Position numbers and translations under genes: made by a program. A DNA stretch of 37,707 bases from the IMG/VR virus record IMGVR_UViG_3300043395_002273, positions 1-37,707 of that record; one strand, 5' to 3'. This stretch comes from a virus. A model generated the notes under the pieces. It was not told the DNA's origin, did no database searches, and worked only from the letters and a program-made list of their open reading frames with translations. Of the stretch, positions 1 through 37,707 are shown piece after piece (the first letter of the stretch is position 1; each line of letters opens with the position of its first letter).

Positions 1-1
1 A

Positions 2-115
2 TGGCAACCGGAAACATTCGTTGACCTCATTTTTAAAATAGATCCAACATTCTGGCCCGATCTTGATCTCGTGGATTGGGCACAAGTAGCCAGGGCGGTG
101 CTCGATGATGACTGA
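2..115 (+). CDS. 3' end of an unknown gene (5' truncated by the contig edge)
   Basis: An open frame enters from the left edge and ends in TGA at 113-115. The 37 residues end in VARAVLDDD and read like a real, acidic, Trp-containing C-terminus. It overlaps the start of the next gene by 11 bases, which is common among the compact genes here. I do not recognise a family. The equivalent position at the other end of the contig (37376-37496) has a different sequence, so this fragment belongs to an alternative upstream gene, probably from a strain variant joined at the repeat. Confidence 0.45.
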   Translation, partial: WQPETFVDLIFKIDPTFWPDLDLVDWAQVARAVLDDD

Positions 116-245
116 GAATTGGTGCCAGATGTGCGATGGCTCAGGCGAAGGCTATGCGCCTGACTCTCGATGCTATTACTGCAAAGGGCGAGGGGTTCGC
201 CTGGAAGAATATGAACCAGAATATGAAAAGGATGATGATGGCTAA
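105..245 (+). CDS. Small zinc-ribbon protein with DnaJ-like CxxCxGxG motifs
   Basis: This encodes 46 residues (ATG at 105 or 108). It carries CQMCDGSGEG followed by CYYCKGRG, two CxxCxGxG-type knuckles like those of the DnaJ zinc-binding domain and of many tiny phage proteins. It has an acidic tail ending EYEKDDDG. Its role is unknown; such knuckles usually bind one zinc ion and mediate protein or nucleic-acid contacts. The stop overlaps the start of the next gene at 238, suggesting translational coupling. The right-end copy (37465-37620) has a different N-terminus (MSMYSSLDENS instead of MMTENW), so the gene is shared but its 5' end varies between the two ends of the contig. Confidence 0.7.
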   Translation: MMTENWCQMCDGSGEGYAPDSRCYYCKGRGVRLEEYEPEYEKDDDG

Positions 246-332
246 ACGAAAACAATACGAAAGATGTGATATGTGCGAGGGCGATGGAAAAGGTCTAGGT
301 AGAGGTTCGATATGCCCAATATGTCGAGGCAA
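123..332. repeat. Terminal redundancy, left copy (matches 37498-37707)
   Basis: These 210 bases recur at the right end with an offset of 37,375. The only difference I see is A at 209 versus G at 37584, a silent GAA/GAG change in the zinc-ribbon gene. This is the overlap expected when a circular or circularly permuted phage genome is assembled as a linear contig. Bases 1-121 do not match the corresponding right-end sequence. Confidence 0.93.
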
Positions 333-429
333 AGGACGATTCGAGATCGACCCAAACGATAATAGAGACGAATTACTCGACGATGATGAAGTGGATGAAT
401 GGGCGCTATTATTTGGAATAGGAGGTTAA
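238..429 (+). CDS. Second small zinc-ribbon protein (CxxCxGxG type)
   Basis: This 63-residue protein starts MAKRKQYERCDMCEGDGKG and has a second pair CPICRGKG, so it is a CxxCxGxG protein like its neighbour and probably a diverged duplicate. The acidic C-terminus is rich in Asp and Glu. The frame is open further upstream to 136, but those codons lie out of frame inside the preceding zinc-ribbon gene; ATG 238 has AAGGA just upstream and overlaps the preceding stop. It is followed two bases later by the Gp157-like gene with a strong AGGAGG. It is likely an early gene near recombination functions. The exact function is unknown. Confidence 0.75.
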   Translation: MAKRKQYERCDMCEGDGKGLGRGSICPICRGKGRFEIDPNDNRDELLDDDEVDEWALLFGIGG

Positions 430-430
430 T

Positions 431-943
431 ATGACCCAATCACTACATGAAGCTCTTTATAAGCTAAGACAACTCGATGAAGCAGAGGATGTTATTCTCT
501 TGGATCACCTCCAAGCTATCGAGAACGTCAAACAAAAAATTGATAGCTATCGGTACATCATCGAACAGCTATCTTTGCAGGAAGAGTTTAACAGAAAGAA
601 AGCTGCTGATCACCAATCGCTAGCCAATCGCTATAAACAGATGGCTGCGCGATGCGAGGAACGCCTGCTATGGAATCTCCAGCAGGATGGATCGGATGAG
701 CTAAAAGGTAACGAAAGCTCAGTTAGAATATCCAAGAGTATCCGAGTAAAGATGAAGCGAGATGCCCCTGCCGAGGATGATTTTGTCAAATACCATGACT
801 ACATCAAATATTCTTGGAAATGGGACATCAATAAGATAAAATCAGATCTCAAAGCCGGATCGGCTAATGCGCAAGAAGTCGCCGAACTTATATCTTGCGA
901 TAACCTAAAGTGGAGTTACAATAATGGAATTACTGGCGAATGA
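431..943 (+). CDS. Gp157-like phage protein (coiled coil)
   Basis: The protein has 170 residues. The N-terminal half is a long charged helix (LYKLRQLDEAEDVILLDHL, then IDSYRYIIEQL and RYKQMAARCEERL), followed by a short beta-rich segment (SVRISKSIRVKM). This is the layout of the Siphovirus Gp157 family, often found beside ERF/SSB recombination genes. The family's biochemical role is not settled; it has been linked to phage resistance or to single-strand recombination operons. It has a strong Shine-Dalgarno (AGGAGG, 5 nt before ATG). It overlaps the ERF gene by 20 bases. The family call is by pattern and context. Confidence 0.72.
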   Translation: MTQSLHEALYKLRQLDEAEDVILLDHLQAIENVKQKIDSYRYIIEQLSLQEEFNRKKAADHQSLANRYKQMAARCEERLLWNLQQDGSDELKGNESSVRISKSIRVKMKRDAPAEDDFVKYHDYIKYSWKWDINKIKSDLKAGSANAQEVAELISCDNLKWSYNNGITGE

Positions 944-1592
944 TTGTCTTGATCAGAAAACTCTCATCGAAAACCTCATCAAAGCTTCTGCTGAGTTCGA
1001 CTCTGTCGAGGCGAATAGATCCGTAAAATACGGTCAGACAAATTTCAAGTATGCGAATGTCAATGATTGCATCGCGGCAACAAAAGCTCATCTCTTAAAA
1101 TATAATCTACTTCTGATGTTCATTACCTCGAACAATGACAAGGTTGTTACTGTTCGATGTAAAATCCTATCCCCTACAGGCTCATCTCTGCTCTTTGAGC
1201 CAATCACGCTGACAGCTAAATCATCCTCAGCTACAGATATCGGGGCTGCTATCACCTATGCTCGCCGCTATGCGATTGTATCAGCTCTTAACCTCGCTGT
1301 TGAGGAACCCGATATTGAACAGATCGAGGGAGCAAAGCATCCTGATTTCGAGACAGCAGTTATTCAAAGACAGCCAAAGGCAGAACCAGTTTTGCCCCCA
1401 TCCCAAGTAGCAGCTATTAAAAATGATGCCGTAAAAGCAAAACTGCTGGCTACTATTCGAGTCCTTTATGCGAACTCAACCGAGCAGAAAAGAGATTCTA
1501 TTTCCAATGCTCTCAACTTCGCATGGGCAGGGCTCAACAATATGTCTGTGAATGAATTAACCGAAATAAAGGATGCCTTCAATGATCAATAA
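924..1592 (+). CDS. erf: ERF-family single-strand annealing protein
   Basis: The protein has 222 residues and promotes annealing of complementary single strands during phage recombination and genome circularisation. The N-terminal domain shows the ERF pattern: KYGQTNFKYANVNDCI (residues about 35-50), a beta-rich stretch, then the signature SSATDIGAAITYARRYAIVSALNL and an acidic EEPD. The C-terminal part is a variable helical linker. It sits between a Gp157-like protein and SSB, the usual neighbours of ERF. GGAG lies 8 nt before the ATG, inside the upstream gene, so expression is probably coupled. Confidence 0.88.
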   Translation: MELLANDCLDQKTLIENLIKASAEFDSVEANRSVKYGQTNFKYANVNDCIAATKAHLLKYNLLLMFITSNNDKVVTVRCKILSPTGSSLLFEPITLTAKSSSATDIGAAITYARRYAIVSALNLAVEEPDIEQIEGAKHPDFETAVIQRQPKAEPVLPPSQVAAIKNDAVKAKLLATIRVLYANSTEQKRDSISNALNFAWAGLNNMSVNELTEIKDAFNDQ

Positions 1593-1983
1593 AGTATTCC
1601 TGATAGGATCGCTCGGCAAAGATGCTGAGCTTCGATACACCAATACCGGCAAACCAGTCCTCGGATTTTCCATAGCAACCTCCAAAAGCTGGACCAATCC
1701 CAATGGAGACAAAGCCGAGAAAACCGAATGGCATAACTGTACCATGTGGGGAAAGAATACCGAGGTCATTTCAAAATGGTTGACCAAGGGTAGAAAGATC
1801 TATGTGGAGGGTGAACTACAAACTCGCCAATATGAGAAAGATGGGCAGAAGCGATACATCACAGAAATCCTGGTAAACGAAGTCAAATTTCTCGATAAAG
1901 CCAAGGATCAAAGAACTCCCCATAGCCCCTCTATGCCCTCTTTCGATGAGCCAAACGCGAGTCTCGATGATGTGCCCTTTTAG
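1582..1983 (+). CDS. ssb: Single-stranded DNA-binding protein
   Basis: This 133-residue SSB has an OB fold (MINKVFLIGSLGKDAELRYT, then WHNCTMWGKNTEVISKWL and GRKIYVEGELQTRQYEKDG) and ends in the acidic DDVPF tip that recruits partner proteins. It coats single-stranded DNA during replication and recombination. I chose ATG 1582 over ATG 1573 because AAAGGA lies 8 nt before 1582 and abuts 1573, and because MINKV is the normal SSB start. It overlaps the end of the ERF gene by 11 bases and is the last gene before a strong terminator. Confidence 0.95.
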   Translation: MINKVFLIGSLGKDAELRYTNTGKPVLGFSIATSKSWTNPNGDKAEKTEWHNCTMWGKNTEVISKWLTKGRKIYVEGELQTRQYEKDGQKRYITEILVNEVKFLDKAKDQRTPHSPSMPSFDEPNASLDDVPF

Positions 1984-2008
1984 GTAGTCATTGAATAACC
2001 TTTGCATG

Positions 2009-2045
2009 CCTGCTAAGATTTTGCGAAATCTCAGCAGGTTTTTTT
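2009..2045 (+). terminator. Rho-independent terminator after ssb
   Basis: The arms 2009-2021 and 2026-2038 pair over 13 positions with one mismatch around a TGCG loop, followed by seven T (2039-2045). It closes the recombination operon. The next possible start codon (2046) lies directly after the T run, so readthrough or a separate promoter is needed for downstream genes. Confidence 0.9.
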
Positions 2046-2312
2046 ATGCAAAGTTTAGTCGTTTCGACCGAGCGAGAGGCACTTGCCTATTGCGTTAAAC
2101 ATCGTCCAGCATTTTCCCTCTCATTCATTAGGCCATCTGGGAGGGCTATTGCTGTATGGCTTAGATCGGATAATGGCGATGCTGAGCTATACTCTCTGAA
2201 ACTGGGCTGTAAGAGAAAACTGCAAATACTGCTTATGATCGGAGAGTCGAAATGTTCAAACTTAAGGGTAACAGAAAGAAAGCTCATGCTCGAGATAGGA
2301 ATGAATCCGTAA
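2046..2312 (+). CDS. Hypothetical small protein
   Basis: The frame encodes 88 residues beginning directly after the terminator T run, with only AGG at a suitable distance as a ribosome site. The first 60 residues (for example AFSLSFIRPSGRAIAVWLRS) look protein-like, but the last 20 lie inside the well-supported nuclease gene that starts at 2252. I recognise no family. It could be a real small gene with a 61-base overlap or a chance frame. If this is not a gene, 1984-2251 holds nothing else I can identify besides the terminator. Confidence 0.4.
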   Translation: MQSLVVSTEREALAYCVKHRPAFSLSFIRPSGRAIAVWLRSDNGDAELYSLKLGCKRKLQILLMIGESKCSNLRVTERKLMLEIGMNP

Positions 2313-2665
2313 AACCAGTCCACCGGCAATTAAAAGAGAAGGATATAGAAAGCCTCATCCTCGATTATCTCAAAGTCATTCCCCAGTCTCGCTTCTGGAA
2401 AAATAATACAACCGGCATATTTGATCCAGCGACAGGGAAAATGCGGCTCCTTAATGGGAAACATCATGCAAAGGGTGCCGCTGATATTCTAGGCGTTATA
2501 AATGGCCGCTTCGTGGCAATCGAAGTAAAGCGCCCCAAAGGAAAAGTGAGCGATAATCAGGAAGCATTTTTAGAAAGCATTGTCAACGCTGGTGGAGTGG
2601 CATTCGTCGCCCATAGCCTTGATGACGTTATTATCAACCTACAAAAGTTTGGAGTGATCGAATGA
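2252..2665 (+). CDS. VRR-NUC domain nuclease
   Basis: The protein has 137 residues. After a basic N-terminus comes the PD-(D/E)xK-type core of the VRR-NUC family: HRQLKEKDIESLILDYLK, GAADILGVINGRFVAIEVKRP (split active site D and ExK), then Q-x-x-FL and NAGGVAFVAHSLDDV. Stand-alone phage VRR-NUC proteins are thought to cut branched or junction DNA during recombination or packaging. The start is supported by GGAG 7 nt upstream. It overlaps the next gene by ATGA, so the nuclease and the lipoprotein protease are translationally coupled. Confidence 0.88.
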   Translation: MFKLKGNRKKAHARDRNESVKPVHRQLKEKDIESLILDYLKVIPQSRFWKNNTTGIFDPATGKMRLLNGKHHAKGAADILGVINGRFVAIEVKRPKGKVSDNQEAFLESIVNAGGVAFVAHSLDDVIINLQKFGVIE

Positions 2666-3405
2666 GAATCGTAACAATTGTAGCCGTGCTTATTGGTCTG
2701 CTAGCATGTAAGGACATGCCCGTATCGCAGACAAAGTATGCAACTTTCACCTTTGGCCGTGACCGCATAAGGGCCATGTCGATGCTCGATACTATCGACC
2801 GCCAGGGCTATATAGACATATCGCTTCAATATCAAGGCATGTCTGTGAGCTATGAGCAGGACCAAGCCATGCGGCAGAACATTGCCAGGGCCATCAGAGA
2901 ATGGACCGCTGCCCTTGATCCCGCCACCTTTCCAAAGAATATACCAATCGTCAGAATCGGCTGCTGTGGCTCTCATACTGTGATCGTCAATCCAACTGTC
3001 ACGCGAAGCTATTCGCTTCCTGAGCAGAAAATAATCTACCTCGCTGGGCAGTATATCAATCAATTCGATCCCAATAGCTACAAGACCATTTTGCATGAAG
3101 TTGGGCATCTGATGGGGCTTGCCGATACCTATTCCGAGCCAGGACGCCAGCAGCCTATCGGACAACCGCAATCAGTAATGAATTATGTTTATATCCATGA
3201 CGGGCTACAACCAGATGACGTTTATGGTATCCGTGCGCTTTGGGAGTACATGCGCTACCAAGGCCCTTTCTGCCGTTACCCCTACGGTGTTGGTGGAGCT
3301 TTAGAGAATCCAGGGAATATTGCATTCTGCGTCCCACAAGGCCCGACACCACTGACTAGCGATTCGATCAGGGAGCTGCACGATTCAGTGGAATATACTG
3401 ACTAG
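2662..3405 (+). CDS. Lipoprotein metzincin (matrixin-like) zinc metalloprotease
   Basis: The protein has 247 residues. The N-terminus MRIVTIVAVLIGLLAC looks like a lipoprotein signal with Cys16 as the modified residue. The catalytic site is HEVGHLMGLAD (145-155; His145, Glu146, His149 and probably Asp155), with a Met-turn SVMNYV (Met173) and the matrixin-type tail LQPDDVYGIRALW. A catalytic metzincin domain is therefore evident; the cellular location is predicted as envelope-anchored. It could act in lysis, receptor or envelope processing, or superinfection exclusion; the sequence does not decide. GGAG lies 7 nt before the ATG, and the start overlaps the nuclease stop. Membrane-anchored metzincins are unusual in phage genomes. 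Confidence 0.85.
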   Translation: MRIVTIVAVLIGLLACKDMPVSQTKYATFTFGRDRIRAMSMLDTIDRQGYIDISLQYQGMSVSYEQDQAMRQNIARAIREWTAALDPATFPKNIPIVRIGCCGSHTVIVNPTVTRSYSLPEQKIIYLAGQYINQFDPNSYKTILHEVGHLMGLADTYSEPGRQQPIGQPQSVMNYVYIHDGLQPDDVYGIRALWEYMRYQGPFCRYPYGVGGALENPGNIAFCVPQGPTPLTSDSIRELHDSVEYTD

Positions 3406-3616
3406 ACGAATAGACGGGGAATTGGCAGATAGGGCACTCGATGGAGCAGGCTTTATCGAGTAGCAAAGCAGGATATGTTGAACCAGGAACCCGGTAACGC
3501 TTACCCCGTATCTGATAGTCCTCGCCGCAGTTCAGACAGAAGTGCAGGATAGGCCCTTTACGACGAGCTGGTCCCTCGCTCTCACCCATATAAATAAAAT
3601 CGTCCCAATTGGTCAT
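3368..3616 (-). CDS. Small zinc-ribbon protein
   Basis: This encodes 82 residues with FCLNCGEDY and CSIECPICQF, giving Cys pairs suited to one zinc. The central part GKRYRVPGSTYPALL separates the knuckles. It is transcribed leftward, downstream of the late-operon terminator, so it would be expressed by readthrough or its own promoter. Its last 38 bases are antisense to the end of the metzincin gene. The ribosome site is weak (GGTGG). I do not recognise the family. Confidence 0.6.
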   Translation of the reverse strand: MTNWDDFIYMGESEGPARRKGPILHFCLNCGEDYQIRGKRYRVPGSTYPALLLDKACSIECPICQFPVYSSSQYIPLNRAAP

Positions 3617-3625
3617 ATAGCCACC

Positions 3626-3654
3626 AAAAAAAACAGAGAGGCCGAAGCCTCTCT
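3626..3654 (-). terminator. Late-operon terminator with UUCG tetraloop
   Basis: Read leftward, AGAGAGGC, TTCG, GCCTCTCT forms a perfect 8-bp stem with the stable UUCG loop, then G and eight T (3633-3626). It lies 25 bases after the last structural-operon gene and marks the end of the long leftward transcript. Confidence 0.93.
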
Positions 3655-3679
3655 ACATCGCTTCGGACTGAGGATGGGA

Positions 3680-3850
3680 TCATTCCTCGGTCTTTACGTC
3701 CTGAGAGCCCTCTACCGCCGGAGCTTCGTATTGCTTCACGTTAGAGGCAAGCTTTGCAAAAATCGTCGCAACCTCGTTATATGGTCTTTTCGACAAAGTT
3801 TCCAGCAGTTCGTTAAGGTAATTTTCAGTTACTAAAACCCATCGTTCCAT
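3680..3850 (-). CDS. Small hypothetical protein, last gene of the late operon
   Basis: This 56-residue gene is easily missed. It starts MERWVLVTENYLNELLETLS and ends with an acidic tail QDVKTEE. A strong AAGGAG lies 8 nt before the ATG. It starts 12 bases after the fibre gene and sits directly before the terminator, so it fits the operon. No family was recognised. The helix-rich, charged content could suit a small fibre chaperone or a tail-fibre accessory protein, but this is only suggested by position. Confidence 0.75.
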   Translation of the reverse strand: MERWVLVTENYLNELLETLSKRPYNEVATIFAKLASNVKQYEAPAVEGSQDVKTEE

Positions 3851-3862
3851 TCGTCTCACTCC

Positions 3863-6358
3863 TTAAAGCAGGGCTATTGCGCCCGTATTATCAATCGTTA
3901 GTTTTTTAGTTACCGAGCCATCAGGTGACTTAAGCGTGATGCCCTTCCCTTGTCCAAGGATAATCACATCACCGCCAGTAAACTGATGACTCGTTATAGC
4001 AGCGGTACCATAGGTTGCTGTATTAGTACCCCTGCCAACAGCCGAAGCACCGATGACTATTTCGTTCGATGTTTTCAAGCCACTCGTTCCATTAGTCCCT
4101 ACGCATAGGGTTCCAAGATAGGTTGAGTTATTTACATACTGAACAGACGATGCTGCACCCGATCCCAGGAACACATTGTTAACACCATCTATTGACGATA
4201 CACCAGCGTTAGTACCGATACCTGTATTACTGCCACCCGTACAGGCTCGCAAAGCGTTTGTTCCGAAAGCTGAGTTGAATGTTACCGTTGTAACATTCTG
4301 CAAAGCTTGAACACCGAAAGCAGTATTATCGGTCCCACTCGTTAGGTTTTGGAGAGTAGATTGCCCAATTCCAGCGCATCGCGCAGCCGTCGTAGCTTTA
4401 TTTCCAGATAAGGCACCGATAAACACGCACTGGCTAAATGTAGCTCCAGCAGCAACACCAGCGGAGCGGCCAATCAAGACTCCGTCCTGTGGCGTTCCCG
4501 TACTAAATGTCGAGGGACCAATGCGGACGGTATTGCTTACCGTTCCGGTATCTATCGTCTGACCGAATATCAATCCAGTGTTTCTGACCTGAAATTCAAC
4601 GGTACCAGCATTATCCCTAACAGTAAAAGTCGGAGTCGTAGCTACGTTATCACTACCGCTTACGACTAGCTGTGCCGCTGCGTTATCCCATGTGAAGTTA
4701 GCCGAGGCTCCAAACGCTCCGCTATTGTTAAATTGTACCTGTGTATTGCTTCCAGCTACGCTAGCGCCACCCGCTACTGTTTGCCACGTTCCATCAGCTC
4801 TAAGATACTTACCCTGATCGCCAGCTAACGACACAGGAACGCCACCAGTAGTACCGCCAGCGCCAGCACTGGCTGGAGTAAATACCGGAATATCTGTAAC
4901 AGCGAGTGTCGTACCAGCCGTCACAAGACCTTTCGCATCGTAGGTTATTTTGGTTGCTGTTCCAGCCGATATAGCTGCATTTGAATCTACCTTTGCATCG
5001 AGTGCAGTTTGCGTTGCTGATGATATCGGCTTATTAGCATCTGAAGTGTTATCGACGTTTGCGAGCCCAAGGTCTGACTTAGTCAGAGTCACATCACCAG
5101 TTTGGCCGTTGACCGAGTTTACCCCGCCTGCTGCTATAGATTGCCATGTTCCATCGGCTCGTAAAAACTTCAACTGATCACCAGCGGACGATAATGGAAC
5201 ACCGCCACGAGTTCCACCAGATCCAGCCGTAGCTCCCGTGAATGATGGAATGTCTGGGCCTGTAAGTGGAGAAGCGCCAGTGATTAGACCTTTCAGATCG
5301 TAAGTCACCTTGGTCGATGTCCCAGGCGTTATGTTCGCATTCTTGTCAAGCTTGGCATTTAAAGCTGTTTGAGTTGCATTTGATACCGGCTTATTTGCAT
5401 CCGAAGTGTTATCGACATTTGCAAGACCAACGTCCGTTTTCGTTAGGACAACAACACCAGTCTGGCCATTAACCGAAGTTACAGGCGCAGCAGGTGTCGA
5501 TGCCCAGGTTCCATCAGAGCGCAAAAATAAAGTTGTCTGACCGGATGATGGTGGCGGCACAGCGCCACGAGTTCCAGCAGCAACCCCAGTCGCTCCAATG
5601 AATAGAGGCAAATCCGCAGCCGCAAGAGCCGAGCCAGCCGTTACCAAACCTTTGGCATCAAATGTTATCTTAGGAAACGTCCCACCAGTAATAGCTGCGT
5701 TTTTATCTAGTTTAGCATCCAAAGCTGTCTGCGTTGCAGTCGATATGGGCTTGTTGGCATCCGATGTATTGTTTACGTTGTTCAGCCCAATATCATTTTT
5801 CGTTAAAACCACGACACCAGTGTAACCGTTGACCGAATCAACAGCACCACCACCGCCACCAGTCACAGCCCAAACACCATCACCACGCAGGAACTTTCCT
5901 TGATCACCCATAGCCGGAGCAGGAACAGCACCAGGACCGCCATCAACTGTAGCACTCGCTGGAGCAAATATCGGCAAGTCCGATGGAGCTAGGTTAGCAC
6001 CAAAAACAACCAGCCCTTTGCTATCGTATGTTATTTTCGTGTGCGTCTGACCAACGATTGGAGCGTTAGACGATACCTTTCCCGCAAGCGCAGTATCGAC
6101 CTCAGCCGTCGTGTATGCTCCAACTTGTGTTGCTGTGTAGTCGCCAACCTGAGCAACAATATCTCCAATACGACCAAAGACAGAACTAACCGAACCGCCT
6201 GGAACAGTGCCACCGCCAGTCGTCTCCTTCCAGTCAGCAACAGATAATGTCCCGACCGAAATGTAGGATTTTTTATTTACTGTGTCGATGTAGTGACAAC
6301 CTAGTTCAATCGGAGGAACAGCAGGTGGCACAATGTCTTTGATTAAATGTATCGTCAT
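3863..6358 (-). CDS. Tail fibre protein with repeated collar modules
   Basis: The protein has 831 residues. The N-terminus (MTIHLIKDIVPPAVPP, GCHYIDTVNKKSYISVGT) looks like a short attachment domain. Four modules of about 120 residues follow, each with the pattern VNGQTGVVVLTK, NTSDANKP, TQTALDAK, TYDAKGLVTAG and FLRADGTW. The C-terminal third has beta-roll-like repeats (NTAFGVQAL, NSAFGTNAL, NTGIGTNAG) and ends GSVTKKLTIDNTGAIALL. This is the design of a trimeric fibre that contacts the host. I chose ATG 6358 because GGAG lies at the right distance; the frame continues to a TTG at 6370 that overlaps this site. It is the distal fibre of the structural operon. Confidence 0.88.
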   Translation of the reverse strand: MTIHLIKDIVPPAVPPIELGCHYIDTVNKKSYISVGTLSVADWKETTGGGTVPGGSVSSVFGRIGDIVAQVGDYTATQVGAYTTAEVDTALAGKVSSNAPIVGQTHTKITYDSKGLVVFGANLAPSDLPIFAPASATVDGGPGAVPAPAMGDQGKFLRGDGVWAVTGGGGGAVDSVNGYTGVVVLTKNDIGLNNVNNTSDANKPISTATQTALDAKLDKNAAITGGTFPKITFDAKGLVTAGSALAAADLPLFIGATGVAAGTRGAVPPPSSGQTTLFLRSDGTWASTPAAPVTSVNGQTGVVVLTKTDVGLANVDNTSDANKPVSNATQTALNAKLDKNANITPGTSTKVTYDLKGLITGASPLTGPDIPSFTGATAGSGGTRGGVPLSSAGDQLKFLRADGTWQSIAAGGVNSVNGQTGDVTLTKSDLGLANVDNTSDANKPISSATQTALDAKVDSNAAISAGTATKITYDAKGLVTAGTTLAVTDIPVFTPASAGAGGTTGGVPVSLAGDQGKYLRADGTWQTVAGGASVAGSNTQVQFNNSGAFGASANFTWDNAAAQLVVSGSDNVATTPTFTVRDNAGTVEFQVRNTGLIFGQTIDTGTVSNTVRIGPSTFSTGTPQDGVLIGRSAGVAAGATFSQCVFIGALSGNKATTAARCAGIGQSTLQNLTSGTDNTAFGVQALQNVTTVTFNSAFGTNALRACTGGSNTGIGTNAGVSSIDGVNNVFLGSGAASSVQYVNNSTYLGTLCVGTNGTSGLKTSNEIVIGASAVGRGTNTATYGTAAITSHQFTGGDVIILGQGKGITLKSPDGSVTKKLTIDNTGAIALL
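4750..6190 (-). repeat. Four in-frame ~360-bp fibre modules
   Basis: The same segment recurs every 360 bases. For example the GCATC-(C/T)-GA(A/T)GT block is at 5038, 5398 and 5758, and the xGGCCxTTxACCGA block at 5101, 5461 and (diverged) 5821. The first protein module (high coordinates) is the most diverged. A 360-base unit is 120 codons, so recombination between units would lengthen or shorten the fibre without breaking the frame. Outer limits are approximate. Confidence 0.85.
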
Positions 6359-6377
6359 GGCTATCTCCAAATATATT

Positions 6378-7448
6378 TTAAGGAACTATTGCGCCAAGCT
6401 GTGTGTAATGTCCTTCATAGGCATTATAGCCGTTCATCTGTGGAATAACTCTGGCAGCTAGGTTGATATCAATTTGCCAAATTTTAAACTCGGAAGTAAT
6501 GAACTCTGTTCCTGATATAAAAATATTCCGGCCATCGGTTGCCAAATATCGCCCATATTCAAGGTTACAAATAGCGCCTGCATTTATCCACGCTGACCAA
6601 GTAGGACCGCCATCGAAGGAACGGTAAATGATATTATCGTTGCCTAGATAAATCGGATCACCGTTATAAATGATAAGTGCTCCAGACTGAGTAGCCATCA
6701 CGTTCGTCGTCGTTATGGTCGTGACAGTTCCAGCCGGAGTAGGCGTGTAATAGTTTACTCGGTAGCTGATCGGACCACCAACAGTGGCAACGAAGTAAAC
6801 TCGGTTCCATTTATAGGAATAGACTAAATCACTAGGATTATAGTTGATGGAACTTGGGTTTCCATTCGTAACAGTGATAGCCCTCATCTCAGTGCCATCT
6901 CCAGGCGAATAAACATAAACCCTGTTATTCGCAGCGACATAAGCGAACCAGTTAGCAGGACCACCGAAGTAACAAGGATCTGATCTATAGTCCTGGCCAG
7001 TTCCAGGTGATCCAGACCCAAGGTTTGCTGGTGGTATTGTTTGATATGCTAAGCCTGTATCCTCTTGAAGCACATAAAGAGAGCCAGCTAAGTCCTTTAT
7101 AAACACCCCGTATGGTGTTCGATAGTTTGCCCAAAGCTGAGTCGATGTATTGGCTATAGCAGTTGCAAATTGATATAGACCATTATCACCCTGCTTCACC
7201 CAGTAATTTTTTACGCCAGCGGCAGGTGTGTAGGAGTTTGAATAGAATTTCAATTGGTGTGTCGTAAACCATCCAGCATAGTTATTGTTAGCTCCTGCTG
7301 GACGGGCAAAGTCTTCTATGAGTGAAAGGTAACTAGCTTGATCACGGAACACAAGCTTTCCAAAGCGTTTATCACCATTCACGTCATAGTACATGAAATA
7401 GGCGGCTTTGTTAGTTGTCCAACTCGATAGAAAACCTGCCGTCGTCAT
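6378..7448 (-). CDS. Putative receptor-binding beta-propeller protein (Asp-box)
   Basis: The protein has 356 residues rich in Tyr, Asn, Gly and Trp. One clear Asp-box, IIYRSFDGGPTWSAW (S-x-D-G-G-x-x-W), lies near residue 280, and several related beta-strand repeats surround it (for example NNRVYVYSPGDGTEMRAI, KIWQIDINLAA). Asp-boxes occur in sialidase-like propellers and in carbohydrate-binding phage tip proteins. It lies between two fibre genes, so host recognition is the likely role. No catalytic sialidase set was seen, so a binding rather than cleaving function is preferred. Confidence 0.6.
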   Translation of the reverse strand: MTTAGFLSSWTTNKAAYFMYYDVNGDKRFGKLVFRDQASYLSLIEDFARPAGANNNYAGWFTTHQLKFYSNSYTPAAGVKNYWVKQGDNGLYQFATAIANTSTQLWANYRTPYGVFIKDLAGSLYVLQEDTGLAYQTIPPANLGSGSPGTGQDYRSDPCYFGGPANWFAYVAANNRVYVYSPGDGTEMRAITVTNGNPSSINYNPSDLVYSYKWNRVYFVATVGGPISYRVNYYTPTPAGTVTTITTTNVMATQSGALIIYNGDPIYLGNDNIIYRSFDGGPTWSAWINAGAICNLEYGRYLATDGRNIFISGTEFITSEFKIWQIDINLAARVIPQMNGYNAYEGHYTQLGAIVP

Positions 7449-7459
7449 ATCGTAACCCC

Positions 7460-9190
7460 TTAGCTATAGGTACGGATTGCTGTAGCGTAAACATCGGTTG
7501 CAGCAGGTCCATACGCAACTAGAGTAACAGTTGATGGCGTTGCCGTTGCAGCCGTTAGCGGTAAACCATCAGCCCATTTAATGCCAGCAGGCCATACTAT
7601 GTTCTGCGTTCCGCTTGCCGTCTTTAAAACGATAGTCAGGATACGACCTCCGCTAAGACCAGTAAACGTGAACGTGATACTTCCGCTAATCGCTAAACAG
7701 CTAACGGTGTTCCAGGCTGTAAAGTCGAGCTGCTGTGTTCCCGATGTTGCCGAGGTAAGCATACCAGCAACCTGCAAAGCCTGCCATGTTGCATCACCTC
7801 GCAGGAATTTTCCCTGATCGCCAGCAGCCGGAGCCGCAACCCCACCGAGACTGCCAGCAGCGCCAGACGTTGCTCCTGTGAATGCTCCGACGCGAGCACC
7901 TGCCAAAGTCCCAGTCGTAATCTTGGCGGCATCAAGCGAAGGAATCTGACTTGCAAGGAAGGTTCCCGTGGTTATTTTGGCGGCATCGAGCGATGGTATC
8001 TGAGCAGCCGTAAAAGTTCCGGTCGTGATTTTAGCTGCATCAAGCGATGGAATTTGTGTGGCTGTCAGAGCCGACCAAGTCGCATTCGTTCCATTCGAGA
8101 CGAGTACCTGACCGTTTGTCCCGCCAATTATTTTGTCCGGTGTAAAACTGGGATTAGCCCAAGCATAAGCACCAGCAAATGAACCGCTCGATTGCAGGAT
8201 GAGGCCAGCGCCACCTGGGGTTGGAACCTCGTAAGAGAATTGGAACGCATAGGCACCAGCAGATGTGCCAGTCGATTTTAGAACCATTCCAGCGCTACCA
8301 GCAGTCGGAACTGAATAGTTCTCAGCCCATGATGCCGTAGTTCCATTGGTCGTCAGAAACTTTCCACCCTGCAAGGTTTGGGGTGGGACTTCACTGATTT
8401 GCGCCCATGTTCCCCCGCCAGTAAGGAATCTACCTTGTCCACCAATCGGAGCAGGTGGAACCGCGCCAGCAATACCGACAGCAACAGCACTAGCGCCTTG
8501 ATAGATCGGAAGCCGCATTGTATCAACTGTGCCACTTGTGATTACTGAAGCGGAAAAGCTAGGTGATACCCAAGCGAATGAGCCAGCACTAGAGCCATTG
8601 GCCTGCAAAATAAGGCCAGAGCCACCTGGGGTCGGAACCTCATAGCTCGTTGCCCATTCAACAGCCGTCGCTCCAGAGTTCAGTTTTAACGATTTGCTGC
8701 CATTACCGGCGAAAGCTGGAAAAGCTGTTTGCCAGAGATAACCACCGCTATTGTATGAGAATCGGAGCGGGTTGCCATCGGTCGTGGCTCCAGGGTCTTG
8801 CCAGGGATATCCCCATTGGAGCACTGCCCTTGTCGGATCATCAGTTGCAGCGGTTACCTTGATGGTTTTATTTCCGGTCACATCGCCTGCAACACTCGTC
8901 GGAAACGGTGAGTTCCATTCGTATGTGCTTCCGTTGAGCGATAAAAATTGACCATCCTTGCCCGTTGCTGGAGGCGCGATTTCAGTTGTTTTTTCGTCTA
9001 GGTATTTAACCCATTGCCAAACCGCATAACGCCAGCCGTTTTCATATTGCAAAATAGGCTTTTCAGGCGTTCCGCTAATTGTATTATTCGAGGTTGTCCA
9101 ACCCCAGTCCTGCTGCTTTATGCTTGTGTTTATTTTTAATGCTGAGGCACCATCAGCCCACTTGACACTTATCGTTGGTTTAGTTGCCAT
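7460..9190 (-). CDS. Tail fibre or collar protein
   Basis: The protein has 576 residues starting MATKPTISVKWADGASALK. It is low in charge and rich in Gly, Ala, Ser and Thr. It contains two YEVPTPGGSGLILQ-type repeats, three IPSLDAAKITTGT repeats of 18 residues and a GDQGKFLRGDATWQ module that is shared with the 831-residue fibre. The C-terminus (ISGSITFTFTGLSGGRILTIVLK, WPAGIKWADG) forms a compact beta domain of the kind found at fibre tips. I chose ATG 9190 because GGAG precedes it; upstream codons belong to the preceding gene in another frame. It lies just after the baseplate genes. Confidence 0.82.
   Translation of the reverse strand: MATKPTISVKWADGASALKINTSIKQQDWGWTTSNNTISGTPEKPILQYENGWRYAVWQWVKYLDEKTTEIAPPATGKDGQFLSLNGSTYEWNSPFPTSVAGDVTGNKTIKVTAATDDPTRAVLQWGYPWQDPGATTDGNPLRFSYNSGGYLWQTAFPAFAGNGSKSLKLNSGATAVEWATSYEVPTPGGSGLILQANGSSAGSFAWVSPSFSASVITSGTVDTMRLPIYQGASAVAVGIAGAVPPAPIGGQGRFLTGGGTWAQISEVPPQTLQGGKFLTTNGTTASWAENYSVPTAGSAGMVLKSTGTSAGAYAFQFSYEVPTPGGAGLILQSSGSFAGAYAWANPSFTPDKIIGGTNGQVLVSNGTNATWSALTATQIPSLDAAKITTGTFTAAQIPSLDAAKITTGTFLASQIPSLDAAKITTGTLAGARVGAFTGATSGAAGSLGGVAAPAAGDQGKFLRGDATWQALQVAGMLTSATSGTQQLDFTAWNTVSCLAISGSITFTFTGLSGGRILTIVLKTASGTQNIVWPAGIKWADGLPLTAATATPSTVTLVAYGPAATDVYATAIRTYS
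7895..8056 (-). repeat. Three 54-bp in-frame repeats in the fibre gene
   Basis: On the minus strand, units 8056-8003, 8002-7949 and 7948-7895 each encode 18 residues with the core QIPSLDAAKITTGT. The DNA has diverged at third positions while the protein core is kept, which indicates selection on the protein rather than a very recent duplication. Confidence 0.85.
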
Positions 9191-9194
9191 TCTT

Positions 9195-10028
9195 TTATAT
9201 CTCCAATGTGAAATAGCCGCCAACACCTGCGCGGACTGTTGTACCATCAGCTTCTAAAATTCCATAACCAGCCGATAAGGGCCTTTGATCCTCTGCAAAC
9301 GAAAATACATAATCATAAAGCTGATATTTAACATCATCAACCTGAGCCATGCCTGCAACGAAACAAGGCCAGTCGATTTCCGACTCATAATGACTGTTAG
9401 GTGTATCTATAACACCAGTGAACGTATTCCCAGGGATCGTGATATATAGAGCCGCAGGGTATGTCTGTGTGATTTTATATTGCCCACCAATGTCGGGCAC
9501 CACTTGATCGTTATTGAAAACTCTAATTACATCGCCAACTTTTAATCCGTGAAGTTGTTGAGTGATCAGAGCTACTTTCGTGGTTCCATCGAATATAACC
9601 CTTAGAATAGACGTTCTAGGTGGATACTTTTGAACACCACCGAGAACAGTCAAATCAATTTGCCCATTTCCCTTTTCATTGATCTGGACATCTGCCGCTC
9701 GATAGTAGTTTTTGAAAAAGTCCTGAACATCATAAACAGTTCCGAGACTATAGATTTCAGATATCTTCTTTAGTATTTCGTCCCGATATACCTCATCATC
9801 AGTGGAATTACGAGGCACACCGAAGCGGTTTCCCCAACTGTCTAGCGTAGTGCCACTAGAGCCCATCAACGATGTTTGACGATATAGGCTGTCCAACTGA
9901 GTTTCGACCTGATCGAAAGCTGTGTGAATGAATGAGTTAACAAATAGCTTGAATCGCTCCGAGGTCGCATATTGCCAAAGGAATTTTTTGGTCGTGTCAT
10001 GAATATCTATTTTCAGCTCTTTAGCCAT
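9195..10028 (-). CDS. Tail protein I-like baseplate protein (DUF2612 type)
   Basis: The protein has 277 residues. The N-terminal half (QYATSERFKLFVNSFIHTAF, LDSLYRQTSLMGSSGTTLDSWG, GVPRNSTDDEVYRDEILKK) matches the DUF2612/gpI-like pattern: the first disc-forming helix, then the TLDxxGxxxGxxR-x-x-x-x-D-x-x-Y motif also seen in P2 gpI and Mu gp48 relatives. It is expected to be a baseplate wedge part that links the J-like wedge to the fibres. It directly follows the J-like gene, as in Mu and P2. Confidence 0.8.
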   Translation of the reverse strand: MAKELKIDIHDTTKKFLWQYATSERFKLFVNSFIHTAFDQVETQLDSLYRQTSLMGSSGTTLDSWGNRFGVPRNSTDDEVYRDEILKKISEIYSLGTVYDVQDFFKNYYRAADVQINEKGNGQIDLTVLGGVQKYPPRTSILRVIFDGTTKVALITQQLHGLKVGDVIRVFNNDQVVPDIGGQYKITQTYPAALYITIPGNTFTGVIDTPNSHYESEIDWPCFVAGMAQVDDVKYQLYDYVFSFAEDQRPLSAGYGILEADGTTVRAGVGGYFTLEI

Positions 10029-10035
10029 ACCAACC

Positions 10036-11787
10036 TCAATTTGTTATGATGACAATGTAAGTTGGAACGATGCTGAGCCTGCTAAATCCAGGCGGTGTAA
10101 CAACCTGCACTAGCGGACCACCTGTGGCCTCAATCCTCGCACCGATAACAATGGCTTTCACACCAGGAACTTTGTCTATTAAGCCGATCAGTTTATGGCA
10201 GTAGAGCGGTTCGCCAACTTGTAGAGCATTCACATAGGCTACAACATCAGCTTGTATCCTAGCCTCAGCTTCCGCTAATGGTGGGTAAAGCAAGGGATCT
10301 ATAGTCAAGGTCATTTCAACACGGATAGGCGTATCTTTGAGCTTGCTAAACGACAAAGTCGCAGCCGTTCCATTGACATCAATTATATTTCCGGTCCGCT
10401 TATCAATTGGCAAAGCCGTGGAAACAACCTGGACTCCAGCAGGATGCAGGTCATATATTTTCTGCGCTACTTCGTTATCGGTCCCACCCTCAACGTAAAC
10501 TTCCATCGAGTGTGGTGGTCTGCCTGCTGAGTCAGCTAAGCTCAAAGGGTTATCGACGATAGCAACATAAGTAACACCGAGGACGGATTTCACACCGTCC
10601 CTGATTCCTGTGATAGTTGCACCGCCTGGATTTTGTAATTCATCCGTTAGCCGTTGACGATACGCTGCATCGGTTTCTCGTTCTTTCGATGAGCGACCAG
10701 CTAGCAGGTTGGTCACTTCGCTAACACCAAAAACACTCGATACGATTTCCGAAACGCTATGAGTTGGGAAAGCAAAGTTCTCGAAAGTTGTTCCAAGGGC
10801 CTCAACATCAGTAGCGACCGAATAGTTTACAGTTAACACCGTAGGCGTTGGACCAGCGTACATGTTATTTTCGAGCAGCCTCATATACCAACGCTGCGTT
10901 GCTATCGCTGGATTAAATCTAATCCAAACCGCCCCGTTTAAAGAGAATTGACCATCGACCGTTATCTGGCTAGCCGTTAGCATGGGAAGTGATGCTTGCG
11001 CCTTTGCTCTGACATTTTCATTTGCTGTTTGATCAAAAATGATAAGACCAAGGGCAGTAGAGGCATCAGCATATTCATAGGTATTCGGAGTTGGAACGGC
11101 TGTTATGGTATGCGTTCCATCGAAGTAACCGCCAGTTGTATAGGTCTGGACTACTGCATCACCGATCTTATATGGGTGATCGCCAACAGTTTGAATTGTT
11201 GCTTTAGTACCATTCCTTACCCCTGAATATAGCCAGCGCCTCGGCTTGGATGCTGCAACAATCGCGTCAATTATCTCAGTCGGAGTATATTGGTTGTAGA
11301 TTTCAAAAAAGTCAGCATCGTATCCGTCAAGCATCAGGAAAAATCTAGCTGCATCACTGGTTGGAATAAGATCAGTTCGCAGCAAAACAGTATTCTCGAC
11401 AATCGTAAGAGCGCCTTGCGTGGCAAACTCATATCCCTTGCCATTCGATACCAGACTATTTTGCGGAATTACAGAGCCAAGCTGTCCACCAAAAACAACC
11501 CTGACAAGACCATACACGCCAGACGATCTAAGCGTATTCGTTATCGAGCCTATATTATCAAGGCTGACACCCGATGCCGATACTGGAAACTGTGAGGCAT
11601 AAACGGCTTCAAGACCTTGCCATAGCGAAAATAGTTCAGTCGCAACAATATCTATGAACTGGCCTATACGCGACGATGGGTTCGTATCAATCGAAGCGCC
11701 AAGATTTGCTTTCAATGCGTTTGCAATGATTACTCTGATTTCCTCTACGGTCGCTGATACGAAGCCGCTCGTTGTTAGTCCAGCCAT
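10036..11787 (-). CDS. Baseplate wedge protein, gpJ-like
   Basis: The protein has 583 residues. The N-terminus MAGLTTSGFVSATVEEIRVII and NTNPSSRIGQFIDIVATELFSLWQ, and the middle KERETDAAYRQRLTDELQNPGGATITGI, are hallmarks of the Baseplate_J family. The C-terminus has the typical Y-x-x-x-PAGVQVV-like segment (LHPAGVQVVST) and a repeat of the family beta domain. It forms the wedge of the contractile tail baseplate. It is twice the length of P2 gpJ and closer to the Mu gp47 type. It sits between the gp25-like and gpI-like genes, the canonical order. Confidence 0.92.
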   Translation of the reverse strand: MAGLTTSGFVSATVEEIRVIIANALKANLGASIDTNPSSRIGQFIDIVATELFSLWQGLEAVYASQFPVSASGVSLDNIGSITNTLRSSGVYGLVRVVFGGQLGSVIPQNSLVSNGKGYEFATQGALTIVENTVLLRTDLIPTSDAARFFLMLDGYDADFFEIYNQYTPTEIIDAIVAASKPRRWLYSGVRNGTKATIQTVGDHPYKIGDAVVQTYTTGGYFDGTHTITAVPTPNTYEYADASTALGLIIFDQTANENVRAKAQASLPMLTASQITVDGQFSLNGAVWIRFNPAIATQRWYMRLLENNMYAGPTPTVLTVNYSVATDVEALGTTFENFAFPTHSVSEIVSSVFGVSEVTNLLAGRSSKERETDAAYRQRLTDELQNPGGATITGIRDGVKSVLGVTYVAIVDNPLSLADSAGRPPHSMEVYVEGGTDNEVAQKIYDLHPAGVQVVSTALPIDKRTGNIIDVNGTAATLSFSKLKDTPIRVEMTLTIDPLLYPPLAEAEARIQADVVAYVNALQVGEPLYCHKLIGLIDKVPGVKAIVIGARIEATGGPLVQVVTPPGFSRLSIVPTYIVIITN

Positions 11788-11791
11788 ATTT

Positions 11792-12178
11792 TTACACTCC
11801 GATTGCTATTTCAATAGTATCATTTATAAGTGTTTCGTCGGCAAGGGTCGCCTCGAAAGTTACAGTTAAAACTCTCTTTGCTATCTCAAGCTCCAGCCTA
11901 TCGACACGCTGGATGCCATCGGTGCCCAGGATCGCTGACCGGAAAATAGTATCCAGCTCTAAATCCGTCGGTCGCCTATCGGTTAAAACTCGCTGATAGT
12001 AAGGCATCCCCCATATCGGAGCCCTACGATCATCAAGGAACCACTCGCCTAGAAAGGTTTTCAAATAGGCTTGGAGCCGCGAACGCACTGTTTCCCCGTA
12101 GCTGATATCTGAAGTGAACAGCAGGTCGCCTTTCTTGAAAATGATATCGTTTGAACCATCGACAGCTATGTCAGCCAT
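11792..12178 (-). CDS. Baseplate wedge protein, gp25/gpW-like
   Basis: The protein has 128 residues. GETVRSRLQAYLKTFLGEWFLDDRRAPIWGMPYY and DLELDTIFRSAILGTDGIQRVDRLEL follow the gp25/DUF2634 lysozyme-like baseplate pattern, with the conserved region around LGEWFLD and the downstream beta strands. It is expected at the core of the wedge, contacting the sheath. The gene order spike, gp25-like, J-like matches contractile tails in general. Confidence 0.87.
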   Translation of the reverse strand: MADIAVDGSNDIIFKKGDLLFTSDISYGETVRSRLQAYLKTFLGEWFLDDRRAPIWGMPYYQRVLTDRRPTDLELDTIFRSAILGTDGIQRVDRLELEIAKRVLTVTFEATLADETLINDTIEIAIGV

Positions 12179-12190
12179 ACCTATCCCTTT

Positions 12191-12877
12191 CTATTGTGGT
12201 GTCAATAAGAGCGATTGTAGGGCCTGCTGGTAAGCCTTGATATCGGAAATCCTTGGTGTCAGCGTAGGAGTTGTGCATGGTCCACCGGATACCCCAGGCG
12301 GTGAGACAATGCCACCAGCCGTAACGAGGGCATCCAGCATAGCAAGTGCTTCTAAAAGGATTGCCACGACATCGACATTCACAGGCTTAACTGTTCCAGC
12401 CTTAAGCGCCTCTGGATCGCCAACAAACACCTTTGGTCCTGTGAGCATTGTGCCATTCTGAGGGTAAAACCGCTTGGCTGTTCTCGGTCTGTCCTTGTAT
12501 GGAAAAACGCAGGGAATGGCAAAGGCATCGGTGATATCAAACTTTCTGCTTGATAGCGGCGCTGCGCTCGTCTCGCCCTCTTTCCATTGGTCGATACATC
12601 TTTCCGAGCAAACGACAAGAACACCGTCTCCAGGCGATAGCGTGAACGTCAAACCACCACTCCTGCCAGCAGGATAAACAATAGGCACACCCTTAAGGAT
12701 TGGCATATCCATTGTTTTGCCGTTTTTTAAAAGCTTCTTTACGCTTGGCAGAACATCGACCGTTGCTCGCCCTTTTTGAAAGGCAGTTATCTTGCCAGGA
12801 AAAGACGTGTGAACATTGGCAAGGTTATAGTCAATAGCTGCCTGCAATACATCAACTAGGTTTATATCCTCGTCCAT
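12191..12877 (-). CDS. Baseplate spike protein (gpV/Gp138-like)
   Basis: The protein has 228 residues. Residues about 20-110 resemble the Gp138/gpV OB-fold (SFPGKITAFQKGRATVDVLPSV, GVPIVYPAGRSGGLTFTLSPGDGVLVVCS), which caps the baseplate hub. The C-terminal part is Gly/Pro/Thr-rich and could form the membrane-piercing needle. I chose ATG 12877, two bases after the upstream stop, with AAGG 7 nt before it; the frame is open to 12913. No iron-binding HxH tip motif was seen. Confidence 0.82.
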   Translation of the reverse strand: MDEDINLVDVLQAAIDYNLANVHTSFPGKITAFQKGRATVDVLPSVKKLLKNGKTMDMPILKGVPIVYPAGRSGGLTFTLSPGDGVLVVCSERCIDQWKEGETSAAPLSSRKFDITDAFAIPCVFPYKDRPRTAKRFYPQNGTMLTGPKVFVGDPEALKAGTVKPVNVDVVAILLEALAMLDALVTAGGIVSPPGVSGGPCTTPTLTPRISDIKAYQQALQSLLLTPQ

Positions 12878-12879
12878 TG

Positions 12880-13752
12880 CTATACCTTCCAAGCCTTTGC
12901 CTTTGTTTTCCAAACTCCCGAATGAGAATTGCCCTCATGCTCAAGGCTTTCGATTCGATAGAGCAGGTTAATCTGTTTATTTACTTTCGAGTTGATTCTA
13001 ACCCTACCGCCTATATTCAAATTGGGATTTAGAATAGTCTCGAAATCCACTCCGATGCGTGATTTTCCATCATCATCCGTTGCTAGAATAGGCTTAGGCG
13101 CTCCGATCATTCCGCTATCCTCGCCTATTTCAGCAATCGGAACAGTTGTAGTTCCTGTGTTTTTGACAATATTCAATGAACCATTATCTATGAAATAGAT
13201 ATAGCCACAATCGCTTAGATAAACATCTAAAAGCTGAAACACATCGCCTATCGAGCTTATGCCTGACTTATAGATTTTAGGCGTTAAGATCATGTACTTT
13301 GTAACCTTGACACCCTTGACGTTATTTTTTATGTGATCAGTCAATTTTTGGACGATCTGGGTCGTGCTGCTGCCTGAGCCCATTTCAAGCTTTATGAGCG
13401 TATTACCTACTGTCTTGGAAACAAGATTCGCTAGAGTGGAAATAGTCGTCAGCCGATCACCGGATGGCTCTATTGTAAAGCTTGTCCTGGTAATAGAACC
13501 AAGTATCACAATATCATTCGTATCAGCATAGCCAGCCGATAGCTGCACAATACCGCCACCCATTAGCGCATTCTGACTTTCGACCGATAGGTTATAGATA
13601 CCTATTTCCGCAACATTGGGCTCTTTCGATATCGTCTTGACTGCCTTGAAATTGAGAGCAAGCCCTATCTCATTCGTGGTTTGCTTCCAAATATATTGGT
13701 CACCACCCTCTTGCTGAAACATCAAGCTATAGGTTCTGTTAAGATATGTCAT
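12880..13752 (-). CDS. Baseplate hub protein (gpD-like)
   Basis: The protein has about 290 residues. YLNRTYSLMFQQ, IGIYNLSVESQNALMGGGIVQLSAGYAD and SVGDVFQLLDVYLSDCGYIYFIDNGSLNIV-like segments (positions about 170-205) are typical of hub proteins in Bcep781/AP22-like phages. They assemble as a trimer beneath the tube and hold the spike. The start is uncertain: ATG 13752 or GTG 13761, neither with a strong ribosome site; both overlap the upstream gene's end. It lies directly before the spike gene. Confidence 0.78.
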   Translation of the reverse strand: MTYLNRTYSLMFQQEGGDQYIWKQTTNEIGLALNFKAVKTISKEPNVAEIGIYNLSVESQNALMGGGIVQLSAGYADTNDIVILGSITRTSFTIEPSGDRLTTISTLANLVSKTVGNTLIKLEMGSGSSTTQIVQKLTDHIKNNVKGVKVTKYMILTPKIYKSGISSIGDVFQLLDVYLSDCGYIYFIDNGSLNIVKNTGTTTVPIAEIGEDSGMIGAPKPILATDDDGKSRIGVDFETILNPNLNIGGRVRINSKVNKQINLLYRIESLEHEGNSHSGVWKTKAKAWKV

Positions 13753-14080
13753 CGGCAACACTCAGATAGAATGGTCCAGTTTTATCACCGAAATCCTCGA
13801 AAGTGGGATCTTTACCAAGACCGTTTACATCGAGAATGATCATATCACCAGTCTTAGGCGTGGTCGTAAGAGCGAAGCGGCCAAACATTGGCGGGACGTT
13901 TGTCAGGCATGCTAGACCATATAGAATAGGCTCGTTATCCACAGTTAAAAGATCTGCATACCAAGTGTCACATCGGCTATTCCAGTGAAAGCGGAGGTTA
14001 TATTTTTCCTCATCGAAAAATACCTGCACTTGGTAAAACGTATCATCGGCAATTGGTATATCTATGGATGAAAGAATCAT
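13739..14080 (-). CDS. Small baseplate protein (DUF6983-like)
   Basis: The protein has 113 residues. The pattern IPIADDTFYQVQVFFDEEKYNLRFHWNSRCDTWYADLL followed by EPILYGLACLTNVPPMFGRF matches a beta-rich family common before hub genes in this type of myovirus. It is probably a structural baseplate or hub accessory protein. The start ATG overlaps the upstream stop by four bases (ATGA), and its end overlaps the hub gene start. Confidence 0.7.
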   Translation of the reverse strand: MILSSIDIPIADDTFYQVQVFFDEEKYNLRFHWNSRCDTWYADLLTVDNEPILYGLACLTNVPPMFGRFALTTTPKTGDMIILDVNGLGKDPTFEDFGDKTGPFYLSVADDIS

Positions 14081-14811
14081 TTAATACCCCCTGCCTTTAA
14101 CTCATTTGCTCGTTTTAAAATCTCATTCATGGCTTTGCTGGTATCGTTATTTTTTTGAGCACTCGATGCCTTAGTCCCTGCATTGATATCGGCATTACCC
14201 TTATCAGTTACAGTTGGAATTTCGCTAGGAATATAAGTCGAAATGCTGGTCTTGTTTTTGATGCCTGGAATAAGCCTGATTTCCCGCAATACCATCGAAA
14301 TCGGAATGGCTTTGCCTATATCCTTGTTACGACTAACTGAGAATGATTCGATGACAAATGGCACTGGTTGCCTATTGAAACCAGTTCCCTTGTAATAGCC
14401 AGCCTGCTGAAATTTAGTCCGAACTAGAAATGGCTGACCAGTTTCAGCCCACTTAGTCAACTTATCGTAAGCAGCCTGACTCTTGGACTGAAAGCCTGCA
14501 AGCTGTCCTAGAGGACTATTTTGCAAATTCTGCCCGATATCCAGATAACTTAAGGAAGTATCGGATATGACACCGTTCACAGATAGAGTAAAGGCTAGCT
14601 GATTCGCATGCTCGGCAAAGCTTCCACCTGACTCCAGAGGATAGTTCGTCACCGATATCGACCTTTGCTCATTATCGCTAACGACGGCATCCATCTCGAA
14701 AAGTTCCTTGCTTAATTCCTCCAGTGTCCCTTTCGTTGGGACATACTTAAGCGGAGTTATGCTAAAGTAACGGCTTCCGAAAATGAGGTTTTTGAGCGAT
14801 TGAAGTGCCAT
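14077..14811 (-). CDS. Dit-like distal tail protein
   Basis: The protein has 244 residues. The sequence has an N-terminal beta domain (DAVVSDNEQRSISVTNYPLESGGSFAEHANQ, FTLSVNGVISDT), a loop with QAAYDKLTKWAETGQPFLVRT, and PVPFVIESFSVSRNKDIGKAIPISMVLREI. This is the layout of Dit-like N-terminal domains in myoviruses: strands that join tube and baseplate. The C-terminal 50 residues are polar and likely flexible. It follows the tape measure directly, as expected. Confidence 0.75.
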   Translation of the reverse strand: MALQSLKNLIFGSRYFSITPLKYVPTKGTLEELSKELFEMDAVVSDNEQRSISVTNYPLESGGSFAEHANQLAFTLSVNGVISDTSLSYLDIGQNLQNSPLGQLAGFQSKSQAAYDKLTKWAETGQPFLVRTKFQQAGYYKGTGFNRQPVPFVIESFSVSRNKDIGKAIPISMVLREIRLIPGIKNKTSISTYIPSEIPTVTDKGNADINAGTKASSAQKNNDTSKAMNEILKRANELKAGGIK

Positions 14812-14824
14812 ATTATTCCCTCAC

Positions 14825-16252
14825 CTATGCGAGCACATTGGTTCTGAAGCGTGGCATGGCGTTTTTCAGATGCCGCTGCAATGCCTCTGCCGACTCACTC
14901 GTGAATATTTTCACATCTTGATTGATGTTAGTAGTGCTACCGCCAAGGCCACTGGTTCCTTGGGGCGAACTACTAGAGCCCTGGGGAACGATACCCTCAG
15001 CCTTTGCAGGTTCTGCCATTCTCGACTTTAGGTATTGATCGTAGGGTATCGACATAGGGCCGCCAGTCACGCTGCTATAAATATACTCACCTGCTATGCC
15101 AAGCCTCGTAGCGCTCTCTATGATGCCCTTGATCGGTATTATCGTATTCCAAAGACCTTTCAAAATTCCTTCACCAATAGCAGCGCCAATCTCAAGCCCA
15201 ATTTTAGCGGTAACAGCGATGAACTCAGGGTTGGTCATGAAGTCAACAAGCAGCTTCAGGACGAGGGCTAGAACCTGTTTTAGAGACTCAAGCAGCCTAT
15301 CCCAAACAGAGCCACCTGTGTTCCATCCAAGCTTGCCGAATACCGAGTCCTCGCCTTGAAGGAACCAGAAGAAGTTAAGGAGCCATGCGCCAGCTTCGAC
15401 TAGTACATCAGCTATTCCCTTACCAAAGTCCTGCAAAGCTTGAGAACCAACAAAGCTTCCCAAAAACGCATTGAGTTCAATCAGCGCAGGGCGAAGCATA
15501 TCGACTATCGGCTTGCCTATCGTCTCAAGCACATCACCCCATGTTTTTTGCATCTGGTGGAGAGCGCCAGAGAATGTCGATATTTCTGCTAGAGCAGCAC
15601 CGCCAAATGCTTTCCTGATATAATTGACGGCTGCGCCTGCTTTTAACTGTTCCTCGGTAAGATCGGCTAACTCAGGCAAAAGTCTAGCAAGGGCTCCAGC
15701 CGAACCATGAAAGGACTTTGCAATGCCTATCACAGCCTCTTCGAGACTCGATCCCTTGGCTGTGGCGAGGTCGGCTGCTGTCGTAAAATACTCTTTAATC
15801 TGATCGGTGCTCATACCAAGGCTTAGACCCATAGCCTCGGCTGCTCTTATTTCGTCATCAGTGAACTTCGTTACAAGTGCGAGCGAGCCAGCGAAATCAT
15901 CTAGGTCTTTGGTGACTGTATTGGTATCAAGACCTGCTCGCCTGACAGCATCCGTTAGTTTTGCAAGTGATAACTCAGCCTCGGCTGCTTCACCTATTAC
16001 GTTTTGGACTAGGGATATGCCTAGCTGTGTCAGTTCTCGTGCCAGGAACGTAACTGCATTCGCGGCTAAATTACCAGCAAACGAAGCCAGCGAAGCCATT
16101 GCAAGCGATGCACCGTCTGATTTTTTACCCGCTTTCTCGGCCTCGTCACCAACCTTATCAAAGGCGTTGGAAATATTTTCCAGCATAGCCTTAGCCTGCT
16201 GGCCGCCCTCGATATTGATCGTAAAGACTAGGTTCTCAAGATCTTTTGACAC
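14825..16252 (-). CDS. Tail tape measure protein
   Basis: The protein has 475 residues starting at GTG 16252, with GGAGG 6 nt upstream. It has an N-terminal coiled-coil part (FTINIEGGQQAKAMLENISN, DEAEKAGKKSD), a hydrophobic stretch at about 48-80 (LASFAGNLAANAVTFLAREL), and a second apolar area at 320-370. This is the usual tape measure composition. The length suggests a tail of roughly 70 nm if the 1.5 angstrom-per-residue rule holds (inference). It overlaps the end of the frameshifted chaperone product by 17 bases, so translation through the frameshift could affect its initiation. Confidence 0.92.
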   Translation of the reverse strand: MSKDLENLVFTINIEGGQQAKAMLENISNAFDKVGDEAEKAGKKSDGASLAMASLASFAGNLAANAVTFLARELTQLGISLVQNVIGEAAEAELSLAKLTDAVRRAGLDTNTVTKDLDDFAGSLALVTKFTDDEIRAAEAMGLSLGMSTDQIKEYFTTAADLATAKGSSLEEAVIGIAKSFHGSAGALARLLPELADLTEEQLKAGAAVNYIRKAFGGAALAEISTFSGALHQMQKTWGDVLETIGKPIVDMLRPALIELNAFLGSFVGSQALQDFGKGIADVLVEAGAWLLNFFWFLQGEDSVFGKLGWNTGGSVWDRLLESLKQVLALVLKLLVDFMTNPEFIAVTAKIGLEIGAAIGEGILKGLWNTIIPIKGIIESATRLGIAGEYIYSSVTGGPMSIPYDQYLKSRMAEPAKAEGIVPQGSSSSPQGTSGLGGSTTNINQDVKIFTSESAEALQRHLKNAMPRFRTNVLA

Positions 16253-16816
16253 GCGCTGCCTCCGCTTCCATTCGATCTATCTCGGCCATGTGATCCTGCA
16301 TATCCAGGATTTCGTGCATATCGAGTAGGTCGTCAACATTCATCTGATACAATTCAGTGAAACGACAAAGGCCAGCGATAACTGGCCTCCACAAAAATAA
16401 GTCAACTTTGCTTTCGGTTATATTGTACTTACTCGCACCATTTACTGACCTGTTTTTGCTGAAGCGTTTTGTAGTCCCCTCATGACCGGAGAAAAAAAAC
16501 CCCCAAAATTATAGCGCACGGCCTCGGTGATCACTAAAACAGTGAAGCCATAGTCTGCTAGATTTTCATTAGACCATTTTTTGCCATCGACTAAAACATC
16601 AGCCGTTAGCAGTCTAATCAAATTAAGCAGGTCATCCTCACTGGTCGTAGCCATCACCTTTGCAATGCCTTCGCCTAGCTCTTTCTTTGCCAAGCTATCA
16701 ATCATAGGTCCGACAACCTTTGCAAGCCGATGAATGGTTCGCCATCCATCGACCGCATTCATTTTGCCAAACGCTACTTCATGACCTTCGATCTGTTTCG
16801 TATGCAATTGATTCAC
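16236..16816 (-). CDS. Tail assembly chaperone, -1 frameshift product (G-T type)
   Basis: Reading from ATG 16816, a -1 slip in the G5T8 run (16504-16492) joins the 0-frame to a second frame that stays open to TGA at 16236-16238. This gives about 193 residues. The extension includes VDLFLWRPVIAGLCRF and MNVDDLLDMHEILDMQDHMA, which resembles the second domain of known GT-type tail chaperones. The long product is expected to be made at low frequency and to help load tube protein on the tape measure, as lambda gpG/gpGT does. The extension has no start or ribosome site of its own. It fills what would otherwise be a 190-base gap. Confidence 0.88.
16442..16816 (-). CDS. Tail assembly chaperone, short form (G type)
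   Basis: The 0-frame product has 124 residues starting MNQLHTKQIEGHEVAFGKMN. It is helix-rich and acidic in the middle (IAKVMATTSEDDLLNLIRLL) and ends GLQNASAKTGQ after the slippery run. Position between the tube and the tape measure genes is characteristic. The sequence family alone would be weak evidence; the frameshift signal and the location make the call firm. Confidence 0.88.
   Translation of the reverse strand: MNQLHTKQIEGHEVAFGKMNAVDGWRTIHRLAKVVGPMIDSLAKKELGEGIAKVMATTSEDDLLNLIRLLTADVLVDGKKWSNENLADYGFTVLVITEAVRYNFGGFFSPVMRGLQNASAKTGQ
16492..16504 (-). promoter_or_regulatory. Programmed -1 ribosomal frameshift site
   Basis: On the minus strand the run is GGGGGTTTTTTTT, read in the 0-frame as GGG GGT TTT TTT TCT. 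It contains two overlapping slippery heptamers in the right phase, G GGT TTT and T TTT TTT. A slip by one base opens the second frame for about 255 bases. I did not find an unambiguous downstream pseudoknot by eye. Confidence 0.85.
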
Positions 16817-16825
16817 GCATCACCC

Positions 16826-17272
16826 TTATGGAGCATAGTTAGCGCCAGACTGTGTCTGACCACCGAGGAAAATCTCGATGTTGTCGGTCATGATCACCCA
16901 TGCCCGATCTTGATGAGTTTTTGCAAAGGTAATATCTGGCACCTTTGAAATGAAAGCAGTAGGCGCAGTCATGATTGTATTGCCGAAGTTATCTTTGATC
17001 AGCAGAGGGAAAACCCCCAGCGAGCTAAGACGATCAGCAGTGGCAATCTTGGATAGATCATCGTTCGATGGGCTACCCTGCTGAAGTGTGATCGTAATGG
17101 TTGCCGAGTTATCGTTACTCTTGACGCGAGTAGCTTCACCATCGGCACCTACGATCATACTGAAAGCATCAGTAGCGCGAGCAATTGAAATCATGGTTTC
17201 TGAGAAACCCTTGATTATGTAAGGACCAACTATCACCGAGAGCTGTTTAGGGTCGAATGTCCATAATGCCAT
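16826..17272 (-). CDS. Tail tube protein (DUF3277 type)
   Basis: The protein has 148 residues. The pattern WTFDPKQLSVIVGPYIIKGFSE, VGADGEATRVKSNDNSATITITLQQGSPSND and KTHQDRAWVIMTDNIEIFLGG is typical of DUF3277-type tubes. It polymerises as stacked hexamer rings inside the sheath, through which DNA passes. It directly follows the sheath gene and precedes the chaperone, the standard order in contractile tails. Confidence 0.9.
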   Translation of the reverse strand: MALWTFDPKQLSVIVGPYIIKGFSETMISIARATDAFSMIVGADGEATRVKSNDNSATITITLQQGSPSNDDLSKIATADRLSSLGVFPLLIKDNFGNTIMTAPTAFISKVPDITFAKTHQDRAWVIMTDNIEIFLGGQTQSGANYAP

Positions 17273-17291
17273 ATTGATTCACCTTTCATGA

Positions 17292-18332
17292 TTAGACGAC
17301 TACGGTTCCCTTGATCATTACACGCTGGATTGCACCGGCTGTATAGGCTACGAACGTGACATTCTGAAGCAGACGAGCTGCCTTGTCAGTTGCCGGAACA
17401 TTGCGAGCCTTTGGAGCATCGACCACTGGAGCCGGATCTGGAGCCAGATAGCCCTCGGCAACACTCGTTCCTAGTCGTCCGTAAATGGTATTGACGATGA
17501 TATTGATACCATCATCCGTGTAAGGAACTTTTTCTGCTGCTACGAGAACAGCAAAAACATCCTCTTCCATCCGTGCCTCAAGGTATAGAGCACCGATGTA
17601 AGTGTCGATGAAGCCACTTGTCGAGCCATTGTAAACCGTACCGTTGTAAGTGATCTTGCGACCGCCAACCTCTGGGTACCAGTTGACTCCCTTGCTTCGG
17701 AAAGTCGTTTCCTCGGCAACGGTAAGGCCGGTCGTAGCCTGAACGCCTTCAAGCTCTTTAAATGCTGCTGTGTAAGAGCCAGGGGTTCTCGCAAGAATAG
17801 TCGAAGCCGCTGCAACGTCGATATAGTCCACTGGGCTTGTCGAGCTGTACCAGACCGATGACCAATTGCTTGTCGCAGTTGGGAAAGCGTTCTTGGCAGC
17901 AAGTCTGAAAAATCCGTATTTCTTATTCGCAGCCACCCAAGGAAAGACATCATCAATTGCAGCAACGGCATCATGCTCCATGACGAGCCCGAACCAACTG
18001 TTATTCAACTTAGCAATCTGGGTAAGATCGGCTGATGGTGCAGCTACGTTGGCGCCAGTTCCGTTGGCAACATAGACCTTTGGAACGCGAGGACTTTGGG
18101 CAAAGGCTGCTGTGAGCATCTTTTGCACAGGTGAATCTGTCACGATATCCGTATCAGCTAGAGCCTGCGTCAAGCTTGTATACTCCTTGACTTGATATGC
18201 TCCGCTTGTTGTCCATCCAGCGCCAAAGCTTGTGGCTTTGCCAAGGATTAAAAGGCTATTGAAGCCCTGCCTGGAAATGGCGCTGGTACTTACTTTCACT
18301 TCTACATCGACAATATCAACTATCTGGACCAT
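17292..18332 (-). CDS. Tail sheath protein (DUF3383 type)
   Basis: The protein has 346 residues. The N-terminus MVQIVDIVDVEVKVSTSAISRQGFNSLLILG and the block VKEYTSLTQALADTDI, with AFAQSPRVPKVYVANG, match the DUF3383 sheath family. The C-terminus (APKARNVPATDKAARLLQNVTFVAYTAGAIQRVMIKGTVVV) is the strand-exchange handshake region. It forms the contractile sheath that drives the tube through the envelope. The presence of this gene is the main reason for calling the phage a myovirus. Confidence 0.92.
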   Translation of the reverse strand: MVQIVDIVDVEVKVSTSAISRQGFNSLLILGKATSFGAGWTTSGAYQVKEYTSLTQALADTDIVTDSPVQKMLTAAFAQSPRVPKVYVANGTGANVAAPSADLTQIAKLNNSWFGLVMEHDAVAAIDDVFPWVAANKKYGFFRLAAKNAFPTATSNWSSVWYSSTSPVDYIDVAAASTILARTPGSYTAAFKELEGVQATTGLTVAEETTFRSKGVNWYPEVGGRKITYNGTVYNGSTSGFIDTYIGALYLEARMEEDVFAVLVAAEKVPYTDDGINIIVNTIYGRLGTSVAEGYLAPDPAPVVDAPKARNVPATDKAARLLQNVTFVAYTAGAIQRVMIKGTVVV

Positions 18333-18344
18333 GCCTGACTCCCA

Positions 18345-18857
18345 TCATGGTTTGTTTATCCAAAGTATCGGATCGACTTTATCAAAGTAGCCAACACCAT
18401 CTATATCGCTACCGTCTTGCAGAGCTATCGAAAGAACGAGTTCCATTTCGGCTCGTGGCTCGTAGCTATTCTCGACTATTTCAGAGCTTAGAACAACCTC
18501 ACCTTGTCGCATGATTGCGATGGAATTGTTAAGACTCATCGTCTCGCGCACGGTTAGCTTTTCAAAGCCCGAAGCGCAGCGTGCGCCTTCAATGTAAGCT
18601 TCGCTGCCAAACCAATGAAGTCTGACATTCAGCTCCCTAAATCCATATTGCCGATATGCTCCAGGATTGGAAGCATCCCATGCGCTTTCGAGTGTAAACC
18701 AATCATTGATAACTGGTCCCCATGATACAAACTCGATTGCTGTGTAAGGCAAACGAGGACGAGGCGCATCAGGATACCAGTAAATGACCTCGGTATTGCT
18801 ACCGGCTGCTATTACGCCTTGGCGTATTGCGTATTGAATTTCTGCCCATTTTTTCAT
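18345..18857 (-). CDS. Tail terminator/neck protein (LIC_12616-like)
   Basis: The protein has 170 residues. It has WAEIQYAIRQGVIAAG, VIYWYPDAPRPRLPYTAIEF and a C-terminal beta sheet (SYEPRAEMELVLSIALQD), a layout seen in neck and tail-terminator proteins of this phage group. It probably closes the tail end of the sheath and tube and joins them to the head. It overlaps the preceding gene by ATGA and lies just upstream of the sheath gene, which fits. Confidence 0.68.
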   Translation of the reverse strand: MKKWAEIQYAIRQGVIAAGSNTEVIYWYPDAPRPRLPYTAIEFVSWGPVINDWFTLESAWDASNPGAYRQYGFRELNVRLHWFGSEAYIEGARCASGFEKLTVRETMSLNNSIAIMRQGEVVLSSEIVENSYEPRAEMELVLSIALQDGSDIDGVGYFDKVDPILWINKP

Positions 18858-19363
18858 TTTTTGATCTCCCTCACACTATAGCCGATAGACCGCCTCAATT
18901 GCCCTGTGTCTACCAATGGTGTGCCGGAGCGATGTTTTAAGGGCTTCCAATTATTGTTTGTAAAGGTTAGGCGCACGTCTCGCTGCATGAGAGCGCCATA
19001 TTTTAAAAGGGCTTGACGGTAGGTCTGTTCGTCCACAGAATTTTGGACCAGCTTTATAAAAGCCTCGGTCCAGTCATTTCGTTTTCGCTTGTACGTGGAA
19101 ATTAGAAACGATCTTTTAGGAATCTTTCGAGTGCCGAACTCATGAAAGCTACCGACTTCTGCAACTGTCAAAGGTCTTGCGTTTCTGCCTCTTGGCTTAC
19201 GCTTTGCGCCACGCTCTGAGTGCGATGGTTTTTTTTTGTCGGTTCCCTTTACCGTTGTCCCATCTGGGTCGCTCATAATACCGACTCGGATTTCAAACGG
19301 ACGGCCAACGAGCGTTTTTAGAAACGCTTCGTTAACTTTGTTTTTTGTCCGCTTGACACCCAT
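18854..19363 (-). CDS. HK97 gp10-like neck protein
   Basis: The protein has 169 residues and is basic. The core pattern TVAEVGSFHEFGTRKIPKRSFL, and near the end SGTPLVDTGQLRRSIGYSV, is the signature of gp10-like head-tail joining or tail-completion proteins. An internal basic, disordered stretch (KGTDKKKPSHSERGAKRK) is inserted before it. It starts with TAATG coupling to the preceding gene. It is expected at the head-tail interface. Confidence 0.85.
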   Translation of the reverse strand: MGVKRTKNKVNEAFLKTLVGRPFEIRVGIMSDPDGTTVKGTDKKKPSHSERGAKRKPRGRNARPLTVAEVGSFHEFGTRKIPKRSFLISTYKRKRNDWTEAFIKLVQNSVDEQTYRQALLKYGALMQRDVRLTFTNNNWKPLKHRSGTPLVDTGQLRRSIGYSVREIKK

Positions 19364-19827
19364 TACCAGCCTCGCACCAATTTATTTAAAGCCTCATCGG
19401 TAAGGATCACCAGCGCCTCATCGGTCAGATACTGCGCATCAATGTAATTCGGCATATTCGATGGTGGGAACGGTAGCATATTTTGCCCAACCAGCGTTAC
19501 CCGATAGTGAGGCATCAAATAGTTCCATCGTTCCCAAGCAGTCATGAACCAAAGCTTACCCCTAATTTCAAAAAACACGCTATCCTGACCGCCAGCTTGG
19601 ATGAGCTGAATAGTATCCTCGTTCGTAAAGAGAACGAGATTTTCTATGTCCTGCGTGCCTTCACCATTGAATTGGCGAAGATTAGAGGCTGGGTTCTGGA
19701 CCGATGCCGTGATGTTTTTTTCTTGCAGCGTTCCATATTCCCAGCGACCGGAAAAATACTGGCAGTTCTGAAACCATTTCATTGTAACGGTTTCCTGACA
19801 CCACGACGGTATTATCCAGTGCAGCAT
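19363..19827 (-). CDS. Neck protein of unknown family
   Basis: The protein has 154 residues, starting MLHWIIPSW. GGGAG lies 6 nt upstream of ATG 19827. The sequence is Trp- and Asn-rich, has IENLVLFTNEDTIQLIQAGG and GKLWFMTAWERWNYLMPHYRVTL, and ends with a duplicated ALVILTDEALNKL-like strand. It is probably a structural head-tail connector since it lies in the neck cluster between the capsid and gp10-like genes. I do not recognise the exact family. Confidence 0.65.
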   Translation of the reverse strand: MLHWIIPSWCQETVTMKWFQNCQYFSGRWEYGTLQEKNITASVQNPASNLRQFNGEGTQDIENLVLFTNEDTIQLIQAGGQDSVFFEIRGKLWFMTAWERWNYLMPHYRVTLVGQNMLPFPPSNMPNYIDAQYLTDEALVILTDEALNKLVRGW

Positions 19828-19829
19828 TA

Positions 19830-20003
19830 TCAACTCCCAGCATCGGCCTTGGTATCGTCAGGTAAACGCTTATAAGGCCCAATCGACCCAAGCTTTTCCT
19901 GAGCTTTTAAAAGACATTCCAATTCGCTATCACCCTCGAAAACTTCAGGCGTCAGAACTGTAACGCCAGCAACATAGTCAAATCCGTTGACTTCATACTT
20001 CAT
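19830..20003 (-). CDS. Small hypothetical structural-operon protein
   Basis: This 57-residue gene is easily overlooked. It starts MKYEVNGFDYVAGVTVLTPE and ends DDTKADAGS. The ATG overlaps the upstream stop (ATGA), and the TGA is followed by the next gene's ATG with only two bases between, so it fits the operon exactly. The protein is acidic and could be a small neck or head accessory part. The sequence VNGFDYVAGVTVLTPEVFEG suggests a small beta hairpin domain. The family is unknown. Confidence 0.75.
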   Translation of the reverse strand: MKYEVNGFDYVAGVTVLTPEVFEGDSELECLLKAQEKLGSIGPYKRLPDDTKADAGS

Positions 20004-20209
20004 GGGTTAGTACCTCCACCGCTCCAGGTTTTCGCACCGATATCATGCTTTTCGCTAGGCTTATCCTTGTTTTTGATTTCGGTGGCAACACCATCAAGGT
20101 GCCAGCTACGATTCAAAGCGGCCTCGTAATCGAGTGCCCAAAACTCATAGCCACGAACGACAGTCTGGCCGTCAACTATCTCTTTCGTTTTAATTGACCA
20201 ATTAGACAT
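20000..20209 (-). CDS. Small hypothetical structural-operon protein
   Basis: The protein has 69 residues: MSNWSIKTKEIVDGQTVVRG, then YEFWALDYEAALNRSWHLDG, and a Gly-rich end TWSGGGTNP. It lies between the DUF4054-type gene and the 57-residue gene, and overlaps the latter by ATGA. AAGGAG precedes the start. I do not recognise the family; its place suggests a head completion accessory role. Confidence 0.7.
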   Translation of the reverse strand: MSNWSIKTKEIVDGQTVVRGYEFWALDYEAALNRSWHLDGVATEIKNKDKPSEKHDIGAKTWSGGGTNP

Positions 20210-20219
20210 AAAAACTCCT

Positions 20220-20708
20220 TTAAGGATAACTAGGACAGTGGAGCTTCACTGGTGGACAGCAAAAGAGTTCCCCCGTCACCGAGGGAACCGACTTGAACGA
20301 CTTAAGAAGCAGCAACCACTGCTTCCCAAAGTTTGTTAGCATCAGCCAATCGGTAGGTATTCCAATCGAAGCAGAGCTAGCAGAGCTGCTGCTATGTCCG
20401 AAGCTCCGTGATACGTTACCCACTGTCTCACTCGTCACAGGTCCAGCCACAGTATTATCTATGCCTGGAACCAAACCACCAGATGAACCAGCCTGGGCTG
20501 CCGAAACACCCCAGAGCTGATAATAATGACCCATGAGCAAGGCTATCCCAAGCTTGTACTTCTCGTAAGGCCAAACAGACGAGTTCATGAAAGTGCTAGC
20601 GAGTTCTCGAACGATGGGAAACTCATTCGCATCGCTAGTCCTTGCAGTAAACAAATAGTTCGTTACCACATCGACATAAGCTGGAGTCACATCATCGAGA
20701 GCACTCAT
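20220..20708 (-). CDS. Head-tail connector protein (DUF4054 type)
   Basis: The protein has 162 residues. LDDVTPAYVDVVTNYLFTAR is helical, KLGIALLMGHYYQLWGV is the central helix, followed by a Gly/Ser-rich loop (SAAQAGSSGG, SFGHSSSSASSAS) and TNFGKQWLLLLKS, which together fit the DUF4054 head completion family found after capsid genes. The end (ELFCCPPVKLHCPSYP) is unusual, with three Cys. It probably forms the first ring below the portal. Confidence 0.78.
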   Translation of the reverse strand: MSALDDVTPAYVDVVTNYLFTARTSDANEFPIVRELASTFMNSSVWPYEKYKLGIALLMGHYYQLWGVSAAQAGSSGGLVPGIDNTVAGPVTSETVGNVSRSFGHSSSSASSASIGIPTDWLMLTNFGKQWLLLLKSFKSVPSVTGELFCCPPVKLHCPSYP

Positions 20709-20715
20709 AAGAACC

Positions 20716-21039
20716 TCAAGAAATCGTTATTGTTTGACTGCCTTCTGGTACCTTTTTCATTTCCTTAAGCTGCTTATCTATCGCATTGCGAAGCGGTCGA
20801 GGCGCATCATCAAGCCATGATTCGAGCAATTGGATATTGTAGGTTTTAGCTACAACAGCAGCCGAAAGCTTTTCCTCATGGAACTTGATATCTCCGTACT
20901 CGACAAGTTCCTCAAGACCAGCCCAGTAGCCATTCTTTTCCAAGTCGGCTTTCTGAGCATCGGTCACGCGATTGATGCCAGGATACAAAAGAATACCACC
21001 ACAATAGACAGCACGAGCTTGAGTGTTTTCTACAAACAT
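20716..21039 (-). CDS. Hypothetical head protein
   Basis: The protein has 107 residues. It begins MFVENTQARAVYCGGILLYP and contains TDAQKADLEKNGYWAGLEEL, then a helical C-terminus (WLDDAPRPLRNAIDKQLKEM). It starts directly after the capsid stop codon (TAA then ATG). The short N-terminal beta part resembles small post-capsid proteins of other phages, though no family is certain. A role in head completion is inferred from position. Confidence 0.68.
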   Translation of the reverse strand: MFVENTQARAVYCGGILLYPGINRVTDAQKADLEKNGYWAGLEELVEYGDIKFHEEKLSAAVVAKTYNIQLLESWLDDAPRPLRNAIDKQLKEMKKVPEGSQTITIS

Positions 21040-21975
21040 TTAGATTCCGTTAGCTTGTGCCACGGACTTCGGAGCCCAAAGCACCACGCCAGCGGTCCGT
21101 CCATGACAAGGAAATTCATACATCAAAGCTTTCTCTTGAGCTGGCAAGACTTCAAAGTCTTGAGCAACTTCAAGGGTTACTTTGTCTGGGTTACGATCAT
21201 AAGCGATCATGACATCGGTTGCCGAAGCGCCAGCACCCTTGAGCTGATAGACAGGGATAACTGCTGTCAGGAATGGGTTAGATGCCAAGACGAACTCAAG
21301 GATGGTTACATCAGAAGTCGCTGCGCGTGGAGTCGTTGCGATCTTTGTATACTGTGCCTCTGGAAGAAGCAAAGTATTAGGCGTTTCGACACCATTACTG
21401 GCGGTTCGGATCGCTGCGATTGTGTCCGCGATATCCTTGATAATCTCGTCAGGAGTCTTCGTAGACCAAGCTTTCGACCCACCAGATGCACCATTGGCTA
21501 GGGTTACGCTGTTGGTGTTAGGGTTGTTTACGAAGCCAGGAATGGCAAGGTTAGTATCACCGAGCAACGCCAGATCATTTTCCTTTTGCAGATAAGCATA
21601 ACGGGCTACGTTAGCTAAACGCTGCTCAAGGCCGATACCTGCTGCACGGGCTGCGCGGATATCCTGCACCGAGTAACCAAACGCCACACCGATAGCATAG
21701 ATCTTACGAGTGTCAGTTCCAGAACGGAACAATGCCACGTTGGGCAGATCGTTTGCATAGTAGTTAATGATCTTAGCAGAGCCAACTTGATCATAGTTAT
21801 GCACCACGATGTAAGCGGCTGCTGGGTTCGACGAATAGCTTACAGGGAACAGGCGGCGAGCGAGCAATTCTGGGTACTTCTGGTCCATCATTCGAGACTT
21901 TACGTACTCGATTTCCGAGCACAAAAACATGGACAGATCAGCGTCGAGGTTCACAAATTGTCTAAATGCCGTCAT
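21040..21975 (-). CDS. Major capsid protein (DUF2184 type)
   Basis: The protein has 311 residues. MTAFRQFVNLDADLSMFLCSEIEYVKSR, YPELLARRLFPVSYSSNPAAAYIVVHNYDQVG and the block GVAFGYSVQDIRAARAAGIGLEQRLANVARYAYLQKENDLALLGD are hallmarks of the DUF2184 major capsid group (HK97-fold). The C-terminal LMYEFPCHGRTAGVVLWAPKSV is also typical. It has GGAG at proper spacing. It lies downstream of the decoration protein and the DUF2213 protein. Confidence 0.92.
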   Translation of the reverse strand: MTAFRQFVNLDADLSMFLCSEIEYVKSRMMDQKYPELLARRLFPVSYSSNPAAAYIVVHNYDQVGSAKIINYYANDLPNVALFRSGTDTRKIYAIGVAFGYSVQDIRAARAAGIGLEQRLANVARYAYLQKENDLALLGDTNLAIPGFVNNPNTNSVTLANGASGGSKAWSTKTPDEIIKDIADTIAAIRTASNGVETPNTLLLPEAQYTKIATTPRAATSDVTILEFVLASNPFLTAVIPVYQLKGAGASATDVMIAYDRNPDKVTLEVAQDFEVLPAQEKALMYEFPCHGRTAGVVLWAPKSVAQANGI

Positions 21976-22001
21976 AGCTATATCTCCAAAATTTTAATTT
22001 T

Positions 22002-22460
22002 TTATTCCCAGATCAGTTCAAGACAAACGATTGCATCGGCAGCACCGGCAGTAACAAACTTGCCTTTAACATCAACATTGCTGGTCGATGTTTTGCCGAA
22101 CTTACCGCTTGCGATAACGTAGTAAGCTGGATCGTCGATAGCGACTGCTTCGGCAGCTTGAACGTAAACGCGGCCATAACGCATAACTGGTGCGCATTCA
22201 CCCTTAGCGTATGTGGCTGCTACTGGTCCACAGAGACATGAGCATCCGTAATAGGTAGCGATGACGACGCCTGCTGACTTATCAGAACCAGCGGCAACCT
22301 TCACTACATTGCCATTCGCATCCCATTTTACCACTTGTCCTGGGCTAACTCCGTTCGTCTCCGCAACCATGCAGCTATCAATTTGCCGAAGGGCAAACTG
22401 TTGAGCGAGCATCCCAGAGACACCAATTGCCATTGCTGAACCATAAGTAGTCTGAGCCAT
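22002..22460 (-). CDS. Capsid cement/decoration protein
   Basis: The protein has 152 residues. A beta-rich, Gly/Ala/Val-rich sequence with GVSPGQVVKWDANGNVVKVAAGSDKSAGVVIATYY and YGRVYVQAAEAVAIDDPAYYV is characteristic of Gp24-like structural cement proteins coded beside capsid genes. It probably binds the outside of the capsid lattice. A good AGGAG is present. Five Cys residues (including CSCLC) are unusual for such a protein. Confidence 0.75.
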   Translation of the reverse strand: MAQTTYGSAMAIGVSGMLAQQFALRQIDSCMVAETNGVSPGQVVKWDANGNVVKVAAGSDKSAGVVIATYYGCSCLCGPVAATYAKGECAPVMRYGRVYVQAAEAVAIDDPAYYVIASGKFGKTSTSNVDVKGKFVTAGAADAIVCLELIWE

Positions 22461-22481
22461 ACCAATTACTCCTATCGTTTA

Positions 22482-23579
22482 TTAAGCTTTGTAAGCGTTG
22501 CGTGCTTCTTCCTGCATTTTAGCGCGAGCCTTGGCATAAACTGTTTGCCAAGAATCTTCGGCGCTATCACCAACCACCGCTTTGGACATTGCAGTCTCGA
22601 CTCGTCGTGGCTGCGCAGGTCGCAAAGCATCCTCGCACGCGATTTCAAACCGAGCGGCTACATATTCATCGGAGCGGCCAGACAAGTCCAACTCAGGTCG
22701 GATTGTCTTGATCACCTGCTCCATGATTTCTCGCTCACTGGAATCACTGAGGACCACTTTAGGTCCAAGGATTTGTTGAGCCTTGATTTCCAGACCAACC
22801 CGTTTTTTCACGGCTGATGCAAATGAATCAGCGTCGTGGAATTGGGCGACCTTGAGTTTTTCCGAGAGTTCATCACGCTCGGCCTTTAAGCGCTCGTGTG
22901 CATCTCTAAGTGTTTTTAGTTCTTCTGCGTCCGTGTTCACTACTGGCTGATCCATTGCTTGTTCCTCAAAGTTTGATATCCCATCACAAAGCGCATGGAG
23001 TTCTGCTTGTGAGTCTTTGAGGATTCTACAAGCCGGACCACCGCGAGCCTTATCGACTAGGGATAAGTGGTTATAGCGAATTTGTCTTTGGACCGCATCA
23101 TAAGGTTGCCCGTTATACACGCCTGGAGTTTCATCAAGCAGGCAAGTATAGCCAAGGCTGATTTCCCGCTTCTGCCCAGTTTGAATCTGGTCAATAGTCT
23201 TGCGATCAAAGAAAACTACTTTGGTCCTGATATAGTCTGGACTTTCGTTCGTAGCATCGTCAAGCTGAATACGCATCGGAGTATCTGCCTGCCAGCCAAC
23301 TATCCAATCCTTAGCGTTATCAGAATTGAGAAGGTTAACGGGCGGGTGATCGTTGGTTGCAGGAAGTCCATGAAGCGATGCCATCGTCTCATCGGCAAAC
23401 ACTTCATCAGGATGCCTGAGCTGCCTTTGGAGTTTCACCGTTCCATCTGGAGCCATATCGAAGTAGGTGAAAATTCCAGTTCGTGTGAGGTTTGCCTCGA
23501 CAGGCAGAAAGCCATTAGGCAGAAGCTTTGCGCTTCCATCACCTAAGACTGCGTAGTCATGTCTTACAATTTGCTTCAT
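22482..23579 (-). CDS. DUF2213 protein (capsid protease or scaffold candidate)
   Basis: The protein has 365 residues. The N-terminal 200 residues (GFLPVEANLTRTGIFTYFDMAPDGTVKLQRQLRHPDEVFADETMASLHGLPATNDHPP) match DUF2213, which takes the place of the head maturation protease in this phage group. The C-terminal half is a coiled coil (LKTLRDAHERLKAERDELSEKLKVAQ) followed by an Ala-rich helix, which suits a scaffold. The start is ATG 23579 (AGGGG upstream) or ATG 23591 (overlapping ATGA). Protease activity is inferred, not shown by a clear catalytic triad. Confidence 0.82.
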   Translation of the reverse strand: MKQIVRHDYAVLGDGSAKLLPNGFLPVEANLTRTGIFTYFDMAPDGTVKLQRQLRHPDEVFADETMASLHGLPATNDHPPVNLLNSDNAKDWIVGWQADTPMRIQLDDATNESPDYIRTKVVFFDRKTIDQIQTGQKREISLGYTCLLDETPGVYNGQPYDAVQRQIRYNHLSLVDKARGGPACRILKDSQAELHALCDGISNFEEQAMDQPVVNTDAEELKTLRDAHERLKAERDELSEKLKVAQFHDADSFASAVKKRVGLEIKAQQILGPKVVLSDSSEREIMEQVIKTIRPELDLSGRSDEYVAARFEIACEDALRPAQPRRVETAMSKAVVGDSAEDSWQTVYAKARAKMQEEARNAYKA

Positions 23580-23587
23580 GCTTCCCC

Positions 23588-23761
23588 TCATGTCACTGGA
23601 GTATCGCTATCCGGTTCTGGCAGCGGCTCTGGTACTTCCTCGATCTTATCGACAGCACCAAGGTCACTCAAAGCCATTGCTCTTGCCTGACCCTCGTTCG
23701 GAGCTTCGTACTCCTTGGTGGTATACATATTGATGATTTTGTAAGCGCGATAAATTGGCAT
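23588..23761 (-). CDS. Small hypothetical head-region protein
   Basis: The protein has 57 residues starting MPIYRAYKIINMYTTKEYEA. It has an acidic, Pro-rich tail (EEVPEPLPEPDSDTPVT). ATG 23761 follows the upstream stop by one base. A GTG two codons earlier is possible. The N-terminal part could be a small beta hairpin domain binding a partner. The family is unknown. Confidence 0.65.
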   Translation of the reverse strand: MPIYRAYKIINMYTTKEYEAPNEGQARAMALSDLGAVDKIEEVPEPLPEPDSDTPVT

Positions 23762-23762
23762 T

Positions 23763-23954
23763 TTATTCACCGTTCATGTCTGGCCTAAGACCCTTCATGA
23801 TCTTGGCTCGGTATTCTTTACGAGCTTTGCGAGCGGCTTTTCTAGCTTGAGAATAAGCAATCGCTGCTGCTTGTTCCTTGGGCCTGCCCTCTCTGATGAG
23901 CTTCGCTATGTTTTCACTTATGGTTTCCTGGCTGTAACCGAGTGATAGTGGCAT
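23763..23954 (-). CDS. Small conserved phage protein
   Basis: The protein has 63 residues. [39 protein letters not shown] is a widespread small phage motif (MPL...NI..LI..G.P..QAxAIA). The tail is basic ([14 protein letters not shown]). The start ATG 23954 has GAGG 6 nt before it. It sits between the gp7-like and DUF2213 genes, where this family is commonly found. Its exact function is not established. Confidence 0.8.
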
Positions 23955-23962
23955 ATAAACCC

Positions 23963-24961
23963 TCAAAAGTCTATTCCCTGAATCAAGTTAACCGCGACAC
24001 ATCGGCAGTTCCAAGGTTGTCCAGGGTAGGTTGGGGCTCCACCGTTATAGCTTGGGTCACTCGCTTGCGGAATCACCCTGCCTTTCACATAGGAGCTTTT
24101 GCCGTATTGTATCGAGGTTGGTGCCTTAGTGCTAGGGTTCCAAGCAAAAACTTTCTGATTCAAACTTCGATGCGTTGGCCTAACCCTTTCGTCCTCGGCT
24201 GTCTGCCACATATAGATTTCAATACCGGCTTCGGCTGACTGCCGCTTATCGTATTCTCCGATGACTGTGGACGTAGCGTTACGAGCTATGAACTTGGCCT
24301 TGTTCAGCACCTTTCGCGCCTCGCTATCCTTTGGAGCATCCCGAACGATTGCTTCCCCTGACTTGGGGTTTGACGTTCCTAAAACAGCCTTAGCGATACT
24401 TTCCCACCGTTCCCCTGCTGATACTCCATTGAGAACACGCGAAGCGATAGCGGTGCCTGTCCCTGCTTCCTGCTGGACAAATAGGTCAAGACCAGTTTGA
24501 TTCGCCATCCTCGTCTGAATTGCTGCTAGGTCTTGCGACATTCCAGCCGACATACCAGCTACAAGACCTTTCGATGCCTCGATTGCGCCCGTGAGGTTTT
24601 TCTGATTAGCCGCCACAGTTATTTGCTGGAGTAGGGTTTTTTCAAAATTCTTCTGGCTCTTTAAGCGTATGTTTTGAAATGTTTCCATGCTCGTTTTTTG
24701 CAGCTTACCAAGGTTGAACTGCGACTGCATTGCTCCGGTAATTTGCTGAAGTAGCTGACGAAGCCTATTCTGATCAGCCTCACTTGCATCAAGCGTCGTT
24801 CCAGGAACAAGAGTTTTCAGATATGGCAATACCTGCTCGATGAAAAGCTGAAAGTAAAGCTTGTAAGCTTCCTTTGACTCGCGTTCCATTCGGGCAAAGT
24901 CGATATCATACCGCTTTTGAATATCCGATGTTTTAACGGATGATGACTTCCTCTTCGCCAT
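23963..24961 (-). CDS. SPP1 gp7/Mu F-like minor head protein
   Basis: The protein has 332 residues. The C-terminal portion carries the gp7 hallmark: [21 protein letters not shown], then [26 protein letters not shown] and [16 protein letters not shown]. It is found in a few copies at the portal, and in SPP1 it is needed for DNA ejection. The N-terminal half is helical. The start overlaps the portal gene by 29 bases. Confidence 0.93.
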
Positions 24962-26372
24962 TTATCAGACCCTCGGCTAAAATATTTTTTCCCTCTTGTT
25001 CGAGTGTATCGTCTGGTTCGTCTGGGGTTTCGGTTCGTTCCTCTAAATCCTCGAACTCGGTTGACTCGAGCATTTCATGCTCTATTGTCGTTTCAAAGCT
25101 ATACTCGCCACTGCCAAAGCGAGACTTTCTTACGGTCAATGGATCGTAGACGCCTTTGTCAATATAGACCGCATCAATATCAGCTTGGACTTTTCGCGTA
25201 GCAATCTTGGTCGCTTCATCCGTTTGGTAAAGCGGCCTGAAAACGAAAGTAAACCCCTCTGGCATGATAGGCGCATCGTCTTGCAGGAAAAACAGTTGAT
25301 GCAGGTAATCCAAAGGTCCGCGCAAATTCTGCTCTTGAGCGGCTTTGACCATATCGTAATAGTCGTTTAGCTCACTGCGTCCTGTGGCACCGAGGCCAGA
25401 GGGTGATTCTCCAAGCAGGCGTGTATGTGGAATGCCTGAACCAGAGACGAGGCGATCAGTCGTCATTCGTAAGAGTTCAGCAAGGCCACCGACCGATGCC
25501 CCAACGGTGCTAAAGTCATCCTGCTTATCGAGGATAACCGCACGGGCAACCGAGCGAGAAAGGTTCACAGTCTCGATTTTTTTCATCACCAATTGGTCCT
25601 GATCCATCGCAAGAGCTTCGGCTAAGCCCTCAACCTTGAAAACAGGCTGATTGAAGTCGGTCATAATTGTAGCAACAGAGTCATAGCTGGTTGAATAGTT
25701 TCGTATGGACTTATAAAGCTTCGCATAGATACTATCGTGCCAATATCCATTTTGAGCGTAAAGACGCATTGGCAATCTCTGTCCATCAAACCGAAGCACG
25801 CGGGAGTAGTGGATACGCAGGATGGTTTCGTCGTTCCAAGCACCAGAACCGACACGAAAATTATAATAGGCTGGCTTCCCGAAGTCGGGATCATCGAGGT
25901 TCGTTATGATATCGGATTGATCAACATGAAATTGCCAACGGTCAAATACTACTAATGAGTTTACACGTCTCATGCTGTTAAGATCAAGTGGTTCTGACGC
26001 ATCCTTTCCATCATCGCAAGATAGATAGATCAGGCTTCCACCATAGACCCGCGCAAGTGTCCATGCCCATGATATCTGCTTCCAAGCGTGCAGGCGGTCG
26101 AACTCTTTCTCTAAAAACTTGGTAATATCGCCACTATTATCGGACGGGATAATCCAATCAATACCTTCGCGTGTTCCATCGTCTGGCACTATCGAGGCAA
26201 TCTTTGATCCGATATCGTCGGCTGCAAAGATCGACTCGGCATTTCCTTTATCCAATCCAACCCACATCGGTCGAGCGTAGGATTGCTTATCAAGGTTAGT
26301 TCCAATGCCAGATAGCACATTGGCCCATCCATCTGTAACAGTGCGTTTTATGCTTTTAAGTTTTTTTTTCAT
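24933..26372 (-). CDS. Portal protein (DUF1073/Phage_portal_3 type)
   Basis: The protein has 479 residues. SYARPMWVGLDKGNAESIF, WTLARVYGGSLIYLSCDDG and IPHTRLLGESPSGLGATGRSELNDYYDMVKAAQEQNLRGPLDYL identify the DUF1073-like portal group. It forms the dodecameric ring for DNA entry and exit. It has an acidic C-terminal extension (ESTEFEDLEERTETPDEPDDTLEQE). It starts with an ATGA overlap with the terminase large subunit. Confidence 0.92.
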   Translation of the reverse strand: MKKKLKSIKRTVTDGWANVLSGIGTNLDKQSYARPMWVGLDKGNAESIFAADDIGSKIASIVPDDGTREGIDWIIPSDNSGDITKFLEKEFDRLHAWKQISWAWTLARVYGGSLIYLSCDDGKDASEPLDLNSMRRVNSLVVFDRWQFHVDQSDIITNLDDPDFGKPAYYNFRVGSGAWNDETILRIHYSRVLRFDGQRLPMRLYAQNGYWHDSIYAKLYKSIRNYSTSYDSVATIMTDFNQPVFKVEGLAEALAMDQDQLVMKKIETVNLSRSVARAVILDKQDDFSTVGASVGGLAELLRMTTDRLVSGSGIPHTRLLGESPSGLGATGRSELNDYYDMVKAAQEQNLRGPLDYLHQLFFLQDDAPIMPEGFTFVFRPLYQTDEATKIATRKVQADIDAVYIDKGVYDPLTVRKSRFGSGEYSFETTIEHEMLESTEFEDLEERTETPDEPDDTLEQEGKNILAEGLINGEEEVIIR

Positions 26373-27841
26373 AAACGAGCCATAGCCTCCAGTCGTCGTG
26401 AACCTGATAATTTGTTAAAGTGCTGTAATCCCTGGCTGATAGCGTCAACTATATCATCATTGGCTCCATTTGGAAACGATTGCAGTTCATGGATAACCTC
26501 TTTAGTCCAAGGCGCAAAGCTTGGGAAGTGAACATTTCCAGCTTCAAATAATGGCGCCACAACATGTAGCCGCTCATCTTTACCAGAGGATGGCCTAACT
26601 GGTATGACTCTTGATATCTGTGATTTCAACATAGAAATAACGGCTGGACCGTTTGCTTTGTCCTCTATGAGTATAGAGGTATCTGGGTACTTCTTAGTCA
26701 TAGACCTAATAGCTTCCATCGTTTGAACGATATCAGCTTTCTTTCGATAGCAGTCAACTATATAGAAATCAGCGCCATGCTTGGCTATCACAATGCCTAC
26801 TACATAGCTTGTTCCAGTTTCTTTAAAGGTTAAATCCCAGCTTTGAATCAGATCATGTGCTCGTTTGGATGCTATATCGAAAGGCAGACTGGAATAGTAT
26901 TTGAGCCAAGCTTCTTTGACTATATTCCCGCCCTCAATCGTCGGCGATTGCTGGTATAGAGCTGACCAAACCTTTTCGCCAACTGACTTGCGAACGGTTT
27001 CCAGGTATTCAATATCGCCCTTGAACTCAGGCCATAGAGGATCGCCCTCACGTCTTTTATCCGCTGGATGCTTGAATGGGTTATGTTCAACACCAATCGC
27101 AGGAATGGATATCACTTCCCATTGAGTTGCTTTTGGATCTCTTTGGGCCTCGGCAAGTAGATAGCCAGCAAGGTCTGCTTCATGCCAGCGAGTGTGCATG
27201 AGGATGATATGGCCGTTTAATGTGAGTCTTGTTTGCGCGACTGAGTTATACCAGTCGATTACCCTTGCCCTGGTTGTTTGGGAATAGGCTTGCTGTAGGT
27301 CTTTGAAAGGGTCGTCAATGATGAATATATCGGCTGACTTTCCAGTAGTTGAGCCGCCAACGCCGACACTGAACATTGAACCTCTAGCGTCAATGACCTC
27401 GAAATGATTCGCGGTTCTCTTATATCCACCACTTTTAACTATATTTTTATGCGATATGCTTGTGCCAGGAAAAATATCCTCATAAGCATCCGAGCAAAGT
27501 ATCCTCTGAACATCTCGACAGAAGCCCATTGCTAGGTCGGCTGAGTATGATGCAAGGATGATGCGTAGATCTGGGTTTATGCCCAGCATCCAGGCTGGGA
27601 GCGTCCTCGATACAATTTCACTTTTACCAGTCTGAGGCGGCATGAATATCATGATGCGCTTTTGCTTTTCGTAGGGCAGTCGTGAAAGCCTTTCACAGAT
27701 GACTCGATGATGCCAGTTGATTGTGTAATACTTATTTATATAGGTAGCAAAGGCTAATAGGTTATCTCTAGCCAATCCCTTGAGATCATCAAATAAGGCT
27801 TCGTAGATTTCCATCTCTAGTTTTTTTCTCTTACTTCCCAT
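26369..27841 (-). CDS. terL: Terminase large subunit (ATPase and nuclease)
   Basis: The protein has 490 residues. It powers DNA packaging and cuts the concatemer. Walker A-like PPQTGKSE lies at 68-75 and Walker B IFIIDD at 172-177, with the motif III area LMHTRWHEADLAGYLL. The RNase H-like nuclease includes SWDLTFKETG, ILIEDKANGPAVI and GANDDIVDAISQGLQHF, which provide the acidic residues. It overlaps the small subunit by 11 bases. The large redundancy-free circular map and this type of terminase fit headful packaging, but the pac or cos site cannot be decided from sequence alone. Confidence 0.96.
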   Translation of the reverse strand: MGSKRKKLEMEIYEALFDDLKGLARDNLLAFATYINKYYTINWHHRVICERLSRLPYEKQKRIMIFMPPQTGKSEIVSRTLPAWMLGINPDLRIILASYSADLAMGFCRDVQRILCSDAYEDIFPGTSISHKNIVKSGGYKRTANHFEVIDARGSMFSVGVGGSTTGKSADIFIIDDPFKDLQQAYSQTTRARVIDWYNSVAQTRLTLNGHIILMHTRWHEADLAGYLLAEAQRDPKATQWEVISIPAIGVEHNPFKHPADKRREGDPLWPEFKGDIEYLETVRKSVGEKVWSALYQQSPTIEGGNIVKEAWLKYYSSLPFDIASKRAHDLIQSWDLTFKETGTSYVVGIVIAKHGADFYIVDCYRKKADIVQTMEAIRSMTKKYPDTSILIEDKANGPAVISMLKSQISRVIPVRPSSGKDERLHVVAPLFEAGNVHFPSFAPWTKEVIHELQSFPNGANDDIVDAISQGLQHFNKLSGSRRLEAMARL

Positions 27842-28340
27842 CTTCCATCTCGGCTAGTTCTTGTATAAGTCTTTGATACTTTGCAATGAACGCCATTCGT
27901 TCCTCTGGCATCATTTGCTTGATGGCTTCTTTCCTGCTATTCGATTCAGACTCAATGATATTTTCTTTCTTTGCATAGTAATCTGGGAAGCGTCTACCCA
28001 TCATGAACATGATCATACCTGGGTGAGCATCTTTATATAAACTCCTTGGTTTTCCTGTAGATTCGTCGATTGTTCTATTCTGCCCAGTTGCAACAACCGT
28101 TGCTAATCTTTCCCACCAAGCCTGCGATGCCTCCTTTGCAGTTTTGACAGCTAGGCCAAACTCTGGGTACTGTTGCATCCAGTGGAACACGGTATCCCGC
28201 CCCACTTTTATCTGTGTGCAAAACGCAGCTAAGGAGTAACCAAGAGACATAACCTCGATGACTTTCTCACAGTATTCCGGCTTATACTTTGATGGCCTCC
28301 CTACTGGAGCGCCTTTTTTCGGTGGTCTTTTTGTTGGCAT
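27831..28340 (-). CDS. terS: Terminase small subunit-like DNA-binding protein
   Basis: The protein has 169 residues. A basic N-terminus (KRPPKKGAPVGRPSKY) precedes a helix-turn-helix (EKVIEVMSLGYSLAAFCTQIKVGRDTVFHWMQQYPEF), which recognises the packaging site. The middle holds a helical region, ending in a coil (MPEERMAFIAKYQRLIQELAEME). It begins the structural operon, with AGGAG before the ATG, and faces away from the ParB-like gene across 41 bases. Confidence 0.88.
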   Translation of the reverse strand: MPTKRPPKKGAPVGRPSKYKPEYCEKVIEVMSLGYSLAAFCTQIKVGRDTVFHWMQQYPEFGLAVKTAKEASQAWWERLATVVATGQNRTIDESTGKPRSLYKDAHPGMIMFMMGRRFPDYYAKKENIIESESNSRKEAIKQMMPEERMAFIAKYQRLIQELAEMEDGK

Positions 28341-28381
28341 TAAATTACTCCTAAGCTAATAGCCAAACGTCAGAGGGAACT

Positions 28382-28924
28382 ATGAAACTAGAGATGGTTG
28401 AGATTGATGAGCTTGTCTTTGATCCGAATAATGCCAGACTTCACAATGAGAAAAACTTGCGAGCTATCAAAGGAAGCCTAGCTAAATTTGGTCAGCAGAA
28501 GCCGATTGTCATCAATCATAATAACGTAGTTATAGCAGGAAATGGTACTCTGCAAGCAGCTAAAGAACTTGGCTGGAGCAAGCTTTCCGTTGTACGGACT
28601 GATCTGTCTGGCTTTGAAGCCGCTGCCTTTGCATTGGCAGATAACAGGACAGCAGAGTTGGCAACATGGGACGAGGAAATTTTAGGTAAGACTTTACAGG
28701 CTTTGCGCGAGGAAAGCTTTGAGATTGAGGAAATTGGCTTTGAACCAATTGATATGGAATGGAATGCTGACCTTGATAGGATGGAAGACCTTGATAGTGA
28801 GATGACCGGTCTTGATGAGGCAACCATAAAGATCAAATGCCACAAGGATGATAAGGACGATGTGCAGAGGGCTTTGAAAAAAGCCATAAACGACCTAAAT
28901 ATTGCTGGTGTTACCATTGGATGA
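28382..28924 (+). CDS. ParB/Srx-fold protein heading the DNA modification operon
   Basis: The protein has 180 residues. MVEIDELVFDPNNARLHNEKN, SLAKFGQQKPIVINHNNVVIAGNGTLQAAKELGW and FALADNRTAELATWDEEIL show the ParB N-terminal (ParB/Srx) fold, with the G-x-G/NxxLxAAxxLGW region that binds nucleotide in ParB. In many phages this domain precedes DNA methyltransferases. Here the acidic C-terminal part (MEDLDSEMTGLDEATIKIKC) has no methyltransferase, and the next gene, two bases later, is a DNA transglycosylase. A role in target recognition or as a partner of DpdA is inferred. The ribosome site is GAGGG. Confidence 0.85.
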   Translation: MKLEMVEIDELVFDPNNARLHNEKNLRAIKGSLAKFGQQKPIVINHNNVVIAGNGTLQAAKELGWSKLSVVRTDLSGFEAAAFALADNRTAELATWDEEILGKTLQALREESFEIEEIGFEPIDMEWNADLDRMEDLDSEMTGLDEATIKIKCHKDDKDDVQRALKKAINDLNIAGVTIG

Positions 28925-28925
28925 G

Positions 28926-29753
28926 ATGAAGCTAAATCTACTTGTCGCCTACCCATACTTCACAAAGGAAGTTGCTGCGGCAATTAAACGCAGAGAGTCA
29001 GAAACCAGGTTATTCGTTGACTCTGGGGCCTTTACGGCCTGGAAAGCTGGAAAGCCGATTGCCCTGGATGACTACTGCCGTTTCCTCGAAAGCCTGCCGA
29101 TAACCCCTTGGCGTTATTTTGCTCTCGATATCGTCGGCGATCCGCATGGCTCGATGCGGAACTACGAGCTGATGCTAAAGCGAGGGTTCAAGCCTGTCCC
29201 TGTGTTCACCCGCGGCGAAGACCCATCAGTATTCGATGACTACTACAAAACGACCGACCTAGTCGGCATTGGTGGATTGGTTCAAACCCCAAAAGCGATC
29301 AACTTCGTCAAGGGTGTCATGCAGAAGACGAGGGGCAGGAATGTTCATCTGCTCGGTTTCGGTAATGCCGATGCTATTGCATGGGCAAAGCCATACTCAT
29401 TTGATAGCTCATCTTGGTCATCGGGAGTGCGGTTCGGGGCCATCCATCTTTATGATCGTAATGGCGTATGGCTTAAGAAGTTCACCTACGATGACCTTCC
29501 GCGCCTATCTGAAAACCATAAGCGCGTCCTGGCTATTCATGGCTGCGACCCATCTCAGCTTGCCGATAGAGAGCAGTGGAAAAACGCTGGAGACAATAAG
29601 CGATGGCTTCAGATCATTCCTGCCAGGGCCTGGGTCCGATATATGATCGACATTCGGCTGAAGCTTAAGAGTCATTTTTTCCTCGCTGTAACAAGTGAGC
29701 ATCAAGCTAATCACATGATCAACGCATGGGACTATTGGAGGCCAAAGAAATGA
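28926..29753 (+). CDS. dpdA: DpdA-like DNA 7-deazaguanine transglycosylase
   Basis: The protein has 275 residues. It resembles the tRNA-guanine transglycosylase fold: FVDSGAFTAW (Asp32, the counterpart of the TGT base-binding Asp in DSGGF), GIGGLVQTP, then LLGFGNADA and YSFDSSSW (Asp160, the likely nucleophile corresponding to TGT FDxxxP). Phage and bacterial DpdA proteins use this fold to replace guanine in DNA with preQ0-type bases. It overlaps queC by ATGA and sits in an operon that makes the substrate. Mapping of the two Asp residues is by motif resemblance, not by alignment. Confidence 0.88.
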   Translation: MKLNLLVAYPYFTKEVAAAIKRRESETRLFVDSGAFTAWKAGKPIALDDYCRFLESLPITPWRYFALDIVGDPHGSMRNYELMLKRGFKPVPVFTRGEDPSVFDDYYKTTDLVGIGGLVQTPKAINFVKGVMQKTRGRNVHLLGFGNADAIAWAKPYSFDSSSWSSGVRFGAIHLYDRNGVWLKKFTYDDLPRLSENHKRVLAIHGCDPSQLADREQWKNAGDNKRWLQIIPARAWVRYMIDIRLKLKSHFFLAVTSEHQANHMINAWDYWRPKK

Positions 29754-30418
29754 AGGAAGCAGTTGTTCTGTTATCTGGTGGTATGGACTCGGCAGTTGCC
29801 CTAGCTCAGATGGTAGCAAATCATGGCAGCGAGAATGTCATGGCTATATCATTTGACTATGGCAGCAAGCATAATGACCGAGAATATCGGGCTGCTGAGC
29901 ATATTTCGTCTTTCTATGACGTTCTGCATCGCCGTATCAATCTTGACATGGTTAAGGAACTCTTTGTCTCGGACCTTTTGAAGTCGAGCAAGGAGGCAAT
30001 TCCAGAGGGGCACTACACCGATGCTTCGATGAAGAGCACCGTAGTTCCATTTCGCAATGGAATCATGCTTTCGATAGCAGCAGGCTTGGCTGAGAGTTAT
30101 GAAGCTAGCCGAGTGGTGATTGCGAGTCATGCTGGTGATCATGCGATCTACCCCGATTGCCGCCCAGCCTTCACTCATGATATGGGGCAGGCGATTTATC
30201 ATGGGACAGATGGCAAAGTCTCGCTCATATCCCCATTTTTCATGATGACGAAGACCGATATTTGCAGGCTTGGGGCTCAGCTTCAAGTTCCCCTGGCCTA
30301 TACCTATTCATGCTACAATGGCCGAGAGCTTCATTGCGGGAAGTGCGGAACCTGCTTTGAACGTAAGGAAGCTTTCAGAGATAGTGGAGTAACAGACTAC
30401 ACAGAATATGAGGCTTGA
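29750..30418 (+). CDS. queC: 7-cyano-7-deazaguanine (preQ0) synthase
   Basis: The protein has 222 residues. It converts carboxy-deazaguanine to preQ0 with ATP and ammonia. The PP-loop SGGMDS is at 9-14, the QueC core STVVPFRNGIML follows at about 96, and four zinc-binding Cys lie at 188, 196, 199 and 202 (CYNGRELHCGKCGTCFERKEAF region). The length is normal for stand-alone QueC: no GAT (amidotransferase) domain is fused, unlike the Gat-QueC of phage 9g, so the product should stay a nitrile. GGAGG lies 8 nt before the ATG. Confidence 0.95.
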   Translation: MKEAVVLLSGGMDSAVALAQMVANHGSENVMAISFDYGSKHNDREYRAAEHISSFYDVLHRRINLDMVKELFVSDLLKSSKEAIPEGHYTDASMKSTVVPFRNGIMLSIAAGLAESYEASRVVIASHAGDHAIYPDCRPAFTHDMGQAIYHGTDGKVSLISPFFMMTKTDICRLGAQLQVPLAYTYSCYNGRELHCGKCGTCFERKEAFRDSGVTDYTEYEA

Positions 30419-30419
30419 G

Positions 30420-30845
30420 ATGATTGAATGCTGTCGCCGAGTCCAGTTTTGTTCTGGGCATCGGGTTTTGAATCATGAGTCAAAATGCGCAAACATGCAC
30501 GGGCATAACTATGTCGCTATGTTCCACGCTGTTAGCGAGCAGCTCGACTCCATCGGTCGGGTGATCGACTTTTCAGTTTTAAAGGAAAGGCTCGGCGGCT
30601 GGATTGATCAATATTGGGACCATACCTTTATTGTGAATCAGGAGGACACTGAGGTTATCTATGCTCTCGAAGCGGTTTCGAGAAAGAAAGATTACTTTGT
30701 GGCTGAATGGAACCCAACAGCCGAGAACATGGCGAGCTATCTATTGCATACCGTTGCACCCAGGGAGCTTTCTGGGACAGGCATCACTGTTCGCAAGGTT
30801 CAGCTCTGGGAAACCGAGAACTGCTTTGTAGAGGTTTGCTTATGA
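30420..30845 (+). CDS. queD: 6-carboxy-tetrahydropterin synthase
   Basis: The protein has 141 residues. It converts dihydroneopterin triphosphate to 6-carboxy-tetrahydropterin. FCSGHRV, then CANMHGHNYV supply Zn-binding His14, His27 and His29 and catalytic Cys23. WDHTFIV and NPTAENMASYL, with a terminal WETENCFVEV, complete the QueD pattern. I chose ATG 30420 because GAGG lies 6 nt before it; ATG 30408 in the same frame would overlap queC. It overlaps queE by ATGA. Confidence 0.95.
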   Translation: MIECCRRVQFCSGHRVLNHESKCANMHGHNYVAMFHAVSEQLDSIGRVIDFSVLKERLGGWIDQYWDHTFIVNQEDTEVIYALEAVSRKKDYFVAEWNPTAENMASYLLHTVAPRELSGTGITVRKVQLWETENCFVEVCL

Positions 30846-31483
30846 GAACCTATCTGATCAAAGAGGTATTCGGTCCAACACTTCAGGGTGAGGGATCAGC
30901 AGCAGGGACTCCTGTTTACTTCGTCCGCTTTAGTGGATGCAATCGCTGGACCGGTCGAGAGAAAGATCGAGCGGTGGCTTTCTGCACTTTCTGCGATACG
31001 GACTTCTACGGCGGAACCAAGATGACGGCTTCCGATATCCTATCGAAGCTTTCTGATATTCGGGTAAGGAGTGTGCGCACAGTTGTTATCTCAGGTGGCG
31101 AGCCAACACTTCAGCTTGACCGATCTTTGCTCGAGTCTCTTCGAGGAGCGGGGTATCTGATTCACCTGGAAACCAATGGCAGCAATGATATTCTACCTTA
31201 TGTCGATCTTTTGGCGCATGTAAGCGTATCGCCTAAACAACCGCTCGCTGAAACCAAGCTTCGATGGGCGACCGATCTCAAGCTGCTCTATCCTTGGATT
31301 CACCCAGAGATAACCGCTGCCCAATTCCAGGACTATAAAACAGCGCACCGCTTCCTCCAGCCGGTAGATAGTCCTGAGTACGCGGATAATTTGAAAGCGA
31401 CGATGGAAGCTTTGCACTCAAAGCATGAAGTGGATGGGTATCGACTATCGCTTCAGCTTCACAAAATACTAGGGGTTCAATGA
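30842..31483 (+). CDS. queE: 7-carboxy-7-deazaguanine synthase (radical SAM)
   Basis: The protein has 213 residues. FGPTLQGEG opens the protein, and Cys33-x14-Cys48-x2-Cys51 is the atypical radical SAM cluster motif known in one QueE clade. VISGGEPTLQ, HLETNGS, HVSVSPK and a final LSLQLHKILGV match QueE. It converts the QueD product to 7-carboxy-7-deazaguanine with SAM and a 4Fe-4S cluster. The start is fixed by the N-terminal motif and the ATGA overlap with queD. Confidence 0.95.
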   Translation: MRTYLIKEVFGPTLQGEGSAAGTPVYFVRFSGCNRWTGREKDRAVAFCTFCDTDFYGGTKMTASDILSKLSDIRVRSVRTVVISGGEPTLQLDRSLLESLRGAGYLIHLETNGSNDILPYVDLLAHVSVSPKQPLAETKLRWATDLKLLYPWIHPEITAAQFQDYKTAHRFLQPVDSPEYADNLKATMEALHSKHEVDGYRLSLQLHKILGVQ

Positions 31484-32049
31484 TGAGTAAGGTAGATCGC
31501 ATAGCCAAGCAAATAAAAGACATCATGCTCGAGCTTGGCATGGACTTGGACGATGACTCCTTAAAGGATACCCCACACCGTGTCGCAAAGATGTGGGTAA
31601 ATGAACTCTTTTACGGGCTCAATCCTGATAACTTCCCAAAGATGACGACGGTCGAAAATAAGTTTCGATATGATGAGATGCTGATCGAGGCAAACATAAC
31701 TCTGCACTCGACCTGCGAGCATCATCTCGTCCCAATAGTTGGGAAAGCACATATTGCTTATATACCGAAACATAAAATCCTCGGACTATCGAAGTTCAAT
31801 CGGGTGGTTGAGTATTTTGCGAAGCGTCCCCAAGTTCAGGAGCGCCTGACAAACGATATCCTGACGTGCCTCAAGAACCAACTTGATACCGATGACATTG
31901 CTGTGATCATAGATGCCGAGCACTTCTGCGTGAAGCTTAGGGGTGTGAAGCATGAGTCATGCGTGACGAGGACTTCAGCCCTCAGTGGAAAGTTTTTTGA
32001 CCCTGCCGTGAGGGCAGAGCTATTCGCTGCTATTCCATCTCTGAAATGA
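31480..32049 (+). CDS. folE: GTP cyclohydrolase I
   Basis: The protein has 189 residues (ATG 31480; 31483 is possible). STCEHHLVPIVGKAHIAYIP carries Zn ligands Cys79 and His82, GLSKFNRVVEYFAKRPQVQERLT is the substrate-binding block, and Cys150 in DAEHFCVKLRGVKHES is the third zinc ligand. The enzyme converts GTP to dihydroneopterin triphosphate, the entry to the deazaguanine pathway. It is the last gene of the operon; a hairpin follows. Confidence 0.97.
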   Translation: MMSKVDRIAKQIKDIMLELGMDLDDDSLKDTPHRVAKMWVNELFYGLNPDNFPKMTTVENKFRYDEMLIEANITLHSTCEHHLVPIVGKAHIAYIPKHKILGLSKFNRVVEYFAKRPQVQERLTNDILTCLKNQLDTDDIAVIIDAEHFCVKLRGVKHESCVTRTSALSGKFFDPAVRAELFAAIPSLK

Positions 32050-32055
32050 GGGAAA

Positions 32056-32080
32056 GGGGCATTTCTGCCCCATTGTTTTA
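32056..32080 (+). terminator. Probable terminator between convergent genes
   Basis: GGGGCA (32056-32061), loop TTTC and TGCCCC (32066-32071) form a 6-bp GC-rich stem, followed by ATTGTTTTA. It lies 7 bases after folE and touches the stop of the leftward Lys-rich gene. The T run is interrupted, so the efficiency is uncertain. Confidence 0.65.
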
Positions 32081-32638
32081 GGCTTCCGGTAGAACAGTCC
32101 TATCATGATAGTAATGCTCTTTATCTGCTCCCTCTGGCATCCAATTCACCTCGACAAAGAACCGAAGTTCGTCGATTGCATCCCAAGTCGTGAAATCCTT
32201 ATTTGTCAGATCATAGCCAAGGTCCGCGCAAGCGATCCGGTAAACATCTTTTACCGAAACCATCTCGCCATTGTGATTGATATAACAAGTTCTGATTTTA
32301 GATTTTTTCTCAAGAGCATGGGCTTTCTCGATTGCCTTAAGCACGAGCTTCTCGGTCAAACCCTCATTGAGAGCCAGATAGAGCTGCTTTAGGACGGTTT
32401 GATCTTTGCGATCAGTGAATGCTTCGGTCATCAATTCCATTACTTTCTCGCGCTTGGCTGAGTCATTCGTCAGAAGCTTTTCGAGCGATGGAACATCCTT
32501 GAGTTCCACATAAAGCTCGATATCAGCAGTCAAAGGTTTTTTCAGGCGCTCTACCTTTGGAGCCTTGGGGGCTTTCTCTGCCTTTGGTTGCTTGGAGGTC
32601 TTGGAGGCTTTAGGGGCTTTCTCTGTTTTCTTAGACAT
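32078..32638 (-). CDS. Lys/Ala/Pro-rich protein of unknown function (possible DNA-binding)
   Basis: The protein has 186 residues. The N-terminal 40 residues are a basic low-complexity tail (MSKKTEKAPKASKTSKQPKA, AEKAPKAPKVERLKK) like histone H1-type tails. A helical domain follows (IELYVELKDVPSLEKLLT, KREKVMELMTEAFTDRKD, ALNEGLTEKLVLKAIEKAHA), then a domain with RTCYINHNGEMVSVKDVYRIAC and VNWMPEGADKEHYYHD. I recognise no family. ATG 32638 has AAAGGA upstream. It has a sigma-28-like promoter 52 bases ahead and converges on the modification operon. Confidence 0.75.
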   Translation of the reverse strand: MSKKTEKAPKASKTSKQPKAEKAPKAPKVERLKKPLTADIELYVELKDVPSLEKLLTNDSAKREKVMELMTEAFTDRKDQTVLKQLYLALNEGLTEKLVLKAIEKAHALEKKSKIRTCYINHNGEMVSVKDVYRIACADLGYDLTNKDFTTWDAIDELRFFVEVNWMPEGADKEHYYHDRTVLPEA

Positions 32639-32689
32639 TTTCGTTTTCCTTTGTTTGTTTTCAGCGATCATTCGCTGCTTACAAATTCC

Positions 32690-32716
32690 TTATCGGACGA
32701 TCGCGGAAAACCTTGA
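32690..32716 (-). promoter_or_regulatory. Sigma-28 (FliA)-like promoter, copy A
   Basis: Read leftward: TCAA (32716-32713), 15-base spacer starting GGTTTTCCGCGATCG, then TCCGATAA (32697-32690). The sigma-28 consensus is TAAA-N15-GCCGATAA. The spacer and the -10 element are nearly identical to copies B and C on the other strand. The gene start lies 52 bases downstream. Confidence 0.7.
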
Positions 32717-32837
32717 GGGGAAAGGGCACATTTTTTTGGTCCATATCTACCTTATAAGGAGCAAGGAATAGGTGATTTTATTGGTATTTTTCTAACCTAG
32801 TGAAATCAGTAGGGGCGAAAATAATTGATTTCTGGCC

Positions 32838-32864
32838 TAAAGGTTTTGGGAAAAGGTCCGATAA
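32838..32864 (+). promoter_or_regulatory. Sigma-28 (FliA)-like promoter, copy B
   Basis: TAAA (32838-32841), a 15-base spacer starting GGTTTT, and TCCGATAA (32857-32864). The match to TAAA-N15-GCCGATAA has one mismatch. Downstream bases AAGGATTGGGTAGGTGGCGA are also shared with copy C, so a conserved leader follows. The gene start is 46 bases after the element. The sequence 32717-32837 before it holds nothing else I can identify. Confidence 0.75.
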
Positions 32865-32909
32865 GGATTGGGTAGGTGGCGAAAGATATCAAGTAAAAGG
32901 AGCTTTGAA

Positions 32910-33239
32910 ATGGATAAGGGAAAGATCGAGATATATCACTTAGTTGGAAAAGTCATGAATTACTGTATTGAAAATACGATCAAATGGAACATGGATATTG
33001 GCGATGAGAACGTCAAATTCACGTTTAGAAGCGATCCAATCGCCCATAAGGTCCAGGCATCTATCAATTCCCCATACATCATCAGGGACGGTTCTAGCCT
33101 GATTGTGCCTTATGGAACTTATGATGATTCCCCCAAAGTTGATATGACTCCGAGGGCACAAAAAATCCGCCATATCATGATTGCAGTTTTGCTAATGATT
33201 TCACTATGGATCTTATTTTTCATTTGGTTATGGGACTAA
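32910..33239 (+). CDS. Small protein with a C-terminal membrane anchor
   Basis: The protein has 109 residues. The soluble part (MDKGKIEIYHLVGKVMNYCI, KFTFRSDPIAHKVQASINSP) is followed by a 20-residue hydrophobic segment at the end (IMIAVLLMISLWILFFIWLW), so it is probably tail-anchored in the inner membrane. AAAGGAG lies 7 bases before ATG 32910. It is the first gene after promoter copy B. Holin or host-membrane interference are possible roles; the sequence shows only the anchor. Confidence 0.75.
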   Translation: MDKGKIEIYHLVGKVMNYCIENTIKWNMDIGDENVKFTFRSDPIAHKVQASINSPYIIRDGSSLIVPYGTYDDSPKVDMTPRAQKIRHIMIAVLLMISLWILFFIWLWD

Positions 33240-33259
33240 AAAAAAATGGTCCCTGGGCC

Positions 33260-33286
33260 TAAAGGTTTTCAGGGATCGTCCGATAA
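33260..33286 (+). promoter_or_regulatory. Sigma-28 (FliA)-like promoter, copy C
   Basis: TAAA (33260-33263), a 15-base spacer GGTTTTCAGGGATCG, and TCCGATAA (33279-33286). The block GGCCTAAAGGTTTT and the downstream AAGGATTGAGTAGGTAGCGA are shared with copy B. The lipoprotein gene starts 45 bases downstream. Confidence 0.75.
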
Positions 33287-33330
33287 GGATTGAGTAGGTA
33301 GCGAGATAGATAACAACAAGGAGCAAAGTT

Positions 33331-34107
33331 ATGAAAGTTTCAATGATCGTCCTAGCAATCGCCCTGACAGCATGTGGAAAGGAAAGCCAAACTATCCAAA
33401 GTCAACCAGCCGCCGCAAGTCAGCCTGAAATTACAAAAGCTGATTTAGATGCCTTGCGCGAGACAATCAAGCAATCAGAGGCGGCCAATAGTGCTGAAAC
33501 TGAAAAGCTTCGTAAGGCGCTCGCTGAGGCTGAAGCTATGAACAGTGCTGAAGCTGAAAAGCTTCGTAAGGCGCTCGCTGATGCAGAGGCAGCCAATAGC
33601 CTTGAAACTGAGAAACTTAGAAAGGCTCTAGCCGATGCTGAAGCTGCCAGCAGTATAGAGGCTGAAAGCCTTCGTAAAACTCTAGCTGATATGGAAGCTT
33701 TCAATAAGGCTAAGAACGAGGAACTACAAAAGGCTTTAGAAAATAAGCTTGATGGATCTCTTGAATCAAAATGGGCTTATCAAGACAATCTTGGAAGTTT
33801 TGTTAATTACAGCGGAAACACTTATAGCATAACAATTCAAAAGACAATGATAGGACCGGACAAAAAGCCATTGCGTACAATAAGCAGAAATCACAAATAT
33901 ACCACTCCATCGACTCCGTCTGGATATGCTTATCAAACAGGAATTGCCGATATTAAAACTCAGGAATGGTCCGATATATATCAGGTTTGGTGTGATGTAA
34001 AAACTGAAAGGACTATTTTATGGTCCGATCCCGCTTTAAATCAAACATGGACAACGCTATTTTCCTTTGCGGAATGTGAAAGCATTATAGGCGCAAACCA
34101 AAAATGA
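33331..34107 (+). CDS. Coiled-coil lipoprotein (possible outer-membrane spanin)
   Basis: The protein has 258 residues. The signal MKVSMIVLAIALTACGK carries a good lipobox (LTAC). Five 18-residue repeats (AEAANSLETEKLRKALAD type) form a continuous coiled coil at about 50-139, followed by a C-terminal beta-rich domain of 115 residues (WAYQDNLGSFVNYSGNTYSI, VWCDVKTERTILW). It is expected to be an envelope lipoprotein. With the small membrane protein two features on it could form a spanin pair, but the globular C-terminus is larger than in known outer-membrane spanins. It follows promoter copy C with AAGGAG. Confidence 0.8.
   Translation: MKVSMIVLAIALTACGKESQTIQSQPAAASQPEITKADLDALRETIKQSEAANSAETEKLRKALAEAEAMNSAEAEKLRKALADAEAANSLETEKLRKALADAEAASSIEAESLRKTLADMEAFNKAKNEELQKALENKLDGSLESKWAYQDNLGSFVNYSGNTYSITIQKTMIGPDKKPLRTISRNHKYTTPSTPSGYAYQTGIADIKTQEWSDIYQVWCDVKTERTILWSDPALNQTWTTLFSFAECESIIGANQK
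33478..33747 (+). repeat. Five 54-bp tandem repeats in the lipoprotein gene
   Basis: Five units of 54 bases each encode 18 residues (E-A-x-x-S-x-E-x-E-K-L-R-K-A-L-A-D). Units 1 and 2 are the most similar in DNA (shared GAAAAGCTTCGTAAGGCGCT), and the fifth has diverged. An 18-residue unit keeps the heptad pattern only with a stutter, so length change by slippage would keep the frame. Confidence 0.9.
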
Positions 34108-34142
34108 TCACTGAACGATTATAAAAGGTAATGGAGCGTAAA

Positions 34143-34319
34143 ATGAAAATTCGAGTTAAGACCGCACTTCTGATTTCTGGCTTTCTGTTATCATTCTTTG
34201 TTGGTTACTTTCTCATGAGCATATGGGAATGGCATCAGCGCGAGGAAATTGCTGGAGAGCATTTGATGCGACAGCACGAACTTAAGCATCAAGCTATTCT
34301 GAACGATCATAAACGATAA
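34143..34319 (+). CDS. Small N-terminally anchored membrane protein (possible inner spanin)
   Basis: The protein has 58 residues. MKIRVKTALLISGFLLSFFV and GYFLMSIWEW form one transmembrane segment after a short basic, cytoplasmic N-terminus. The rest (HQREEIAGEHLMRQHELKHQ) is a polar helix, probably periplasmic. This layout suits an inner spanin or a small holin-like protein. I chose ATG 34143 because GGAG lies 6 nt before it; the frame continues to ATG 34131. It follows the lipoprotein by 35 bases. Confidence 0.65.
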   Translation: MKIRVKTALLISGFLLSFFVGYFLMSIWEWHQREEIAGEHLMRQHELKHQAILNDHKR

Positions 34320-34341
34320 TCAACCTGCCAAGGATGGCTTC

Positions 34342-34764
34342 ATGACAAACTGGATCATTTTGATTACCTGCGGCAAGAGCAAACTCCCTCGCCCATCTCC
34401 AGCGAAAGATCTTTATACCGGAACGGCATTCAGATCAAACTGGCGGTGGGCTTCCTCTGTTTTCCCAGAAAGCCAGATTTTCATCATCTCAGCTAAGCAT
34501 GGGCTTCTGCGTCCATCTCAGATAATTGCCCCCTACGATCTCAGAATGGGGGCTCCAGGCTCGATTTCCCCCGATGTGATCCAATCCCAGGCAGAGGCCC
34601 TTGGAATCGCTGGGAAGCGAGTCTGCTTCATTGGGGGTGAGGACTACCTTGATGCCATTCGGGCGGTCTGGGCAGATGTGAGGCATCCGACAAAGGGGCT
34701 AGCCCTTGGTAAGAAAGCCCAACTTCTGAAAAGGAACCTGGGTAAGTTTCCGTATAAGGACTGA
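34342..34764 (+). CDS. DUF6884-like protein
   Basis: The protein has 140 residues. IILITCGKSKLPRPSPAKDLYTGTAFRS, IFIISAKHGLLRPSQIIAPYDLRMG and VCFIGGEDYLDAIRAVW match the small DUF6884 family, common in phages and plasmids. The reaction is unknown. The CxKxK...A-x-DLY-(T/S)-x-x-F element resembles the PCSxxKPYxxSxSH-type loop of archaeosine enzymes, which is only a suggestive similarity. AAGGA precedes the ATG. The last 137 bases are antisense to the gene on the other strand. Confidence 0.75.
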   Translation: MTNWIILITCGKSKLPRPSPAKDLYTGTAFRSNWRWASSVFPESQIFIISAKHGLLRPSQIIAPYDLRMGAPGSISPDVIQSQAEALGIAGKRVCFIGGEDYLDAIRAVWADVRHPTKGLALGKKAQLLKRNLGKFPYKD

Positions 34765-34975
34765 TAGTTTTTCTAAGCCATTTTTTCGCTATCTCTTTGT
34801 AAGCCTCAATCTCGACTTCGGTTGCCGGTACGAACTCATTGATATGGAACTTATCCATGCTCCATCGGTTCCGATCTTCGTTAAAAATCCAAAGGTAATG
34901 GAAATATTCGCCATTGCTTTTCATCAAACGACCAAGCCGGTTATCGCCAGTCCTGCAAATATCACCAACTTTCAT
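34628..34975 (-). CDS. Hypothetical protein of the replication operon
   Basis: The protein has 115 residues. MKVGDICRTGDNRLGRLMKS and LWIFNEDRNRWSMDKFHINE resemble a small SH3-like barrel, and EVEIEAYKEIAKKWLRKTI is helical. A GGGAG site lies just before the ATG. It starts 12 bases after the DnaC-like gene, so it belongs to that operon. The C-terminal 45 residues lie antisense to the DUF6884-like gene and are Pro-rich, so the end may be shaped by the other strand. No family was recognised. Confidence 0.6.
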   Translation of the reverse strand: MKVGDICRTGDNRLGRLMKSNGEYFHYLWIFNEDRNRWSMDKFHINEFVPATEVEIEAYKEIAKKWLRKTISPYTETYPGSFSEVGLSYQGLAPLSDASHLPRPPEWHQGSPHPQ

Positions 34976-34987
34976 GCTCCCAATCCC

Positions 34988-35884
34988 TTATGAGTAACTT
35001 GGATTGCCACTTAAAAATGACTGACTATCTGTTCTGTTCGATTTTGCATTCCATATTTTCGGGCTAAGGCATCCACCCATATTGATCTCAAGGGCTAAGT
35101 CACGGATGCGGCGCTTAGTTGGTTCATCGTATGGCAGACCATCTATGCTCCAGTTGGAACTGAAAAACGTATATTTGTTTTTGTTCATGGGCTCAGTATC
35201 AATCCGTCGATCAAGCAGGCTGCGCAAAATATCCTCTTTGCCCTCTGAATACTTCTCACCACCCACCTCGTCGATATAAAGGAGTTTGGCCGTTGCAAAT
35301 TGATATTCCATTATATTTCTGTCGTGATCTTCTTTAAGGGAAAAATATCTCTTCATAAACTCTGGTAGGTGGATGAATTTAACACAGCTACCCCTCAATC
35401 TGATTTCATCAGGAAACTCATCATACATTTTTACCGCATGCATTTTCATTAGGCTTGTTTTTCCAAGCCCAGTTTGTCCAGCAAGAAAATATCCCCTAGA
35501 GCGAAAGCCTGAAATCTTAAAAGGCTGTTCAATCGACCATGACCAGATTTGCTTAAGGGTATTTGGATTCATATTCCTCAGACGACGTTTCATTTCATCT
35601 TTGTCGTTATCGTACTCGTTCAGAAAATTATCGTTGATTGAGTTATCGAGGAACTGCATACGAAAAGCTTTTAGCCGTGCTGCTTTCTTTCTTTCAATTG
35701 CTTCATCCTCGGACTCCCAGAAAGCTCTACCCCTTTTCTTTCTTTCCTCATCGGTCATTGCTTTTGCCTTGAATGCGGTTAGTACCTTATTCATATCCAA
35801 GACGCGGCCAATTTTAGGCAATACCTTCTGGAAATCGTCTCGCTTTAAGCCAAAATTATATTCGTAAAAATTTTCTTCACTCAT
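34988..35884 (-). CDS. DnaC-like AAA+ helicase loader
   Basis: The protein has 298 residues. The C-terminal AAA+ domain has Walker A GQTGLGKTS (about 157-165), Walker B KLLYIDEVGGE, sensor FFSSNWS and the arginine finger region PTKRRIRDLA. The N-terminal 120 residues are charged and helical, fit to bind the replicative helicase. No phage helicase was found, so it may load the host DnaB. ATGA overlap with the initiator-like gene supports joint expression. Confidence 0.87.
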   Translation of the reverse strand: MSEENFYEYNFGLKRDDFQKVLPKIGRVLDMNKVLTAFKAKAMTDEERKKRGRAFWESEDEAIERKKAARLKAFRMQFLDNSINDNFLNEYDNDKDEMKRRLRNMNPNTLKQIWSWSIEQPFKISGFRSRGYFLAGQTGLGKTSLMKMHAVKMYDEFPDEIRLRGSCVKFIHLPEFMKRYFSLKEDHDRNIMEYQFATAKLLYIDEVGGEKYSEGKEDILRSLLDRRIDTEPMNKNKYTFFSSNWSIDGLPYDEPTKRRIRDLALEINMGGCLSPKIWNAKSNRTDSQSFLSGNPSYS

Positions 35885-36948
35885 GGTATTTTCCTGTCTC
35901 CAAAAATAGCGTCAAACTCCTCATCACTCATCACTGGATTATTCTTGTATTCAGTTGGGGGTTGAGGCTGAACACGTTGAGCACCATGCCTTTGCCTATT
36001 ATATCCCCCATTCATTCTTTGGCTATTATTAACTTCAAAGCGCATCCAGTTATAGAAAGCTGCTGCTGGACGGGCATTCCCTTTCTCTAGCATTCCAACA
36101 ATTGCCAGGGGCCATGTATCCCGAATGAGAGTGATTGAAGCACCGAGCTTGCTGATACAGTTATCAACCGTTAAGGCTAGAGAATCGGCGTTAATCTTTA
36201 GCCCTGCCTCTTTGGCTTCCTTCATCATCTCTGCCACAGCTTGCCTATGTTCGGGATTGCCTTTTGTCGGGATGAGCTTTTCTGACTTAGGCTTCTTAAC
36301 CTTTTCCTTAGTGGTGGGAGCAGCGATAGCTGCTTGCTCTGATTCCTGCTCCCTCACTTCTTCTTGTTCCTGTTCGTCTTGTTGAGAATTCGTCTTGTTA
36401 GAAGTTCGTCTTGTTATACCCCCAGATTTCTGGAGTCCATTTTTCTGGAGTCCAGATTTCTGGAGTCCAGATTTCTGGAGTCCAGATTTCTGGAGTCCAG
36501 ATTTCTGGAGTCCAGATTTCTGGTCCTCAGATTTCTGGTCCTCAGATTTCTGGTCCTCAGATTTCTGGTCCTCAGATTTCTTAGGTTCGAGATCAGAGGT
36601 GAGATTCCATACATCTGGCGCATTGACATAGTATTGGTAAGGGACATTTCTATTTTCTCTTTCTCGGCTTATCAGATTTCGAGCTAGGCACTCTTCAATA
36701 CCGATCTTTAAAGCTGCATCATTTCCTCGAAATGCTTTATCCATAGTTCCGCGCCAAATGATGAAGTCATCAGCATGAACCAGCATAAGCGTCATAAGTC
36801 GATAGGCATGATTGGAAATTTTATGATCTAGCCAAGCTATAGCTAAATCGTTGGACACCATAAAGAATCCTTTTGTCTTTGAAATATAAGATTGATAGTT
36901 GGAACGGCGAGATCGTTTTGGGGATTGATTTTCGGGGCTATTACTCAT
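35881..36948 (-). CDS. Replication initiator-like protein with repeat linker
   Basis: The protein has 355 residues. An N-terminal winged-helix-like part (FMVSNDLAIAWLDHKISNHA, IGIEECLARNLISREREN) is followed by a long low-complexity linker with four SEDQK and six SGLQK-type units, an acidic Glu/Gln stretch, and a C-terminal helical domain (HRQAVAEMMKEAKEAGLKIN, WPLAIVGMLEKGNARPAAAFYNWMRFE). The design, plus the loader gene downstream, fits a lambda O/DnaD-like origin-binding protein. ATG 36948 lacks a clear ribosome site; internal ATG 36861 has AAAGGA at 6-7 nt and may be the real or an additional start. Confidence 0.75.
   Translation of the reverse strand: MSNSPENQSPKRSRRSNYQSYISKTKGFFMVSNDLAIAWLDHKISNHAYRLMTLMLVHADDFIIWRGTMDKAFRGNDAALKIGIEECLARNLISRERENRNVPYQYYVNAPDVWNLTSDLEPKKSEDQKSEDQKSEDQKSEDQKSGLQKSGLQKSGLQKSGLQKSGLQKNGLQKSGGITRRTSNKTNSQQDEQEQEEVREQESEQAAIAAPTTKEKVKKPKSEKLIPTKGNPEHRQAVAEMMKEAKEAGLKINADSLALTVDNCISKLGASITLIRDTWPLAIVGMLEKGNARPAAAFYNWMRFEVNNSQRMNGGYNRQRHGAQRVQPQPPTEYKNNPVMSDEEFDAIFGDRKIP
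36424..36573 (-). repeat. Ten 15-bp tandem repeats in the initiator gene
   Basis: Ten contiguous units: six AGATTTCTGGAGTCC (one with two changes, at 36439-36453) and four AGATTTCTGGTCCTC, as read on the plus strand. The near-identity shows recent expansion by slippage. Fifteen bases keep the frame, so copy-number change alters only the linker length. Confidence 0.97.
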
Positions 36949-37226
36949 ATATATAGATTCACTTATTTTTGTTTTCCAGCCCCTGCGAGTTCTCGGCTCT
37001 AAGGGGCTAAATTTTTTCCTGAAATGATCGAATCAATCTATCTGCCTCCCTGGAAAAATCAATCTAAATAGCATCCTATCCCCTTTCTATTATCCCAAAA
37101 TGCCCGCATAAAAATAAATCTCAGCCAAGCATTTTTGGCTTCCCTATCTCGAAATTGTTTGATAGATATATCCCCTCAAAGCCGCTCTGGATAAGCTATA
37201 GCGGATTACTGATGGAGTGATGATGC
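36949..37226. promoter_or_regulatory. Gene-free divergent region, candidate origin/control region
   Basis: It lies between the leftward initiator gene and the rightward early operon. It holds an inverted repeat AGCCCCT/AGGGGCT (36978-36984 and 37002-37008) followed by AAATTTTTT, a direct repeat AATCAATCTA at 37031-37040 and 37057-37066, a 6-bp hairpin AGCCAA/TTGGCT near 37122-37139, and CCGCT/AGCGG arms (37182-37186 and 37200-37204). It is A+T-rich. These fit operators, an origin or attenuators, but no single promoter stands out. Confidence 0.5.
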
Positions 37227-37487
37227 ATGATCATGCAAGATGACCGCAATGATGAACAATTGCTTTCCCACCCTTTCCTCGTCATAGCCACCGATAAATT
37301 CATGTCTGGCTGGGGCCTCGCTGAAGGCGGCAAAAGCTATATGGCTTGGGCTTGCCGAGAATGCGATGTTGATGAAGCAATGGCTAAACTCAAAGCTCGA
37401 AAAGAAATGTACCGCCTGCGCTTGGTGTATGGCTCCTATCGCCCAAAGGGAAAGGGACACTGCCATGTCTATGTATTCAAGCCTTGA
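37227..37487 (+). CDS. Hypothetical early protein
   Basis: The protein has 86 residues. It includes FLVIATDKFMSGWGLAEGGK and YMAWACRECDVDEAMAKLKA, and ends GKGHCHVYVFKP. The general shape (a sheet followed by a helix, then strands) is like small phage proteins of unknown role. GGAG lies 9 bases before the first ATG. It is the first rightward gene after the control region and runs into the zinc-ribbon gene by overlap, continuing the early operon across the contig join. Confidence 0.7.
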   Translation: MIMQDDRNDEQLLSHPFLVIATDKFMSGWGLAEGGKSYMAWACRECDVDEAMAKLKARKEMYRLRLVYGSYRPKGKGHCHVYVFKP

Positions 37488-37620
37488 TGAAAATTCGTGC
37501 CAGATGTGCGATGGCTCAGGCGAAGGCTATGCGCCTGACTCTCGATGCTATTACTGCAAAGGGCGAGGGGTTCGCCTGGAAGAGTATGAACCAGAATATG
37601 AAAAGGATGATGATGGCTAA
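37465..37620 (+). CDS. Small zinc-ribbon protein, right-end copy
   Basis: The protein has 51 residues (MSMYSSLDENSCQMCDGSG...). After the first 11 residues it equals the 46-residue protein at the left end, with the same two CxxCxGxG knuckles. The 5' part is different because the upstream gene differs. The start overlaps the 86-residue gene's end by 23 bases. On the circular map this is the same locus as 105-245. Confidence 0.75.
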   Translation: MSMYSSLDENSCQMCDGSGEGYAPDSRCYYCKGRGVRLEEYEPEYEKDDDG

Positions 37621-37707
37621 ACGAAAACAATACGAAAGATGTGATATGTGCGAGGGCGATGGAAAAGGTCTAGGTAGAGGTTCGATATGCCCAATATGTC
37701 GAGGCAA
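37498..37707. repeat. Terminal redundancy, right copy (matches 123-332)
   Basis: These bases equal 123-332 apart from G at 37584 versus A at 209. Joining the ends gives a circle of about 37,375 bp. Confidence 0.93.
37613..37707 (+). CDS. Second zinc-ribbon protein, 5' part, cut by the contig end
   Basis: The frame starting ATG 37613 encodes the first 31 residues of the 63-residue protein found complete at 238-429 (MAKRKQYERCDMCEGDGKG and CPICRG). It is cut by the edge of the contig, not broken in the genome. Confidence 0.85.
   Translation, partial: MAKRKQYERCDMCEGDGKGLGRGSICPICRG

Follow-up and report, generated by a model that had tools for sequence, protein, structure and literature searches.

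Three elements in the accessory gene cluster of a contractile-tail phage are, judged by their sequence, quite probably promoters of the sigma-28 (FliA/sigma-D) class, most likely read by the FliA RNA polymerase of the host and thereby switching on the cluster. Their match to the consensus sequence, the spacing of their boxes, their conservation and their genomic placement are matters of observation. The window, that is, the entire stretch of 37,707 nucleotides analyzed here, is an IMG/VR virus contig that carries genes for a tail sheath, a baseplate hub, a major head protein and a head maturation protease. There is no tRNA in the window, no Rfam family was found between positions 28000 and 37707, and no integrase was seen among the open reading frames and matches examined, a dedicated search for such a gene not having been made.

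The three elements and the genes behind them

All three elements conform exactly to the pattern T(A/C)AAGGTTTT-N9-TCCGATAA, which occurs exactly three times in the 37.7-kb window and not once in 100 dinucleotide shuffles. P1 (TCAAGGTTTTCCGCGATCGTCCGATAA) is located on the minus strand at positions 32690 to 32716, upstream of gene 1; P2 (TAAAGGTTTTGGGAAAAGGTCCGATAA) and P3 (TAAAGGTTTTCAGGGATCGTCCGATAA) are located on the plus strand at positions 32838 to 32864 and 33260 to 33286, upstream of gene 2 and gene 3, respectively. These are precisely the positions given in the original prediction. No fourth copy of the longer form was found in the window when up to three mismatches were allowed. A sigma-28-weighted scan of the whole window, which had been recommended along with the prediction, returned P1, P2 and P3 only, with an average of 0.00 matches in 40 shuffles. 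The CCGATAA core alone is near-ordinary in the window (11 copies versus 4.5 expected); what lies beyond chance is its combination with TMAAG at a fixed spacing, not the short core itself.

Gene 1 (32078 to 32638, minus strand) encodes a Lys-rich protein of 186 amino acids with a Lys/Ala/Pro-rich N-terminal tail and a conserved C-terminal region, whose orthologue in the related phage L011 is 47% identical. The protein has no Pfam or PHROG match; its structure model is of low confidence (pLDDT 57), and a fold search ended without a significant match. Translation most likely begins at the ATG at position 32638 and not at the start of the longest open reading frame at position 32671, because the latter is only 18 bases away from the -10 box and the L011 protein starts at the same residue (MTKKTEKK). 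Gene 2 (32910 to 33239, plus strand) is oriented divergently from gene 1 (ATG codons at 32910 on the plus strand and 32638 on the minus strand, respectively) and encodes a tail-anchored protein of 109 amino acids with a C-terminal transmembrane segment and a 48% identical orthologue in the related phage G007. Further downstream, gene 3 (33331 to 34107, plus strand) encodes a lipoprotein of 258 amino acids with the lipobox LTAC, whose homologues in L011, G004 and L297 are 29-33% identical. The lipoprotein contains coiled-coil-like units of 18 amino acids that are encoded by 54-nt tandem repeats (33476-33745), and these are missing or replaced in the aligned relatives, in L011 by DPAPAS repeats. 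Gene 4 (34143 to 34319, plus strand; 58 amino acids) encodes a single-pass membrane protein with 45-54% identical homologues; it closely trails gene 3 and is probably co-transcribed with it. In L297, the homologue of gene 4 has a sigma-28-type promoter of its own, at position 10491 of that contig.

The distance between the end of CCGATAA and the ATG start codon amounts to 51 bases for gene 1, 45 bases for gene 2 and 44 bases for gene 3; the predicted range of 45 to 52 bases upstream of the starts is thus correct for the first two genes, while the third falls just below it. That the elements drive the Lys-rich, tail-anchored and lipoprotein genes, as had been proposed, is supported by their placement and conservation, in the absence of transcript data.

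On the far side of gene 1, a terminator-like hairpin (32056 to 32071, plus strand) follows a folE-like gene and divides the cluster from a queuosine-type operon. This queuosine/7-deazaguanine-type set (28902-32049) comprises genes for a queuine tRNA-ribosyltransferase-like protein (DpdA-type), a QueD-like protein and a GTP cyclohydrolase I, all found by family search, and additionally, situated between these, QueC- and QueE-like open reading frames that were recognized by eye only. The presence of a gene set of the 7-deazaguanine type suggests that the phage DNA is modified. Elsewhere in the window, a lipoprotein gene (2662-3405) contains an HExxHxxG motif and weakly resembles matrixin-like metalloproteases; it is without a relative in named phages, and similar genes are present in L011 (13456-14133), G014 and L204. 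A gene of the replication region (35881-36948) contains an in-frame 15-nt tandem repeat (36392-36601).

Consensus match, conservation and recurrence

The sigma-28 consensus of E. coli is TAAAGTTT-n11-GCCGATAA (PMC2859248), and the window sites possess the same spacing and agree with nearly all of its core bases. At the -35 position, P1-P3 read T(A/C)AAGGTTT and most relatives T.AAG.TTT, as expected from TAAAGTTT; the gap between the two octamers is exactly 11 bases in each of the three elements; and the -10 sequence of the window, TCCGATAA, matches GCCGATAA at seven of its eight bases. The main departure from the consensus is the T instead of G that precedes CCGATAA. In addition, the sixth base is a G in place of T, and the second base is a C in place of A in one window copy. 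The perfect GCCGATAA form of the -10 box is present in the relatives L297 and G014, and G007 departs from the consensus with GACGATAA. Two other candidates for the control of the cluster were considered and rejected: sigma-70 promoters, since sigma-70-like matches between positions 28000 and 37707 are at chance level (16 versus 15.1 in shuffles), and a palindromic operator (CCTMAAGG, TCCGATAAGGA), since the palindromes are not kept between phages.

Related phages were found by terminase searches, with the exception of L297, which was found through its promoters. In six such environmental phages, the equivalent accessory cluster contains another 18 copies; together with those of the window, this makes 21 sites from seven phages, each phage being weighted equally in the alignment. 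The mean information content of these sites is 1.30 bits per position in the -35 box and 1.23 bits in the -10 box, and drops outside the boxes to 0.47 bits in the spacer, 0.27 bits in the upstream flank and 0.42 bits in the downstream flank. The boxes stay while the driven proteins diverge between phages (29-48% identity). L011/G008, whose terminase is 69% identical, has a syntenic cluster in which a promoter precedes each of three genes, namely the Lys-rich gene, a second gene unlike that of the window, and the lipoprotein gene; P1 has its equivalent before the orthologous gene in L011, and P3 has equivalents before the lipoprotein gene in L011, G004 and L297. In G004, promoters are located ahead of the lipoprotein gene and of that for a small membrane protein, in G007 ahead of genes for a basic protein and for one with an N-terminal anchor, and in G005 they form a divergent pair. 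L297, with a portal that closely resembles that of the window phage, has five sites; lipoprotein or membrane genes follow two of them, and the gene 4 homologue follows another. In G014 (terminase 44%), four sites, three of which are perfect, are found in a block of lipoprotein, secreted-protease and membrane-protein genes.

Within the window, the likeness among the copies exceeds the promoter core, as a repeat search detected repeats of 52-66 nt with 73-80% identity. A 56-nt extended promoter/leader cassette around P2 (32834 to 32889, plus strand; repeat families D3, I1 and I2) is 80% identical to its counterpart around P3 (33256 to 33311, plus strand; repeat family D3), and an inverted partner of the P2 cassette (32672-32737) contains P1. 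The three elements hence look like duplicated promoter/leader cassettes, and such duplication would account for part of their mutual likeness. One could regard them, on the strength of this cassette-like duplication inside single phages, as a small dispersed repeat or a mobile promoter-like cassette without any promoter function. We consider this very improbable, as only the -35 and -10 boxes, with their fixed spacing, are kept between phages, and nearly every site is followed by a gene that has a ribosome site, despite the divergence of these genes. Because only the boxes are kept, whereas spacers, flanks and driven proteins diverge, we favor promoters over a repeat; from the alignment, selection on sigma-factor contacts is much more likely to have produced box-only conservation than a shared repeat.

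The occurrence of this type of promoter is not restricted to the relatives of the window phage. The consensus TAAAGTTTT-N10-GCCGATAA is present in at least 120 IMG/VR stretches, at no fewer than 123 distinct sites, whereas the same boxes occur in 8 stretches with a gap that is three bases longer and in 12 stretches with a gap that is two bases shorter. Among the matches listed, a start codon with a ribosome site lies within 80 nt of 62% of the correctly spaced sites (15% at wrong spacing, 19% at random positions), and 24% of them reside inside a long open frame (85% at wrong spacing, 64% at random positions); the percentages for wrong spacing rest on 13 sites only. Eight multi-site records contain about 50 matches at no more than two mismatches, compared with a single match to the reversed pattern. 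Since each of these records was chosen for at least one exact site, independence can be claimed for the further sites only. One of the eight, G020, has 11 copies on a single strand, and several copies are likewise present in group B (G009-G013), phages of a different gene content. Host DNA may be present in some of the IMG/VR contigs. A single site shared by the isolate proviruses L199, L213 and L218 has no downstream open reading frame and was taken as a chance match.

Several of the promoter-rich records merit description in their own right. Two lipoproteins, one collagen-like and the other a subtilase, are encoded in L219 together with a trypsin-like protease (10463-13683), near eight sigma-28-type promoters. 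In L210, ten such promoters are lined up on one strand within less than 5 kb (458-5037), each preceding a small gene, and this block looks as if it were run entirely by this promoter class. A lytic transglycosylase with an SLT domain is encoded at positions 17120-18001 of L084 (G010), a phage of 122 kb that has several sigma-28-type promoters.

The original prediction of sigma-28-type promoters is thus supported by consensus and spacing, by box-only conservation in seven phages, by spacing-specific enrichment in IMG/VR and by placement before genes. It had further described the use of FliA by a phage as unusual. This remark has to be amended: the open-licence literature, to which our search was confined, yielded no paper describing sigma-28 promoters on phage genes, but many environmental phages carry promoters of this type. 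The sigma-28 promoter itself is known; what appears to be new is its recurrent use by phages on accessory and envelope genes, in some of them on a whole-looking block. This suggests that many viruses tune such genes to swimming hosts.

The sigma factor that probably reads the elements

Phages use the main sigma factor of their host or bring their own. Sigma-70 region 2 and region 4 domains (PF04542, PF04545) are absent from the window, a possibly incomplete contig, and from the records of the relatives that were examined. As neither the window nor the examined records of its relatives yielded a sigma factor, FliA of the host is the likeliest reader of P1-P3; this recognition is inferred, since neither transcript nor binding data are available and the host has not been identified. 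With an incomplete contig, a factor encoded elsewhere by the phage is not fully excluded. The elements might then be operators or promoters of a phage-encoded regulator or polymerase, and their resemblance to sigma-28 promoters would be coincidental. The likeness of the window copies over 52-66 nt could be viewed in this light, and G019, an unrelated multi-site phage, encodes a short sigma-region-4-like protein (43847-43954, minus strand). In our view, such a regulator is nevertheless improbable: no sigma-factor domain was detected in the examined records of the window family; no match to a single-subunit RNA polymerase (PF00940) was obtained, in a search whose own positive control also went undetected; only the sigma-28 boxes, and not the possible palindromes around them, are kept between phages; and unrelated phages have identical boxes and spacing.

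With FliA of the host as the preferred reader, RNA polymerase carrying the flagellar sigma factor would recognize P1-P3 and initiate a few bases downstream of CCGATAA. A separately transcribed cluster would thereby be switched on, comprising the Lys-rich, the tail-anchored and the lipoprotein gene, followed by that for the small membrane protein. FliA works chiefly in cells that are flagellated or have differentiated in some other way, so that expression would be expected in the motile state of the host, independent of the main gene programme of the phage. The lipoprotein and the membrane proteins would most plausibly change the cell envelope, for instance by excluding other phages or by adapting the host surface. 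Both the timing of expression and the envelope role are inferences.

Possible hosts and relation to known systems

Searches for the host remained without result. The terminase family has only relatives of at most 35% identity over long matches, plus one short segment of 51%, in the genome collection; DNA and protein searches of named phages yielded no close relative of the window phage; and searches of plasmids and solved structures with the protease and the transglycosylase gave no host hint.

Two suggestions, each a refinement compatible with the sigma-28 reading, might explain why phages would rely on sigma-28. The hosts could be predators resembling Bdellovibrio, whose non-growing attack phase is under FliA control, with the cluster acting until prey is found. 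In B. bacteriovorus, two thirds of the attack-phase promoters depend on FliA, among them those for surface proteins and proteases (PMC3627812; PMC12622784), and phages of the present type have genes for proteases (a subtilase, a trypsin-like one and others that are weakly matrixin-like), for lipoproteins and for a transglycosylase. We regard this suggestion as rather doubtful, given that no host link was found, that the reported Bdellovibrio FliA motif TTAAG-N16-CCGATA (PMC3627812) is not met by the window sites (TMAAG-N15-CCGATAA, with a spacer one base shorter), and that the Bdellovibrio phage phi1422, the only one examined and the intended positive control, has no strong site. The second suggestion is that the phages enter via the flagellum, such that every infected cell contains active FliA. 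Entry of this kind would explain sigma-28 promoters just as simply as a Bdellovibrio-like host, and would account for their presence in many unrelated phages; it can be entertained only tentatively, as there are no receptor data and no link between flagellotropic phages and sigma-28 promoters was found in the open-licence literature.

Taken further, diverse uncultured phages may use the flagellar sigma factor of their hosts as a regular promoter class, by which lipoproteins, membrane proteins, proteases and some blocks of small genes are expressed only while the host is motile or attacking; at its most far-reaching, this view has bacterial predators as hosts, and the genes would serve to maintain the infected attack-phase cell, or to protect it, until it finds prey. 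This is speculation on our part. If recurrent flagellar-sigma promoters of phages are real, phage expression would be tied to the motility or developmental state of the host, phages whose hosts are motile or in an attack phase would become recognizable by a sequence signature, and the state-dependence of infection would be directly testable.

The FliA attack-phase regulon of Bdellovibrio (PMC3627812) likewise places sigma-28-type promoters on non-flagellar genes, surface proteins and proteases among them, but it is chromosomal and has the N16 motif, and no host link to the window phage is established. With the class 3 flagellar promoters of E. coli and Salmonella, the window sites share the -35 block TAAAG.TT, the spacing, the CCGATAA -10 block and a placement ahead of start codons, here at 44-51 nt; they differ in residing on a phage genome before non-flagellar genes, and in the T for G before CCGATAA of the window copies, where L297 and G014 have GCCGATAA. 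Phage morons are accessory genes that carry a promoter and a terminator of their own, and are usually described with sigma-70 promoters. The window cluster resembles them in being small, variable and separately transcribed, with a terminator-like hairpin on one side, but its promoters are of the flagellar sigma type and not of the sigma-70 type.
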